Source: Cymbomonas tetramitiformis (Eukaryota > Chlorophyta > Pyramimonadophyceae > Pyramimonadales > Pyramimonadaceae). From it: 64,000 nt of DNA. The first letter of the stretch is position 1. Every line of letters starts with the position of its first letter. A program made the position numbers and the translations under genes. A model generated the notes under the pieces. It searched no databases. It was not told the DNA's origin and saw only the letters and a program-made list of their open reading frames with translations. The stretch is from positions 29,652-93,651 of the forward strand of contig LGRX02027067.1 of NCBI GenBank assembly GCA_001247695.2, in the 5' to 3' direction. Positions 1-64,000 of the stretch are shown here, in pieces.

Positions 1-1122
1 GACGCTCATAACGTTAACGGCTTCAAGCATGGCGTTACGGAAATACACAACATCACCATCGTTGGTGCTCGTGATAGTGCATTCAAGCTCTTCATCGAAC
101 TATACAAGCGTGATGAAGAGTATATTTGCAACTGGTTCGTGGAGACTTGGTGGGGCAAGTGGGGTGGGTGGGTTCTCGGCTTCATGCCAGAAGGGATCCA
201 ATCTACGCAGAATAGTCCCGAGTGCGTGAATAGACACGTGAAAGACGAGATGACCCTGCGTAAGCAACTCCAACTCGAGGTATTCCATCCTTCTGCGCTA
301 AAATACATGCACGAGGAGACGATCTACGACGGGCAACACCCAATACCTACGACTCCAGTTATTACACAAGCTATTTGGCGGGAGGCGCTACTTATGATTG
401 ACAACAACATGCTCGAGCTTATGACGCGCACGACCGGCGTCTTGGGGGTTACAGACAGTCCTTCCTATGTCGTTCCCTCCCTTAAGACCTTCGAGAAGTT
501 GAGTGCTTCCACTATCGCGGATAAAAGGAAAGAGATTGCTCCCCTTGTGGTAAAGTTCCTCGCCCTTATGCGCGACCCTGAACACCCTCCAGCGACGGTT
601 GTCACCTTCGAGCAGTTCATGGACACCTACAAGTCTTTTGTGATCTTACGACCATTGGACGCTAATAACGTCACCGAATTTGGGCACCACTGGTGTATGT
701 GCCCTATCTACGCGGAGAGCGTCACGTGTGCATGTAGTATTGCTGTTGGCTTATTCAAAGGGAAGTTTAAGGCGCCTCTTGAAAAACATCTCGACATAAT
801 TGGCCGACACCCACAAGTGGGACGCCCGAGAAAACCGGTTGGCGCCTTGAAAAGGCAACCCCTTGGGAAGATCACCGCGAAACTGAAACGGGAAGCATCC
901 AAGCGAGCGCGCGAGGTGGTAGAGCTAGACATGGAAGCTAGATGCTCGCAGCAAGTTCCTAAAAGTTTATCGTGCGAACTGTGCGGTGAAGAAGACAACG
1001 GAGATGAAATGCTGTTATGCGACGTGTGCAATAAGGGCTTCCATATTTTTTGCTTGCGTCCAAGCCTAAGCAAGATCCCAGCAGGAACATGGTTGTGCGG
1101 ACTATGCGTAGCTAAGGAATAG
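1..1122 (+). CDS. MULE-type transposase C-terminal part with SWIM-like and PHD fingers (5' partial)
   Basis: The reading frame is open from base 1, so the gene starts outside the window; the first internal ATG at 139 is not the natural start. The N-terminal visible part has the MULE/FAR1-type signature in which Trp-rich sequence is followed by an Asn-Ser-Pro-Glu-x-x-Asn-Arg-His segment (about 205-235), which normally follows the last catalytic Glu. A SWIM-like Cys cluster (C-M-C ... C-A-C, about 693-735) comes next, then a basic stretch with an AT-hook-like GRPRKP (about 820-840). The last 50 residues form a C4HC3 PHD finger (about 970-1113). In this family the protein cuts and pastes DNA in the nucleus; a PHD finger suggests histone-tail reading. 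The fusion may target insertion to certain chromatin, which is inference. Catalytic residues lie mostly outside the window. Confidence 0.72.
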   Translation, partial: DAHNVNGFKHGVTEIHNITIVGARDSAFKLFIELYKRDEEYICNWFVETWWGKWGGWVLGFMPEGIQSTQNSPECVNRHVKDEMTLRKQLQLEVFHPSALKYMHEETIYDGQHPIPTTPVITQAIWREALLMIDNNMLELMTRTTGVLGVTDSPSYVVPSLKTFEKLSASTIADKRKEIAPLVVKFLALMRDPEHPPATVVTFEQFMDTYKSFVILRPLDANNVTEFGHHWCMCPIYAESVTCACSIAVGLFKGKFKAPLEKHLDIIGRHPQVGRPRKPVGALKRQPLGKITAKLKREASKRAREVVELDMEARCSQQVPKSLSCELCGEEDNGDEMLLCDVCNKGFHIFCLRPSLSKIPAGTWLCGLCVAKE

Positions 1123-1235
1123 ACAATTTTCTTAAGGTGTACATACGTGTAATAGCAAGTATTAATATTTTGTGTACACACTATTCTCAAGTATTTTTTT
1201 GAATCAATCTAGCAACCTCTGTACTTTGCTTTACT

Positions 1236-1520
1236 TTATAAAAATTCCCACTTGGCCCAGGAGGTGAAGTAAATATCCGTGGTAGCATGTGGTAGCCAAA
1301 TGTTCTTGAAGCAACTTTTGCAAGTGAGCCGGTCAGGTTGTGGCAAGGGAATATCGGCTAGGTCCCTACCCACTACCGCCCACCTTGCAAGGAACCGCTC
1401 GTGGTCGGGGTACCCTTCAAAATTGTTGGCGAAAGATTGTTGCAGGTCTTGCAAGTCCCGGTTGAACCGAGCGCGGAGCCACGCTTTCCGTTCGCAGTGG
1501 TCGCAACATGGTTGGGGCAT
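1236..1520 (-). CDS. Small Cys-rich protein, unknown
   Basis: About 95 residues if read from the ATG at 1520; the frame stays open to 1628, but that extension is AT-rich and looks untranslated. Two CxxC pairs (near the N-terminus, and a C-K-S-C about 30 residues before the end) suggest a small zinc-binding fold. It lies between a transposase fragment and another Cys-containing unknown, so it may be transposon cargo. I do not recognise a family, and no function is proposed. Coding status rests on base composition and the Cys pairs only. Confidence 0.35.
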   Translation of the reverse strand: MPQPCCDHCERKAWLRARFNRDLQDLQQSFANNFEGYPDHERFLARWAVVGRDLADIPLPQPDRLTCKSCFKNIWLPHATTDIYFTSWAKWEFL

Positions 1521-1717
1521 ACTTGTTTCGTACTTTAACAAAGTTTCCTTGGGTCGATAAGTGATGGTAAGATGCGAACACAAGGGAGTATGTATGCGAA
1601 CAACGTGATATGTTATTATATAGTACACGCTATACGATATCTTATACCATATACGTTATAGACGCTATTGTATTTGACTAAACCTATTTGACTAAGTCTT
1701 AGCCCGCAAATAAAAAA

Positions 1718-2218
1718 ATGAACAGAGTAATAAATAGGGACGAGGACTATCAATCTTCCAGAGGCTACCTACCCGCCCCGTACAATTGCCTTTGGCAAAA
1801 GCACGTCGTGGTCCGCGGGCAAGACGAGAACCCTACGAAGGATCCCCACTATGGACTCACTCGCCCCAACAAGCGGTGCGAGTTGCATAAGGTCCTCATA
1901 TGCATGGTTGAGTATGGGGAGGCTGGCGTTTGGCCATTAGAGTTTCCTTTCGATTGTTTCCCAATGCTCGACCACTACGCTGTCGACAACCGCAAGCAGG
2001 GTGCGTGGGTGTGGTGCGAGGAGATCGCAACCACTCGCATTGTTTTCCACGACCATGGAAACGACGACGATGGAAAATTCACCTCCCTTGTGTCGTACAA
2101 GTTGTGCAGCAAGTGCGCTAAAACTTGTCAGAGGATGGTGGTGCCTCTCGAGAGGCACGAGCGCAATGCAAGTTTGAATATTTCTGAACGTTTGAACGTC
2201 GAGTTCGAGCTTATATAG
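1718..2218 (+). CDS. Hypothetical Cys-containing protein, 166 aa
   Basis: A clear open frame with balanced amino-acid use, rich in Trp, His and Cys, ending in a C-x2-C-x4-C cluster (C-S-K-C-A-K-T-C, about 2105-2130) followed by a basic, coil-like tail. The ATG at 1718 is the first in frame, preceded by an A-rich stretch. A second overlapping frame (1930-2121) is a shadow. No family is recognised; the clustered Cys suggest metal binding. It shares the small Cys-rich character of the genes at 1236-1520 and 6177-6917, which may be related cargo of one element. Confidence 0.45.
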   Translation: MNRVINRDEDYQSSRGYLPAPYNCLWQKHVVVRGQDENPTKDPHYGLTRPNKRCELHKVLICMVEYGEAGVWPLEFPFDCFPMLDHYAVDNRKQGAWVWCEEIATTRIVFHDHGNDDDGKFTSLVSYKLCSKCAKTCQRMVVPLERHERNASLNISERLNVEFELI

Positions 2219-2394
2219 GATAGTAAATTAGCAAAGACTAGTAGCGATAACGAGCAAGTACAACAAACAAATATTATTTGATTGCCAAAACAAGTAATGA
2301 TATATATCAACTTGTAAATGTAAATGTTTTTTTCACGTGGCTAAGCATGGCATACACGTATTGTACCCCTATTTCACTAAGCCTAATCTAATAC

Positions 2395-3210
2395 TTATCT
2401 CCTACCACGCTTCCGCGCACCCTCCGCTTCACGCCTTCGCTTGTTCGTGACTTTGTCCAAGCACTTCATAACGTCTGCCCCCAAAGTATTGAGCACTTTC
2501 ACGTTGGCATCGTCCACCGTGGGGGCGAGGTCCGTGCCCGCGAGGAAGTACTTGACGTACTCCTTGGCAGCGAAGTCGAGAAAACCCCAGTGGATGGGCG
2601 AGTTGACTGGGTTAAGCTGCACATCCGGGTCGTATGAGGCCACGTCCTTCAAGGCCAAGTTGGCGGAGAACACTATTCGGGGCGTGCCATCCGCATTGGA
2701 CACCCCTTGGTGAACCCCCCCCACAACGGCGCACTCGCCCAACTCCACTTTCTCCTTCCCCCCAACGTTCACCGCGAAGGCGTCGAGGGTTTCTTTCGGG
2801 AGCATTAGAGCGCGCTGCTCACGGAAAGCTGTATCGCAGTTCAGCCTCAAGTTCTCTTGCGTCGATTGGCCTAATAGGTCAATCGACGCTTCCAACGACG
2901 GGGTTGGCGCAGAGCACACCCTTGTTGGGGAACATGGGCCCAAGTAGGCGACGATCGCCAAGTGCTGGGCGGGCGCGGTGAGGGGCTGGTTCAACGGCTG
3001 GTCAAGATGCCAAGGTTGCCACCCCCTTAGGGACGAGAGGACCTTCCCCGAATTCTCTGCAACCAGGTCGTCGTTGATTAAAAACGCTTTGTTCTCGACG
3101 GTGTACGAGTTACGTAGCTTTTCTAATACTTGCGTCTCCACCTCGTTGACGAAGACGTTCAAGTGCTTCCGATCTTCGTCGTCGAGGAAGTTGTCGTAGA
3201 AGTCCGTCAA
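2395..3210 (-). CDS. Putative 2-oxoglutarate/Fe(II) dioxygenase domain (C-terminal part of a frameshifted gene)
   Basis: A 271-codon frame with a candidate iron triad: H-x-D (His-Leu-Asp, bases 3001-3009) after a Gln-Pro-Trp context, a distal His in a GG-V-H-Q-G motif (2710-2712), and an Arg about 11 residues later (2677-2679) that would hold the 2-oxoglutarate carboxylate. The order and spacing suit the double-stranded beta-helix of these oxygenases. The tail is very basic (K/R-rich, about 2400-2460), suggesting nucleic-acid contact or nuclear targeting. There is no ATG at the start, only TTG next to a run of ten G (minus strand); the gene at 3207-3635 runs into the same run from upstream, so the two are probably one gene broken by one base. 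Substrate unknown; other members act on DNA, RNA, protein or small molecules. Confidence 0.45.
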   Translation of the reverse strand: MTDFYDNFLDDEDRKHLNVFVNEVETQVLEKLRNSYTVENKAFLINDDLVAENSGKVLSSLRGWQPWHLDQPLNQPLTAPAQHLAIVAYLGPCSPTRVCSAPTPSLEASIDLLGQSTQENLRLNCDTAFREQRALMLPKETLDAFAVNVGGKEKVELGECAVVGGVHQGVSNADGTPRIVFSANLALKDVASYDPDVQLNPVNSPIHWGFLDFAAKEYVKYFLAGTDLAPTVDDANVKVLNTLGADVMKCLDKVTNKRRREAEGARKRGRR

Positions 3211-3635
3211 TATTCCCCCCCCCCGTGTTTCGCGGTTTCATGAAACACCTCTAGCTTTCCTCCGGTAAGGGTTACGATTCCGCTAGGAAGTTTGTCCCAA
3301 TCCGGCACCTTGTGCAAGGCTTCCCGCCACATAAGCGAATAGCGCCTTTCCAGATGTTGTCGCGACTCTTCGGGTAAAGACACCACGAAGTTGTTTGCGA
3401 AGCCTATTGCTCGCGTACGATCGAAGTCGTCCAAATATTTTTCTTTGCCTCTTGCGGGTTTCTTTGACTGTCCGCTGCATTTTGCGCATCGCAGCTCGCC
3501 CTTGCCTCTTTTTATCCGGGTGCAGCGTTTGCCCTCGTGGTCCATAGTCGACGGGTCTTGCTTGCATTCAATGAGCTTTCCCTTCTTGTTTAACTGTCCG
3601 CATTCGCAGATCTCGGCAAGTGTTGATTGTTCCAT
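3207..3635 (-). CDS. Zinc-binding N-terminal part of the dioxygenase-like gene
   Basis: 142 codons from an ATG at 3635. The first 60 residues hold Cys pairs (C-E-C ... C ... C ... C-A-K-C), probably a zinc-binding module, followed by a basic linker and a helical segment. The frame ends at a TGA just after ten consecutive G (bases 3211-3220 read on the minus strand). One extra G would put it in frame with the 271-codon dioxygenase-like frame, giving a protein of about 410 residues. This could be a sequencing length error at the homopolymer, transcriptional slippage or a real inactivating indel. The gene diverges from 4176-5498 across the palindrome-rich gap. Confidence 0.45.
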   Translation of the reverse strand: MEQSTLAEICECGQLNKKGKLIECKQDPSTMDHEGKRCTRIKRGKGELRCAKCSGQSKKPARGKEKYLDDFDRTRAIGFANNFVVSLPEESRQHLERRYSLMWREALHKVPDWDKLPSGIVTLTGGKLEVFHETAKHGGGEY

Positions 3636-3712
3636 AGTCGTTACGATTTACGTTCGGGTTATAATAAATTTCAACTTTCACTAAAGGAAATAAAAGCGCC
3701 ACTAACTTGCAT

Positions 3713-4076
3713 ATTCACGGCCGTGAATTCCAGATTCACGGCCGTGAATTCCATATTCCGAATGGAACCAAAAACCGTTCGATTTTAATCGAACGGTTTT
3801 TGGTTACATTCGGAAAGATTCACGGCCGTGAATGACAGGGATATATGACCGACCTGTTTTCATCTCATGCCCTTCACACGGGTGCTGTGTCACGCGACGG
3901 GGAGTTCGGGACGACGGCGATAAACGGTGCATGCGCCCGCCTTACCCCTTCCAGATTCATGGCCGTGAATTCCATATGTCCGAATGGAACCAAAAACCGT
4001 TAGATTTTAATCGAACGGTTTTTGGTTCCATTCGGAAAGATTCACGGCCGTGAATCTAAAATTCACGGCCGTGAAT
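3713..4076. repeat. Nested palindromic cluster in a divergent intergenic region
   Basis: The 16-bp perfect palindrome ATTCACGGCCGTGAAT occurs at 3713, 3734, 3818, 4040 and 4061, and once with one change at 3955. Two long hairpins with arms of about 28 nt (3756-3815 and 3979-4036) sit between the copies. The order is P-P-hairpin-P, then about 120 bp of unique sequence, then P-hairpin-P-P, so the whole block is itself an inverted repeat around about 3895. It lies between the divergent genes ending at 3635 and beginning at 4176. It may be a palindromic MITE or a set of binding sites for a dimeric factor controlling both genes. Confidence 0.8.
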
Positions 4077-4175
4077 AACTGGGATACCGTTTCTGGCGCG
4101 ACTCGGAAAGTTGCAAGGGGGAAGTATTTTGAGAAACAAGTTGCCGATTTACGACCGATTGTGACTAACTAAAAG

Positions 4176-5498
4176 ATGCCTCGTGATAAGTGCGGTGTAT
4201 GCTGTCCGAAAGCACCTAGCAAGCAAGATTTACGGCGAGTAGTGGCAATGATATTGGGACCGTATGCAAAGCTCGAAGAGATACGCCCAATTTACTGGCC
4301 TGCGCAATTCGAGTCCATAGGCGGAAGAAATGGGTATTCGCAATATAAAGTTGGAGAGCTCTTGATTTTGTTGAAATCATATTTCGTACATATCTTAGGG
4401 AGTGAGAATGCAATTAAAGAAGGTCAACTTGCTTTATTTTTTTCCGCGTTAGCTTCAATCCGGCCTACGAACAGCGGGCTCGAAGTGTGCTGTGATAGGC
4501 ATAATACAATGGTAGCTTACGACGCATGGGTGGACGAAATCTTTTTTTCAAACCAGTCGCCAACACTCTCCGATGTATGCCAACCTACTGAACCCATAGG
4601 GCAAAACAATGTGAACGCGGAGATTGCGACATGCGACGAGATTGAACCGTATGAAACAACGGAGCGCGTTGTGGACAACAATGCGAACGACAATGCAAAC
4701 GACGACAACGCGAGGAAGTTGTTTCCGAAACGAAAACGGAGTGCGTTGTCAACGAGGTGTGCTCCTATGAAAAATTTACCATTTAAAATAACGATACCAA
4801 GGGTATGTGATAAAGGCACTAGTTTTTATCCCACAATCGCACAACAATACACGCCTCTATTAGCAGTTATTGGCAGTTTGTTTCACGGAAAAAAAATTGG
4901 GGATTTTTGCTGTGGTAAGGGACCTCGCTACGTTTACAACAACCTAGTTCGGTTCAAACCGAAGACGATCTTTCTGAGCGATAAGCATCCTGCGCAAGGC
5001 ATAAGACGCCTAGACTTAGAGAAAATCAAGTGGGAAGAATTCAACCCGCAAGTAGACATCATAATATCGTCCTTGCCATATGCAAGAGGGAAGTGCGAAC
5101 CTTTGTTAGCTGCGTGTCTTCAATCCAACGCCTCGATCGTGTGTTTGAAGCTATTGCATTCGTTCGAACGTCCTGTGGTTGGGGATAGTAGAGCTAGTGC
5201 GTTCCAAAGACTTGGCTTAAAGATTTTGCTACCGCCTGCAAAGTATCCGGGGTTCGACCGTAGTTTAGGAGAAGTTGAAGCCTGGTATATTTTTTTCAAC
5301 TCAGCGACAACAAAAGTTTTACTAAAGAAAAGTGTTAGTGAGTTTCACAAATTGCTGTACAAAGACAGAGGATACCCGGAAAGTGCTGGGAGCGTACCTT
5401 TTATTTATGATGGCGTAGAGCACAACGTTGCATCTTTCAAGGATCGAGGACTTATTTTGTGGGATTCGCGGAAACAGGCGGCCGGTGCTCATAAGTGA
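4176..5498 (+). CDS. DNA-methyltransferase-like protein, 440 aa
   Basis: The C-terminal half looks like a Rossmann-type SAM-dependent methyltransferase: an I-G-D-F-C-C-G-K-G-P glycine-rich motif I (about 4897-4930), an acidic residue after the next strand (S-D-K-H), and S-S-L-P-Y (about 5067-5081) where amino-methylating DNA enzymes have (D/N/S)PP(Y/F). The N-terminal half has a Cys-rich start (C-x2-C-C) and an Asn/Asp-rich linker with a basic KRKR stretch, a likely nuclear signal. The motif order fits an N6-adenine or N4-cytosine enzyme, but SLPY is a variant and activity is uncertain. The next gene overlaps it by 71 nt in another frame and encodes a dioxygenase, so the two may be coexpressed or translated as one product through a frameshift or splice. 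Confidence 0.5.
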   Translation: MPRDKCGVCCPKAPSKQDLRRVVAMILGPYAKLEEIRPIYWPAQFESIGGRNGYSQYKVGELLILLKSYFVHILGSENAIKEGQLALFFSALASIRPTNSGLEVCCDRHNTMVAYDAWVDEIFFSNQSPTLSDVCQPTEPIGQNNVNAEIATCDEIEPYETTERVVDNNANDNANDDNARKLFPKRKRSALSTRCAPMKNLPFKITIPRVCDKGTSFYPTIAQQYTPLLAVIGSLFHGKKIGDFCCGKGPRYVYNNLVRFKPKTIFLSDKHPAQGIRRLDLEKIKWEEFNPQVDIIISSLPYARGKCEPLLAACLQSNASIVCLKLLHSFERPVVGDSRASAFQRLGLKILLPPAKYPGFDRSLGEVEAWYIFFNSATTKVLLKKSVSEFHKLLYKDRGYPESAGSVPFIYDGVEHNVASFKDRGLILWDSRKQAAGAHK

Positions 5499-6180
5499 TA
5501 ACCAAAGGCTAAAGGTGCTACTCACGGAATTTGAAGCAACGTTGCATGCACAAACGTGCAAGATAATAGAGCGTGGCTGCGCAAACGAGGCAAAAGGCAA
5601 GAAAGGAGGGAAGGAGGGATGGAATGTTGGGTGGTGGTTTAACATGGGGAGAACAGTGCAGCAAGAGGGGTTTGCCCCTAAGCTAGATGGCACATGTGCT
5701 TTCGGGACGCCCCACCCTTGGCACAAGAAAAAAGGAGTTTACATGGACGATCCGCTAACAAGTGCAAGCAAGCCGTATTGGAAGAAAGAGCTTTACATCC
5801 TAGCAGGTCAAATCTTAGAAATAATAGACGCGGATTACAAGCGAGACGGCGATTGGTGCTTGTATGTGTCGTGCATGCTAGCCGGGAAGTGCGAAGTGAA
5901 GCGACACGAGGACAGAAAAGATGTGTCACATCAATACATAATTTTTCTTGGAAACTACAAGAACGCGGTTCTGGAGATGGAGTCGCCTAGAGAGGATAGC
6001 AAGGGCACCCTTCTCCAATTCTCTGAAAGCCATAAGGTTTTAAAGTGCGATGCGCGGTGCAAACATAGAGTAGCTTCTGAAGGTTTTGAGGGAGTGCGCT
6101 ATTGCGTTACTTTATACAAAATGTATGATAGGCGTCTAAGCAAACCAGCCCCGGTGTATTGGCCACCACATTATATTTAA
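5428..6180 (+). CDS. TET/JBP-like 2-oxoglutarate/Fe(II) dioxygenase
   Basis: The C-terminal 120 residues carry the pattern of the TET/JBP and related nucleic-acid dioxygenases: H-E-D (bases 5904-5912) as HxD, then a hydrophobic strand with F-L-G-N-Y, a distal His (6064-6066) in a C-K-H-R-V context, and G-V-R-Y (Arg at 6097-6099) about 11 residues later. Enzymes of this type oxidise 5-methylcytosine or thymine in DNA using O2 and 2-oxoglutarate. The frame overlaps the upstream methyltransferase-like gene; the region before about 5499 may not be translated. A writer next to an eraser-type oxygenase suggests a small base-modification cassette. The alternative is an AlkB- or prolyl-hydroxylase-like member. 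It converges with 6177-6917 and the two stop codons overlap. Confidence 0.55.
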   Translation: MHLSRIEDLFCGIRGNRRPVLISDNQRLKVLLTEFEATLHAQTCKIIERGCANEAKGKKGGKEGWNVGWWFNMGRTVQQEGFAPKLDGTCAFGTPHPWHKKKGVYMDDPLTSASKPYWKKELYILAGQILEIIDADYKRDGDWCLYVSCMLAGKCEVKRHEDRKDVSHQYIIFLGNYKNAVLEMESPREDSKGTLLQFSESHKVLKCDARCKHRVASEGFEGVRYCVTLYKMYDRRLSKPAPVYWPPHYI

Positions 6181-6917
6181 CGTACAACAGTGCAAGGTAA
6201 GAACTCCTCTGCGAAATCAGGAGAGTCAACCATAACGTATTTGCATAGACTCACCCCCGTAGGTGATGAAGCACACCATTCGTGCCTTAAATCGTACCCC
6301 CTATTGTGCACAGTTAGTTCTGAAGCACAACTTGCACAAAGTTTGCCAATAGTGTTTCCACATTGCCTAATTGTAAGCATAGCGCCCGCTGAGCAATGGT
6401 GGACGCTACGGTGCTCCCTAGTAGCTAATAGTGATAACCAATACAAGAATCGAGCCATGTATGACATGTTTCTTTCCCGGTTGTATAACACCGATAAGAA
6501 AGTTTGCAAAATATCGTCGAGTTGCCACCCTGCAACATGGTTAGTGTAGTGAAACAAGGGAAACGACCCAGAGAACAAGTGTCGCTGGCACGGTGAATAT
6601 CCCCAGTTCCCACGTGAAGGTACAACCCCTCCCCAAGGCATACCCTCCGTGTATTCGAGATACACATAGCGGTTACGAAAGTCCCATATAGGGTTACCGT
6701 CACTATCGTCACTCTCCCATAGGTTCACAGTGTCTGTATACTTTAGCCGGAAGCCAGTTTGGACATACGCGTCGAATACAGTGCCTTTGAAAGCTGTGGG
6801 TTGATAGTGGGGGGCCTTATTTTCAAGCAGAACACGCCGGGAGTGTCTATTACAACGGCGCCCACCATTATCACAAGTGAGACAAACCTTCTTGAAGCTT
6901 TTTGGAGGCTTCCTCAT
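6177..6917 (-). CDS. Hypothetical Cys/His-rich protein, 246 aa
   Basis: A long open frame with several Cys/His groups: C-x2-C near the N-terminus followed by C-x2-H, and C-x2-C plus further Cys and His near the C-terminus. Trp and Tyr are frequent in the middle. It starts at an ATG at 6917 and its stop overlaps the stop of the convergent dioxygenase. I recognise no family. The Cys/His pattern suggests structural zinc sites, and the setting suggests cargo of the same gene island. Confidence 0.45.
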   Translation of the reverse strand: MRKPPKSFKKVCLTCDNGGRRCNRHSRRVLLENKAPHYQPTAFKGTVFDAYVQTGFRLKYTDTVNLWESDDSDGNPIWDFRNRYVYLEYTEGMPWGGVVPSRGNWGYSPCQRHLFSGSFPLFHYTNHVAGWQLDDILQTFLSVLYNRERNMSYMARFLYWLSLLATREHRSVHHCSAGAMLTIRQCGNTIGKLCASCASELTVHNRGYDLRHEWCASSPTGVSLCKYVMVDSPDFAEEFLPCTVVR

Positions 6918-7374
6918 GATGGCAAGCGGGAACTACAGCGTTTGACCTGTGTGCACATTATTTGAACACTTTGAACACGAGTCGTGAAAAGGACCACCGG
7001 TAATAGCCGGATGACATAAAGAAAACTTAATCTAAATTCACAAGAAATTGAGTTAATCTAAAATCACAAAGAAATAATCTAATTTAATTATTTTTCCGTG
7101 CCGATGCTCCAAATAGGACAGGAAGCGTATCAAGCGCCTCAGTTGCCTCAAACCTCCCAGCCTCCGTTGTTGCAGCAAACCTTCCAGCCTATGCAACCGC
7201 AGCAACCCCAGCCCTTCTTGCTCCAACAACCCCAGCGGTTACGGCGGCAGAGCGGCTCCGGCATTGCAGGCGGCTCAGCTCCAGCAGACCCGGCCCGGCG
7301 CAACACCTTCTCGCAAGCTCCCGCACTTTGCATGCAGTGCCCCCATGCTCCTTCGGCAACCACAGGCCCGACAG

Positions 7375-7425
7375 CTCCAGCAACTCCAGCAGCTCCAGCA
7401 GCTCCAGCAACTCCAGCAACTGCAG
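7375..7425. repeat. Short CAG/CTC-type tandem repeat
   Basis: Degenerate 9-bp units (CTCCAGCAA / CTCCAGCAG) are repeated about six times. They sit in a Pro/Gln/Ala-rich stretch (7098-7454) that is open in several frames because of the repeat. I do not call a gene here; the surrounding 7000-7460 is low-complexity sequence. Confidence 0.75.
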
Positions 7426-7582
7426 CCCACGCCATTGAATACCATGACCTCTGACTTGGGTACAACACTTGCGCTGCAATGACTGTCAGCTTGAGCAGTG
7501 GCGCCTTTCGACACATTACAACGTGCGCAACATGGAACGTGGAAGAAGAGACCATGGGTTCGCCAGTTGGCGCTTCGTTCGT

Positions 7583-7905
7583 CGCACCCGGTCTCTTTTA
7601 GTTTTTGAATTGATGGCGCGCGATGGAGAATACCCCGACCGTGCTGGTAACCAGTGGATTACCCCGCGGACCATGATTGTGCCTGCAGACATTCCTGGCG
7701 GGACTCCAGGCTCTCATTGGACGCTTTTTTATATGCTCGAGTGTCCCCGCCGCTGGACTCAGCCGACCTGTAACTGTTGTAGGCCGTTCGGTAACTCTGA
7801 ACGTTTTGAGCAACTCGCTACCGCATGCAGTTGTGAGACGTCCGGTCTCATTTAGTTTTTAAATTGGTGGAGCGCGATGAAGACTACCCGGACCGTGCTG
7901 GTGAC
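7583..7905. repeat. Imperfect direct repeat pair, about 62 bp
   Basis: A segment of about 62 bp (7583-7655) is repeated with several differences at 7843-7905, about 250 bp apart. Both begin GGTCTC-TTTAG and end CCGTGCTGGT-ACC. A 128-codon frame (7469-7855) runs across the first copy, but its composition is not convincing. The pair looks like a partial duplication or remains of a mobile element. 7906-8465 has no recognisable gene. Confidence 0.6.
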
Positions 7906-8465
7906 CTTTATATATATAGTTTGTAGATAAACTTTACATTCAACCACTAGTCTTTCGTATATTACAAGTTGTCGTTATTGAGAACTGGTATACTTGATGT
8001 GCTTATTTTCTTGCCGTAGAAAAGTGTGTAAGTGTTTATTCTTGCCGTGTTCATGACGAGTGTGTGGACATCTCGAATCTTGCCATTAAACAAACCTTTA
8101 TAACACCCTGATTCAACTTACACCCTAAATGTGCTAAAGGAAATATTTCCGTCATCGTTTATAAATAAACTTTTCGCTCTTAGCATCACATGAAATATAA
8201 AGCTTCAAATCAATATTCAAAACAAAGTTACCGGCGCGCATGTTTTGCCTCCAGAGTTTAACACGACTTCACCTTTTCTAGTGCCCTTCGCCCCATCGCC
8301 TACTCGTCTTCGTGCATTGACCAACTACGTTCTCCATTGGTTTTTCACGTGCTTTCGCGGACCACTACTAACCACAAGTCCGGGTGGCCGGCCCCCCAGT
8401 TAGGTTCAAAACATACTTCTTTCCCCGCCAAGATCCCTAACTAACTTTCACTAACTTTCGATGTT

Positions 8466-10670
8466 CTACTTCACGTTTGTCACTTTCATCTTCCGGTACG
8501 GCTCACCCAATCCAAGATCCCCCACATGGCGCTTCGCGCAGCAAAACACCGCGTGAGATAAATAGTGCACCGCGCTCATGAAGTTTGCACGCTTCATCTC
8601 CACGCCGATGAAGGCGCGTCCCATGCGAAGCGCTCCAATCCCAGTGGTTCCTGCGACACACGTAATATCATTCAATACCCCGGCGTGTCCCTCGCGGCAA
8701 AACCAATGCATCCACAATGACACGCACCACTTCCCATGAACGGGTCCAACACCACCATGTCGATGTCGGTTGTGTACCGCTCCACCAACAGCTCCATGAG
8801 CTCCACCTTTTTCTGTCCCACCACCAAGGTCTTGCCATGCTCTTCGCAGGGCTTACCGCCCTTCAAGCATCCCACTACGGCGCAATCATGCTTGAAGGTA
8901 TCCTGCACTTGAACGGCTTGGAAAGGTCGTGCCTGATGTTCTACCTCGGTCTCAACGATGTCCATCCTCTGCTCCTCATCCAATTGCCTGAAGCTGACTT
9001 CCCAGCTCGCAGCCAGGTGGCTTTCCAAGGCCTTCTCAAAAGCCTTCACCTCTTGGTAACTTAGGGCACGCAAAATGTTTCCAGTCCAACAATTCACCGG
9101 GTAATAATCAAAGCAAAGGTCCTTACATTGCTGCCCCCTGGTTTGGATGCCGGTCTTAAAGTCCAACTTCGGAGCCTCCAGCTTCCGTGCAAAAGTCGTG
9201 TACTGGTGTCCCAAGGACTTTGGCGTGTTCGTGAAAGTCGCGTTGTTGCGGTTCCCCTCCGTCACGATGTACCCCGGCATTGTCTTGTACACCTGTGATC
9301 CTTCCCCCCTTTTCCCTCCCTTTCAGAAACGTACCAAAAAAGCAAAAATAAAAGGGTGCCTTCAAAGCAACAAGTGTTACATTGATCATACCGGATGCTT
9401 CAACGCCTTCCAGCCCGCCTCCAAAGCTCGAAGGGCTTCACTGTCGCCTAAGGCACACACAATGGTGTCTCCGTCCACCTTCCCCAGATCGGCGTATTTA
9501 TGAACCTCCGACATGCCATCGTTGTTCGCGCACAGCTCGTCCACCTTCACCGCGAAAGCATCCCAATCCACCTTCGTGTTGTACCCGGTCTTGCTCTCAT
9601 GGCCCCACGGAACATCCGTGATGACCGCCGCCACACAAAACTTATCTTCCGCCGCGTTGTGCGTGATGACGTCCATGGCCCCGAGAGCTTCGCCGAAGTA
9701 CAGCTGCAACAGCGGGATGCCTTGGGAGTTCATGGCAACCGATGTCAACACCAACAACTTCTCAGCCTCGTCGTGTCCGTGTTGATGGATTAACTCCAAG
9801 ATGTACTCCACCTTCTCATCCTTCACCTTCGTGCCCCGCGTCGTCTTCATGTTCTTCACCGCTATTACCTTCGGCACCTCCACGGACACAATATTGTGCA
9901 CATGATGCCGTACACCAGGCTTCAACGCCTCCTCATTCATCTTCAAGAACTGCCCAATTTCAATGCTCTCCTTCACCGGTGCCTTCTGCCGCGTTCCATT
10001 TCGGAGCGTTCCGCCTGCCATCTTCCATTGTCGCAACCCTTCGTAGTCCGGGTTCCCTCGCGACACCCCAACCCAAGGCTTCATCCATTCCGGGCAGGGG
10101 GCCGGGCCGTCCTCCATGTCATGCTCATCCTTCTGTTTCTGTTCATCCAACTCACGCCGCTCCTTGTCGCAAATCCAAGCCGCGTAAGCGGCATCCTCCT
10201 CCTCAAAGGCCTGCAACTCTTGACGTAGCTTCCCCATGTCCGCCCTCTTCTTAATTAGATCCTTTTTCTGCTTCTTTCCTCTTGGGACATGTCGCCCCGC
10301 ATCCTCCGCCGCAAACCAATCCGCCACTTCCTGTCTCTTCCGCTTCCGATCTTCACGTGTTTCACGAACCTCCTCCGACTCCTTTTCAAAGTCAAACTTT
10401 GCATCCTCCTCCTCATCGTCCTCCTCTTCCTCATCCTTCTCCTGACCATCTTCCTCACCATCCGGTTCCTCACCATCTTCCTCACCCTTGTCTACCTCCT
10501 CATCCCCATCGCCTTCCCCGTCATCAACATCCCCATCCGACGCACCTTCCTCCTTCTCTTCCTTTTTCTCTTCAACATCCCCACCCGTGTCACCAGCAGC
10601 AACTTCCGCAAGGGTCCTGACGCCACTCTCCTGAGCCTCCGCAGCAGTCTCCTCCCACTCAACCAGCTCG
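8466..10670 (-). CDS. Intron-containing beta-class DNA amino-methyltransferase (C-terminal part of gene)
   Basis: Three exons: 10670-9392, 9292-8728 and 8650-8466, separated by GT-AG introns of 99 nt (9293-9391) and 77 nt (8651-8727). Both junctions keep the frame, and the second rebuilds a G-S-G-T-T-G motif. The first exon opens with a long Glu/Asp-rich stretch and a basic coil. A catalytic motif I-T-D-V-P-W-G (about 9601-9622) precedes the SAM-binding motif L-D-P-F-M-G-S-G (about 8728-8750) and a G-R-x-F-I-G-V-E motif; this permuted order is the beta class of N6-adenine/N4-cytosine DNA methyltransferases, common in bacteria and phages. No ATG begins the first exon; its frame runs up to the end of the upstream frame at 10671, suggesting one gene broken by a one-base shift. 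A former prokaryotic or viral gene that gained introns is likely. Confidence 0.6.
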
Positions 10671-11996
10671 TTAGTTGTGCTTCTTCAGCAAGTCCTGCAC
10701 GACTTTCGGCTCGACATCCCGGTTCAGGCGAGCCAAGTTACTGGTCTTGGAGCAAGTCTCGTTGGCGTCGAAGAAAGTACCATCGTACCTGTAAACAAAA
10801 GTTTAACACCCATCACCTTTCCGCATAAAAAAATAGTTCACGGCTTTAACCAAACCGTGGTAGGTGGACTTACTTTCCGGCGCTCAAGTCCTCCAAGAAC
10901 TTGGACGCCTCTTCAGTTTTTTTCGCCTTCCCCTTAGAGCTTTGAAGCTCTAGCTGTGAGCGGACTTCTTGACGAAGCAGCACAAACGAACACAAGTCCG
11001 TGAACGCGCGTGTGGTTCCGACGAAGCCCAAAGTCGCGCATTGCTTCTTCTTCTTCAAGTGGAGCTCGCCATTCTCGTCCTTCACGGAGAACTTGACGTT
11101 CTCGTTCACCTTCAGGAAAACCTGAGACATGTGTTTGTCTTTAGGCGTGATGGTTGCATATAACATAATAAAATAAAGACCGGCTTCGGCCGTACCTGAT
11201 ATCTTTGTGTCGGATTAAGACGCTGGAATTCCTTGTTGTCGAACAAGGAGTTGAAGCCGTAGGGGGAATCCTTCCCCAAAGCTTCGCAGTTCTCGCGAAG
11301 CAAGCCCTCCAGCCGCTCGTCGGGCCCGATCACCTTTTCGTGGATGTGGGCCATCCTCTTGAAGAACATCAACGAGTATAAAGAAGGGTCGATGTGAGAG
11401 AACAAAACAACCAGCTTCAGTGGTTTGGCCACGGCCTTGTCAATGGAGGACATCAGCCATTTGAAGGAGGTGTAATCGTCGAAAAAAGTTTACAAGGAAT
11501 ACAAGGAAAACTAAGAAAAGCGCTCATCGATGAACGCTTTCTTAAAAACAGTTTAAAATACTCAAGCTTCAGCAATAAAATAAAGAAAGCGTTCATCGAT
11601 GAACACTTTTCTTTAAACCGGTCAAAACACTTGTTTCTTTAGCAGTGTTTTTTAAAAAGCGTTCATCGATGAACGCTTTTCCACACTTGTCTCCTCTAAC
11701 TTTTGTCAGCGCAGTTCTTGAAGAAGGTTTAGTGAAACTTACCCGTGGGCCTTAGGATCTCCTTTTTTGGCGCGGCGCCAGATCATGGTTTGGGAAAGGT
11801 CGATGCCGTTTTTCTCAACGGACTTCTCCACGTTGAGACCGTTGTGGTTGTGGCCTCTTGGGTTGTCGCTAAAAGAGCAGTCAGCGAGTTTAAGCGTCTT
11901 CTGCTCAACAAAGCGTTGCTCCATGACGTCAGCGTATACCAATCTTTCGGTGTTGGAATCCCCGGACTTCTTTGTGCTTCCTTTCTTTGGAGGCAT
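10671..11996 (-). CDS. N-terminal part of the methyltransferase gene: possible ParB-like domain and unknown middle
   Basis: Starts at an ATG at 11996, which begins a Lys/Ser-rich peptide. Exon 1 (to about 11740) contains N-P-R-G-H followed by a K-S-V-E-K-N-G-I-D helix and a short strand, resembling the ParB/Srx fold that often precedes phage beta-class methyltransferases. It ends at a GTAAGT donor. Downstream exons are about 11485-11196, 11121-10874 and 10788-10671, joined by GT-AG introns of 74 nt (11122-11195) and 85 nt (10789-10873). The first acceptor could not be found: the frame at 11485 has a stop 12 nt upstream with no AG between, so 11453 may be a separate ATG start, or a base is wrong. 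The frame ends with TAA at 10671-10673, directly beside the open frame of the methyltransferase exon. Confidence 0.45.
11518..11678. repeat. Three 22-bp palindromes inside a candidate intron
   Basis: The palindrome AAGCGTTCATCGATGAACGC(TT) occurs at 11518-11539 (one change), 11587-11608 (one change) and 11657-11678 (perfect), spaced 69-70 bp. They lie between a strong GTAAGT donor at about 11740 and the next coding stretch. Even spacing and dyad symmetry suggest protein binding sites or small mobile palindromes. They differ in sequence from the palindromes at 3713-4076. Confidence 0.75.
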
Positions 11997-11999
11997 GTT

Positions 12000-12264
12000 T
12001 GCTTGTTTCTTTTGACTTTAAATCTTTGCGCTTTTTCTTTGGCGGCTAGAGTTCTTTACTACCTCTCAACTGTCTTCAGGTTTTCTTCGACTTCTCTTTC
12101 CGACACACGTCGACTCCTTTGGTCAGTGTCGTTCTCGACTTTATATTTTTCGCCTCGATATTTTTTTTCCAAATTTTCAAAGCTTCTCCTCGAGTCGAAT
12201 ATTTTCAAGGTTTCGCCTCGACTCGACACTCGACTCGATTTTTCCCTTTGCCTGCTCTTTCCGA
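12000..12264. promoter_or_regulatory. Left half of a divergent promoter split by the Polinton
   Basis: Gene-free and rich in CGACTCGA-type motifs. A 20-bp segment GGTC(A/G)GTGTCGTTCTCGACT at 12121-12140 recurs in the same direction at 39948-39967 on the other side of the Polinton, also in CTCGACTCGA-rich sequence. Before insertion these halves were continuous between the ATG at 11996 (minus) and the ATG at 40109 (plus), a gap of about 430 bp. Confidence 0.55.
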
Positions 12265-12270
12265 CACAGC

Positions 12271-12458
12271 ACTACATGGGAAGCGTGTAGAGGGGGAGTA
12301 TCCTTATTAAATACAACTGTATTCCTTAAGTACCTTCTGTATTTTGCCAGGATTTCCCAGTATTTCGGAACGCTTCCCATGTAGTGAGCACCTACGGTTA
12401 TCTATGGCAGATCTGCATAAGCCGACACTACAATCCTTGTTATTACCGCCGTACCTGC
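12271..12458. repeat. Left terminal inverted repeat of the Polinton
   Basis: Inverted match to 39744-39930 with a few substitutions and small indels. The repeat is itself partly palindromic: ACTACATGGGAAGCGT at the tip is repeated in inverted form about 90 bp inward (12370-12386), so each end can fold into a long hairpin. Such ends are expected where a protein-primed polymerase starts synthesis. Confidence 0.93.
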
Positions 12459-12539
12459 ATCCCTCGCTAACATATATCATTGTGTGTATGTGTTCCAAAG
12501 TGAGAATATATTACATTAGTATTAATCCCCGGTTTGGAA

Positions 12540-12960
12540 CACGGGATTCCTTGCCAATATCATATATTATATCATATATTACTGTTTTGGATACATTCCC
12601 CGTGATTTATAAGTCTATACGCTAATCCTTGCCAATATCATATATTATATAACATATTACTGTTTTGGCAATATTCCCCGTGATTTATAAGTCTATACGG
12701 TAATCCTTGCCAATATCATATATTATATCATATATTACTGTTTTGGATACATTCCCCGTGATCGGAGATTGTGTCATTTATAAGTCTATACGGGAATCCT
12801 TGCCAATATCATATATTATATAACATATTACTGTTTTGGATACATTCCTCGTGATCGGAAACAATCGGAGATTGTGTCATTTATAAGTCTATACGGCAAT
12901 TGTTGCCCATATTGAATTATATTATATATATTATAGCAACAAAAGGAACAATCGGAGATT
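12540..12960. repeat. Tandem array of the ATATCATATATTATAT hairpin unit
   Basis: Four to five tandem units of about 79-92 bp contain CCTTGCCAATATCATATATT, then TACTGTTTTGGATACATTCC, a CCGTG end and TTTATAAGTCTATACG linkers. Relatives of the same unit occur singly at 24635-24695, 29043-29119 and 32312-32372 inside the element. The units are AT-rich and can form hairpins. Confidence 0.85.
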
Positions 12961-13023
12961 GTTCCCGGAAAGAATGTTGCCGTTGTTTGGGATACATTTA
13001 CCGTTTTTCTCTTCCGATATCTT

Positions 13024-13419
13024 ATGGAAACCCAAATATTCAACGCTGATTGTTTTGATATTTTACCGAACATTGATAATAATTTAATAGATTTAGTTAT
13101 ATTAGATTTACCATATAATCAAACAGCATGCAAATTTGATAATCAGATTATTGATTTAGATCGGTTATGGAAACAACTTAAACGTATCGGGAAACCCCGG
13201 ACTGCATGTGTATTTTTTTGCACAACTCGGTTCGGACATAAGTTAATATCCCGCAATGAAAGAATGTTCAAATATGATATTGTATGGCAGAAATCAATGA
13301 GTTCTGGATTCTATCATTGCAATCATCAACCACTCCGATCGCACGAAATGTTATACATTGCTTATCGGACTTCGTTCGTATCTTATGACGACCCATATCG
13401 TTTTTGGGGGAGTCCATAA
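13024..13419 (+). CDS. DNA N6-adenine/N4-cytosine methyltransferase, C-terminally truncated
   Basis: 131 codons from an ATG that begins a typical beta-class enzyme: an N-A-D-C-F-D-I-L-P start (these enzymes open with a GD(C/A)xxxL motif), then V-I-L-D-L-P-Y as the catalytic (D/S)PPY-type motif, and an S-S-G-F-Y-H-C ... R-S-H-E segment. The C-terminal SAM-binding FxGxGT region is absent: the frame stops at 13419 and AT-rich repeats follow, so the enzyme is probably inactive or a remnant. Catalytic Leu-Pro instead of Pro-Pro is a variant. Its role would be modification of viral or host DNA. It lies just inside the left terminal repeat. Confidence 0.72.
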   Translation: METQIFNADCFDILPNIDNNLIDLVILDLPYNQTACKFDNQIIDLDRLWKQLKRIGKPRTACVFFCTTRFGHKLISRNERMFKYDIVWQKSMSSGFYHCNHQPLRSHEMLYIAYRTSFVSYDDPYRFWGSP

Positions 13420-15071
13420 TACATTATTAAAGTGTAAACTTCGCTTTTCATCGTTGAAACATAAGATAGGCAACCCTAAAACGTGTATTTTACCAACGGA
13501 CGTGTGCCCGATACGGTGAAAGTGTGCATGATTTATTTTTCATTTTTTACACACCGTTTGCATTTATTTTGGCATTATTTTGCTAATTTCAGACGATGCC
13601 TCCCTCTGATTCGTTCGGGCGATTTAGTTTTGCTATTTTAATTCCGCGTGCTGGATAAAATTGTAAATCGTCAGATTTGTGTAGATATCTTGTGGTTTAA
13701 AATAAGTATGGTATAATATATAATTTTGGGGGAAATGTTAATGAAATAAATATTTCGCGTTTGACGTCGTTTACACTTTATATTAAGACTGAAGTATAAG
13801 TTTATAAGAATTGTATATGTATATATTTAGAACCGATCATGTTATTACTATTTATATATCTGTGAAATCGTCGTAACTAAAATTTATACGAATGTGTGAT
13901 ATAATTAAATTTTCGCATTTTGTCTGAAAATAAAATTCGGATATTTCTGAAAATATATATTTATTTTTTTGGTAGTAAGTGTATCGTTACATACTAATGA
14001 TTCCAAATCATTTACACTATCATTTGAACAGTGAACGCTCAAAGTATTTATATCCACAAAACGTTAACTGCGTGTGTAATTGTATCCGTCTGAAAATAAA
14101 ATTCGGATATTTCTGTTAGCATATATATATATATATTTGGTAAGTGTATCATTTATACTGTCATATGAACAATGAACGCTCAAAGTATTTATAACCACAA
14201 AACGTTAACTGCGTGTATAATTGTATCCGTCTGAAAATAAAAATTCGGATATTTCTGCAAACATTTATTTAGATTTTTGGCAAGTTTATCGTTTATACTA
14301 ATGATTTCAAAAAAATATTTACTGTCATATAAACAGTTAACGCTCAATGCATTTATAACGACAAAACGTGAATTGTGTTTATAATAATATCCATCTTGAT
14401 ATTCGTTTATAATACTGCACTACTATTTTATTCGCCACCATGTTTATACCGTACTGCACTATTTATATTTTATGTTACTGCTGCACCTCGTTTTATATAC
14501 TGCTGCACTACTATTTTGTACTGCTGCACCTCGTTTATACTGCTGCACCCCTATTTTCGTATTGTGTACTGCTGCACCACAAAGAGTGAAAGTCGGACTG
14601 AATAGAAAGATTTTGTTATTCTGTTACAAGTCACGCTGATTATTGTGCTCACCTACCTCGTCCACGTGCTCATCGTACCGCTCCTCTTCGGCACTGCCGG
14701 TCATCTACTGGTCGTCCTTCTGGTGACAGGCTGGTCGGATTATTATGAAGATCAAGATCTTACGACCGGAAGGTGACCAGAATTGCAAATGAGGAGCCGG
14801 AAGGTGAGCACGTGGATGAGATAATTTGCACAAAGGTGAGCACGTGGATGAGATAATTTGCACGTAGATGACGACGTGTATGAGATTTTTTGAACGTAAG
14901 AGATGACGTGTATGAGATTTTTTGAACGTAAGAGATGACAATGATGACAAGATTTTTTCAGACTTTAAAAAAGGTAGAGAAAAAATGAAAACATTTCGCG
15001 ATCTGCAGGCTGCAGTTTTTGACGTTTTAAGGCTCTGTTTTCGCCCATTTTTTGGCAGTATTTTTCGCGGG
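13420..15071. repeat. Gene-free AT-rich block with three kinds of tandem repeat
   Basis: No gene is supported here. A unit of about 145-165 bp opening with (TGT/CGT)CTGAAAATAAAATTCGG is repeated three times from 13920 to about 14393. Short units ending in ACTGCTGCAC are repeated five or six times between 14465 and 14580. Two pairs of tandem repeats follow: about 30 bp (14801-14862, GGTGAGCACGTGGATGAG) and 33 bp (14872-14937, GACGTGTATGAG). This may be the decayed remainder of genes lost next to the truncated methyltransferase. Confidence 0.75.
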
Positions 15072-15425
15072 TGTCATAAAGTGAGATTGATGTATATAGT
15101 AATATTAAGTTCCACTTTATGACAACCCCGTATGGGTCATTTAGGGTTAAAAATCTCCGGCTCAATTTTTTGCGATTTTGACATTTTAAAGTCATTTTTT
15201 GAGTTTTCCGATTATGTTTGAGCAACTTTTGGCTGTCTTTGGCGTCATTTGTCACAATTAGAGATTGATGTATATAGTAATATTAAGTTCCACTTTGTGA
15301 CAAACCCTAATTGACCATTTCGGAGCAGAAAATCTTCGGCTCAATTTTTTGCGATTTTGACCTTAAGACCTTGTCACAATTAGAGATTGATGTATATAGT
15401 AAATCTAAGTCTCACTTTATGACAA
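15072..15425. repeat. Left cluster of the 55-bp dyad element (three copies)
   Basis: Copies at about 15072-15124, 15250-15304 and 15371-15425. Each has TGTCA at one end, TGACAA at the other, and GATGTATATAGTAA in the middle. Orientation is opposite to the copies at 22.1-22.3 and 39.0-39.7 kb. Confidence 0.88.
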
Positions 15426-15465
15426 ATAAATAACTTAAAGGTTATATTGCATGTATATACCAATA

Positions 15466-15651
15466 ATGGCTCGTAGCGAAGCCTTGAAAGTCGCCCAAAA
15501 GCGGTATAGAGACACCCATATAGATCAAGTGCGAGAGCTTGTAAAAAAGTCTTCAAGGAGATTTTACGCCCTACATAAGGATGAGATCAATGCCAAAAGA
15601 CGAGAAATGTATAGACTGAAAAAAGAGGCAGAAAAAATCTTTAGAATATAG
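15466..15651 (+). CDS. Small basic helical protein, 61 aa
   Basis: The peptide has Ala-Gln-Lys-Arg-Tyr-Arg and repeated Lys/Arg/Tyr-rich segments predicted to be one long helix. It resembles short basic proteins common in giant viruses and Polinton-like viruses, often with KxxYYxxNK-type repeats, though no name is assigned. An ATG 15 nt upstream (15451) is in frame, but the bases there read ATGTATATACCA, the TATA-like motif found before other genes of the element, so I choose the second ATG. A role in DNA compaction is only a guess. Confidence 0.55.
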   Translation: MARSEALKVAQKRYRDTHIDQVRELVKKSSRRFYALHKDEINAKRREMYRLKKEAEKIFRI

Positions 15652-15708
15652 ATTTTTTCCATTTCGTCCATGTCTATAAACTACTTAAAGAAAAGAGAAG
15701 TACATGTA

Positions 15709-15971
15709 TACTGGAATATCCAAGTTCACAGATAATAGTGTGTGCTGTGAAACTGATGTAGATAAACTCTTATAATAAATAAACCCTAAGCTAGATATAC
15801 CCCGAACGGTGACAGAGTCGGAACGGCTACGGTCCTAGCTACCTGTGACACCTTGGTGTGTCACAGTACGGGCTTACGGTCAGTCACAGGTCCAGTGTTG
15901 GCTACCTAGTAATCTGTCATAGGGGCCTGCACCGGGACTCCCGGTCAGGGCTGCCTACACAGATTTCAGCA
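15709..15971 (-). repeat. LTR (3' LTR in element orientation)
   Basis: 263 bp, nearly identical to 18986-19248. It contains the inner dyad TGTGACACCTTGGTGTGTCA. Flanked on the outer side by ATGTA. Confidence 0.88.
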
Positions 15972-16290
15972 CACCACCCCAGCACTGTGGGTGGTGACTG
16001 ACAGGCAAGTCCGAGATACCAAATAAGTTAGGGCAGGAGCTAGGGTGACAAGCCTAACTGCTATACCAACTGTGCAATTCTGATACACAAATGGAAACCC
16101 TCTAGCCGGCACAAGTGCAGAAACATACAGGCATACAGGTCCTGCTAAACTACTGAAAGGCACGGTGCCAGCAAGTCAGATTAACGGATATAAGGAGTCA
16201 AAGTAAAAGCCAATTGAAGACCATGTTGAGGTCAAAGCACATCTCAGCACACCACCAGAAGGTGGTGCACTGCCAGAACCAGGAATAAAA

Positions 16291-18588
16291 CTACTCGGGG
16301 TCAAAGATTAGAGGAGCACCGTCACCACATTGATCACCGCAGCAGCCCGCAGCACTGCCCTCCAGCGGGTCAGGCGGCAGTAGCACTGCCGCAGCACCCA
16401 GGGAGTGCAGCACCGCATCCAGTGTGACGGGGTCCAGCTCGGAGATACCAGAGTAGATGCACAAGTCCCCCCTGCACAGCACAGGCTGCGGAGCAGCCTG
16501 ACCCGATACCTGCACAGATCCGACGTCATTGGCCGCCGTGTAGGCGGCGGTCCCCACTCCCATGATAGAAATCAAGAGAATAAAGGAGAGCATAAAAGGC
16601 ATTCCCCACAAGCCAGCGTGGGCAGGGAATCCCCACGGAGGCTTCCCACAGCCGTAGCTGCGGGGAGCACCGGCATGCCAGTCACCCAGAGCACCACCAG
16701 AGCTAGGTGCCTGGGTCGCAGGTGTAGATGAGAGATTTGCCGAGACGTCTGAAGCCCGTGGCTTTACCGTGAATGTGCCGTCGGCAAGGTCTTCATAGTC
16801 GTCGGTGTTGTAACCCGTGAGGTCAATGGGTTGGACGGCGGCGTGGTTGACAGTATGAACGAACCCAGCAAATTCACCGTCCGTGTCCGCCGTGGCGGTC
16901 AACTTCGCCGATTGCAGTAGCTCGGGTGCGGCATCCTCCCCCTGGAAGACAGGCATAGCAGGGGCCGGCACGGCGGACGCCGATGCCGCCGCACCACCTG
17001 CCGGAACCTGCTCCTCCGGTGCGGCCACCGTTGCGGCGGACTCACACACCAGAGCCGAAGCCTCCTGTCCAATGTTGGCAGGAGGCGGGAAGGAGGCATG
17101 GGTGTAGTGCACCTGCGGATTGGCTGCGGAGTGAACCTCCGCAGCAAGATCGTCGAGTCGTTGGAGAATGGAGTCCCCCTCGGAAGTCGGCTGTTGCTCC
17201 ACGGTGAACCCGTAGGCGGAGACGTCAATGCCGCCCACCGCACCCGCAGAAAGCACCGCAGGAGGCCCGTACGCAGCCGCAGCACGTGCGAAGGCTTCCG
17301 CTCCATCATCCGCAGCGTGCTGGAACACCGCACACATTGCCAGAGCGTGCACCCCGTCCGCATCCTCCTCGTCGATAGGGATGCAGAATGCCGCCGCAGA
17401 GTTGGGCGGGTGCTGACGGCCACCCAACGGGCAGTCGCGGTAAAAGTGATAGTGCTCACCTTTGCCCGCCTTTTTGCATTTTCCGCAGAATGGCTTCGCC
17501 CGCTGCTCATCGCGGTCGAATCCCACTGGCGGGGCCTTGTGGGTGCCTACACGGAAACCCCGCGGATGTGGGGACTTCTGCTGTTGCTGCTTCTGCTGAA
17601 CCCTCTCCCGCTGCTGCCGTACCACCGGAGCGGTCTCACCGTGCTGCCGCTGCACCAGCTCCTTCAGCTCCGTAATCTTCTGCAGCAGCGAGTCATATTC
17701 GCTGCTGGACAGATGCGCGGAGATTCCGCCCGCACCAGAAGCCGCCTTGCCCCCATCCGTTTGCGCCCAAGACTGATAAATTTCGACAACCAAGGAACGA
17801 AGAGAAGCAAGGGACACGTGGGACAGGTCAGCAGCCATGGGATAGCGGACCTTCACCGCCGCGTAAAACACGGGGTCGAGGCGGGTGTAGAGGGATAATT
17901 TTCGTGTTGCCTCGGTCGGAGTCCAGTCTGAAGTCCTGTTATACCGCACCAAACGCTGCTCCTTAGCCAAAATCGGCTGCGGGTCAACGTTTGCGGGATA
18001 ACGCAAGGCCGCATGCTCCTCCTGCTGCGATTCCCGCAGCGCCACCGGTACAGAGCCCTTGATGATGTCGACAAGAGCACGCCGTCCGTCTCGGTCAGCC
18101 GAGGAGTCAGTGCCAGTCAGCCAGACATACGCGTTGCTGTGCTTCTCCACCACGAGAGCCAGAACGTCGTACAGCAGCCCATTAACCCTGCCGACTACGG
18201 GCACCAGAGGGTCCTCGAGGTCGAAGGCCCGCAGCTCCAAACCGGCAGACTGAAACTCTGTGCGCAGCTGCACCACCAGGTCGGACAGGAGGCCAGAGTC
18301 GTCCGTACCGCGAAAATGGTGCTTCTTGTCGCCAAGAATATCCTCACGGATACTCTTGGCCCAAGCCCGATGCAAGCGCGCCTTGTAAATCTCGTCGACC
18401 AACTTGGACTGCTCCTGCAAATAACGTCTGACGGCCACGTCCGCGTCCACGTTCGATGCAGGGTTGGGAGTGGGAACCACAGGTGTAGCAGCTGTTGGAG
18501 TGTTCCGCACCTCGTCGATGAGCCGTAAGGAGGCGTCTATATCGCTGTCCCTCGTGAGGGACTTCTTAGATCGTGTTGTCATTCCCAT
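16291..18588 (-). CDS. Gag-like polyprotein of the LTR element
   Basis: A single frame read from the ATG at 18588, where the sequence becomes a normal Gag start (Met-Gly-Met-Thr-Thr-Arg-Ser); the frame is open further to 18834 with a hydrophobic peptide that could also be used. The first 300 residues are helical and Gag-like; a Gln-rich coil follows, then a Cys/His cluster C-G-K-C ... H ... C (about 17430-17490), a zinc-knuckle variant with a longer spacer. The last third is Ala/Pro-rich and includes a hydrophobic segment (G-M-P-F-M-L-S-F-I-L-L-I, about 16560-16620) that looks like a membrane span, unusual for Gag. No protease, polymerase or integrase motif is present. Confidence 0.65.
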   Translation of the reverse strand: MGMTTRSKKSLTRDSDIDASLRLIDEVRNTPTAATPVVPTPNPASNVDADVAVRRYLQEQSKLVDEIYKARLHRAWAKSIREDILGDKKHHFRGTDDSGLLSDLVVQLRTEFQSAGLELRAFDLEDPLVPVVGRVNGLLYDVLALVVEKHSNAYVWLTGTDSSADRDGRRALVDIIKGSVPVALRESQQEEHAALRYPANVDPQPILAKEQRLVRYNRTSDWTPTEATRKLSLYTRLDPVFYAAVKVRYPMAADLSHVSLASLRSLVVEIYQSWAQTDGGKAASGAGGISAHLSSSEYDSLLQKITELKELVQRQHGETAPVVRQQRERVQQKQQQQKSPHPRGFRVGTHKAPPVGFDRDEQRAKPFCGKCKKAGKGEHYHFYRDCPLGGRQHPPNSAAAFCIPIDEEDADGVHALAMCAVFQHAADDGAEAFARAAAAYGPPAVLSAGAVGGIDVSAYGFTVEQQPTSEGDSILQRLDDLAAEVHSAANPQVHYTHASFPPPANIGQEASALVCESAATVAAPEEQVPAGGAAASASAVPAPAMPVFQGEDAAPELLQSAKLTATADTDGEFAGFVHTVNHAAVQPIDLTGYNTDDYEDLADGTFTVKPRASDVSANLSSTPATQAPSSGGALGDWHAGAPRSYGCGKPPWGFPAHAGLWGMPFMLSFILLISIMGVGTAAYTAANDVGSVQVSGQAAPQPVLCRGDLCIYSGISELDPVTLDAVLHSLGAAAVLLPPDPLEGSAAGCCGDQCGDGAPLIFDPE

Positions 18589-18985
18589 TCTCAGATAAGC
18601 CTGAGGGGAGGCGGTACGCTGCAGCACGTTTGGGTAGCTCTGTGAGGAGAACGAGACGTCACAAATACGGTGGGAACAGCCGAGCCATGCAAGCGAGGGG
18701 CAAAGGAGGATGTCGTCGAGGTCAAAGGTGCCAAGGCCACCAGCCCAAAATTCGGTAGCAAGCGTGATCAAAGCATGCACAGAACCGAAAACGGACATTG
18801 CAACGAGTAATCCAAACCCAAGCCGGTACCCCATAGCCGCGGCCCAAAGCTGCTTACCGTAAGCTGCTCATCTCATAATTCACACAATACCCAAACGCGC
18901 AAACGCGCACCACCTCTCCGAGCGGCCCTTTAGCCAATCATGGCCAAAATAGCTAGTGGAATAAAGCGTGGATGGGGCCACGACC

Positions 18986-19248
18986 TACTGGAATATCCAA
19001 GTTCACAGATAATAGTGTGTGCTGTGAAACTGATATAGATAAACTCTTATAATAAATAAACCCTAAGCTAGATATACCCCGAACGGTGACAGAGTCGGAA
19101 CGGCTACGGTCCTAGCTACCTGTGACACCTTGGTGTGTCACAGTACGGGCTTACGGTCAGTCACAGGTCCAGTGTTGGCTACCTAGTAATCTGTCATAGG
19201 GGCCTGCACCGGGACTCCCGGTCAGGGCTGCCTACACAGATTTCAGCA
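18986..19248 (-). repeat. LTR (5' LTR in element orientation)
   Basis: 263 bp, nearly identical to 15709-15971. Its outer edge abuts ATGTATATAAG, which begins the promoter-like motif of the PrimPol gene. Confidence 0.88.
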
Positions 19249-19263
19249 ATGTATATAAGAAAG

Positions 19264-19812
19264 ATGTCCCACCAAAGTGTTGTCACTATGTATGATGATA
19301 CTCGTCCCCTTCAAGATATGATCAAGATCAAATTGAATCCCAATTCTAAATCACCAACGAGCGATAGCATAGGTTTCTATAAAGATACAAGCAAGCAATA
19401 TAAAGGCATAGAACCAAACAAAAAATATAATGTTGGCATCCTTGGTGGTAAAGTCAACGATATGATTGTGGTAGATTTGGATACCAATAAGTGGGATATG
19501 GATAATCATCCATGGACTCTTGCTTTTGGAAAAGATCCAAGGGTGTTCAATACCTATACCGCTCAATCTTGTAGAGGAGGATTTCACTTGTATTTTAAAT
19601 ATGACAAGGATTTTGCCCGTTCAAGGAGTGCCCATGAAATTGACATCATCTCAAATAGAAGATACATTGTAGCACCACATTCACACATATATGATATAGA
19701 TAAAGGAATCATTCACAAGGATTACACCGTTTACCATGATACATCCATCAAGGAAATGCCCGAGACGGTGAAGCAATTCTTGTTGGAACACATTTACACA
19801 TCCACTTCTTAA
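19264..19812 (+). CDS. Primase-polymerase (PrimPol) domain, N-terminal part of primase-helicase
   Basis: Begins at the ATG at 19264; an in-frame ATG at 19249 belongs to ATGTATATAAG, the promoter-like motif. Motifs of the AEP/PrimPol fold are visible: Y-N-V-G-I-L-G-G-K, then V-V-D-L-D-T with the metal-binding Asp pair (about 19468-19490), and C-R-G-G-F-H-L-Y-F with the conserved His (about 19569-19600). It would make primers, and perhaps DNA, during replication of the element. The frame stops at TAA (19810-19812) and continues in the same frame for another 763 codons as the helicase. The LTR element ends only 15 nt upstream, so transcription from the native promoter may be disturbed. Confidence 0.72.
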   Translation: MSHQSVVTMYDDTRPLQDMIKIKLNPNSKSPTSDSIGFYKDTSKQYKGIEPNKKYNVGILGGKVNDMIVVDLDTNKWDMDNHPWTLAFGKDPRVFNTYTAQSCRGGFHLYFKYDKDFARSRSAHEIDIISNRRYIVAPHSHIYDIDKGIIHKDYTVYHDTSIKEMPETVKQFLLEHIYTSTS

Positions 19813-22101
19813 AAAAATGAAAAAACCGGAAAGTTTGAGATCAAGCCTCAAGAGGAATACACTCAAGAAGGAGAGGTGTATTATGACTTAAGCGATAAAG
19901 ACATTGATAACATATTGAGCATGCTACCTCATAACATCATTGATACATACCAAGATTTTCGGCTCTTTACCAATGCCATGAAGGGATTGAATCAAAATAC
20001 AAAATGGGATGAATTTTCAAAGACCAAACCAAAGTATGATCATGATAACAACATCAAGATATGGAATGCATGCAAACCCAATGAGTTCGATTCAATCACG
20101 TGGCTACTTTCCAAAGCAAAGAGGAAGATAGCCGTCAATCATCATAAAATGAAAAGACTTCCAAGGAACAAGATCAAACCTCATAAGGCCATAAGACGTC
20201 CCAAATTACAAGAGAATCAAGGATCGGACATTTTAGCACGCGATACATCATACATCATCAAGTCGGGTTGTGGGACCGGCAAGACGACAACTTTCATGGA
20301 TCACGTCAAAGCCAATCTTCAAAAGCGAAATGGAATGAAGATCATTAGCATTGTATCAAGAGTAGTTTTAGCGGAAAAGCATTATGATGACTTTAATCAA
20401 GCCGGAATTAGTTGCAAAATCTACAAGGATAAGGATGTGTCATTGAAGCAAGGAGACAACATCGTCATTACCATAGATAGCTTGTCAAATTTACTTCTTT
20501 TAAAATTTGATTTTAAAGACTACACAATTTTCATGGATGAGTGGAATTCAATATATGATCATTTAATCGGAACTGAAACATTGAATACCGTTAGAGCAAG
20601 TCTTTACTATTATCTAAAACATGATGTGCTCAACAAATGTAAAAATTACATAGCGGTTGATCAAGATATATGTGACGATTCTATTGAGTTCTTAAACAAA
20701 GTGAATAAGGAATACACATTTATCTACAACAAGCACAAACATTTTTCGGGCGTTCCGATCTATGAGATTGAAAAGGAGGAAGACTTTAAAAAGTTGATAT
20801 TAAAACACGAGAAATACTTGGTACCAATGGACTCCGCCAGCTTGGCCAAAGAATTGTATGCTTATCTAAAACCACACCATCCCGATTTAGAATTAGTCAC
20901 AAAAGAAACCGACAAGATACCTAATTTTAACACTACCAATAGGATCATCTATAGTCCCAAAGTAGTCTATGGAATAGATAGCAACACCGATATGAAACGA
21001 CCTGTGTTTGCACTATACAAAGAACATACCATCAACCCATTAGGCATGGCCCAACAAGTAATGAGAGAAAGAAACCCGACATGTGTATATGTCTTCTTTT
21101 ATAAACAACAATACGAAGCAAACCCGAGTACATTAGATGATGTAAGGAAACAATTACAAGATACAAAAAAAATGGGGATTCAATATTTCAATGTGTCGGC
21201 ATATCCCAAGGATATGACCGATGAATATTTAGAATGTCTTGCAAGGTTTGAGTATAAGAAGCTTTGTTACGAGACTAATAAACGAGCTCACTTCATTAAC
21301 ATAATGAGAAATCAGGGGTTCGTATTTGAGAACCAATATCTTAAAGCACAAAGGTTGAGGAAACCAATAGAAGATGAAACCGAGGTTCCACAAGAATTTG
21401 ACCCTATGTCATGTGAGGTTTACCAAAGAATTCATGAGATGTTGGTAGTGCCCAAGGATGACCTACAAACCTTTAGGAAATACTACGAAGCTGACCACTT
21501 ATTGAAGAAGCACTTCAATGTCGCTCGCTACTTTTACATATATGACCAAGTACAAATGAAAGAAAAGGTAGAGAATGGAGATGACTTTCTTGTGAATCTA
21601 GTACGATCTGATCAAGCAAAGGTGTGGTGGTTACAAAGGTTTCAAGAAATGGTTGGGAACTTAGATAAGAATGCCATTGATTCAAAAAAGACTTTGACAC
21701 AAGAGGAGAGTGACACATGCAATGAAGAGTATTTCAACATGTTTCCGACAAAGAAAGCAAAGGGGTACGATCTGACTCAAAAGAAAGATATTGATGCATT
21801 GCTGGGCAAGATCTATCACCACTTGTTCGGAGATGGATTTACTATAGGTAAGCAAGTGAGATACAAAGACAAGCGAGGATACACCTATGAGGTTGTACCG
21901 GAGATTTTGGAGGAACACAAAACGTTGTTGGGATTTAGAAAACCTCAGCTCTTCAAGAACTTTGGATTGTTCAATGGAGAATACCAATTTATTGACGAGG
22001 ATGAATCGGAGGAGGAAATTAAATCAAGGAGAAGGGTTGAGCTTTGGGATAATTTGGTGAGTGTAGCATTTTGGAAAAAGCTAAAGCCATTAGTATTGTA
22101 G
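19813..22101 (+). CDS. UL9/OBP-like superfamily 2 helicase, C-terminal part of primase-helicase
   Basis: In frame with the PrimPol part after one TAA; there is no ATG at its start, so it is either read through or a broken gene. It has a Walker A K-S-G-C-G-T-G-K-T-T-T (about 20262-20295), a motif Ia with S-R-V-V-L-A, a D-S-L-S-N-L strand, and a DExH-type I-F-M-D-E-W-N-S motif (about 20529-20555). This pattern is that of the origin-binding-protein family shared by herpesviruses, giant viruses and some virophage-like elements. It would unwind DNA at origins, with the PrimPol making primers. C-terminal motifs are less clear. A 55-bp dyad element follows 3 nt after its stop. Confidence 0.72.
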   Translation, partial: KNEKTGKFEIKPQEEYTQEGEVYYDLSDKDIDNILSMLPHNIIDTYQDFRLFTNAMKGLNQNTKWDEFSKTKPKYDHDNNIKIWNACKPNEFDSITWLLSKAKRKIAVNHHKMKRLPRNKIKPHKAIRRPKLQENQGSDILARDTSYIIKSGCGTGKTTTFMDHVKANLQKRNGMKIISIVSRVVLAEKHYDDFNQAGISCKIYKDKDVSLKQGDNIVITIDSLSNLLLLKFDFKDYTIFMDEWNSIYDHLIGTETLNTVRASLYYYLKHDVLNKCKNYIAVDQDICDDSIEFLNKVNKEYTFIYNKHKHFSGVPIYEIEKEEDFKKLILKHEKYLVPMDSASLAKELYAYLKPHHPDLELVTKETDKIPNFNTTNRIIYSPKVVYGIDSNTDMKRPVFALYKEHTINPLGMAQQVMRERNPTCVYVFFYKQQYEANPSTLDDVRKQLQDTKKMGIQYFNVSAYPKDMTDEYLECLARFEYKKLCYETNKRAHFINIMRNQGFVFENQYLKAQRLRKPIEDETEVPQEFDPMSCEVYQRIHEMLVVPKDDLQTFRKYYEADHLLKKHFNVARYFYIYDQVQMKEKVENGDDFLVNLVRSDQAKVWWLQRFQEMVGNLDKNAIDSKKTLTQEESDTCNEEYFNMFPTKKAKGYDLTQKKDIDALLGKIYHHLFGDGFTIGKQVRYKDKRGYTYEVVPEILEEHKTLLGFRKPQLFKNFGLFNGEYQFIDEDESEEEIKSRRRVELWDNLVSVAFWKKLKPLVL

Positions 22102-22103
22102 AC

Positions 22104-22262
22104 TTGTCATAAAGTGAAACTTAATATTACTATATACATCATTCTCTAAAAGTGACAAATCAAAAGCAACAATCTTCGATTGTTGCCGATCTAATGGTAT
22201 TGTAAACTTGTCATAAAGTGAAAGTTAATATTACTATATACATCATTCTCTAAAAGTGACAA
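22104..22262. repeat. Two middle copies of the 55-bp dyad element
   Basis: Copies at 22104-22158 and 22208-22262, nearly identical to one another, each TTGTCATAAAGTGAAA(C/G)TTA ... AAAAGTGACAA. They separate the helicase from the convergent C5 methyltransferase, and the methyltransferase stop codon lies inside the second copy. Confidence 0.9.
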
Positions 22263-22878
22263 GAGTTATGATCAACTCGCGTGGTATGCTATACACATTC
22301 TCAACCTTCCCTCTCCCGATCCCATGGGATGCACATGAACTTTGACCAAACTGAGCCGATTTCATATGCTTTCCATATAACTTCATCATAGGGCACGGTG
22401 TGCTGTGTTTGAAACACATCTTCAAATCTAACCCTTCCCGATTAGTCCAAATATTGCTAGCCTTCCGATATTCAAATCCATATCGACAATAGCAGCATGT
22501 GTGGATGTATTTATTCATGTGTTGCATCACAGGTCTATGTCTCATTAAGCCACCATCTGCTGGGTTCTCAATGAACCAATATGTAGGTTTCAAGTAGTCA
22601 ATGATTTGCAATGTTCTCTCAACTATGGTATCAGCCAATTCCAGGTTTCGTGGTTGATATCTTTTGGCCTTGCTATATTCCGTGCATGGTGGACTTGCCC
22701 AGATCATATCAAAGTGCTTTGATGGATACACGGTATAATCCCAGCTTAGTATGTCCACGACATGAGTTGGATCATGATCGGGCAGTATGTCCACCGATAC
22801 AATTTCGCAATTTTTATAGATTTCCTTAAGTACTTTGCTGACCGATGCCGTCCCGGAGAATAGCTCTAAAATAAACAT
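22243..22878 (-). CDS. Small C5-cytosine DNA methyltransferase
   Basis: 211 residues with the core motifs of cytosine-C5 enzymes: L-E-L-F-S-G-T-A-S (motif I, residues 4-12), V-D-I (motif II), W-A-S-P-P-C-T-E-Y-S with the catalytic Cys (about residue 65), and I-E-N-P (motif VI, about 104). A K-A-S-N-I-W-T-N segment and a Cys/His stretch follow. It is shorter than bacterial Dcm enzymes and has no large target-recognition domain, like small phage and giant-virus members. The whole length is collinear with the methyltransferase at the end of the Gypsy polyprotein (54.37-55.05 kb). It may protect viral DNA or mark it for host silencing. The ATG at 22878 is preceded by an ATACTATAATG-type sequence. 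Confidence 0.8.
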   Translation of the reverse strand: MFILELFSGTASVSKVLKEIYKNCEIVSVDILPDHDPTHVVDILSWDYTVYPSKHFDMIWASPPCTEYSKAKRYQPRNLELADTIVERTLQIIDYLKPTYWFIENPADGGLMRHRPVMQHMNKYIHTCCYCRYGFEYRKASNIWTNREGLDLKMCFKHSTPCPMMKLYGKHMKSAQFGQSSCASHGIGRGKVENVYSIPRELIITLVTFRE

Positions 22879-22946
22879 TGTTCAGAAGTTGAATTACATT
22901 ATAGTATAATAAAATCTTGGTTTAGAACAAAGCATGTCGCGGTTAA

Positions 22947-23033
22947 AGCGGACACCGTGTGAAGCTTACAAAAAATGTTAAGAAGGGTGCCGAGATCTTC
23001 GTTCCGTATGGAAAAGATTATTGGAATAGATAG
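22947..23033 (+). pseudogene. Remnant of a SET-domain C-terminus
   Basis: A 28-codon open stretch with no start codon reads K-K-G-A-E-I-F-V-P-Y-G-K-D-Y-W before its stop. This is the terminal signature of viral and transposon SET-domain proteins, (K)KGEEI(F)xxYGxxYW. Upstream in the same frame is a stop, so only the tail remains. It implies the element once carried a lysine-methyltransferase-like gene between the C5 methyltransferase and the ATPase. Confidence 0.45.
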
Positions 23034-23039
23034 TATCTG

Positions 23040-23192
23040 ATGCCAACCACATTTAATGATTTACCAAAAGAACTTCAAGATAAAATATATTTTATGAAAT
23101 ATCAATTAGAGCTCAAGGATCGCCCGACAATTGACATTGAAGAGCTTAAAATATGGCGGGATTTTTTTGGTCTTCTTGACTTGGAAGAATAA
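23040..23192 (+). CDS. 50-residue protein with an F-box-like motif
   Basis: ATG at 23040 follows GATAGTATCTG, similar to the start-proximal motif of other genes. The peptide begins with F-N-D-L-P-K-E-L-Q-D-K-I, the typical opening of F-box-like proteins, then an acidic helical tail. The end overlaps the 3' end of the convergent ATPase gene by 47 nt. F-box-like proteins of viruses recruit ubiquitin ligases; at only 50 residues this is tentative. Confidence 0.4.
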   Translation: MPTTFNDLPKELQDKIYFMKYQLELKDRPTIDIEELKIWRDFFGLLDLEE

Positions 23193-24090
23193 ACTCATTG
23201 AAGTTTCTTCGGAACATACTCGGGTGACACTCCTTCTTTGCCAAATCGATAAAGAGAAAGTCATATCTATCTTGGACTGCTTGATTGAAGACATCATAAA
23301 ATTGGTCCGGGGAAACCTCACCGCCAAGCTCTTGAGAAATCTGTTTCAGCTCATCTTGATTTTTTGTCTTCATAAGTAAGATGTGGGTAAGATTTGACCG
23401 TATAGCACGTTGTAGTCCCGCCCCGTTGCTCGTGTATGCTTGGGTTGCGAACAACAGGGAGCAGCCTATACTGCGCATATTCTTTGTTTTACCTTTGTGT
23501 CTATGACTAATGACAAATCTTCCCAATCCCGATTTGGGCCTGAACACGGGGCTGTCTAAACAATCATCGAAGAATATTGCTACAGATGGTGGTCTATTGG
23601 TAACCTTGTATTTGTATTGTGGCGGTGCAATGTTATCGTTTTCGTCGGCAAACTCCAAAAGTAAATCAGCGGGTATTTCGTATACACTCATCTCGCTTTT
23701 GTGCAACATGTCCATGAGTCTTTTATAACGTTTTGTTTTTTCAACATATGATTCATATTCAAGGGCTTCTTCATCTAAAATGTTTTCAATCTGAGGAATA
23801 ACATCTATCTCCGGTTCAAGGACATCGTTCTCGTCTAAAGGAAGGTCTTCGAAATAGTGTTTGTTATTCTCATATGTCGGCGACACCAATATAATTCTCT
23901 CCAATGCATTATTGTATTGCATAAGACGTAGTAGATGAGTAAGGCTTGTTGTTTTAGCACCACCGCGTTTGGAATTTGCAAGTGTTACCATCGGTAATTG
24001 AATAAAGTCGTCCGGAGTCTCGATCGGAAAAGCACTCTTCTTCGGAATCTTAATATTGTAATTCTTATCTTTCAGTCTTTGGAACTGCAT
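23146..24090 (-). CDS. FtsK/HerA-type genome-packaging ATPase (A32-like)
   Basis: 314 residues. Walker A is N-S-K-R-G-G-A-K-T-T-S (residues 39-49), and Walker B is V-A-I-F-F-D-D-C-L, followed by an F-A-T-Q-A-Y sensor-type segment with conserved Gln. The variant Walker A and F-F-D-D Walker B suit the A32-like clade that pumps DNA into capsids of Polintons, virophages and giant viruses. An ATG at 24090 lies directly after TTATAGTAT, the start-proximal motif. It is codirectional with the coil protein upstream (3-nt gap), probably one transcription unit. The length is normal and no break is seen. Confidence 0.88.
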   Translation of the reverse strand: MQFQRLKDKNYNIKIPKKSAFPIETPDDFIQLPMVTLANSKRGGAKTTSLTHLLRLMQYNNALERIILVSPTYENNKHYFEDLPLDENDVLEPEIDVIPQIENILDEEALEYESYVEKTKRYKRLMDMLHKSEMSVYEIPADLLLEFADENDNIAPPQYKYKVTNRPPSVAIFFDDCLDSPVFRPKSGLGRFVISHRHKGKTKNMRSIGCSLLFATQAYTSNGAGLQRAIRSNLTHILLMKTKNQDELKQISQELGGEVSPDQFYDVFNQAVQDRYDFLFIDLAKKECHPSMFRRNFNEFILPSQEDQKNPAIF

Positions 24091-24093
24091 ATA

Positions 24094-24570
24094 CTATAAC
24101 GATAGAAATAGACTAGAGTAAGCCTTATCATAACCCGGGTCCATTTCCGCGTCTTTCTTACGAGGTGGTGATTGAGATGCAACTCGGCTTTGCTTTCGTC
24201 TAGTAGACTTCCTAACGATTACTTCAGGTTCTTCTTCCGATTGAGAGCTATCAGATTCAACGATGACTACCTGCTTTTTGGGTCTCTTTTTGACAGCTTT
24301 TGGTTTCTTGACAACGATACGTTCCACTTCGGGTTCGGGGGGGTCGGGTTCGGAATCTGGCTGAGGTTCTGGCTGAGGAGATTTTGTCGTAGCTTTCTTA
24401 ATGGTCTCTTGGGCTTCGGTAACTTTTTGAGATTCCTTAAGTTGATTGGCAATCTTGATATCTTGTTTCTGTTTGGCTTTTTCTTGGCGAACAGCAAGTG
24501 CACGTTCCCTCATTTTCGCCAATCTGTCAAGTGTTGCACTATCGGTAATCTTCTCTCCTTTAACTGGCAT
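24094..24570 (-). CDS. Charged, disordered coil protein, 158 aa
   Basis: A short helical start (L-D-R-L-A-K-M-R-E-R-A-L) is followed by Lys-rich coil, a Pro/Glu-rich linker, a basic P-K-A-V-K-K-R-P-K-K, and an acidic Ser/Glu block. Similar charged proteins lie beside the packaging ATPase in many Polinton-like viruses, but none is named with confidence. A DNA-binding or virion-core role is possible. It ends 3 nt before the ATPase start. Confidence 0.55.
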   Translation of the reverse strand: MPVKGEKITDSATLDRLAKMRERALAVRQEKAKQKQDIKIANQLKESQKVTEAQETIKKATTKSPQPEPQPDSEPDPPEPEVERIVVKKPKAVKKRPKKQVVIVESDSSQSEEEPEVIVRKSTRRKQSRVASQSPPRKKDAEMDPGYDKAYSSLFLSL

Positions 24571-24634
24571 TAAGTAATTATAAGATACCCTAAGAAAATA
24601 AATTTCTTGATCTGACCCACTACAATCAAAAAAA

Positions 24635-24695
24635 CGTTAAATGTTTCCAGAATTGAATTATATTATATATATTAGTGATCGGGATACATTTAACG
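24635..24695. repeat. CGTTAAATG hairpin element in a divergent promoter
   Basis: An inverted repeat of about 61 bp begins CGTTAAATGT and ends ACATTTAACG with an AT-rich centre (TTGAATTATATTATATATAT). It lies between the divergent genes at 24570 (minus) and 24722 (plus). Related copies are at 29043-29119, 32312-32372 and in the array at 12540-12960. Confidence 0.8.
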
Positions 24696-24721
24696 CTATT
24701 TTATATTAGTATAGTATATAC

Positions 24722-25174
24722 ATGACCAAGGAGGCTTGGATTACAAAACTAAGGCAATGTGCTCAAGAATATAGACAAGAACATGGGATTAAAAAGAGAC
24801 CGGGTAAGATGACACAAGGTGAAAAGCTTAAAAGCTTACGAGGTCGTCCGGTTGTCAAGAAGACAACTGCTAACAAAAATAGAACCGCCTTAGATCATGG
24901 TACCCCATCAGGACAACCGGTGTATCAACAGCCCGTCAAAGACCCCGCTCTCCCATCTAAAGCACCTCGTAGGATAGCTCCTATCATGGTAGCACCTTTA
25001 GACCAAACAAGCACTGGTACAATCAGCGGTGACTCAGTATTTCAACGACCTACCCCAGAGTTTACCGGTGTAAATACTTTCCGCAACTCTATAGCTAATA
25101 TTGAAAAACGGGAAAAGATGAAAAAACATATGAGGCGTGAAAAACGTCGAAAAGCGGACGTCACAAAAATATAA
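24722..25174 (+). CDS. Hypothetical basic protein, 150 aa
   Basis: ATG at 24722 follows AGTATAGTATATAC, the start-proximal motif. The protein is basic at both ends (R-P-G-K-M-T-Q-G-E-K near the start, M-K-K-H-M-R-R-E-K-R-R-K at the end) with a Pro/Thr-rich middle, probably largely unfolded. It lies 17 nt upstream of the DNA polymerase. A terminal-protein or DNA-binding role could be imagined from its place, but nothing in the sequence proves it. Confidence 0.55.
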   Translation: MTKEAWITKLRQCAQEYRQEHGIKKRPGKMTQGEKLKSLRGRPVVKKTTANKNRTALDHGTPSGQPVYQQPVKDPALPSKAPRRIAPIMVAPLDQTSTGTISGDSVFQRPTPEFTGVNTFRNSIANIEKREKMKKHMRREKRRKADVTKI

Positions 25175-25191
25175 TTTATATAGTATAGGAG

Positions 25192-28100
25192 ATGCCCCCT
25201 AAATTGAGAAAGCAAAATCCTGAGGCACGCCATAAGCTCACTGCTGCAGATTGGGAAAATTTACAAAGTAGAAACCTAACCGGTGATGATAGAGCCAAAG
25301 CTATACGTGATTACAAGAAGAACTATCGGAAATCGAAAGAGAAGGTTGAGAAAGTCACCAGGCGACAATGGACCAAGATAGGTAAAAAGCCTGCCAAAGA
25401 ACAAAGTAGACTTGATGAAATCAATAAGTATACCGTCGGAGATTCTAAAAGACATATCAAGAAATTCAGTACCGATGTTGAAAAACTTAAGGTACCATTC
25501 ACAACGTTTTTACAAAGAGCAGCACCTGATGGTAGCAGTCTTAACTATTGGTTACCCGAAAAGACAAAGGGAATCGAACAAATTTCATTGAGAGCTGTGT
25601 TCGAGGATGGGACCACATCCAAGTGGGTCAAAGGTTCAGATCGCGAAGATGTGATGGTGAAATTTGACGAAATGTTACAGTCACCCAAAGGCGGTGATAG
25701 CAGCAAAAAGTCTGTCGAGGTTGCCAAAGATATCGAAGTTGAATATTACTCTTCTAAACCACCAGAAGGTAAAGGCTCTCGTTGCATGGCAGCACCCAGG
25801 AATGGTGTAGATTTACGATTGAAGCAATGTGTGATTAAGATAGAATCTCGCAACAATTGTGGTATCAAATCGATAGAACTTTTGCACCGCAAACGAAAAT
25901 TAGATAAGATGTTGAGTGATAATCTCATTAAAAAGAATCAATATGAAAATAAATGGAAGCAACTCAAAAGAGATGCAAGCAATCATAAAGGGAATATTAC
26001 AACGATATCTAATCAGCTGCGTTTGAAATTGTTTCCGAAAAAGGATGAAAATGGAATCAATATAGAAGACTTTTCTATTTTAGAAAAGCATTATGAAATT
26101 AACATATTTGTGTGGGGTATCACTGAAAGACTTGGCGGTGATCCAATCATGTATTACCCGCCGTACTTTAACGAACACAATGACTATTCAAGTTATAATG
26201 ATAGTTATCACATACTCTTACATGACAATCACTATGAACCGATTACACGTATCGATTGTTTTCGAGGCAAGACTTATCGACCATCGTGTCCACAATGCAA
26301 GTCTCAAAGATGTATCTTTGCAAACAAAGAAACACGATTAACACCTGGAAACAAACAATGGCATCATTGTGAAATTTGCAATCGTAAATTCATGAATCAG
26401 GACTGCTACAATCTTCATACCGAACTGATAACATGTGATAAGGTTCACAAATGTAAGATGTGCAATGTTATATTTAATCCCAATGAGAAACATATATGTG
26501 GGTACAAGTCATGTCCTAATTGTAAGATCGTTTGTAACCTACATGAGCACAAGTGTTACATGACAAAAGTTCAACCGAAACCCATATTGGACTATAAAAC
26601 CATTGTCTGTTTTGATTTTGAAACAATGAATGACAACGGCAGATTGACTGTTAATCATTGCGAGAGCCAATATCACGACGGTTCGTTTGTCATTCACAAA
26701 ACAATAGATGACTTTCTGGAATGGGTATATCTCAAAAAACATGATAATCATACCTTCGTTGCCCATTGCGGTTCAAAATTCGATTTCCGATTAATAGTAG
26801 AACACATCATCAATGTCCAAAGAAAGCCTCCACAAGATATATTATATACAGGTGCAGGCATTCTATGTATGAGAATTGGAAATGTAAGATTTATTGATTC
26901 ATATATGTTTATGACAAGACCATTGCATTCCCTTCCGGAAATGTTCGGCTTTGAACATGAAATCACGAAGGGATATTATCCACATCTTTTCAATACAAAA
27001 GCGAACGAACACTACATGGGTCTTTATCCCGATATCAAATATTACAATCCAGAAATCTTACAACCTGAAGCTTATACAAAGTTATATCATTGGTGGTTTG
27101 AGAGAAAGAGTAAATGTTGTATTTTTGAACATCCAAAAGAGCTTGCGAGATATTGTCACGATGATGTTACGATTCTTCGACGAGCTGTCTTCGATTTCAG
27201 AGATTGTTTTCTTAAAATCACCGATAATAAGTTCGATCCTTTTAGTTATCTAACATTGGCTCAATTGGCTGTGAACATATGGAGAAATGAATGCATGCCG
27301 GAGAATTCTGTGGGTATTCTTCAATCATTGACCAAATCTCAAAATGCATCGATCAAAGAGAATCAATGGTTGGATTATATAGTTCATACAACGTCGGCGA
27401 AGCTTGTTATAGATTTGGATGGTAAACGAAACTATAAACTCAAAGATTTACATATATATGTTGATGGTTATGATAAGGATACGAACACTGTTTATGAATT
27501 TCTTGGTAGTTGGTTTCACGCCGATCTTACAAAGTATCATAAAGATGATATTCAATATCAACAAGGTCGGCGATCGGGTATGACATTCAAAGAAGTCAAT
27601 CGTCAAACCATGAAACGATTAGAGGATATACGGGCAGCTGGCTATAATCTTGTATATATATGGGAATCGGAATGGGATTCACAAGTTGCTCAATTGAAAA
27701 CTTCACATGTTGGAAATGCATTCTTAGATAGACAAATTTTAGCTTCTCCCATTCATGATAGAGACTCCTATCATGGTGCAAGAGTTGATTTAGGCAAGTT
27801 GTTTTATAAATGCAAAGACAATGAATATCTCAGATATCAAGACTTCAACTCTATGTATCCTTCGGTAATGAAGACCAAACGGTTCCCGAAAGGGCATCCA
27901 GAAATCATTAGAGATGTTAAATCCCTTGATATTCATGGATACTTTGGTATAGTGAAATGCAAAATATTACCAAATAAACATTTGAAGTTTGGTGTGCTAC
28001 CACACGTGACCAATAAATTGATCTTTCCGTTGTATGAAATGGTCGGAACATGGACCACGGTGGAATTGGGGAAGGCTATTGAAAAGGGATATGAGATTCT

Positions 28101-29049
28101 TGACATCTATGAAATTAAACATTGGAAGGAGACTACAACTGATTTGTTCGGTGCATACATTGATAAGTTTTTGAAACTTAAGACTGAATCGTCGGGACCA
28201 CCTGAGGGTGACATCGATACATTCATAAAAGACTTTGAATTTCATGAAGGTATCAAGTTAGACAAACGAAACATCAAATACAATCCAGGTATGAGACAAG
28301 TTGCTAAAGACATGCAAAATATATTATATGGAAAACTCGGTGAACGATCAAACAAATCTAAAAGTAAGGTCATTCAGAACCCAGGTGAGTTCTACAATAC
28401 AATCAGTAATAAGAGGTACGATTGTAAATATGAGTTTATTGGATCTGAAGAGAATGAGATGGTATTGATGAATTTTACTGAGAATTCTGATGTGTATGCC
28501 GACACACGGTTTTCAACAAACGAGGTGTTGGCCTCGTTCATAACCAGCTATGGACGATTGAAATTGTACGAGCTGATAGAAGCCACCGGGTTCTCAAACG
28601 TATTATACTTTGATACTGATTCTATTATATATATAGAAACAAAAGAGAATCATCATATATATCACGGTACTGGTTATCGACAACCATGGTTAGGTTATCT
28701 TAAGTGTGAGCTTCAAGGATTGGAAAAAGAACATGGTAAGTGTATTGAATTCCTGAGCACTGGACCAAAGTCATACAGCCTGAAGTTCGCCGATGAATAT
28801 TGTATGACCAAGATAAAAGGTTTCTCTTTGAGTGTTGATAATTTACAACATATCAATCATGATGTAATGAAGGATATGATTTTGAATCAAAGGAACAATC
28901 CAGTTAAAATGAATAACCTTGTTATCAGACATGCACCAAACTCGTTAGGATTGGAAACAAGATCGGAATCGAAAACATTCAATTTCAGTTACGACAAAGG
29001 AAACATTGATTGGAAAACATGGGAGATTTTACCATTGCGTGATTTATAA
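25192..29049 (+). CDS. polB: Protein-primed family B DNA polymerase
   Basis: 1285 residues. The first 350 are basic and coil-like; a Cys/His-rich zinc-finger region follows (about residues 365-460). The 3'-5' exonuclease motifs are F-D-F-E-T (about 473), a second around A-H-C-G-S-K-F-D-F, and Y-C-H-D-D (about 660). Polymerase motif A is D-F-N-S-M-Y-P-S (about 884), motif B N-I-L-Y-G-K-L-G-E-R (about 1043) and motif C D-T-D-S (about 1141). The long insert between motifs A and B is the TPR2-type region of protein-primed enzymes. The enzyme copies the linear element from its terminal repeats. All catalytic residues look intact. A Thumb-side region ends shortly before a hairpin repeat that starts at the stop codon. 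Confidence 0.92.
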   Translation: MPPKLRKQNPEARHKLTAADWENLQSRNLTGDDRAKAIRDYKKNYRKSKEKVEKVTRRQWTKIGKKPAKEQSRLDEINKYTVGDSKRHIKKFSTDVEKLKVPFTTFLQRAAPDGSSLNYWLPEKTKGIEQISLRAVFEDGTTSKWVKGSDREDVMVKFDEMLQSPKGGDSSKKSVEVAKDIEVEYYSSKPPEGKGSRCMAAPRNGVDLRLKQCVIKIESRNNCGIKSIELLHRKRKLDKMLSDNLIKKNQYENKWKQLKRDASNHKGNITTISNQLRLKLFPKKDENGINIEDFSILEKHYEINIFVWGITERLGGDPIMYYPPYFNEHNDYSSYNDSYHILLHDNHYEPITRIDCFRGKTYRPSCPQCKSQRCIFANKETRLTPGNKQWHHCEICNRKFMNQDCYNLHTELITCDKVHKCKMCNVIFNPNEKHICGYKSCPNCKIVCNLHEHKCYMTKVQPKPILDYKTIVCFDFETMNDNGRLTVNHCESQYHDGSFVIHKTIDDFLEWVYLKKHDNHTFVAHCGSKFDFRLIVEHIINVQRKPPQDILYTGAGILCMRIGNVRFIDSYMFMTRPLHSLPEMFGFEHEITKGYYPHLFNTKANEHYMGLYPDIKYYNPEILQPEAYTKLYHWWFERKSKCCIFEHPKELARYCHDDVTILRRAVFDFRDCFLKITDNKFDPFSYLTLAQLAVNIWRNECMPENSVGILQSLTKSQNASIKENQWLDYIVHTTSAKLVIDLDGKRNYKLKDLHIYVDGYDKDTNTVYEFLGSWFHADLTKYHKDDIQYQQGRRSGMTFKEVNRQTMKRLEDIRAAGYNLVYIWESEWDSQVAQLKTSHVGNAFLDRQILASPIHDRDSYHGARVDLGKLFYKCKDNEYLRYQDFNSMYPSVMKTKRFPKGHPEIIRDVKSLDIHGYFGIVKCKILPNKHLKFGVLPHVTNKLIFPLYEMVGTWTTVELGKAIEKGYEILDIYEIKHWKETTTDLFGAYIDKFLKLKTESSGPPEGDIDTFIKDFEFHEGIKLDKRNIKYNPGMRQVAKDMQNILYGKLGERSNKSKSKVIQNPGEFYNTISNKRYDCKYEFIGSEENEMVLMNFTENSDVYADTRFSTNEVLASFITSYGRLKLYELIEATGFSNVLYFDTDSIIYIETKENHHIYHGTGYRQPWLGYLKCELQGLEKEHGKCIEFLSTGPKSYSLKFADEYCMTKIKGFSLSVDNLQHINHDVMKDMILNQRNNPVKMNNLVIRHAPNSLGLETRSESKTFNFSYDKGNIDWKTWEILPLRDL

Positions 29050-29119
29050 GTCTATACGTTAAATGTTGCCAATATCATATATTATATAACATATTACTGT
29101 TTTGGAAACATTCCCCGTG
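29043..29119. repeat. Hairpin repeat at the polymerase stop codon
   Basis: Starts TTTATAAGTCTATACG and continues CGTTAAATGTTGCCAATATC ... TGGAAACATTCCCCGTG, the same unit as the array at 12540-12960. The TAA of the polymerase gene lies in its first bases. Confidence 0.82.
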
Positions 29120-29147
29120 TATACTATATGTAAGACTATTATATAGT

Positions 29148-30461
29148 ATGACAAGTAAACCGATATCTGAGAGTAGACTTCAAGAATTATACCTGGACCC
29201 GAAGATTGGAATGAGCGGTGCCAATGCATTCACCAAAAAGCTCAAGGCTCAAGGCTACAAGGTCACCGAGTCTCAGGTCAAGGCTGCCATATCAAAGACT
29301 GAAACATCACAAGTTTTGGCACAACCTAAAAGGGTATCTCGTAAGGATTATTTTCCAATCTACGCACCTGTTGGGAAAAACAGCATCCAAGCCGATCTCG
29401 CGTTTCTGCCAAAAGAAAAGTCGGTGAACAAAGGGAACGCCGTGATTCTCACTGCGATTAACATTAACACAAACAAAGCTTATGCCATTCCATTAAAAAG
29501 TAAAACGGTGAGGGATAAAAACAATAAAAGATCGGAGAACGTTGAAGGCATAGTTCCCGCTATGAAACGATTGATAACCGAAACCAAAATGAAAACCCTT
29601 ACAACCGATTTAGGATCTGAATTTACAAACAAACCAGTTCAAGAACTATTGAAACAAAAGGGTATCAAACATTACACGTCTCAAGCTGAGGACCACTCTC
29701 GGCAAGGAAAGATTGAAAGATTCAATAGGACATTAAAAAGCAAATTGCAAAAGGTTTTTGCATCCACTGGCAAGAGCAATTGGGTGAACTATATAGATGA
29801 TATCGTGGATAACTACAATGGAACAACAAACCAAGGTAATATCAACGACACTCCACCCGATGACATGAATAAGAATCGTGTTATCAGAAGTGTCTTGTTG
29901 AAACGCAATCAAACTGCCAAACTATTACAAAAATTAGATATCAAGCCCGGTGATCGAGTTCGATTGCGTGTGACTAAGAAGACATTTGATAAAGAGAGTC
30001 AAACATGGTCTACACAGGTGTATAAAGTTCGAAGTAGAAAGGGCTTGTCTTTCGTGATAGAGGACGGTGACGGTGATACCTTAAGCCGACAGTATAAGCC
30101 GCGAGAATTGAAAGAGGTTCAAGGACCTGTTTCCAAACCATCCAAAGAAACTCGTGGGACCAAGACTGACAGTGAAAGCAAGCAGGCCGCAAAATCTGAG
30201 CGTGCATTGAAGAAAGAGGGTATAGAAGGTAATACTGCTTCCAAGACATCTAGAAACTATGACAACTATGAAGTTAATGTGTTCATTAGCGATAAGAAAT
30301 CGCCAAACTATCAAAAGACTTTGAAAGGATATCTTAAGCTCAATCGATCAAGGAAAAGTAAACGTAAGTATCAGTTGATATTCTATGACAAATCGGAAGA
30401 GAATGAGTTCGTTGATATACCTGACCCTGAAATTAAATTGTTGAAAAAAAGAAACCTTTAA
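29148..30461 (+). CDS. Retrovirus-type (rve) integrase
   Basis: 437 residues. The DDE core is visible: Asp in Q-A-D-L-A-F (about residue 82), Asp in T-T-D-L-G-S-E-F (about 153) and Glu in G-K-I-E-R-F-N-R (about 189), with the usual D-x35-E-like spacing. A small basic SH3-like C-terminal segment follows (P-G-D-R-V-R-L-R-V, about 265), then a charged linker and an extra C-terminal beta-rich piece of about 75 residues. The enzyme inserts the element; the 6-bp target duplication seen here matches its class. Start ATG directly follows TATTATATAGT. It appears intact. Confidence 0.92.
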   Translation: MTSKPISESRLQELYLDPKIGMSGANAFTKKLKAQGYKVTESQVKAAISKTETSQVLAQPKRVSRKDYFPIYAPVGKNSIQADLAFLPKEKSVNKGNAVILTAININTNKAYAIPLKSKTVRDKNNKRSENVEGIVPAMKRLITETKMKTLTTDLGSEFTNKPVQELLKQKGIKHYTSQAEDHSRQGKIERFNRTLKSKLQKVFASTGKSNWVNYIDDIVDNYNGTTNQGNINDTPPDDMNKNRVIRSVLLKRNQTAKLLQKLDIKPGDRVRLRVTKKTFDKESQTWSTQVYKVRSRKGLSFVIEDGDGDTLSRQYKPRELKEVQGPVSKPSKETRGTKTDSESKQAAKSERALKKEGIEGNTASKTSRNYDNYEVNVFISDKKSPNYQKTLKGYLKLNRSRKSKRKYQLIFYDKSEENEFVDIPDPEIKLLKKRNL

Positions 30462-30467
30462 TATATA

Positions 30468-31094
30468 ATGAGAACGATATTGACCGATGAGGTCGGAAGA
30501 CGCAATTGTATGAAAATGATGGGAATTGCCAACGGCTCAAGTTCCGACAATCTGTTCCGAGGATATGGTAAACTCGCTAAAAACAACTACGTGATAACGA
30601 TGCCGAGTCAAAACAGTGCGGTATTCTACAATAGTTTGAGAAATTCAATCATAAACACGGAACCATTAGTAAGAGACATTCAGGATTATAGCAGTGGTAT
30701 TGATACAACCAGGCCTACTCCTATAATGACAAGCACACAAGAAGACATAAATCAACAGGCTTTAGAACGTATTGAGAGTAGTCGACAAGTAAGAGACACA
30801 CCGATTGATCAAGAAATTCAGGAAATCAACAAAGAAATACCACCAAACACTCCGGAAGCTGGATCGTCACTCGATTCTGGACCGGGTGCAAATCTGCGAA
30901 AGGAAGCAAAAGCATTATTACAAGGCGATATTATGGCTTCTCCAAGCAGGTTTGGAACGTTTGCATCTACGAGAGTAACAACAAGAAGTATGGCGGCGGG
31001 TCCAATGAGTCCTTTCCAAAAAGTTAGAAGTTTTATCGCCGGAGACGATTTAGCACCATATGTACCACCAGCACCAAAATCAAAAACTCCTTAA
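30468..31094 (+). CDS. Hypothetical protein, 208 aa, 6 nt after integrase
   Basis: ATG immediately after TTTAATATATA. The N-terminal 70 residues are folded-looking (Gly, Tyr and Asn-rich), and the rest is Thr/Pro/Glu-rich and probably disordered, ending with P-P-A-P-K-S-K. No family recognised. It lies at the start of the structural block, so a virion-associated role is plausible, by position only. Confidence 0.5.
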   Translation: MRTILTDEVGRRNCMKMMGIANGSSSDNLFRGYGKLAKNNYVITMPSQNSAVFYNSLRNSIINTEPLVRDIQDYSSGIDTTRPTPIMTSTQEDINQQALERIESSRQVRDTPIDQEIQEINKEIPPNTPEAGSSLDSGPGANLRKEAKALLQGDIMASPSRFGTFASTRVTTRSMAAGPMSPFQKVRSFIAGDDLAPYVPPAPKSKTP

Positions 31095-31099
31095 TAGTA

Positions 31100-32317
31100 A
31101 TGCAAGTTCCTTGTAATCAAAGCTATCAATCGAACGTTTATTGTAGACCAATGGATGCATCTTTCAAAACAATTGGTAACTTTTTCACAAGCAAAAATGA
31201 AGATAAACCCATACTTTCCGAGACATCCAAAGGTTACTTTGTACAATCATCATCATTACCCACGATGACTGCACTATTTCGTGAAAGCGTCAACTTACAA
31301 CCTTCTGAAATTGAACAACAGTTCACACCAGAACTCCGAGAAAAAGCTTTACATGTTCAAACATCTGGATATTTAGGGTCACGAGAATATCAACCTGATT
31401 TGTACTATCCAAATTCGTTTGAGGACCAAACTATATCCAATGCACAACGATTTGTCAACAACGAGATTCCAAACAATAACTTTGCATTAGATCGGGAGCT
31501 ATCAAATTATGATGCTGCCGTTCTTGTCAATCCTGATGCCAACAGAGTGCATGTTGCTTACCATGGGGCATCCAGCAATCCTATGTATAGAAATGAGGAT
31601 GTCACTGACATCAAGTCAGTACTGCGTGGCCAAGAATCAAATAGACCGTCATTCTTGCGTGCTGAAGATGTGTTTGATAAAGTAAGACAGAAATATCCAA
31701 ATCACAACATTGAACCAATGGGATATTCTCTAGGAGGTGCCAAGGCCGTGCATGTGGCCGATAAGTTTAAATTAAAGAGTACTACATTTAATCCTTTCTT
31801 ATCGCCGTTATCACATCAAGTTGGTGGTGGACGTCATGACATTCATAGAACCGTCACAGATTCTACAACGGCCGGTGCTCTTTACAAACCTGCAAACTCA
31901 CAAAGAAATATATTTCATTACTTTCCTGAGAAAAGACAATCAACGTTATCATCGTATGTGCCTGATCAACATAGCTTGTCGCAGTTCTTTCAATATCCAA
32001 CTAACAATAAAGTGAATAAACTAAATCTTATGAAATCTATAGGGAATGTATTGAGCACTGGTTTAGATGTCGTGCAAGGTGCTTTTGCAGCTGACCATGG
32101 TCTTCGTATGGCAAGACGAAACACAGAACCATCAACATTTTCAAACGCTATAAGTGAAGATTTGAATCCCTATGGCATTTTTGGAGTCAATATAGACCCA
32201 GATTATAAATTGACTTACGACACGGCTCCGCCGGAAGCTAGATTCCTAGCCGATGCCATTAATGGTAGAGATTCCGATAGAATGACGAGTTTTGAACGAC
32301 AATCGGAAAGACGTTAA
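31100..32317 (+). CDS. Lipase-like alpha/beta hydrolase, 405 aa
   Basis: The middle has the class 3 lipase pattern: a V-A-Y-H-G-A oxyanion-type strand (about residue 150), then M-G-Y-S-L-G-G-A-K (about 207) with the nucleophile Ser in GxSxG. The acid and His partners are not certain. Lipase-like genes occur in several Polinton-like viruses, where they may help entry or membrane release. A hydrophobic helix is seen near residue 315-330. The stop codon is inside the hairpin repeat at 32312-32372, so the natural C-terminus may have been replaced when the repeat arrived. Confidence 0.68.
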   Translation: MQVPCNQSYQSNVYCRPMDASFKTIGNFFTSKNEDKPILSETSKGYFVQSSSLPTMTALFRESVNLQPSEIEQQFTPELREKALHVQTSGYLGSREYQPDLYYPNSFEDQTISNAQRFVNNEIPNNNFALDRELSNYDAAVLVNPDANRVHVAYHGASSNPMYRNEDVTDIKSVLRGQESNRPSFLRAEDVFDKVRQKYPNHNIEPMGYSLGGAKAVHVADKFKLKSTTFNPFLSPLSHQVGGGRHDIHRTVTDSTTAGALYKPANSQRNIFHYFPEKRQSTLSSYVPDQHSLSQFFQYPTNNKVNKLNLMKSIGNVLSTGLDVVQGAFAADHGLRMARRNTEPSTFSNAISEDLNPYGIFGVNIDPDYKLTYDTAPPEARFLADAINGRDSDRMTSFERQSERR

Positions 32318-32372
32318 ATGTTGCCAATATTGAATTATATTATATATATTAGTGTTTGGGAAACATTTAACG
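32312..32372. repeat. CGTTAAATG hairpin element at the lipase-like gene end
   Basis: Inverted repeat CGTTAAATGTT ... AACATTTAACG with the centre TTGAATTATATTATATATAT, very close to 24635-24695. Its second codon position supplies the TAA that ends the lipase-like gene. Confidence 0.85.
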
Positions 32373-32400
32373 CTTTCAAATTTATTCTCTATATATTACA

Positions 32401-32613
32401 ATGGATCGTCAAGAATTGATACGCTTAGCCAAACTTCAATATCCCGATATTAAAGATGCTCATGTACAATTGCTTGTAGATGATTATATCAAACGTCCAG
32501 AATTTTACGATGACCTTTGTACTGGAAACATTGAAGAACCAATTCATTTAGATCGGGATACTGTTGATTCCATAAAAGATAATTGTTATATTAATATAGA
32601 TGAGCGTAATTAG
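32401..32613 (+). CDS. Small hypothetical protein, 70 aa
   Basis: ATG after CTATATATTACA. The peptide is acidic and helical, with no family recognised. The next gene, the penton protein, starts 14 nt before its end, so the two are likely translated from one transcript. Confidence 0.5.
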   Translation: MDRQELIRLAKLQYPDIKDAHVQLLVDDYIKRPEFYDDLCTGNIEEPIHLDRDTVDSIKDNCYINIDERN

Positions 32614-33607
32614 CACAAGAACACTATTCTTGTCTTCCGAAGACAACAGCAATGGAGACGCACGTGTTTTGCAAATGAATATACCCACCCAGCTGATAAA
32701 TTATCGAGCACAAACCAAACTGAGATTGACTTTGAATACTTTCTCATGTGCAAAGACATGGTATAGTATCAACGAGACCAATGGCATCTTCTATGTAGGT
32801 GATACCGTTGCCAATACTTTGACGGAAGTACAAATACCTTATGCAAATTATACGGAGTTGGATCAATTCACATCTGAATTGGCGACCGCAATAAAAACTG
32901 CCATCGGTGGTACTATACAAACAGTTACTATCACTTACAATAAAGATCAGAATGAGGTTATTGATTACCAGAACAAATTTCGTATAGTATTAGCACCAGC
33001 CCAGCCCAATATCAAACTTGTATCGTTTAGCGTCAGCGGTGATTTTCAAGCTTTACCTGGAAGTAACCTACAAAATGCCTTAAATTCAGTTTCCACTGCT
33101 GGAAAATACAACGACTCAGATCAGGTTTTGGGTGGAAGAGTCAACAGAACTACAGCCGGTTTGGCTGAGATATCTCAACTTATAGACTTGTTTGAAATTA
33201 AATATTTAGTAGCTAACACAACATGCACGTCAATATATCCATGTAACATTCAAACCAACGATGCATTGTACCTTAGGATAACATCGTTACCAACACACAA
33301 TATTGAATCAACCAATCTTTCTACTTTTACAAACACCAACGAAATGATAAGTTCTGATATCTGGGCGAAAATACTATTGCCTAGTGACACAACGACAGAC
33401 TTCATACGATATATAGACCCAAACGACAACTTTGTTATTGAAGTGTCTGGGTCTCAATTTACTTCATTTAGAATCACACTTACAGATTCCAAAGCAAGAT
33501 TAATCACATTGGCATCTCCGACTCAAGCGTCAGACGGTTCTATCAATTATTCTTTAAGTATTAAAGTTGAAGAATTGTCACCTGCTGGTCTCTCAGATAT
33601 TTTATAA
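32600..33607 (+). CDS. Penton (minor capsid) protein
   Basis: 335 residues, beta-rich throughout, beginning M-S-V-I-S-T-R-T-L-F-L-S-S-E-D. This N-terminal pattern, followed by jelly-roll strands rich in Thr, Asn and Ser, is typical of the minor capsid proteins that form pentons in Polintons and virophages. It directly precedes the major capsid gene, the usual order. Start motif TTATATTAATATAG precedes the ATG. It appears intact. The family call rests on composition, size and position more than on invariant residues. Confidence 0.72.
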   Translation: MSVISTRTLFLSSEDNSNGDARVLQMNIPTQLINYRAQTKLRLTLNTFSCAKTWYSINETNGIFYVGDTVANTLTEVQIPYANYTELDQFTSELATAIKTAIGGTIQTVTITYNKDQNEVIDYQNKFRIVLAPAQPNIKLVSFSVSGDFQALPGSNLQNALNSVSTAGKYNDSDQVLGGRVNRTTAGLAEISQLIDLFEIKYLVANTTCTSIYPCNIQTNDALYLRITSLPTHNIESTNLSTFTNTNEMISSDIWAKILLPSDTTTDFIRYIDPNDNFVIEVSGSQFTSFRITLTDSKARLITLASPTQASDGSINYSLSIKVEELSPAGLSDIL

Positions 33608-33629
33608 TCTTTATAATATATATACAAAA

Positions 33630-34963
33630 ATGAGCCTCCCCATGTCATTGGCCTACGGCTTATCGAAAATGAATTCATATTCAACTAATTACTTCAGATT
33701 GGAAACAACAAACTTGACGGAAGCGTCACGATATTCAACCATAACTTTGAATCTACCTGTGAATTCAATTGTAAACATGAAGAGCCTCTCAATGCATTGT
33801 TTAGGTTCCTGTACAACGCCTTTAGCTTTACAAACGACCTTAATGTTGCTGATGAACTTATCACGACGCTCCCCAATGGCATCGAGAAATTAATTCAAAG
33901 GATGGAAATTTTCGCAGGAGGCCAGCAGGTGACGACTGGTTTTCAAAGTTACAACACGGTCAGTTGCGTACTTGATACTATCAAAACCACTCTTAGCAAA
34001 GAAATGACTTATCAAAGGGTTTTGAAAAACCAAGAAATAAATACAACTGAAAACTTCTACAGTACCCCGCGTCCATACATTTTGAATCAATGGCTATCCT
34101 TTTTAGGGGAAGCTGAACCATCCTACATTGATACGAGTCTACTTCCTCCAATCCAAATAAGGCTATACCTTGCAGGTCCCGAGGTCTTAGGTTGTTGGCA
34201 AAAATCATTAACGCCTGGTGCAGCAATTGACACAAAAGCCCAAGAAGAATTAGTATCGAAAGGCAATTTTAAATTGGACAAACTTTACTTTACCGTTGAG
34301 ACGATCACGTTTAGTTCAGGGGTCTACGACGCAGCGGTGGAATCAAAATTGCGTGATGGATTCTTGGAAATTCCTTACCTCAATTATTTTACATTTTTCG
34401 AAGGAGCTGGTGCTATGGACAAATCAACAAGGTTCTCATTGAGTTCACAATGCATTAATACCATATATGCTGTGCAAAGGCCTAGTGATTATAGAGAAAA
34501 AAACAAAGGACTTATCAAATTGGAAAATACATGTGGAACCGCCTACCTACCCTCATACTTTCAGTTTTTAGCAGGTGGCCTCGGTGCTCTACAATTTAAC
34601 ATCAACAACTTGTTTGTGCCAAATTATAGGGTAGACCCGTTGGCGGCATTCAATCTATTGACTATCTCTAAAGCGGACAACTATGGAACGCTATCGGGAT
34701 GTAAAATTAATTCATATGAAGATTGGCTGAACAACCAATTCATTCCCATGGTACGTTTAAATCTTCCCTCAGAAATGGGTGTAAGAAATTTAACTGGTTT
34801 AGATAGCAGAGGATTATCCAGTTCAATGTACCTTTCTACTTCTCGTGCATCACCAGTAGACCCGCTACAAACGGTACTTACAACAAACGAAACCATGATT
34901 ATTTGCGAAACGACCGCAGTTCTTCGTATCGGTCAAAACCGTGTGATCGAAACTGTATTTTAA
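33630..34963 (+). CDS. Major capsid protein (double jelly-roll), frameshifted
   Basis: Begins at the ATG at 33630 after TTATAATATATATAC. The first 57 codons are in one frame and the rest (from about 33800) in another; the switch falls at a run of three T (33800-33802), where one added T would restore one frame of about 444 codons. Downstream text is typical: F-S-F-T-N-D-L, then a region with F-A-G-G-Q-Q-V, long beta-rich segments, and a C-terminal end with aromatic strands. Position directly after the penton gene, and size, match Polinton major capsid proteins. It is either a true inactivating indel, which would prevent virion formation, or a homopolymer sequencing error. Confidence 0.82.
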
Positions 34964-34986
34964 AAAGCGGTTAATAGTATACAAAC

Positions 34987-35307
34987 ATGGCTCAACAGCC
35001 AGGATTAAGCAGTTACAACATGATAAAAGATGTAGGACCCAACGTGGACAAACAGATTCATACCGCGACGATGTTTCAAATGTCAGGTTTTAGACCGGTT
35101 ATGATGCAACAACTCCCGTGTAAAACAATCAATGACATAACATATCCACCATTTAGGATTAGCAACGTTCATCCTCTGGCTGGATACAAATCTTATACTT
35201 TAGGGCACAATCAAAAAGTGTCCAAAGAAATGGAAATGTTCCATTTCCCGATGGAGCATCCATTGAATAGTCGATTGTTGCAACCTGTACCTCTATTTTT
35301 TTCATAG
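34987..35307 (+). CDS. Small structural-region protein, 106 aa
   Basis: ATG follows TTAATAGTATACAAAC. The protein is rich in Met, Pro and aromatic residues, without a clear helix or membrane span. No family recognised. Position between the major capsid protein and the fibre-like genes suggests a virion component. Confidence 0.5.
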   Translation: MAQQPGLSSYNMIKDVGPNVDKQIHTATMFQMSGFRPVMMQQLPCKTINDITYPPFRISNVHPLAGYKSYTLGHNQKVSKEMEMFHFPMEHPLNSRLLQPVPLFFS

Positions 35308-35320
35308 ATTAGTATATACA

Positions 35321-35743
35321 ATGTCAGCTTTCGGAAATGGACTAAATGCAAAAACCTTGACTTATGCCAATACTACGTTTCGCACAACACTAAGAAATGG
35401 AACATTGATACAATTAACACAGGATGACGCACAAAATCAGATTATCTTAGGTGCTACTGCCACAAATGTTCGGTTGCCGGAATGTGTACCTGCTATCAAA
35501 GGTAAAATGTTTACAATTTATAACGGAACAGCCGCAACAGGCGGAATAGTGACTCTTCAAAAGTTTGCGGGTGACAGAATAAATGGATATGCAGACACAA
35601 CTAACGGCGATATTACTTTGGAAAATGGTGCAACCAATGGAGACAGTATAACGAGCGTCACTCTAATTGCATCAGGCGAAAAAACAAGTATACAGGCAGG
35701 AAATTGGTATGTGATTTCAACATCTTATCGGAATACAGGATAA
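35321..35743 (+). CDS. Fibre-like protein with shared N-terminal tag, 140 aa
   Basis: Starts M-S-A-F-G-N-G-L, the same tag as the next two fibre-like genes. The rest is Thr/Gly/Asn-rich and beta-like. The ATG follows TTAGTATATACA. A surface-fibre or capsid-decoration role is inferred from composition and grouping. Confidence 0.55.
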   Translation: MSAFGNGLNAKTLTYANTTFRTTLRNGTLIQLTQDDAQNQIILGATATNVRLPECVPAIKGKMFTIYNGTAATGGIVTLQKFAGDRINGYADTTNGDITLENGATNGDSITSVTLIASGEKTSIQAGNWYVISTSYRNTG

Positions 35744-35765
35744 AATATAAAAAGTATAATATATA

Positions 35766-37595
35766 ATGTCAGCTTTCGGTTCAAATCTAATAGTTGAAAA
35801 AATTAACGGCAAAGACTATGTAGCAGCCCCAGGGACAACCGATACACTAACGTGCGATACAGTTGTGCGCCAAACTATAGGCAGCGTAGACTCGCCGTTA
35901 GAGACGATGCATATCGGTTCGGACATACGCTATCAGAACGATATCAAATTCATAGATACTCAAGACCCATTGAATGAACGAGAACAAATGTCCTTGTTGA
36001 CAGATGGGTCGCTAAAAGTACACACATCAATAAAATTCAACGACTTCGTGTTGAACAACCCGGTTTCCAAATCACGATTTTCAGCAGGCCTTGATGACCT
36101 CGATGCTTCTTTCGAGATTAAAAGTTTGGACCCTGTGGAACAAACACGAGTCTCGATCGGAGAAACAGGAATCAATCAAATTACATGCATGCAAACAACC
36201 ATCAATATTGAACCGTTAGGCAGTGGACTGCTGGTATCTAATGGTCCATTAGTTCTTGATACCGGCGATCTAACATTAACTGCAGGTAAGTTTATTGGAG
36301 ATGGCTCATTATTAACTAACTTACCCACAGGTGCGAACCAAGATTTGCAATCTGTGACTACTCAAGGAAGCACGACCACTGTCGCCGATGTTTCATACAC
36401 CGGAACGGGTACCATGGTAGTCAATCAAGAAAAACTGAGTGGAAATAATCTTAGAATTGAAAGTGGCTCTGGCGGTTTAGGTAAAGTATCAATCGGAGAA
36501 CAGACTCAAGGGTTTACCAATGCCGATCACATTGGAGACCGTTCTATCGCAATCGGCCGCAATGCATTGTCCATTAATAATACAAATTCCAATGATACCA
36601 TTGCTATTGGAAGTGGAAGTGCTAACAACAATTGCGGCAGCTTCGTGGTGGCGATCGGAGACGACAGTGCTCAAAACAACTGCAAGGATCAAGCGGTGTG
36701 TATTGGAAAGTTCAGTGGCGAGAGTTCGTGTGGCGAGAACGCAATCAATATCGGAGCTTTGGCTGGACAAAACTCTGCTCAGAGTGCCGTAAACACCGAT
36801 AACACAATTGTTTTGAACGCAAGCGGAATTGAATTAACTGCCGGTGTGGCAAGTAGTTGCTATATCAGACCTATTAGGGCTAGTCCAGATGTCAGTTCTG
36901 AAAGTCTACAATTGTATTACGATTCTAGCTCAAACGAAGTGCGAACCGGTGCTATTAATAATGGAAGCATCGGCAGTCTTTCTCAGGTTCTAGCTGTGGG
37001 CAATACCGGTTCGACTGCGGAATTGGATGAATTAAATTCTGCGTCTGTTATTTTATCCAATTCATTAAATTACGCTTATCCAAGTTCAACCAACTCACTC
37101 ACACTATCAGGCGTACCGTTGACACTGATTACGAAGACGTACGCTAATACCACTCTTCCAACCAGTCCGCTTCGGTTTACCGGGGATGTGTTTACATTTG
37201 TCAATAACACCGCCAATACGATTACGGCTTCAACGATTGTCATGTTTGATGATGATGGAATAAACAACGTGAATGGAGTTCAACCGTTCAATAACTCATA
37301 CACTCAAAGTAACCAAAACTGCACACCCATCGGAGTCTGTATTCAAGACAGTGCTGCAACTCAGAGTTGTTTCGTGTTGATTGGACGTGGTTTCACGACA
37401 TGTAGGAATGCCGCTGCTACAGATAATACGTACGTGAAGGGTCAACGTGTGAAATGCATAGTAGATGGGGAAATCAATAGTGCTCAAATCACAGCGGGCG
37501 ATTCATATATCGGCACAGCTATGGAATCAAAAGTGGCTACTGCTGCTGGTGGTGTATTGATTTGGGTTAACCCGGGATTCAATTATTTTACCTGA
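35766..37595 (+). CDS. Large fibre-like protein with YadA-like head repeats, 609 aa
   Basis: Starts M-S-A-F-G-S-N-L. Residues about 240-345 contain spaced A-I-G motifs (I-A-I-G-R, I-A-I-G-S, V-A-I-G-D, V-C-I-G-K, I-N-I-G-A), the pattern of the left-handed beta-roll heads of trimeric adhesins. Flanking parts are Asn/Thr/Ser-rich. This suggests a trimeric surface spike used for binding the host cell. ATG follows GTATAATATATA. No break is seen. Confidence 0.65.
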   Translation: MSAFGSNLIVEKINGKDYVAAPGTTDTLTCDTVVRQTIGSVDSPLETMHIGSDIRYQNDIKFIDTQDPLNEREQMSLLTDGSLKVHTSIKFNDFVLNNPVSKSRFSAGLDDLDASFEIKSLDPVEQTRVSIGETGINQITCMQTTINIEPLGSGLLVSNGPLVLDTGDLTLTAGKFIGDGSLLTNLPTGANQDLQSVTTQGSTTTVADVSYTGTGTMVVNQEKLSGNNLRIESGSGGLGKVSIGEQTQGFTNADHIGDRSIAIGRNALSINNTNSNDTIAIGSGSANNNCGSFVVAIGDDSAQNNCKDQAVCIGKFSGESSCGENAINIGALAGQNSAQSAVNTDNTIVLNASGIELTAGVASSCYIRPIRASPDVSSESLQLYYDSSSNEVRTGAINNGSIGSLSQVLAVGNTGSTAELDELNSASVILSNSLNYAYPSSTNSLTLSGVPLTLITKTYANTTLPTSPLRFTGDVFTFVNNTANTITASTIVMFDDDGINNVNGVQPFNNSYTQSNQNCTPIGVCIQDSAATQSCFVLIGRGFTTCRNAAATDNTYVKGQRVKCIVDGEINSAQITAGDSYIGTAMESKVATAAGGVLIWVNPGFNYFT

Positions 37596-37604
37596 TTATT
37601 ATAA

Positions 37605-38141
37605 ATGCCTGTAAAGCGAAATGATCCTAATTTACCAAGTTGTGAAACCGTCGTTCAAGATGGGGTCGGTATGAGAATTAAAGGAATTATAAATGGAAGA
37701 CTCGCAAACACTCGATGTAAGGTAAGAAATATTGCTAACGCCCAAGGAAACGTAAGAAGATATAGTAAACAGAACTTACCAAAAACAAAAGCAAAAACAG
37801 AACGCCGAGATAAATGGGTGTCAGTATCCTTGGCAAATGTCGATGAGCATGTTTCTTTGGTATATGATACTTGTGCCATGATTACACAAATGTCTACCGC
37901 CGATGCAAGACATATAGGAATAATTCATCCAGATGGCACGTCCGATTTTAACAACGAACCAGGTTTGGTTATTGGAGTCGGCGGTCAAGTAAATACTACA
38001 AGATTTCAGGATGTCCCATTAGTCTTAGATACAACTGAAGAACTTGCTTGGGGAATAGTAAATGTCTATGATAATGCACATGGATTATTGGGCATTAATC
38101 ATATAAAACAATATAAGCGATACCGCGTGAAATTTAAATAA
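37605..38141 (+). CDS. Retropepsin-like aspartic protease
   Basis: 178 residues. The first 65 are basic; then V-Y-D-T-C-A (about residues 85-90) in the place of the catalytic D-(T/S)-G-A, and after about 70 residues G-L-L-G-I-N-H-I, the hydrophobic-hydrophobic-G motif of the retropepsin fold. Such a protease could mature capsid proteins, the job done in many Polintons by an adenovirus-type cysteine protease, which I do not find here. Cys replacing the catalytic Gly is a change that might lower activity. Position inside the structural block supports a virion role. Confidence 0.6.
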   Translation: MPVKRNDPNLPSCETVVQDGVGMRIKGIINGRLANTRCKVRNIANAQGNVRRYSKQNLPKTKAKTERRDKWVSVSLANVDEHVSLVYDTCAMITQMSTADARHIGIIHPDGTSDFNNEPGLVIGVGGQVNTTRFQDVPLVLDTTEELAWGIVNVYDNAHGLLGINHIKQYKRYRVKFK

Positions 38142-38154
38142 GTACATATGATAT

Positions 38155-38997
38155 ATGTCAAGCTTTGGACAAAGTTTAGTTTGTAAGAATTTAACATGTG
38201 ATACGATTAATGGCAATCCCCCAGACGGTGGATCGAGCAAATGGTCAAATGTGTCAGGTACGACAAATGACATTGAAAGAACAAATGGAAATGTAATAGT
38301 TCAAAATAATTTACGGGTAAATGGTGAGATAAACAACACCGCACCAAATAATACCACAAATATTGATTTATTTGGAAATAAAACATCAGGTAATGCTTTT
38401 ATTAGTTTAAATACCGCTGGTGTAAACATACCAGATGCTGAAACTATATATTTTATAAATTTTCAAAGGAAACCTGATGCAGCTACAAATAGGTTTTTCA
38501 GAATTAACATGTCGGGTGATATTAATGTAGCTCGTAACATAGCAGCAACTACTATTCAAGCTGAAACGGCATTGGAAGTAATGACCAAACCGACAACAAT
38601 ACCATCTGTTCCAAATCAAGAAATATTGGTATGGGACAACAATGTTATCAAAGCGATTGATTTAAATACAGCTCAAACGACACCGACATTACAAGAAGTA
38701 ACAAGTAATAGTAATAATAAAACAACTAATAATATTATTGTATATTCAGCCTCCTTGAACGGTGGCATTGGTGCAAATTATTTTTTCAATACAGATGCGA
38801 ACGGTTTGCCAGGTTTAAGTTATCTAATTTTGCTGCAAGATACTTTTACAACAACTCAAAACAAAAGTCTTATTAGAGTAGATGATAATGTCGGTGGTCT
38901 ACAAGTATTCCCTACAGAAACCGATGCACCGACTTTACCTCCGGGTGTGCTATATCGTGATACAACAGCTGATAATGTTATAAAAATGAAAGTATAA
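38155..38997 (+). CDS. Third fibre-like protein with N-terminal tag, 280 aa
   Basis: Starts M-S-S-F-G-Q-S-L, then L-T-C-D-T-I-N-G, closely matching the tag of 35766-37595. The rest is Asn/Thr-rich and beta-like, ending with V-L-Y-R-D-T-T. It is the last gene before the right repeats. Probably a tail or fibre paralog. Confidence 0.58.
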   Translation: MSSFGQSLVCKNLTCDTINGNPPDGGSSKWSNVSGTTNDIERTNGNVIVQNNLRVNGEINNTAPNNTTNIDLFGNKTSGNAFISLNTAGVNIPDAETIYFINFQRKPDAATNRFFRINMSGDINVARNIAATTIQAETALEVMTKPTTIPSVPNQEILVWDNNVIKAIDLNTAQTTPTLQEVTSNSNNKTTNNIIVYSASLNGGIGANYFFNTDANGLPGLSYLILLQDTFTTTQNKSLIRVDDNVGGLQVFPTETDAPTLPPGVLYRDTTADNVIKMKV

Positions 38998-39037
38998 TAA
39001 AAATATAAGATATCGGAAGAGAAAAAGGAATCAAGTT

Positions 39038-39675
39038 TTGTCATAAAGAGAAACTTAAAATTACTATATACACCATTCTCAGTTTATGACAAGGATTGCG
39101 ATCGCAAAAAAAGCATGAAACGCCCGATATTTTAGGTAACCATTGCCTCACTTTTTCAATAAATCACACTGCAGCCGGTGCGTGTCAGAAAGTGAAACTT
39201 AGATTTACTATATAGATCAATTTCTAATAATGACAAGCATAGCAACCCGTAATCTCATCAGCTCCGATCAGCTCCGATCACAGCGATCACAGATCTGGCT
39301 CAAATCGCACTGTGAGGAAAAATCACAGTACACAAATTCATAGTTGTCATAAATAGAAACTTATATTTACTATAATACTACTTCTCTAATTATGACAAAC
39401 TATATTTCCAGATCGCAAAATTTCCAAATCGCAGATTTCCAGATGTGTACCTGTGTCACAAACAGAAACTTATATTTACTATAATGATGATTCTCAGTTA
39501 ATGACAAGCCGTGTTTCAAGATCGCAGATTTTTCAGAAATCTACATAAGTTCACAAACCTACAGGTGTTGGTAAAATCGCAAAATTCCAGAAATCTACAT
39601 AAGTTCACATAAGTTCACAGTTGTCACAAAGTGAAACTTATATTTACTATAATGATGATTATCAGATAATGACAA
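39038..39675. repeat. Right cluster of the 55-bp dyad element (five copies)
   Basis: Copies at 39038-39092, 39183-39237, 39344-39398, 39453-39507 and 39621-39675. Each is TTGTCA(T/C)AAA-(G/C/T)-(T/A)GAAACTTA ... TTACTATA ... TGACAA, 54 or 55 bp. Short direct repeats (GATCGCAAATTTCC and ACATAAGTTCACA types) fill the gaps. The orientation is opposite to the left cluster, so the two clusters are inverted relative to one another near the element ends. Confidence 0.9.
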
Positions 39676-39743
39676 CACACAATCATTCAATTGATAACTG
39701 ATTTGCGAGCTGGGAAGCGAGCAATGCAAGGCGGGCATGGGAA

Positions 39744-39930
39744 GCAGGTACGGCGGTAATAACAAGGATCACGGTGTCGGCTTATGCAGATCTGCCATAG
39801 ATAACCGTAGGTGCTCACTACATGGGAAGCGTTCCGAAATACTGGTTAATCTTGGCAAAATACAGAAGGTACTTAAGGAGAACAGTTGTATTTAATAAGG
39901 ATACTCCCCTCTACACGCTTCCCATGTAGT
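39744..39930. repeat. Right terminal inverted repeat of the Polinton
   Basis: Reverse complement of 12271-12458, with the same inner inverted copy of the tip. The outer end CCCATGTAGT abuts CACAGC at 39931-39936, the target duplication. Confidence 0.93.
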
Positions 39931-39936
39931 CACAGC

Positions 39937-40108
39937 TAGACTCGTTCGGTCGGTGTCGTTCTCGACTCGACTCGCAAATTTCCCAGCCGTCGCCTCGACT
40001 CGATTTTATTTTGGCGTCGCCACGACTAGAGTTTTTTAAGGCCTCCCCTCGACTCCACACTTTCTCTTTGGGAGTGCATTTTTTTACCGACTTCCTAAGG
40101 CTAATGCC
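39937..40108. promoter_or_regulatory. Right half of the split divergent promoter
   Basis: Repeats of CTCGACTCG and the 20-bp segment GGTCGGTGTCGTTCTCGACT match the left half at 12121-12140 in direct orientation. It ends just before the ATG at 40109. Confidence 0.5.
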
Positions 40109-41946
40109 ATGTCCACTCAATTTGTTACTTTTCGCTGCCTTGAAACCGGGAATGTCGTTCGTGAAATTCCCATTGTTTGGCATCTTGGAGACCCTTTTGT
40201 GACTAGCGACACACTTTGCAATGTTTTTAGTCTTGACAAGAAAGAAGATCTTTCCGTCACCTCCGAGTACGATGACTCCGTTGCTTGCTCTTTGGACCTG
40301 TTTCCCGTTCACTCTGGCTTCTTGCACAATGTGTACGGCACTCCTACCGACGACAACATGCCAATCTTGGTAAGCGACAGCGAAAGCGATGACAGCGACG
40401 ATGAAGAAGACATTGTTTACACCGGCGAGTGCAAGACTCCCCGGTTCTCACCAAACACGAAGCCCAAGCCCACGGAGTCCGTCGCTTCGACAAACCTTTC
40501 CAAGTCCGACTCGACTTCCAGTCACGCCTCTTCTTTTAAGTGGCCCGCAGATTGCAAACGTGTGAACAAGGTCCCCTTCGACGTCGATGGCAATGTCACT
40601 TTTGGTCACCACATGTCCTCACCTCTTCCTAAACCAACCGGGAAGGGCGGTCTACCGCTGAACAAACTTGACTTCCATGTCACGAACCGTTCTTGGTCCC
40701 ACGCCTGCGCCACAACTTGGGCGGAGGTAACCCGACAAGATGCTGTCAAGGACTGCAACTCTCAGGTTCGACTTCAAAACTGCCTTGGAGAAAAACTTTG
40801 CAGGAATACGGAGTGCTCTTTCTTTAAAACCCATGACAAAGAGTTCGTTCAGACAAGTTCTCAACAACGTGGCAAACGCTCCGCTTCTGCTTTCCTCGGC
40901 GTTGAGGTATTTTAATCCCAAGGTTTTCCCGTACCCTTTCCCCACTTTTCCAGTAGGACCTTACGCTTTTCTGTTCTTCTTTCAGATTGAAGGCCCTCCA
41001 TGCAAAAAGTGTCAAGAACCCACGGAAGTTATTACCTGTGGTGCCCGGGCTACTTTGGTCCGCATCGACCTTCCCGCAGCCGAAGGCCACCTACTGCTCT
41101 TTAAACACGAAGGCACCCATGCCTGCCAACCCATGGATAAAAAGGGGAAGGCCGTTGTTTCCAAAGAAACCCAAGACGCCATCAAAGAAGCCCTTCCCTT
41201 TTTCGGTGGTCGCTTCACTTCCGAGAAGCTAAAGAACTCCGCCACAACGGTTGCCTTCGAGAAGATGCTTTCCTCTCCGGACGGCTCTCCCATCGACGTG
41301 TACAAGGTATCGCCCTATTTTTTTGTTACCTTTCCGTTATACGTCGGGGACATGTTATTCTTAATGCATGGTTCCATTTTAGGTGGCCCGCGAAATGCAA
41401 GACGCTCGCGCCGTCCGCGACGTGATGAAAGAACACCGTGCGACTCAACGTGCCCCCGAGCGTGCTGCTGACGACGAGGTCAAGGAAATGAAACGGATCC
41501 TGGACTCAAAGGGATACCGTACTCTTCTTTTCGACACCGCCCCTCTGAACTGGTTCATGTGCCCCCTGGACTTGCCGTGGTCCCCCGCGAAGATCATGCT
41601 GTTGATGGACCGCATTCTCGGTAAGCCTCCGTTCATCGGTTGCTACGCATGTTCTGATGGTGGCCACAGCTGCATTAACGGTCGCGTTGTCGAGAAGGTT
41701 GCAACGGTCGTGCCCGGAATTGGGTTGATAAAACTGGCAACCTTCGTCCTGCCGGCGGGTGAACGCGGTGTGGATGAGGAGAAGATGTGGCAAGGCATCG
41801 ACTACGCTTGCCGGACGGTGGCCATGGAGGACGCCGACTTCGCGAAATATCGAGACAAGGAGGTTTGGGTAAAGACCAACCCAAAAGGTGAGATCTGCTT
41901 TCGTCCCGTCGGTTTCGTCCGTGACGCGGGTGGCGGAGGCTGGATC
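40109..41946 (+). CDS. Three-exon transposase-like gene truncated by the Gypsy element
   Basis: Exons 40109-40906, 40986-41306 and 41383-41946 are joined by GT-AG introns of 79 and 76 nt, both phase 0. Exon 1 encodes an acidic Ser/Asp-rich linker and C-R-N-T-E-C. Exon 2 has C-K-K-C, then C-G-A-R-A ... H-E-G-T-H-A-C, resembling the FLYWCH/WRKY-GCM1-type zinc module before MULE transposase cores. Exon 3 is folded sequence with several Cys and His pairs but no certain DDE residue. The frame runs directly into the retrotransposon LTR at 41947, so the C-terminus is lost. It is the divergent partner of the methyltransferase gene at 8466-11996. It may be an N-terminal half of a MULE-type transposase; moderate doubt remains. 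Confidence 0.5.
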
Positions 41947-42372
41947 TGTGCTAGGAGGCAAGCACAAGAGCAAGAAAAACGGCTAAGTATAAAACGCAGA
42001 AGTACTCAGTACGGAGTACAGTAGGACCGATCAGAATGATGTTGATGTGAGGTGCCTAGACTGTTGTACGGAGTACTCAGTACAGTTGAGTTATGGAAAG
42101 AGTTCCTGAATGTATAAGAACTCTAAGAGTAACCCGTTTCGGGGGATGAACTGAACTGAAAAGTAAGACATAAAAGTAAAGAGCCGTAACTGCTGTATAT
42201 TGTGTATTGAAAGCATGCACTGATAGCAAAAGCATAACTATATAGATTTACGAAACCGAAGTCTTGTAGTTGACCAATCGTAAGCATACCTCGTGCGGTC
42301 GTTTAATAAGTGTAGAATAGTATAAGTCCGAAACCGTAAAGAAGAGAAGAAGCCTAGGTGTAGACTCCTACA
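41947..42372 (+). repeat. 5' LTR of the Gypsy element
   Basis: TG...CA ends. It differs from the 3' LTR by several substitutions and small indels, so insertion is not very recent or the LTRs come from two copies. It interrupts the gene that begins at 40109. Confidence 0.92.
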
Positions 42373-42957
42373 AAATGGTAATTAGTTCGTGTTTTCACGT
42401 TGCTTCCTTGTCTTTCTTGCGCAAATTCTGATCAACCCGCCCCGCCTTGTGCGATTAGTTAGAAAGTACTTGCACTACGAAATCGAGAATGCCTGTGCTC
42501 TCGCTCTTGTTGCGCGGTGGTGTGTGGGATTGATGGTTCCAGGTTGCTTGGAGCCGCGTCGGTGTGGAGAGATCTAGCTCGACGACAATCTTTTAAGGTG
42601 CGAGCGTTGCCTTAGTCCTAGCACGCATACACGCATAGCACGCATATCCGTGCTTTTGGACTCGCAGGTGCGGGATTTTGGAATCTTCTCCGTTTTTCGG
42701 CAAATCCGACCCTTCGCGGCGGAAGCGCTGCGCAAATTTTTCAATTTTGCGTAAGCCTTTGCTGAAATTCGGGGTTGGTTCGGGATTTCCCCCACCTTTA
42801 ATTTGGCCTTCTAGTCCCCCCTATTCGGGAATCTCCGCGCTTCGGCCGGTGTGCTTACTTGTGCTCGCGCGCAAGTGGCGTATTCCTGGGATCGGGTGCT
42901 GGTTGCCACACCAACCGCTTTTCGGTTGAATTGGATCTCACGCATAGCACGCATACT

Positions 42958-45172
42958 ATGCCCATGTATTCAGATGAAGAGGAATGCCTCGGTCGGTCGG
43001 GCCGGCGTGGGGGGGGTCGGGCCGGCGCCGCCCCCGGCTCAGCCGTGGGGTCCGGTCGGTCGGGGTCTCGCGCTGCGGGCCTGTCGGTTGGCCCAGGCTC
43101 TGGGGAGTTCTGGGGCGCAGCTGGCGGGTCAGACAGCCGGGATTGGCGCTCCCGTGAGAGGAGGGGGGGAGTGCGGCGCGCGCTTGCGCGCCAATACGGC
43201 GGTGAGGCCCTCGAGGTTACACCGGCGCGCACGCCCCTGAGAGCCCCTCCAGGGTTGTCTGGTGGGCCCCCCAGGGCCTCGCCACCAAAAGCCCCTTCAC
43301 CAGCGAGGGTCAGTGGAGCTGAGCCAGTGTCCGAGCTCGCATTGAGCTCGGCGCTACGGCAGCCGGCGCGCCGGAAGCGTGCGTCGCCCGAGGCTCCGGC
43401 ACCGCCGGCGGCAGGCGCCGGCTCCGGGTCGGACTCGGACCGCTCTGCTAAGGGGTTGAACCCCTCGGCAGCTCCCTTCTCCCCACTCCCTGCGTCCAGC
43501 AGGAGTGCGAGTAGTAGGGTCGTCCGTCGGGAACCGACGTCGGGACCGGCAGCGTCCTCCCTCTCTTCCCTCGTGGGGAGCGAGCAAGGGAATCTCATCA
43601 GTGCCCCAGGGCGCTTTGAGGTTTACCGAGCCAGTGACTGGAGTCCCCCGGCAGAAGGGGAGTCTGATGATGTCCGGCGCCCAGAGCAGCTAGACGTCGT
43701 CCAGTCACGGGGGCGCGAGTCTCGCATCCAGCCCAATCCGGCTTGGCGAGGAGAGCGACGTCAATCCATGCTCGCATTGGCCCTCCGTCAATGGAGCACC
43801 TGGGCGCTGGATTCAGCGCAACGACGTGCGAGAGTCTCCCCGCCATCTCGTCAGCGCGCAACAGCGCGGCTTGCGTGGGTCGCATGGAGGGCCAGGACGG
43901 ACCAGTCAGCGCATCAACGCGAGCTCCGGCGCCTGGCATTCCAAGCGTGGAATGACGTCACCCAACAGGTCGCCCAACTTCAGGGCCTGTTTGACAAAGG
44001 CAGTCGGCGCCGGGTCGAGTCCACTTTCGCAGCATGGCGCCAGCATGTCGTCCAGACACAGGGTCTGTGGCGCAGAGGCAGACGTCAAGCTGGAGCAGTC
44101 TTCATGGCATGGCACCAGCAGACGATGCTCGCCAAGGAGAGGAGCACCTGGTGGGTTGGAGCCCGGAGACACCGGATGACCCAGATGGGCAGGAGGTGTC
44201 TTCGCGAGTGGCGCCGGCTCCCCAGGACGACCCCAGTCAGCTCGGACTCGTCCCAGGGAACGAGTGCCCGCCGTCCGGTAAGGAAGGCGGGAACCTCATC
44301 CGGTGTCAGCTCTTGCTCGGATTCCGACCAGGAGTCTATGTGGCAGGACATCCGTCGAGGCCTAAAGCGCCTGGGGAAGGACCACCCGCTGTCAGGGCTA
44401 ATGTGGTTCCAGCTCAAGGACTATGGGCTCTCCGAGGACGGCGCTTATCGCCTGGAGATCCACCAGCAATCAGTCTCCGAGTCCAGGGTGTTGATGCAGC
44501 AAAAGCGCGAGGACCCTCACAACTCCCTTGAGAGGTGTAGATTCTCTGTCTTTGCCATCAACGCCGGCAGACCAGGGGAGCTGGTACGCCAAGGGGCGGA
44601 CCTCCAGGAGGTAAGGAGAGCGGTCGTCGCGGCCGTCAGAATGAGCGGCCGCACCCGGAAGTCGCACAGGGGTCTTAGGAAGTCAGGTGCAGCACCTCCG
44701 AGTTCCGCAGCCCCCGGTGGGAACTGGTCGAACCGGTTTGCTCCCCTCTCGTCCTCATCGGAGGAAGAGCATCCCGCGGAACGTCCGAGGCCCAGGACTC
44801 AGGCGCCTAAGCCGAGCGGCCCCAGTCGCCCGGTGCCTCGCACCCGGAAGCCCAGTCGAGCACCATCGGCCCCGCACCCCGGTCCGACTTCCTCAGGGAA
44901 CACGTCGTCGTCCCCGGAGTCCACTTCGAGCAGGAACAGTCAGGACCTGCAAGAGCTGAAGGAAGCCTGGCAGAAGGAGTGGCAAGCTCGGGAGGCGGCT
45001 GCCGAGGCTCGCCTGGAACAGCTGCCTCGGCAACTCCAAGAGAGTCAAAGAGCTGCCGAGGAGCGCAGGATCTCCGATCAGCGCGCTGCCGAGGAACGCA
45101 GGGTCTCCGAGCAACGCACTGTCGAAGAGCGCTGGGCTGCAGACCGGCTGGCCGCAGAGGCCCGGAGACTGC
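42958..45172 (+). CDS. Gag N-terminal region with Sfi1-like Trp/Arg repeats
   Basis: Starts at the ATG at 42958. The first 250 residues are Gly/Pro/Ser/Arg-rich and disordered. Residues between about 43745 and 44220 contain five to six repeats with A-(F/W)-x-x-W spacing of about 30-35 residues in Arg/Gln-rich helices, resembling the centrin-binding Sfi1 repeat. Then comes a Pro/Ser-rich tract and a long charged coiled coil (A-A-E-E-R-R units). The frame is lost at about 45170 and the coil continues in the +1-shifted frame until the capsid-like part. The frame formally ends at 45213. Confidence 0.6.
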
Positions 45173-45174
45173 CA

Positions 45175-47264
45175 GGCAGTTGGCTGTCGACGAGAGCGTC
45201 GCTCAGCAGGTAGCCGCTGAGGAGCGGCGAGCGGCAGCTGAGGCCCAGCTGGAGGAGAGGCTGCAGGCGGTCATAGAGTCACAAGTCCAAAGGCTCGCCC
45301 TGGTTCAGGCCTCGCCCCCAGGGCCCGTGGAGTCAGACGCTCGGGGGCCCTCAGCGGCAGCGTCGAGTCCGGTTCAGGAGACGCCCATCTCCCGAGAGGG
45401 ACATGAGCTGGTAGAGCCGACTTCCGTCGTCACCTGTGACGTCGAGAACCGGGGCGTTCAAAGCCCTCCGGAGGAGTCGCGCGCGGGCGTGACATCGCTT
45501 CCGCCGCACTCATGGGACTTTGTTTCCCTTCCTATACAAGTCTGCGACGCCCTCCGGAAACACGTGGTCGGGTATGCCAACCCGGGGATCGAAGCCCAGC
45601 GCCTGTTTTACGACGCCGCTCGTAGGTATCGCTCCCTGGGTCAGGTCGCCGGGTGCTTGCACCCTACCAGCCAGATCAGGCAATGCCTGAAGGCAAGAAT
45701 CTCGGACGAGGACAGGGTCCTCGGGGCCCAGGTGATTCACAGTCTCACGACGGCCTTGGCGTCCGTCGCAGAGAGCTGCGCTCGCTGTGGGTGCGGGCAC
45801 GAGGAGAGCCCGGTGCGTATGTGGGCGTGTCAGGCAAGCGCTAAGAAAGGTGTGGTAGCGTTCCTGAAAAAGGTGTACCTGCCGGTGTGTGGGTTTTGCG
45901 CCGCGGACGTGTGGCCCGGTGCTTTCGACCACTTTCCGGCTGTGATGCCACCTCCGCTTCCTACGGCGGCAGACACACCGGGAGACGGGGGGGGGATGGT
46001 CCCTCAACTGGAGCACTCGGAGCCAAACGAGCTTTCGGAGATGCCCGGTGCCGGCGGTCATGGTGGTCCTGGTGGCTCGGGGAGCGGTGCCCCTGGAGGG
46101 CCGGGAGGCCCGGGGAGTCCGGGCGAGGACCCTGGCGGCGATGGCGAGGACGGGGATGGTGACAGCCAGTTCACCTTCTCGTCTTCCTCTCGTTACAGGG
46201 AGCCCCGAAGCCATTACAGTCGTAAGGACGAGCAGCACGCTCTCAAGGAGGCCCTCAGAGCCATGGAGAAGGCAGTGGACAAATACCACACGGAGGTGGA
46301 GGGGTCGTCCCACGTCTTTGGTCGGCTCCTCCGATTTGTTCGGCAGGTCAAGGAGGTTCGGGAACTGGAGCCGGTGCGCTACGCCATGGAGATGGCGCGT
46401 CTGGGACCACTAGAGAGCGGGGGTGAGGAGAAGGTGTTGTCGGACCACTCCCTGCTGTCAGAGGTGGCCAGACACTGCTTCGGCAAACTCAGCTCCGAGT
46501 ACCGCGAGCTTTCTTCGGTGTTGACGGAGGCTCGGGAAGGTAAGAACCTCACCTTGGACGTCATAGTGGTTCCCTTGGCGCAACTGGTGATGCCCGACAA
46601 GGGGGAAATGGCGTCGATCGGTCCGTTCCTGCGTCGTGTGCGTCAAAGTCAGGACAGACAGACTCGCACGGTCCGCGAGTTCTGGGACGGGGTGCACCTT
46701 GCTCACGACATCGTGAGCATGCTGGCTGCCCACGAGCTCACCTCTCCGGTGCCGGAAGAGGAGCTGCTGGAGATATTCCTTACGGGCTTGATACCGGAGA
46801 TAAGGAGGAAGGTCTTCCTTATAGCCGAGAGGAAAGGCGCTTCGGTCCTGACTCTGAGCCGGACGGCCAGTAAAGGCCGCCACGAACTCCTGACTTGGGC
46901 CATAGAGGCCGAGCGGGAGTTGCGGCAGAGCCAGGATAAGACGAGCCGCTCGGTCCAGCTGCTGGCCCACGTAGATGTCACGGAGGAGCTGCTAGCCATG
47001 GCGACATCCGCTGGCGCTCCGACACCCACAGGGCAACGACTCGGCTCCCCAGAGTACGAGGGCTGCCGTCTGTGCAAAAGCATGGACCATTATGCCCGCG
47101 ACTGTCCGCAGGCGAGCCAGCGCCCGAAGGAGTGGGCCAAGTGCCTCCTGGAGGACACCCTGGCGTTAATAGGGGACGAGTCGGTGGAGGAAGCTTTGGC
47201 TGCCATCGGTTTGGATTTTGTCCAGGAGGACGCTCCCCAGCCCGGGGCGTCCTCCCCGCAGTAA
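45175..47264 (+). CDS. Gag capsid and zinc-knuckle region
   Basis: Continues the coiled coil (E-E-R-R-A-A-A-E-A-Q-L), followed by a C-x2-C segment (about 45780-45790), an acidic Gly-rich linker (46030-46160), a helical capsid-like domain (46230-46980), and near the end C-R-L-C-K-S-M-D-H-Y-A-R-D-C (about 47062-47103), a CX2CX4HX4C nucleocapsid knuckle. It has no ATG at its start, so it depends on the upstream frame. It ends at 47264, and pol follows in another frame. Confidence 0.75.
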
Positions 47265-47266
47265 AG

Positions 47267-50200
47267 GGCGCGGGCCCCGTCACTGCGGGGTCAGGGGGAC
47301 AAAAGGGCCCCGCGCCGGCGTCCACAGCGATGCAGGTGCTGCATGATAGGTGGAGAAGGTGTGGGAGACACCTTAGTGGCAGCGCCAGGCGCCACCTCAA
47401 GAGCCGGAGTCGAGTCGAGAGGTATGAGCAGGAAGGTTTAGACATGCTAGCCGCCACCCGCACGGAAAGCCCAGAGCCTCCTGAGCGGGAACAGGTCGAG
47501 CAGCGCGTCCAAAAAGAGCAGGCAAACTTCTGGAAGTCCGCCAGAACCCCAGCAACCGCCTCAGTTCCGCGTCCCGAGGAGCCGTGGGAGCTGCTCTGTT
47601 GGATCACCGGTGCGGACACCCGGGGTAAAAACCGGTCGAGCCACACAGTTGAGCCACGGGCAGTCTACCAACAGCACCTGGAGAACCAGGGGTCGGATGT
47701 TGCGAGAGTTCGCGGGCACTGGAAGTTCAGAGCTCCGCGTTTACCCCCCAGAGTTAGGAAAGCCTTTCAGGCCCAGCAGCCAAGTGCTCGCCTGCGTTCC
47801 GCCATCAGGGCGCTAGAAAGGTATCTAAAGCTGGAAGAGTCAGAGGTCCGGTCGGTCAAGTCCCTTGCGCTTTGGAGGGCAGGGCAAAGGCGGATGCGCC
47901 AGAAGCTTGGACCCACAACTAGTAAGCCCCAGTTGAATCGAGAAGAGTTAGATAAGCGCTTGAAGCGGCTCGTCAGGGTGCGCGAGTTCAATCGCCGACG
48001 CAAAGCCATCTTGGATCAGGAGTTCGGACGGTTTGTTCGCGTTGCCAAACCCAAGCCTGCCGAAGGAGAAGAACTCTCACCACCAGAGAGAACTTCAAAG
48101 CCCAGTCGGCCGTGGTTGACCCGAAGCAGGGCTCGCCAGGCTTTGGGCCCGAAACGCAGGCCATGGCTGACTCCTGAAGACAAGGCGCTTCGAACCTCTC
48201 GATTGCAGCGCAGGTACGAGTTAGAGGGTAGGGACCCGGCTTCTACCTCAGCAGAACGCCATGCGGACTTCCACGCCTTCGTAAAGGAGGAGTTGGAAAG
48301 GGAGAATAGGGAACTTCAGCAAGACAATGAGCTGATGCACCGGGACGAGCAAGTCAGAAAGCACATAGCGGCTAAACTGGCTGCAGCGTCAGTCCAAGTC
48401 GCAGTGTCCCCCCCAGACTTCCCAGAGCGCAGCGCAGTTCAGAAAGCAGTCGCCATCGGCCTGCTGGCAGACGCGTGTACTTACTGCCTCCCGGACTGTG
48501 ACTCCGACGCAGAAACGTCAGTCACCCGCCTGGACTGCATAATGCAGGACGGCGATATCAGTCCGAGCTGGTGTGAGTCCCTGGCAGCGGTGTCCTCGAT
48601 GGGAGCGCGCCCGAGGAGTTTCGACAGGCACAGTCGCACACCGACGTTGTTGCTGTTTTGGGCCTGGATTGCGGGCGTCAGAGGCAAGGTGTTAGTGGAT
48701 TCGGGAGCATCCACCAATATCATCGCAAAGAGTACACTGCAGAGGCTCTCCGGCGTCAAGCCGGTGCGCCACGAGCAAGCCATGCGGGTTCGAGTGGCTG
48801 ACGGCACCACATATGATGCTAACTCCTGCATCAGGCCCAAGCTCCTTGCTGAGACGTCGAAGGGGTCTTACGGCCAGCAGGTTGAGCTTCGGGTAATGCC
48901 ACTCGACCTCAAAGTGGATGTCATCCTGGGGGGTCCTTGGCTGGCGAACCTTTCCCCGGTTACGCTGGATTATAAGAACTGGGGTTCGGTCCGGTTCACC
49001 AAGGGCAGAGAAGAGGTCGTCATCACCGGCTGTTCGCCGGGATCACCGGACCCCAGTCGGTCCAAGGACACGGCAATGGCACTGGTACAGGGAGTCCTTT
49101 TGAGCCAACGTCGGGCTCGCCGGGACCTGCGGACCCTCCGAAACAGAGAAGAGCAGGCTTTCGTCGTCTACCTCGGCCCCGATGGGGCTTTTGGCGCGTT
49201 GGCCTGCAACAAGGGGGGGGGAGACTCCGACGAAGATTCCCCCAACGATGTTGTAGCAGGCCTGGCGTCAGAACCCTCCTCCGGGTCCGAGGATGGTGAA
49301 GTCAGCGTGCGTCCCAGCGCAGCGGTGCCGGACGGAGCTGAGGAGTCTGAGGGGCCGGGAGGGTTGGTCTCGGACAGCTCCGAGTCCGGCTACAGTGACG
49401 TGGAAGGAGCATGTCATTTGCAGAGAGTAGGGGCGGTGGTCGAGGATATTAGGCCACAGGGATTTGCGAGCACGGTCGACGAGGCCGGGGATCACCCTGA
49501 CCCTCTCAGCTTTTTCGCTAGCAAACAGGAGGCGAGCGGAGCATTTGCGTTGCTTCCGCCAGCGGTGCGTAGGCAGGCGATAGAGGATCACGCGGCCGGG
49601 AAGCCACCCACCTGGCACGCGCAGGCAGCCGCGGCGCTCCAGCAGGGCCGGGGTCTGGTCGCGGAGCGACGACCCCGAGCACGGCGTAAGCAAGTGCGTT
49701 GGCGTGACCAGGTCGCAGCAGTCGGTCAGCCTGGTGCTGAAAGCGGCCCCTCCACCGAGCAGCCGCCGGGACCAAAAGTCCCCACCGTCCCGAGCCCTCA
49801 GAGTCAGAAGTCGCGAGCCTCGGCACCAGTCGTGCCGCCAGACACTACCCCGCCGCCAGCTCTGCAGACCACAGACCCGCCGGTACCGGCCGTCCCGCCA
49901 AGCACTACCTCGCCGCCAGCCCCACAGACTGCTCAGGCCTCCCCGGAACCGCCGGAGGACGAGATAGACGAGGCGGTGTCGCCGGAAATCTGGCAGCAGC
50001 TTAGGGACCTGGAAAAGGAGTTCGCAGATGTCATTTGCACAGAGCTGCCGGAATCAGTCCAGTCAAGGGAATTCAAGTCCGGCGTCGGGCTCAGGCCAGA
50101 TTGGAATGGGAACGCCTTGCACCGGCGAGGGTACAAGCTGTCGCAGGAGGAGTTGCGGCAACTCCGGCAACAGCTAGATGAGCTCTTAGCCAAAGGGTAC

Positions 50201-53200
50201 ATACGACCCTCGGCCTCTCCGTGGGGCTGCCCTGTGCTGATGGTCCCCAAGCCGAGTAATCCCAAGGAGTTGCGTCTAGTCATTGACTACAGACAGATCA
50301 ATGAGATCACAGTCAAGGACAAGTACCCCCTCCCGGATGTCCAGAGTCTCCTAGATGATCTACAAGGGGCTACCGTCTTCTCTACGATGGATGCCCTTTG
50401 GGGATTTTGGCAGGTCCCTATGAAAGCAGAGGACGTGGAGAAAACCGCAATGACTACGCACTTTGGAGCGTACGAGTGGTTGGTCATGCCTATGGGATTG
50501 TCAAACTCCCCAAGTACCTGGCAAAGGATGATGCAACAGTACCTCGGGCACCTACCCTTTTGCAGAGTATTTGTAGATGACATCATGATTTTCTCGGCTG
50601 AGGTTCCGGGTAAGAGCGCCCATGAGGTACACCTCGACCACCTCCGCCAGGTCCTGGAGGCATGCCGAAAGAATTCAGTCTACCTCAAAAAGTCGAAAGT
50701 CAAATTGTGCAAGCGATCAGTCCGGTTCCTAGGGCATGTGGTGGATCGGGATGGATGTCGTCCACAGCAGGATAAGGTTGCGTCGGTGCGCGATTGGCCA
50801 GACCTAGAAACTGTCACACACGTGCGACAGTTTCTGGGCATGTGTGGCTTCTACCGGAGGTACATCCAGAACTTCGCAGATATCGCGTACCCGTTGACCC
50901 GCCTCACCAAATCCGGCGTGGACTGGACCTGGGGCGAGAATGAAAAGGCAGCATTTAAACAGCTGAAAACTGCCTTGATCTCCTCCCCAGCCTTGGCCCT
51001 ACCCGATCAAAAGGGTGCAGCAGACGGCTCCAGACCCTTTTTTGTGCAGACAGATGCCAGTGGAGTAGCACTAGGGGGTGTACTCATGCAGGATCAGGGA
51101 CGAGGCTTACAGCCCTTGGCCTTTGAAAGCCGGCAGTTCTCCAGCGCTGAGCAGAACTATCACGCTGGGGAACGGGAGCTTTGTGCCATCCATCACTGCA
51201 CCACGGTCACCTGGAGACATTATCTGATTTTCACATCATTTAAGCTCATGGGAGACCATAAACCCCTTCAGTGGCTCTTCGCCCCGGCTAGGGAGCTCAG
51301 CCGACGTCAGGCTCGCTGGTACGAGGACCTGGTAGAGGTAGGAGTCCATCAGATGGAGCACGTGCCAGGGCGCTGTTTAGTAGTACAAGACGCGCAGTCC
51401 CGGCGACCAGACTATCAGGAAATGTCAGCCAGAGAAGGGTTGAAGGAAAAAGGGATTGTGGATCGCGCCACGGATGGGCCCAGAGACTCCGCACCGGCAG
51501 GCAAGGGGTCCGAAGAGGACGAGGATCCTACCTCTGGCCTCGGGGCAGTGGATTGCACCACCGATGGATCTGATGGACCCGAGTACTCTGAGCCGAAAGG
51601 CAAGAGATGCGAAGGGGACGAGGATCCCACATCTGTCTTAGGCGCCACCTTCGAGTATAGTGATTCCGAGGACGAGTCCTTCCCTCCCACCAGTCCGGCA
51701 CCGGTCATTGGTGAGCTCACCCATCTGAATGGGCTCACGTGGGTAGAGTCGCCGGCCCTTTGGTTGGACGCAGCTGCCACCCTAGCAGTAGGCGAGAAAT
51801 CCTTGAGGGATGCCGAATCGCTAGCAGTCATGACCAGAGCAGACCGAGCTAGGGAACAGGCCACAGCAGAAGTCCAGAGTCACCCGAAGTTCCCCCACCC
51901 TGAGGCCCAGAGTCATCCAAAAGCAGCCGGAAAGGAACCTGAGCCCGTTAAGCCCCCAGAAAGTAGCTCCCACTACGACCAGGTCGTAGATCGCCAGGAC
52001 TGGAAGCTGATCAGGGAGCGCTTTGAGGAGATAGCAGCCCAGTACGGGGTGTTTGACGTTGACGCGTGTTGCGACTCCATGGGCGTTAACCGGCAGGTTG
52101 ACACCTATTGGACCGATTGCTTGAAGGAAAAGTGGCGCGGGAAACACGTTTGGTGCAACCCCCCTTACACGAAGGATTCCGACTTGATAGAAAGAATTCT
52201 TCGGCATTTCCTTGCTGAGTGGCGCGCCGATCCGGAAAACACCTCGGCGATGTTCCTTCTGCCAGACTATGACGCCCCCTGGAGACGGTTGATTCACCCC
52301 AAGTATGGGCTTCATCCGGTCAAGGTCTTTGACACGAAGGACGAAAAAGGGCGTCCCAACCACCTCTTCGAGTCCCCTGATGGAGGTCGACCCCCGCTGC
52401 GCTGGCCGGTCCTTCTGGTGTGGGCCCCAGCAGCCAGCAGGGCAAAGCCCCGAGCGCCGCCTGCGCGAAAGGACAATGAGGCAGAATCCGACGAACCTTT
52501 AGTCACTACAGGGGTTGCAGCAAGGGCCAGGGCGGCATCAGGCCCACTGAAGGCTGATGAGTTCGTCCGCGCCTTGCAAGCGGAATACGAACGCAGCCAG
52601 TACCTCGGCTCGTTGAAGGAGGAACTGATCGCAGCCCCACATCAGAGGACAGACACATTTCGCATGGTAGACGACATGATATGGCGAGTGGCAGAAGGGC
52701 GGTATCAGCTAGTGCTAGCTCAGGATTCCCCCCACAGAGAGCTGGTGATGCGCGAAGCACACGAGTCCCCAGCAGCAGGGCACACAGGAAGGGATAAGAC
52801 ACTGGACAGAGTATCCCGTCGCTTTTGGTGGCCACGCATGAGCAAGGATGTCACCGACTGGTGCAAATCCTTCGTTGTGTGCCAACAGACCCGGCCACGC
52901 AACGGGTATCCAGACGGTCAGCTTAACCCCCTGCAAGTCCCAGTAAGACTGTGGCAAGTGGTTAGTATCGACTTCGTCACTGGGCTGCCCCGCACAGAGC
53001 GAGGGTACGACGCGTTTGCTACCTTCACGGACAAGTTGTCCAAGATGGTGCACGTAGTTCCCATGCTTTACGCTGACAGCTCAGCTGCACAGATCGCGCG
53101 CATGTATTTCGACCAAGTGTGGCGTTTGCACGGCGCTCCCATGAAGATCGTCTGTGATCGGGACTCCCGCTTCAGGGATGAGATGCATCTCGAGCTACAT

Positions 53201-53584
53201 CGGTTGATGGGAGTCCAGGTTGCCTCTACCACGCCGTACCACCCTCAAGGTGATGGGCAGGCAGAGCACACAAACCACACGGTCGAACGCATGTTGCGCG
53301 CGTACGTCGACGCCAACCAGCACGATTGGGATTTATGGTGTACCCCGGTCGAGTACGCCATTAATGACTCTCGTTCCGCCGTCACGGGATTCACCCCTTT
53401 TGAACTGACGTATGGTCACGCTCCGGCCTCTCAGCTGGATTTCTTCGTGGAGGCAGCACTTGCATCACGGAGAGGCCGAGCTAAGGGGGGGAGGGGCGCA
53501 GCAGTAAAAAAGGGTACAGCCCACGAGACAGCCCGCCAGTTTGTTCGCGCCAGTTGCAGCTCGCTAGGGAGAAGCTGCTCTTAG
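47267..53584 (+). CDS. pol: Pol: protease, reverse transcriptase, RNase H, adenine-methyltransferase domain, integrase
   Basis: A retropepsin D-S-G-A-S lies at about 48698 with L-G-G-P-W at about 48928. Reverse transcriptase spans about 50160-50760, with F-V-D-D (about 50570) as the catalytic motif and L-R-L-V-I-D-Y. RNase H follows (about 51040-51420; Q-T-D-A-S-G, E-R-E-L, D-H-K-P-L). A spacer then contains the methyltransferase domain (see separate entry). Integrase has the H2C2 finger (52751-52890) and DDE residues S-I-D-F (about 52970), C-D-R-D (about 53154) and G-Q-A-E (about 53255). Its frame ends at 53584 inside the integrase C-terminus, where a one-base shift leads into the next frame. 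Pol and Gag are in different frames, and the shift at 47264 may be programmed. Confidence 0.88.
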   Translation, partial: GAGPVTAGSGGQKGPAPASTAMQVLHDRWRRCGRHLSGSARRHLKSRSRVERYEQEGLDMLAATRTESPEPPEREQVEQRVQKEQANFWKSARTPATASVPRPEEPWELLCWITGADTRGKNRSSHTVEPRAVYQQHLENQGSDVARVRGHWKFRAPRLPPRVRKAFQAQQPSARLRSAIRALERYLKLEESEVRSVKSLALWRAGQRRMRQKLGPTTSKPQLNREELDKRLKRLVRVREFNRRRKAILDQEFGRFVRVAKPKPAEGEELSPPERTSKPSRPWLTRSRARQALGPKRRPWLTPEDKALRTSRLQRRYELEGRDPASTSAERHADFHAFVKEELERENRELQQDNELMHRDEQVRKHIAAKLAAASVQVAVSPPDFPERSAVQKAVAIGLLADACTYCLPDCDSDAETSVTRLDCIMQDGDISPSWCESLAAVSSMGARPRSFDRHSRTPTLLLFWAWIAGVRGKVLVDSGASTNIIAKSTLQRLSGVKPVRHEQAMRVRVADGTTYDANSCIRPKLLAETSKGSYGQQVELRVMPLDLKVDVILGGPWLANLSPVTLDYKNWGSVRFTKGREEVVITGCSPGSPDPSRSKDTAMALVQGVLLSQRRARRDLRTLRNREEQAFVVYLGPDGAFGALACNKGGGDSDEDSPNDVVAGLASEPSSGSEDGEVSVRPSAAVPDGAEESEGPGGLVSDSSESGYSDVEGACHLQRVGAVVEDIRPQGFASTVDEAGDHPDPLSFFASKQEASGAFALLPPAVRRQAIEDHAAGKPPTWHAQAAAALQQGRGLVAERRPRARRKQVRWRDQVAAVGQPGAESGPSTEQPPGPKVPTVPSPQSQKSRASAPVVPPDTTPPPALQTTDPPVPAVPPSTTSPPAPQTAQASPEPPEDEIDEAVSPEIWQQLRDLEKEFADVICTELPESVQSREFKSGVGLRPDWNGNALHRRGYKLSQEELRQLRQQLDELLAKGYIRPSASPWGCPVLMVPKPSNPKELRLVIDYRQINEITVKDKYPLPDVQSLLDDLQGATVFSTMDALWGFWQVPMKAEDVEKTAMTTHFGAYEWLVMPMGLSNSPSTWQRMMQQYLGHLPFCRVFVDDIMIFSAEVPGKSAHEVHLDHLRQVLEACRKNSVYLKKSKVKLCKRSVRFLGHVVDRDGCRPQQDKVASVRDWPDLETVTHVRQFLGMCGFYRRYIQNFADIAYPLTRLTKSGVDWTWGENEKAAFKQLKTALISSPALALPDQKGAADGSRPFFVQTDASGVALGGVLMQDQGRGLQPLAFESRQFSSAEQNYHAGERELCAIHHCTTVTWRHYLIFTSFKLMGDHKPLQWLFAPARELSRRQARWYEDLVEVGVHQMEHVPGRCLVVQDAQSRRPDYQEMSAREGLKEKGIVDRATDGPRDSAPAGKGSEEDEDPTSGLGAVDCTTDGSDGPEYSEPKGKRCEGDEDPTSVLGATFEYSDSEDESFPPTSPAPVIGELTHLNGLTWVESPALWLDAAATLAVGEKSLRDAESLAVMTRADRAREQATAEVQSHPKFPHPEAQSHPKAAGKEPEPVKPPESSSHYDQVVDRQDWKLIRERFEEIAAQYGVFDVDACCDSMGVNRQVDTYWTDCLKEKWRGKHVWCNPPYTKDSDLIERILRHFLAEWRADPENTSAMFLLPDYDAPWRRLIHPKYGLHPVKVFDTKDEKGRPNHLFESPDGGRPPLRWPVLLVWAPAASRAKPRAPPARKDNEAESDEPLVTTGVAARARAASGPLKADEFVRALQAEYERSQYLGSLKEELIAAPHQRTDTFRMVDDMIWRVAEGRYQLVLAQDSPHRELVMREAHESPAAGHTGRDKTLDRVSRRFWWPRMSKDVTDWCKSFVVCQQTRPRNGYPDGQLNPLQVPVRLWQVVSIDFVTGLPRTERGYDAFATFTDKLSKMVHVVPMLYADSSAAQIARMYFDQVWRLHGAPMKIVCDRDSRFRDEMHLELHRLMGVQVASTTPYHPQGDGQAEHTNHTVERMLRAYVDANQHDWDLWCTPVEYAINDSRSAVTGFTPFELTYGHAPASQLDFFVEAALASRRGRAKGGRGAAVKKGTAHETARQFVRASCSSLGRSCS
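51964..52440 (+). other. Phage-Dam-like N6-adenine methyltransferase domain within Pol
   Basis: Between RNase H and the integrase finger is a compact domain: F-D-V-D-A-C-C-D-S-M (about 52055), then Y-W-T-D and L-K-E-K-W, then V-W-C-N-P-P-Y (Asn-Pro-Pro-Tyr at 52157-52168), and later F-L-L-P (about 52255). This series of D-x-D-A ... W ... (v)NPPY ... LLP is that of the phage Dam family (PF05869-type). NPPY is the catalytic motif of adenine-N6 methylation. No such domain is usual in Gypsy Pol. The motif is intact. Confidence 0.72.
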
Positions 53585-55209
53585 CTCAGCAGCAACAGAT
53601 CGCCCAGTACGACGCGCGTCACAGGTCCAGGAGTTACGCAGTAGGCGATGAGGTTTGGGTGGATGCCACGCACCTCACCCAGCCGGGCGACCGCGGGTTG
53701 CACAAGAAATTGCTTAAGAAGCGCCTTGGGCCCCTTCGGGTGCTGGGAGTCTTTCACAGCGACAGGCAGATGGCCCTTCCCGCGAGCGATAGAGGCGCAC
53801 CGTCGGCCTATAGGTTGCAGACGCCTAAGCAGTGGAAAGTGCACGATGTGTTTACAGTGGACCGGCTTTCGCCAGTAGAGTCGAGCAGCCGCTTCGTTGA
53901 GAGAGCTAAGGAGATTCCCCCTCCTCCGTTGGACGTCAGCGGGCGCAAGGAAACCCACGTCGAGAGGGTGGAGCGTTCGCGCACGCGCCAGCGCCAGGGC
54001 AGGAGGTGGACAGAGTACCTGGTCAAGTGGACAGGAATGCCCCGCAGTGTGAACGAGTGGAAGACCCGAGAGGATCTGGAGTGGGACGGAGCCGGCAGGC
54101 CCGGTGTTCCCAACCGAGCGTTGTTGGAGTTTGAGAGGATCGAGGCTAAGAGAGTGGAGCGAGAGAAGCTTAGGGTCCGTAAGAGACGCGACGAGTCCGC
54201 AGGAGCGGTATGGACCACGCTATCGGAGGAGCTCAAGGTAGACGGCGCAATGCCATGGGTGCCAGAGGAGAGGTTTGATGAGGAAGTAGGAACTTTCGCG
54301 AGAGTATCTGCTCAGAGCACCCTGCCGCCAGTCAACAGAGCCGCAGCACTTGAGAAGGAGCCAGTCGGCCAGTCTAAGATTCTTGTATTGTTTTGTGGGA
54401 CCGGGTCAGTCGAGAGGCAGTTCACTAAGCAATTTCCCAACAGCGAAGTAGTTGCTGTAGACATTCAGCCCAAGTGGGGCCCCACACATTGCGAGGATAT
54501 CATGCGATGGGACTATCGACAGTTCAGACCAGGACACTTCGACGTAGTCTGGGCTAGCCCACCTTGCACAGAGTACAGCCAAGCGAAGACGGTAGGCATC
54601 CGAGATTTGCGTGCTGCGGACAGGCGAGTTCGTAGGACATTGGAGATCATCCGGTACTTGAGGCCCGAAGCATACTTCATTGAGAACCCGAGGGGAAGAG
54701 AGCCCCACGGGTTGCACACGCGTCGCTGCATGAGCAATCTACCAGCTCCGCACCTCGTCACGTACTGCAAATACGGGACCGCATACAGGAAGCCCACGCA
54801 CATCTGGACCAACGTTCCGTTGCGCACACCCTTGCGAGTGTGCGATTCCGATACGCCTTGCGAGTTCTTCCGGCAGCAGAAAGTAGCGCAAGGAGGGCGC
54901 GCGATGAGAGCCGGAGGTGTGTTCGCGAAGGGCATGGGAGCGCGAGAGAATTTGTATGGGATTCCGTCAGCACTGTTAAAACAGCTTTTCCACAACCTGA
55001 CCCTACATGAAGAGGTGCATGCGTTCCTGTCTGAACCGCTTGTCAGGGAGGATCTGAGCGAGAAGAGCGTTTTAGTCCAGTCAGCTGTTGTTGAGAGTGA
55101 CCCGCCCGAGTTTGAGCCGGAACCGATAGCGTTAGCGGGAGTGCGAGCGGAGGTGACGATCATACCTGAGGGCGGATGGGAATCTGACGCGAGTGGTCTT
55201 AGCGATTGA
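53554..55209 (+). CDS. Pol C-terminus: integrase tail, chromodomain and C5-cytosine methyltransferase
   Basis: Overlaps the end of the previous frame by 31 nt and continues the integrase C-terminal region (R-S-Y-A-V-G-D-E-V-W-V, the GPY/F-type module with L-G-P-L-R-V). A chromodomain follows (E-T-H-V-E-R-V ... Y-L-V-K-W-T-G ... N-E-W, about 53948-54090), which in this clade guides integration to marked chromatin. After a charged linker comes a complete small C5-methyltransferase: F-C-G-T-G-S (about 54391), V-D-I-Q, W-A-S-P-P-C-T-E-Y-S (about 54550-54580), I-E-N-P (about 54681), H-I-W-T-N (about 54800). Natural Gypsy Pol stops after the chromodomain; the extra domain is collinear with 22243-22878. 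Confidence 0.82.
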   Translation: MQLAREKLLLAQQQQIAQYDARHRSRSYAVGDEVWVDATHLTQPGDRGLHKKLLKKRLGPLRVLGVFHSDRQMALPASDRGAPSAYRLQTPKQWKVHDVFTVDRLSPVESSSRFVERAKEIPPPPLDVSGRKETHVERVERSRTRQRQGRRWTEYLVKWTGMPRSVNEWKTREDLEWDGAGRPGVPNRALLEFERIEAKRVEREKLRVRKRRDESAGAVWTTLSEELKVDGAMPWVPEERFDEEVGTFARVSAQSTLPPVNRAAALEKEPVGQSKILVLFCGTGSVERQFTKQFPNSEVVAVDIQPKWGPTHCEDIMRWDYRQFRPGHFDVVWASPPCTEYSQAKTVGIRDLRAADRRVRRTLEIIRYLRPEAYFIENPRGREPHGLHTRRCMSNLPAPHLVTYCKYGTAYRKPTHIWTNVPLRTPLRVCDSDTPCEFFRQQKVAQGGRAMRAGGVFAKGMGARENLYGIPSALLKQLFHNLTLHEEVHAFLSEPLVREDLSEKSVLVQSAVVESDPPEFEPEPIALAGVRAEVTIIPEGGWESDASGLSD

Positions 55210-55224
55210 GAGCGTTGGGGAGCG

Positions 55225-55545
55225 TCGGGAAGAGCGGTGGCTCCAGCCTTGGCGAGACCAGGCGGCAGGTGAGAACCTGGGTAATCCATCCGAGAGAGCA
55301 GTGGCTCTAGCCTCGGCACAGCCAGGCAACAGGTGGAAATCTGTATTATCCATTTGAGCAGTGGCTCTAAGCCTTGGTATGACCAAGCGGCAGGTGAGAA
55401 CCTGGGTAATCTATCCAAGCGAGCAGTGGCTCTAGCCTCGGCGCGACCAGGCAACAGGTGGAAATCTGTATAATCCATTTCACGAGAGCATTGGCTCCGG
55501 ACCTGGCACGACCGGGCAGCAGTTGGAGATCTGGGTAAAAGCTCT
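55225..55545. repeat. Alternating 62-bp tandem repeats in the Gypsy 3' UTR
   Basis: Five units of about 62 bp begin AG(C/A)(A/G)(G/T)TGGCTC and alternate between a form with GGTGAGAACCTGGGTAAT and one with GGTGGAAATCTGTAT(A/T)AT, so the higher-order period is about 124 bp. The pattern resumes in fragments to about 55870. 55546-55930 holds no gene. Confidence 0.75.
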
Positions 55546-55930
55546 AGCACTCCGAGGAGGCGGTGAAGGTTTAAAACCTTTCCTCCGGGCCGGCATCCCG
55601 AGAACTGTCAGGTAATTGGCAAACCTATTGTCATCCTCTGTAAGTGTACCGTGTTGGGAGGTTTAAAACCTTGAGCGTGGTAATGGATGTGAGACCTTGA
55701 GCCTTGGGGGAGCCTGGTAGTGCAGATGGCAGACCGGTGAGAGGCCGACCCTTGTGCTTAAGAGGTCGATCTCCTTATTGCGGTGTGTCTTGGGAAGTGT
55801 AATGTCATCCCAGACAACAGGCGGCTGAGACCTGTATAATCATTCAGAGCAACAGTAGAAGATCTGTATAAAACCTTTACTGGTCCGACGTGGTCAGCGT
55901 GGACGTGACCTTCCCTAAGGGGGGGGGAGT

Positions 55931-56358
55931 TGTGCTAGGAGGCAAGCACAAGAGCAAGAAAAACGGCTAAGTATAAAACGCAGGAGTACTCAGTACGGAG
56001 TACAGTAGGACCGATCAGAATGATGTTGATGTGAGGTGCCTAGACTGTTGTACGGAGTACTCAGTACAGTTGAGTTATGGAAAGAGTTCCTGAATGTATA
56101 AGAACTCTAAGAGTAACCCGTTTCGGAGAGATGAAATGAACTGAGAATTGTAACATAAAAAGTAAGAGCCGTATCCGCTGTATATTGTGTATTGAAAGCA
56201 TACACTTGAAAGCAAAAGCATAGCTATTAAGATTTACGAAACCGAAGTCTTGTAGTTGACCAACCGTAAGCATACCTCGTGCGGTCGTTTAATAAGTGTA
56301 GAATAGAATAAGTCCGAAACCGTAAAGAAGAGAAGAAGTCAAGGTGTAGACTCCTACA
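55931..56358 (+). repeat. 3' LTR of the Gypsy element
   Basis: Ends GACTCCTACA directly before a Copia coding fragment. A purine-rich tract lies immediately upstream. Confidence 0.92.
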
Positions 56359-56878
56359 CTTTCACGGTATGCTCATTGACTGGTGGTCAAAGAAGCAGAA
56401 ATCATGCACTGCCCTTCACTCTACAGAGGCAGAGTACGTTGCCATGTCAGAAGCCTGCACCTCCGCCCTGGCCATCTACAACACACTGACAGAGTTCTTC
56501 CCCTCAGCTGAGCCCATCACCATCAATGTAGATAACTCAGCAGTTCAGACTTTGGTCACTCAGCGGGCGCTCTCTACTAAGCTCAAACACATTGCGGTTC
56601 GGTACCACGCGGTTAGGAACTGGTGTCAGGGGCCCCTCAGGAAGTTTATCCCGGTCTGGATTCCGACCGATGACAATCAGGCTGACATTTTCACTAAAGC
56701 CCTTCCTACCACAAAACACGGGGTTCCCATTATCGACAAGTTCACTGCCCGCCTCTTGGATATTAAGGACCGGGGTGTTAAGCTGAAGGAGAGACTACAA
56801 GCAGCTGCAGCACAGAAGCTACATGCCCAGCAGCAGCAACTACAACAACAACGACGACAGGACGAGATATTGTCTTAG
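56359..56878 (+). pseudogene. Copia/Ty1 RNase H C-terminal fragment
   Basis: The frame is open directly from the Gypsy LTR edge and reads I-D-W-W-S-K-K-Q, then T-E-A-E-Y-V-A-M-S-E, N-V-D-N-S-A, H-I-A-V-R-Y-H and D-I-F-T-K, the ordered RNase H and tail motifs of Copia elements (S-x-x-E-A-E-Y, I-x-x-D, K-H-I-x-x-x-x-H, A-D-I-x-T-K). All upstream Copia domains are missing, and the break coincides exactly with the end of the 3' LTR. A Gln-rich tail follows. I cannot delimit a Copia 3' LTR downstream. Confidence 0.85.
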
Positions 56879-58390
56879 CATCACTGCAACGGCAGAACTT
56901 GATAGGGTGACCCGATGCGAGGGAAGGTGGGCCTCTGCGAGCATGTCTATTTCTAAACTAAGACCCGGAGGCACCAGTAGGACCAGTCCTTGCCAATGCA
57001 AATGTCGGTATCTCTGCAAGCTCCGTATCCGAGTATATTGATATTGCTTGTTTTCATTACCATGCCACTGCCACCCACATCCACAGAATGTGGTGGTGTC
57101 ACGGGGGACTAGATATCCAGTACTGCCCCCTGTATGACATTCCTCGATGCATGTGACAGATGACTGCATTATTCGGCTCGAGACCGCGAGCCACAGCGAT
57201 AGAGACCGCGAGCCACGTGTTAGAGTACTCGAGCATTACCGTAGCCGTACTCGTACAGCCTTGCAAAGCGCACGTAGCATAAGCTACTTAGACTCTCTTA
57301 CTCTCATATGTTATATCTTTTACAGTCACATATCTCACGTTTTCAGCCTCGTATTTTTGCTTACAGCCATAGTTATAAAACACTGATATACAGAATATTC
57401 TACCCTGTATGTGTTTCAAACTATCTATTATGGTCCCCACCCGAAGGCAGCTAACCCAGGTCTACCTAGAGCACTCTGGCTCAAACATACTGTCCGCTGG
57501 ACACAATATCATTACCCTAAAGAGTACAGACTATGGACCTAAAAATGCTAAGCTGGGGCTGAAACCCTCAAAAAGCATAATTACCCGCTCCAGGTCAGAG
57601 TTAGGTATGATGGCAATAAACAAAGCCATCACCCAGCAAAGCCTACTGAAACAATGCCTAGATGAGAAGCGGCATGAGGTAACTTCGCAGCCCCCCATCT
57701 GAAGGAGAACTGTAGCTACTTCCCATCAAAACGGTCGGCACTGAACAGGCACAGGTCCTAGTCTCCTCTACCTACACTCTAATGAGCCGACTGCCCCTCT
57801 GCGGGCTGAATCTGCACAACCTCCAGCTCCGAGCCCAGCCAGCTGCTCAAGGTCCTCCAAGTCCTGCAGCTCCTGCACAGTAAGCGGCCTCTCCACATCC
57901 GTACCTGAGGCACAAGGGAGGGCGGGTGGGAAAGTCCACACAATCACAGAACACGGCAATTGCCTTCTCAGTACCGAAGTTGGCCTCTTAGGCCTCCGAC
58001 TGATCAGAAAACCTCAGTTTTCAGATCTCCGGATGACAGGCATACTGTCTGTCATCCTGCACTGATCAGAAAACCATCAGTTTTCTAACCAGCTGCGGCT
58101 ACATAGCCCAGTATGTATGACACATATGACACATATGTGTATGTCAAACCCGGCCGGTGCAACACTCAAAGTCATGGGAACACTGACTTTCACCCCCCAT
58201 AAGGGGGGAGGTCTGTGGTGCCCTGTGTCACCCCTCGCCTGCTCGGATGTCACTTGCAGTGCCTGCTATTTGCTCCGCTCGTGTGGCACGGTCCGTCCGC
58301 CAGCTTAAACTCAATTATCTTTCAGTTTAATCCGACTTTAGCCGAACCGAAACCCTATCTCACTGCCTATCATTTTCCAGTGCAAGCATA
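56879..58390. other. Mostly non-coding flank with a short hairpin
   Basis: No supported gene; a 97-codon frame at 57409-57702 is possible but unconvincing. At 58030-58056 GGATGACAG and CTGTCATCC form a stem, flanked by a direct repeat ACTGATCAGAAAACC...CAGTTTTC (about 58000-58022 and 58061-58085). Confidence 0.45.
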
Positions 58391-58394
58391 TATA

Positions 58395-58620
58395 TATATA
58401 CTTCACAGTACATCAATATCGGTTAGAACCTACCTATGAAAATCAATACCAGTCGACAACTCGGTATCAGCACATATCAACATCTGTCGATAACTCGGTA
58501 GGACATATCAATATCGGCCGACAAGTCATTAGCTCATATCAATATCTGTCGACAACTCAATAGCTCATATCAATATCTGTCGACACCAATTTTTAATATA
58601 TCAAAATGTGTCGATATCTT
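58395..58620. repeat. Degenerate 36-bp tandem repeats (ATATCAATATCTGTCGACA)
   Basis: About six units, ATATCAATATC(T/G)G(T/C)CGACAA-CTC-(A/G)-TAGCTC type, with increasing divergence at both ends. 58621-59480 contains no gene that I can support. Confidence 0.75.
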
Positions 58621-59696
58621 TTTCGCAACCGATACTGTGCCTTGGGTCGTCGGACACGTCACCATATCACTGATATGTGAATGGGAAATATGGTATACAA
58701 TTTTCATCGGATCCATGTAAAAATATCTGAGATAATTGAGATAATTGCAATAATCTGTCTACGGCAGTTGAAAGAGATTTTCATGATGTGATCATATTGA
58801 TTTTCGCCAGGATGGTATAATATAGTATCAATTGGTTTCAGCGGATAGTGGTTGCCTTGCACGGCTCGCAGGGCTACGGAATTGCTTGCAGGACTAGTCG
58901 TGATTATCAACCTAGGTGAACGCTGGGCATTTGCATTGTGTTTTTCGAGGTAGTTGTTTTGGATGGGTTTTTGAATGGGTTTGTTTGTTTGCCATGCCGT
59001 TGACATTTCAATTGTGAGATGTGAACCTTACAATAAAGTTTCTGATCCCTCTTCATAATATAGTACTCTTCAACGACGTGATATGCACCTGATATAGCAT
59101 TCGTCTCATTTCAAAATTCGCTCGACCCATTGCATAAAATTCAAGGAAGTCAGGTTCGTGAAACAATGACGAAGTACCTGGACACCTCGATCACAATAGA
59201 AGATCTGAAATGCAAGATCGTACGTCTTAGCAACCTAGTCTGAATTTGGCGTCTCATTGCCCCCACAGCATCCACCATTCAGTTCTGGCAGATCTCGTCA
59301 ATCACAGCGTCACGGTCTATTTAAAATTTAGCGTTCTATTGCTGCAGGTCCATTTTTATACTGTGTATCAGATTACTGTGCCGATGAGTATATAGCATGC
59401 ATCAGCAGCAGTCGGCATGATACATATTGTGCAGGAATGTTGGTATCACAACCCGGCGATGTGAGACGGGCCACGGTCGCGGTCATAAAATGTAGGCTCC
59501 AAATACGCAAGGCTCGTCAGGGGTCACTGCAGATCTATCCACAGCACGCATTTCCACTGTTTTATTGAAATTCTTATTCAAGAAGTTTACGGGCTGCACT
59601 TTAAATAAACTGTTTCCATTGGCATCTACTAACGTAGGTACCTTCACGCGAGAGATACCGCACTGACTGATGCAGTAACCATACACGCACGGCTGA

Positions 59697-60920
59697 TCAC
59701 TTCACAGGGAGTTCCAACCAACATGATTCAGTAGAGATCTGGCACGATGGACTCAGACTCAACGCATATGCTTTTGGCGACCTTAACGATAAATATAAAG
59801 GGTCGGCAGTGTCAATGACAAGACCCAATCGGTGGTTGGCAGGCACATCATGGGATACAAATGATAGTTCCGTGTGAAGACTGTGTGCAAAGGCAAAAGC
59901 AGCTGTGGCATTGTCCATTACTGGCGGTATATGACCATATCCATCATCAGATGCATTTGAGATATGTTCGGAACCTTTAGACCATGTCCAAACACCGTGC
60001 GTCAGCAGTAAGCCGGTGCCAGACTCGTCAATGTCGAAAAGGTATGCGACGAGCTGGAATTGATTCTGTGTTGATGTTAAGACCTCTAACTTGAGGGAAG
60101 GAATTCCGCACAGGTGCACCCCACCAGCAAGGATTTCGGAGTACATTGTCATACCGTGTCGGAAGTCAATCTGGTCCATCGAGATCAGCACATCTTCCGT
60201 GGGATCGAATGCATTCCTAATCCATTTCGACAGACGATCCGCCACAGTGGCATATGCGATATCCGCAGCATTCGTTGAGGAAGCAAGCGTATCTGCTCCT
60301 GAAATGATGGTGTAGCCGGCTCCGGATGAATCGAGGAAAAAGCTCAAATGCGAAAGATTGCCACTTGGCCACCGCTGCAGCCGCGGACGATCCCAGGTTG
60401 TGTTTAGCTTGGGAAATGTCCGATTGCGTATTTCTTGCGTCCACTCTCGGTTTTCAGCCTGCTTCTGCAGAACCAATGTTGTGCAGTTGTTCATAAACGC
60501 GGTTGAAGGATCGGAGTCATTATTAAGGTGGCCGGTGCACGCTGCAGAGATATTTTCCGGATGATTCTGCAACAAAGGTGAATCGTCACTCTCATTGGGC
60601 AGATCCAATTGGAAGTGCAGTCGCCTGAAATTGATCTGAGGCGAGGGGTATGTCCCGAGAGCATGGTACACGGGAGTAGTTGACTCTCCGGTGTCGACTT
60701 GGACATTGAATGCTGACTCAGCATCGATGCCATTGGTGCTGTTCCGAAGCCAGCGGTCAAACCAGCGGTGCACGGTATCCCACACAAAGTTATCTGGTGA
60801 AAACGGCCCGCCGTAATTGAGGAACCCACCGGACTCTGCTGAGAGGTGCTGCGCTATACTGAGATCCAATCGTTTGGGTCCGGTGAGGCCGCCGCAGAAC
60901 TTCACCACCTGATTCGGTTG
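59697..60920 (-). CDS. X-Pro dipeptidyl-peptidase-like (PepX C-terminal) protein, partial
   Basis: A frame of 437 codons is open to 61010, but the first part (60921-61010) is made of a 56-bp tandem repeat, so the gene part is taken from about 60920. It contains F-D-R-W-L-R-N-S-T-N-G-I, the end of the alpha/beta hydrolase cap, and then a beta-rich domain of the PepX C-terminal jelly-roll type (G-T-G-L-L-L-T-H-G, residues with L-G-L-V-I-D-T-A-D-P). Such enzymes cleave X-Pro dipeptides or esters (CocE/NonD family), often secreted. The catalytic core is not seen in this frame; it is missing or in exons upstream. Many N-x-S/T sites suggest a secreted protein. A 68-codon frame follows at 59483-59686. 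Confidence 0.55.
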   Translation of the reverse strand, partial: QPNQVVKFCGGLTGPKRLDLSIAQHLSAESGGFLNYGGPFSPDNFVWDTVHRWFDRWLRNSTNGIDAESAFNVQVDTGESTTPVYHALGTYPSPQINFRRLHFQLDLPNESDDSPLLQNHPENISAACTGHLNNDSDPSTAFMNNCTTLVLQKQAENREWTQEIRNRTFPKLNTTWDRPRLQRWPSGNLSHLSFFLDSSGAGYTIISGADTLASSTNAADIAYATVADRLSKWIRNAFDPTEDVLISMDQIDFRHGMTMYSEILAGGVHLCGIPSLKLEVLTSTQNQFQLVAYLFDIDESGTGLLLTHGVWTWSKGSEHISNASDDGYGHIPPVMDNATAAFAFAHSLHTELSFVSHDVPANHRLGLVIDTADPLYLSLRSPKAYALSLSPSCQISTESCWLELPVK

Positions 60921-61310
60921 AAGCGTGACATCCTGAAATAGGCAGCCGAACCACTCAGCACAATGCGTCATACCCAGCAAATGACATCCTGAAATCTGCA
61001 GCCGAACCACTCAGCACAATACGTCATACCCAGCAAATGACATCCTGAAATAGGTAGCAGACCTCAGCTGTCGTCATACCCAGCAAATGACATCCCTGGA
61101 ATCTGCAGCCGAACCACTCAGCACAATGCGTCATACCCAACAAATGACATCCTGAAATAGGCAGCCGAACCACTCAGCACAATGCGTCACTACAGCAAAT
61201 GACATCCTGAAATAGGCAGCCGAACCACTCAGCACAATGCGTCATACCCAGCAAATGACATCCTGAAATAGGCAGCCCAGCCACTCAGCACTACAATGCG
61301 GCATACGACT
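60921..61310. repeat. 56-bp tandem repeats joining the peptidase-like gene
   Basis: About seven imperfect units of 56 bp, TGACATCCTGAAATAGGCAG then CCGAACCACTCAGCACAATG, CGTCATACCCAGCAAA. The first unit overlaps the coding frame of the peptidase-like gene; 56 is not a multiple of three, so expansion shifts the frame. Confidence 0.85.
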
Positions 61311-61595
61311 TGAAAGAGTTTCAGCTATGTTTAAGTTATAATATGATAAGCCTCCGTATATACAAGAGAACCACAAGTTAAAACTGTATGCTATATAAAC
61401 ATAAGATTTAATTGTTTTGGCATAGCTCAGACTAGTTTCGTTCCCTTCCTGGAACTCGTCAGTGAGAAATAATGAATCACTGGTGTGGGCCCGGTTACCA
61501 CATATAGTCCTACTAATTAAATCAAGTCAAAGATACTCAACGGCTCGGAATCCAGAACTCATAGTGACAAAGGTAAAATCATGACAATAAAAAGC

Positions 61596-61672
61596 ACAAT
61601 CAGCATCAGGAATATACCGCCACTCAAAAGAAATAACAGTCACCATCAGGAATATACCGCCACTCATAAGAA
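61596..61672. repeat. Two-copy tandem repeat (CATCAGGAATATACCGCCAC)
   Basis: CATCAGGAATATACCGCCACTCA is repeated at 61606 and 61646, 40 bp apart. Surrounding 61320-62680 has no supported gene apart from this and the CA run. Confidence 0.6.
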
Positions 61673-61976
61673 AGATAACATAACGAAAGATGACAAAGTT
61701 CCATTATTATTATAGTTCAAAATATCATCCAAGCAAACGAAGGTGAACTGTCAACCTCGCGGTGAGGCAAGATCATTCGAATTATCAAATTCTATGCAGA
61801 GACACACACCAAAAGTAGGGTGTTCAGTAAGGGGGGCGCAATCAAGCATTGCTCCGGGTGGGGAAGGCCCTAATCCCGGACACCGTCTCAGTGGTAGGCG
61901 GGGGGTTTCACCCCACCCTAGGCGATGAATAAAGCGTGTTGCTAGGGGGGATCAAGCCAATCATATAATCTTTAAA

Positions 61977-61999
61977 ACACACACACACACACACACACT
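61977..61999. repeat. (CA)n microsatellite
   Basis: Eleven CA units in a row within gene-poor sequence. Confidence 0.9.
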
Positions 62000-62686
62000 T
62001 GTTAAGGCAACTCTCAGGCGGGTAACTACTTGGGAGGGGAAAAGCCCTCCTAGACGTCAATATTTGCTGGTAGGGGGCTAAATTCCTGGTCCAGAATTGA
62101 CCTCCCCCCAAAAGCAATGTTCATGCCCCATAAGAGGAAAAACAACTTACCACCTGGGTTCTGGGGCAGACTGTGTAAAGAGACTGAGCTCCTGGACCTC
62201 CCTTTTTAGTGACACTGTCAGTAGCGAGATACCTGTGACACTATAGCCGTGGACCCTTGTCATCTTCGATCCTGCACTGACCTGTTTGAAATTTCAGGAC
62301 TTTTGTGTTGCTGGTGCCTCAACTTTAAAACATACCCGTTGACAAGTACCCCGGCGGGAGACAAAATCGCTATATAGGGATTAAAAGTCAACCCTGGCTT
62401 ACCACACGCACTTACCGCGTGTACCAAACACAGAGGCATCCAATAGTAGACACAGTCTGCGACTTAACACGCGCCGCTTCTCCTGGCGTGAACGAGGCAT
62501 ACACGGCTGCATTGGCAATTCAGGATAGTGAAGATACACAAAATACTGATTGATTATGACACCGGACAAACCGGTATGCGATGCAAAGCTACAGACTGTA
62601 TATGTGATGCTTTATAGTATTCTATGCTAGAAATATAATCTGAGCTACTCCCATATAAATGTCTGTGTATTCTGAACTGTTATTAA

Positions 62687-63549
62687 CCTCTTAGCCGGTA
62701 ACCGTGACGTTCACGTCACAACGCGTGTTTTTTATGTCGGTTAACCCACCTCGGTGTAGGCACCCATCTTGTCAAAATACATTGAAACGTTGACATGCGC
62801 GCGGGCGCTAACCATGGTGAGAATGCATGCATACATTTGGGCAGGTTTGCATGTTATACACAAATTATATACACTCACCACATCCATATTCAGGTGTGCC
62901 GACAATAATGCTTTTTAAAGCCCTATTCTCAACGAGATTTGGCTCAAATGTGCTTTTAAAATTATATGGGTACGCTTTGGGGTTAGCATGCGTGCACGGG
63001 ACCATGCAAGTCCGAGGTATACCGTACATACATCCACCATGCATCGATATACGGGTATCATGGGCAATATGTACTCGCTAGTAAGTAAAAAACACCATGG
63101 AGCATTGCTTAAGTATGGGAAACATTCCTTAACTATGAGAAACCATTGAAAAATCTGTGTTTTTCTGTTTTTAAAGTGTTTTTTTACGTAAAACGTGATA
63201 TATAATGAGTTGTAGGCACTTTTTGCTCGAGAAGTGAGTGGTGCATATGCGAACATGGTAAAGGTCGATGCCCCCCATATATGTGGTGACCGTCCTAGAT
63301 ACCTTAAAAGTCACGGAATGCCGCTTTTAGTAAAAAGTTTTATTTGGAAACTTGAATTTTGGGCATGTATATTCCATATATCTGATAGTATATATGGTGT
63401 ATTGCTGCATACTATAGCTCGAATTGCTGCTCGTATGGGTACCGATAACATGTATCATCCTCGTGCTAAGCTTGTGCATAACGACACGATAATAGTCTGT
63501 CATGTAAAACATGCATTTTTGGCCGAAATTCGCGATACCGGGTAAGAGG
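62687..63549. mobile_element. Non-autonomous piggyBac-type element
   Basis: 863 bp flanked on both sides by TTAA (62683-62686 and 63550-63553), the fixed target of piggyBac transposases. Ends are CCTCTTAGCCGGTA and, inverted, TACCGGGTAAGAGG, a 14-bp inverted repeat with one difference. The CC start suits piggyBac ends. Inner frames (62827-63081, 63234-63545) are short and show no transposase motif, so it needs a helper. Confidence 0.7.
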
Positions 63550-63553
63550 TTAA

Positions 63554-64000
63554 AGTTCTCACTGGAAAGGCATCTGGAGTATTTGTCACCGTACTCGCCG
63601 GCACACTCGCGCTACCTGATCAAGGCAGTGATCGCGGCTACTTCGCGTACTGACAAGACTTGACGCGCTGTCTTGGTGGGAACAATACAACAATAACAAA
63701 ACCCTTTCCCCTCCCACCACCACACCGTATCCTGGATCCCTTAAATCCACTTTCCACCCTCCCCGTTTATGCCAAATCCCCGCTGCGACTACTGCAACCG
63801 TTGAACCGTCATCTGTTCAAGATTTATACGCCTGTCCCCTTGTATTTTTACCAAGCCTTCCACAAAGTAGAGGACGGGTTGACCTACCTGTATGTATCAC
63901 ATCTGGACTGTACAGAACCTTCAGCCTGCATGCCGGTACTTTTATAATGGGAGTTCATGTGACATGTGATAGAGAGGTGTAACTACTGCCAGCGTCATAA
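63554..64000. other. Right edge, no supported gene
   Basis: A 95-codon frame at 63660-63947 is Pro/Leu-rich and has no recognisable domain; I do not call it a gene. Confidence 0.4.

Follow-up and report, generated by a model that had tools for sequence, protein, structure and literature searches.

A Dam-family adenine methyltransferase domain between RNase H and integrase in the polyprotein of a Ty3/Gypsy retrotransposon from Cymbomonas tetramitiformis

Introduction

What is an adenine methyltransferase of the Dam family doing inside the polyprotein of a Gypsy retrotransposon, and from where was it taken? The question is raised by a stretch of 64,000 nucleotides of the Cymbomonas tetramitiformis genome (contig LGRX02027067.1), hereafter the window, in whose coordinates all positions below are given. 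A sequence-only reading of this DNA had proposed that a phage-Dam-like domain is inserted between RNase H and integrase of a Gypsy Pol and that, together with a C-terminal C5 domain, the retrotransposon would write both 6mA and 5mC marks. The reasons for the presence of Dam in DIRS elements and of C5 methyltransferases in retrotransposons are questions usually studied apart, and here both concern one Gypsy polyprotein.

Structure of the element and its surroundings

The Dam domain is hosted by an LTR retrotransposon of 14.4 kb (41947-56358), all described features of which lie on the + strand. The 5′ LTR (41947-42372), starting with TG and ending with CA, and the 3′ LTR (55931-56358) were recognized by blastn of one against the other, with 404 of 428 columns identical, and a polypurine tract found by inspection (55917-55930) lies immediately 5′ of the 3′ LTR. 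The gag-like region (42802-47264) consists of two overlapping open frames, 42802-45213 and 44811-47264, with a candidate zinc knuckle at about 47061-47111 (zf-CCHC, 18.9 bits, below the Pfam cut-off of 20.8). The Pol open frame extends from stop to stop over 46940-53584 (2214 aa) and contains a retropepsin-like aspartic protease (48665-48937, Pol residues 576-666; PF13650, 27.3 bits, cut-off 24.3), a reverse transcriptase (RT; 50243-50740, residues 1102-1267; PF00078, E 2.8e-30), RNase H (51029-51334, residues 1364-1465; PF17917, E 1e-27), the Dam-family N6-adenine methyltransferase domain (51983-52429; PF05869, Pfam match at residues 1684-1752), the H2C2 zinc-binding domain of the integrase (52727-52900, residues 1930-1987; PF17921, E 9.3e-21) and the integrase catalytic core rve (52955-53245, residues 2006-2102; PF00665, E 3.4e-4, 21.3 bits, below the cut-off of 32.6). 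A further open frame (53485-55209), which in the window copy is in a different frame from Pol, carries a chromodomain (53956-54081; PF00385, 28.3 bits, cut-off 25.1) and a C5-cytosine methyltransferase domain (54340-55044).

The order protease-RT-RNase H-integrase in Pol, where the Pfam match of H2C2 lies above its cut-off and that of rve below, is that of Ty3/Gypsy elements, and the TG...CA ends and the polypurine tract are those of their LTRs. The tyrosine recombinase PF00589 was not found at E ≤1 in the four element ORFs scanned, which have H2C2 and rve instead. The chromodomain is located 3′ of the integrase, as in chromoviruses, in a separate frame in the window and in a single frame with the integrase in six of six sister copies. 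The element is therefore classified from its sequence as a Ty3/Gypsy chromodomain retrotransposon, most likely of Cymbomonas tetramitiformis, its probable chromovirus assignment being made via the position of the chromodomain.

No target-site duplication is visible in the window copy (GGATC 5′ of the 5′ LTR versus CTTTC 3′ of the 3′ LTR; flanks 41932-41946 and 56359-56372), and the differences between the LTRs are concentrated in their middle part. From these two observations, the window copy may be a recombinant.

Several other features were observed in the window. Upstream of the retrotransposon, the region 25189-30458 encodes a DNA polymerase B (PF03175, E 1.4e-37) and, after it, an rve integrase (PF00665, 28.8 bits, below the cut-off); ResIII and PriCT_2 are matched by an ORF at 19813-22098. 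Judged by these matches, this region looks like a Polinton or Polinton-like virus. A 54-base unit is present in five scattered copies at 39039-39675, starting with TGTCA and ending with TGACAA, the copies being 76-100% alike. At and after the end of the 3′ LTR, an open frame (56312-56878) resembles Copia RNase H by eye only, Pfam giving nothing. Clustered repeats occur at 58466-58616 with 31-base spacing and at 60926-61291 with 56-111-base spacing, and an ORF with a PepX_C match is located on the minus strand at 59700-61010.

The two methyltransferase domains

A Dam-family domain with an intact NPPY motif is located inside the Gypsy Pol, between RNase H and integrase. A hmmscan of the Pol ORF matched PF05869 with E 2.4e-8 and 34.3 bits against a cut-off of 28.1, and the isolated Dam piece matched the PHROG_111 DNA methyltransferase family with E 5.5e-13; the score for the phage N-6-adenine methyltransferase model TIGR01712 was 27.6 bits, far below its equivalog cut-off of 97.05. 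In the methyltransferase fold the catalytic motif [DNS]PP[YFW] follows a strand, and this arrangement is expected of a PF05869 Dam. The AlphaFold2 model of the domain is a confident methyltransferase fold (pLDDT 88) in which a strand precedes NPPY (52157-52168). The series from F-D-V-D-A to NPPY was thus correctly read as being in frame in Pol on the + strand, with RNase H and H2C2 on its two sides and the catalytic tetrapeptide intact, and the profile search that had been proposed as its check gave the match above cut-off just described. The stretch 51964-52440, to which the domain had been assigned, was the right region, but base 51964 is out of frame and translation from there is full of stops.

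For the second domain, PF00145 gave 21.9 bits in the window against a gathering cut-off of 22; among the relatives described below the score was above this value for P0003 (22.9) and P0020 (24.5) and below it for P0011 (16.7), with none listed for P0029. The best sequence match was PHROG_757, “DNA methyltransferase”, with E 1.4e-17, and no solved relative was found by sequence at E ≤10. PC and ENV/ENP are the catalytic motifs of C5-cytosine DNA methyltransferases. The window domain has FCGTG, SPPC and ENP, and SPPC and ENP were conserved in 18 of 18 rows of an alignment that took in 17 of the 22 relatives with a C5 match. The model of the domain is of modest confidence (pLDDT 66) and matches DNA cytosine methyltransferases among the 50 structural matches listed, one of which bears no more specific name than putative DNA modification methyltransferase. 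Both the catalytic motifs and the fold of a C5 methyltransferase are consequently present. The C-terminal C5 domain of the earlier reading does exist, but in the window copy it sits in another frame than Pol (ORF 53485-55209).

The substrate of the Dam domain is less easily predicted. The structural comparison re-examined the matches returned by Foldseek, and its statements cover the families among the matches listed; the top ones for the Dam model were adenine methyltransferases, and the nearest solved fold was that of an RNA cap adenosine methyltransferase, which we count against an explanation by DNA marking. Dam might accordingly methylate adenosine of the element's own RNA, for example near the cap, for translation, packaging or escape from RNA surveillance, and not DNA; we regard this as an unlikely alternative, albeit the strongest of those considered. 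A search by sequence for a solved Dam-family structure gave nothing convincing (six matches, E 0.12-0.93), so the RNA enzyme may be just the nearest solved relative. Among viral models, moreover, the top named matches were phage DNA N-6-adenine methyltransferases with E values down to 5.7e-9, PCIF1-like proteins being far behind at 2.4e-4, and the partner C5 domain is, by its modelled fold, predicted to be a DNA enzyme.

Copies in the genome and integrity of the frame

In the window copy, the open frame is broken between integrase and chromodomain, which may be due to a mutation or a read error. Together with the missing target-site duplication, this break could suggest that the Dam domain is an artefact, a chance insertion in one copy or a Gypsy/DIRS assembly chimera. 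Other copies were sought in the genome assembly of 851.7 Mb in 25,745 contigs. The Dam DNA of the window gave 1537 first-look candidates, and all 40 scored places, the window among them, showed 99-100% identity across no fewer than 520 of the 522 bases. With such identity among the 40 scored copies, the Gypsy family of the window has spread recently, and the absence of the domain from other copies, which would have pointed to a chance insertion, was not seen in any of the 39 further scored ones. At the protein level, PF05869 gave 7257 first-look candidates, and 150 of the 150 scored, Gypsy and DIRS types together, were above the cut-off; most of these loci were fetched as pieces too short to show a complete Pol.

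Longer stretches were available for eleven copies. Six sister copies of the window element (L125-L130), fetched from the 39 other scored Dam DNA matches, were 98.4-99.3% identical to it in the aligned pieces. Dam, integrase, chromodomain and C5 motifs were in one frame in all six, and in four of them RT was in this frame as well, the frames of L128 and L130 being broken 5′ of Dam. The break between integrase and chromodomain in the window is therefore not common to these copies. Among five other Gypsy copies (L120-L124), RT, Dam (NPP) and C5 (SPPC) motifs were in one frame in four (L121-L124, single open frames of 2494-3016 aa), the exception being L120. In total, RT, Dam and C5 motifs shared a single frame in 8 of the 11 genome copies of sufficient length. 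The same domain order was also met in divergent families and in records without an organism. A chance or chimeric origin of Dam was rejected on the recurring order, the genome copies and the in-frame sister copies, and its probability is negligible.

L120 is a rearranged copy: its C5 match is on the other strand, not far from Dam, its longest frame stops soon after Dam, and no integrase match was seen.

Relatives and conservation of the Dam domain

The combined yield of two protein searches was 44 distinct relatives (29 and 18, three common to both), and those whose source states the organism were all from Cymbomonas. One of them, P0043 (CYMTET_39951) of Cymbomonas tetramitiformis, is 97-99% identical to the end of the window Dam, the integrase, the chromodomain and the C5 domain. 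Matches to RT, Dam, integrase, chromodomain and C5 were found all in one protein, and always in the same order, in 19 of the 44; the remaining relatives, which are shorter, partial or without C5, miss at least one of the five. The C5 match itself was present in 22 of the 44. These comparisons support Dam in the Gypsy Pol as a family trait that is paired with the C-terminal C5 domain and conserved across families and copies.

The Dam domains of the 38 relatives with a match spanning more than 120 residues were aligned with that of the window. The catalytic tetrapeptide of these 39 domains was NPPY in 30, NPPF in five and SPPY in one, and it was lost in three; FDVDACC was unchanged in 30. In the three domains without the motif (P0027 and P0028, both SLSS, and P0029, SPPC), the rest of the Dam sequence is retained, and P0029, which represents 10 member sequences, also retains the SPPC of its C5 domain. 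Since these proteins keep the domain without its catalytic motif, and one stands for 10 members, catalysis is not needed everywhere, and the loss in 3 of 39 suggests that some lineages may manage without it. This retention is what would be expected if Dam were kept for its fold and not for its chemistry, as a DNA- or RNA-binding module or a spacer between RNase H and integrase. A spacer, however, would need neither the NPPY or NPPF found in 35 of 39 domains nor the FDVDACC intact in 30 of 39, and we consider a purely structural role improbable, somewhat more so than methylation of RNA. P0027, P0028 and P0029 form a natural contrast for the role of Dam catalysis.

The identity to the window was also calculated per 40-residue bin as the mean over nine chosen divergent Pols. 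It was 39-61% in Dam and 10-27% in the linker before it, then 22% directly after Dam, rising to 45% one bin further on and to 56-73% in the integrase. By this measure, Dam is conserved between fast-evolving linkers.

Nucleotide comparison of the copies, from which rows with a stop, a short match or of the DIRS type had been dropped, gave for Dam (25 copies) dN/dS values of 0.33 at pS <0.02 (111 pairs), 0.10 at pS 0.02-0.1 (140 pairs) and 0.05 at pS 0.1-0.3 (2 pairs); selection of the copies by Dam score, by which intact Dams are preferred, biases the Dam values low. The value at pS 0.02-0.1 speaks for constraint on Dam, the 0.33 among the youngest copies against it. In the same bins, RT gave 0.14 (3 pairs), 0.10 (3 pairs) and 0.004 (4 pairs), and the integrase gave 0.24 at pS <0.02 (8 pairs) and 0.12 at pS 0.02-0.1 (128 pairs). 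The dN/dS of the C5 domain was 0.23 in three pairs. Between families, pS was saturated (0.76-0.90), and pN was 0.23 for Dam, 0.25 for RT, 0.25 for the integrase and 0.33 for the C5 domain.

Kinship with the Dams of DIRS-type elements

The same genome contains a second set of Dam loci (L081-L086, L090, L094 and L111-L119), itself made up of at least two divergent groups, in which RT, RNase H or integrase of the window type were not found. Their Dams are mostly 36-45% identical to that of P0067 and 34-44% to that of the window, P0067 being a metagenome protein in which Dam is the sole Pfam domain, preceded by an RNase H-like tail recognized by eye. In L116, Pfam recognizes RT and Dam in a frame of 760 aa (1669-3951); it does not detect an RNase H between the two, whose presence is presumed from the DIRS layout already known. 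The overlapping downstream frame of L116 (3914-4741) and that of L082 had no Pfam match, and two of the four downstream frames tested had a weak match to the tyrosine recombinase PF00589 (L118, a sister copy of L116, 21.8 bits; L083, 15.3 bits), both below the cut-off of 27.1. The pol order of DIRS elements is RT/RNase H/methyltransferase, accompanied by a tyrosine recombinase, according to passages of PMC2685390 and PMC3783388. Because an RT/Dam frame with a downstream frame corresponds to the layout in these passages, the second set is assigned, on its sequence, to probable DIRS-type elements.

When the whole Gypsy Pol was compared with a whole DIRS-type Pol, only Dam aligned (39% identity over 159 aa, 108 bits); outside Dam, no score exceeded 21.9 bits, and the best RT piece reached 20.8 bits (E 0.84). 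For tree construction, 44 Dam pieces were cut from the genome loci, of which 27 were left after the removal of those with a stop (L090, L092, L095, L096, L117 and L120) and the merging of identical ones; all 11 DIRS-type rows from these 27 were used and, of the Gypsy type, only L087. The resulting 49 rows comprised these 11 DIRS-type Dams, L087, the window, 12 of the 38 aligned Gypsy relatives, P0067 and 23 phage-type proteins, a label that we apply to PF05869 proteins from metagenome collections, some of them so named by their source. The DIRS rows come from this genome, DIRS of fungi and animals being absent from the tree.

In the 49-row tree, phage-type, DIRS and Gypsy Dams each formed one group, with support of 100/99 for Gypsy plus DIRS against phage-type, 93/85 for Gypsy alone and 95/85 for P0067 with DIRS. 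A FastTree computed before the DIRS rows were included had placed P0067 beside the Gypsy Dams (0.988). In a larger tree with 98 phage-type rows, all chosen by likeness to the Gypsy Dam profile and including rows from IMG/VR (80 loci, 79 with a Dam ORF, 75 long enough), Gypsy and DIRS again formed one set at 100, with Gypsy alone at 54. The nearest relatives found of the Gypsy Dam thus appear to be those carried by DIRS-type elements of this genome, so that “phage-Dam-like” holds for the family to which the domain belongs but not for its closest kin.

The trees are unrooted and consist of three groups, and sisterhood of Gypsy and DIRS Dams requires a root on the phage side, which is a reasonable choice, this being the widest group by far. 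The root, moreover, bears on whether the Gypsy Dam was captured independently from a phage or giant virus, its nearness to DIRS then being due to convergence or shared host composition, and, apart from these elements, members of the Dam family were encountered among phage-type and metagenome proteins. Gypsy and DIRS, however, stayed together at 100 against 98 phage-type rows selected for their likeness to the Gypsy profile, and P0067, a metagenome protein, also groups with DIRS, which makes a separate capture improbable, slightly more so than a purely structural role. Dependence on the root, the weak support for Gypsy alone and the long branches among the phage-type rows and P0067 leave the swap poorly dated and polarised. 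The DIRS-to-Gypsy direction would be the likelier one, since Dam has been described as a DIRS trait and the Gypsy Dam is found only in Cymbomonas and in records without an organism.

Discussion

The explanation that we propose, and to which we give about an even chance, is that a DIRS-derived Dam in the Gypsy polyprotein methylates the element's own new DNA jointly with the C5 domain and the chromodomain. The element would produce one long polyprotein with the order protease-RT-RNase H-Dam-integrase-chromodomain-C5 methyltransferase. Its Dam would share its origin with the Dam of the DIRS-type Pols of this genome. Most likely, a DIRS-type element was the donor in a domain swap at the junction of RNase H and integrase; both DIRS and Gypsy would carry Dam at this end of RNase H in Pol, and the swap would have taken place before the present Gypsy families diverged. 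Being built into Pol, Dam would accompany the particle, be at hand during integration and could reach the new cDNA. Inside the particle, or shortly after integration, it would methylate adenines of this DNA; its cytosines would be methylated by the C5 domain, and the chromodomain would guide integration. The element may gain from this in that its new copies pass for correctly marked host DNA. DNA self-marking was ranked first, ahead of RNA methylation and a structural role, because Dam in Pol would have access to the cDNA and because de Mendoza et al., in a passage of PMC5890265, discuss methylation of cDNA in connection with C5 retrotransposons and a comparable role of adenine methyltransferases. 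At the same time, the claim that the element writes both 6mA and 5mC is not supported as it was originally worded, because the best solved fold is that of an RNA enzyme, the motif is lost in 3 of 39 Dams, and the window copy is frame-broken; we infer that intact copies could write both marks.

Several known systems resemble parts of this element. DIRS elements likewise have a PF05869 Dam following RT and RNase H in Pol, with the 39% identity over 159 aa given above, but, as described in passages of PMC2685390 and PMC3783388, they have no protease, DDE integrase or LTRs and use a tyrosine recombinase, whereas the window element has LTRs, a protease, an H2C2 and rve integrase, a chromodomain and a second methyltransferase. 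KnitGypsy-Dnmt3 of Klebsormidium nitens is likewise a Gypsy Pol with a C5 DNA methyltransferase under purifying selection; Dam is not mentioned for it in the part of PMC5890265 concerned, and its C5 domain is of the Dnmt3 type, unlike the phage family PHROG_757 matched here. SymbioDIRS-Dnmt3 and SymbioLINE-Dnmts of Symbiodinium, treated in the same part of PMC5890265, are also retrotransposons with a C5 methyltransferase, in Pol or in an upstream ORF, but they are DIRS or LINE elements, not Gypsy, and are described there with one methyltransferase type. The phage Dam family (PF05869, TIGR01712) has the fold and NPPY, and the window Dam reaches its Pfam cut-off, yet the phage enzymes are stand-alone proteins, mostly of 140-200 aa among the phage-type matches listed. 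A Chlamyvir-related chromovirus from Cymbomonas is a Ty3/Gypsy element with a chromodomain in the same species, and words starting with “methyl” are absent from the main text of the paper describing it (PMC10675990). The Sola1 DNA transposon of Ectocarpus is another algal element with an N4C or N6A methyltransferase (a ParB and DNA methyltransferase protein), which a passage of PMC12477816 suggests to modify the sequence of its own element; it differs in being a DNA transposon of other architecture, with the methyltransferase as a separate gene.

Dam in DIRS and C5 in Gypsy were thus known separately, and Dam in Gypsy, like the presence of both in one element, appears to be new. No Gypsy element with Dam, and no element with both writers, was found in the parts of the open-access literature searched, in agreement with the earlier statement that no Gypsy element with this pair had been described. 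One literature passage is ambiguous on this point; the text directly preceding it treats Dam as a DIRS feature and C5 as one of Gypsy and DIRS alike, and we therefore read the passage as making no claim of a Gypsy Dam. The most far-reaching form of our proposal would be that two writers of DNA marks (6mA and 5mC) and a chromatin reader in one polyprotein mark the element's own copies, the 6mA writer having come from another retrotransposon order, and that among Gypsy elements this family is the first to have Dam, and among all elements the first to have the pair; as a whole, it is put forward tentatively, with less confidence than the explanation given above.

That Dam is present in two retrotransposon orders, with Pols that align nowhere else, would mean that an accessory enzyme can move between them as a module. 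Moreover, the genome has many near-identical copies and has been read by nanopore sequencing (a published long-read assembly of Cymbomonas comprises 914.3 Mb in 35,945 scaffolds, according to a passage of PMC10675990), and 6mA and 5mC on young copies can be sought directly. A Gypsy element with two methyltransferase domains may therefore be well suited to asking why mobile DNA comes with marking enzymes of its own.
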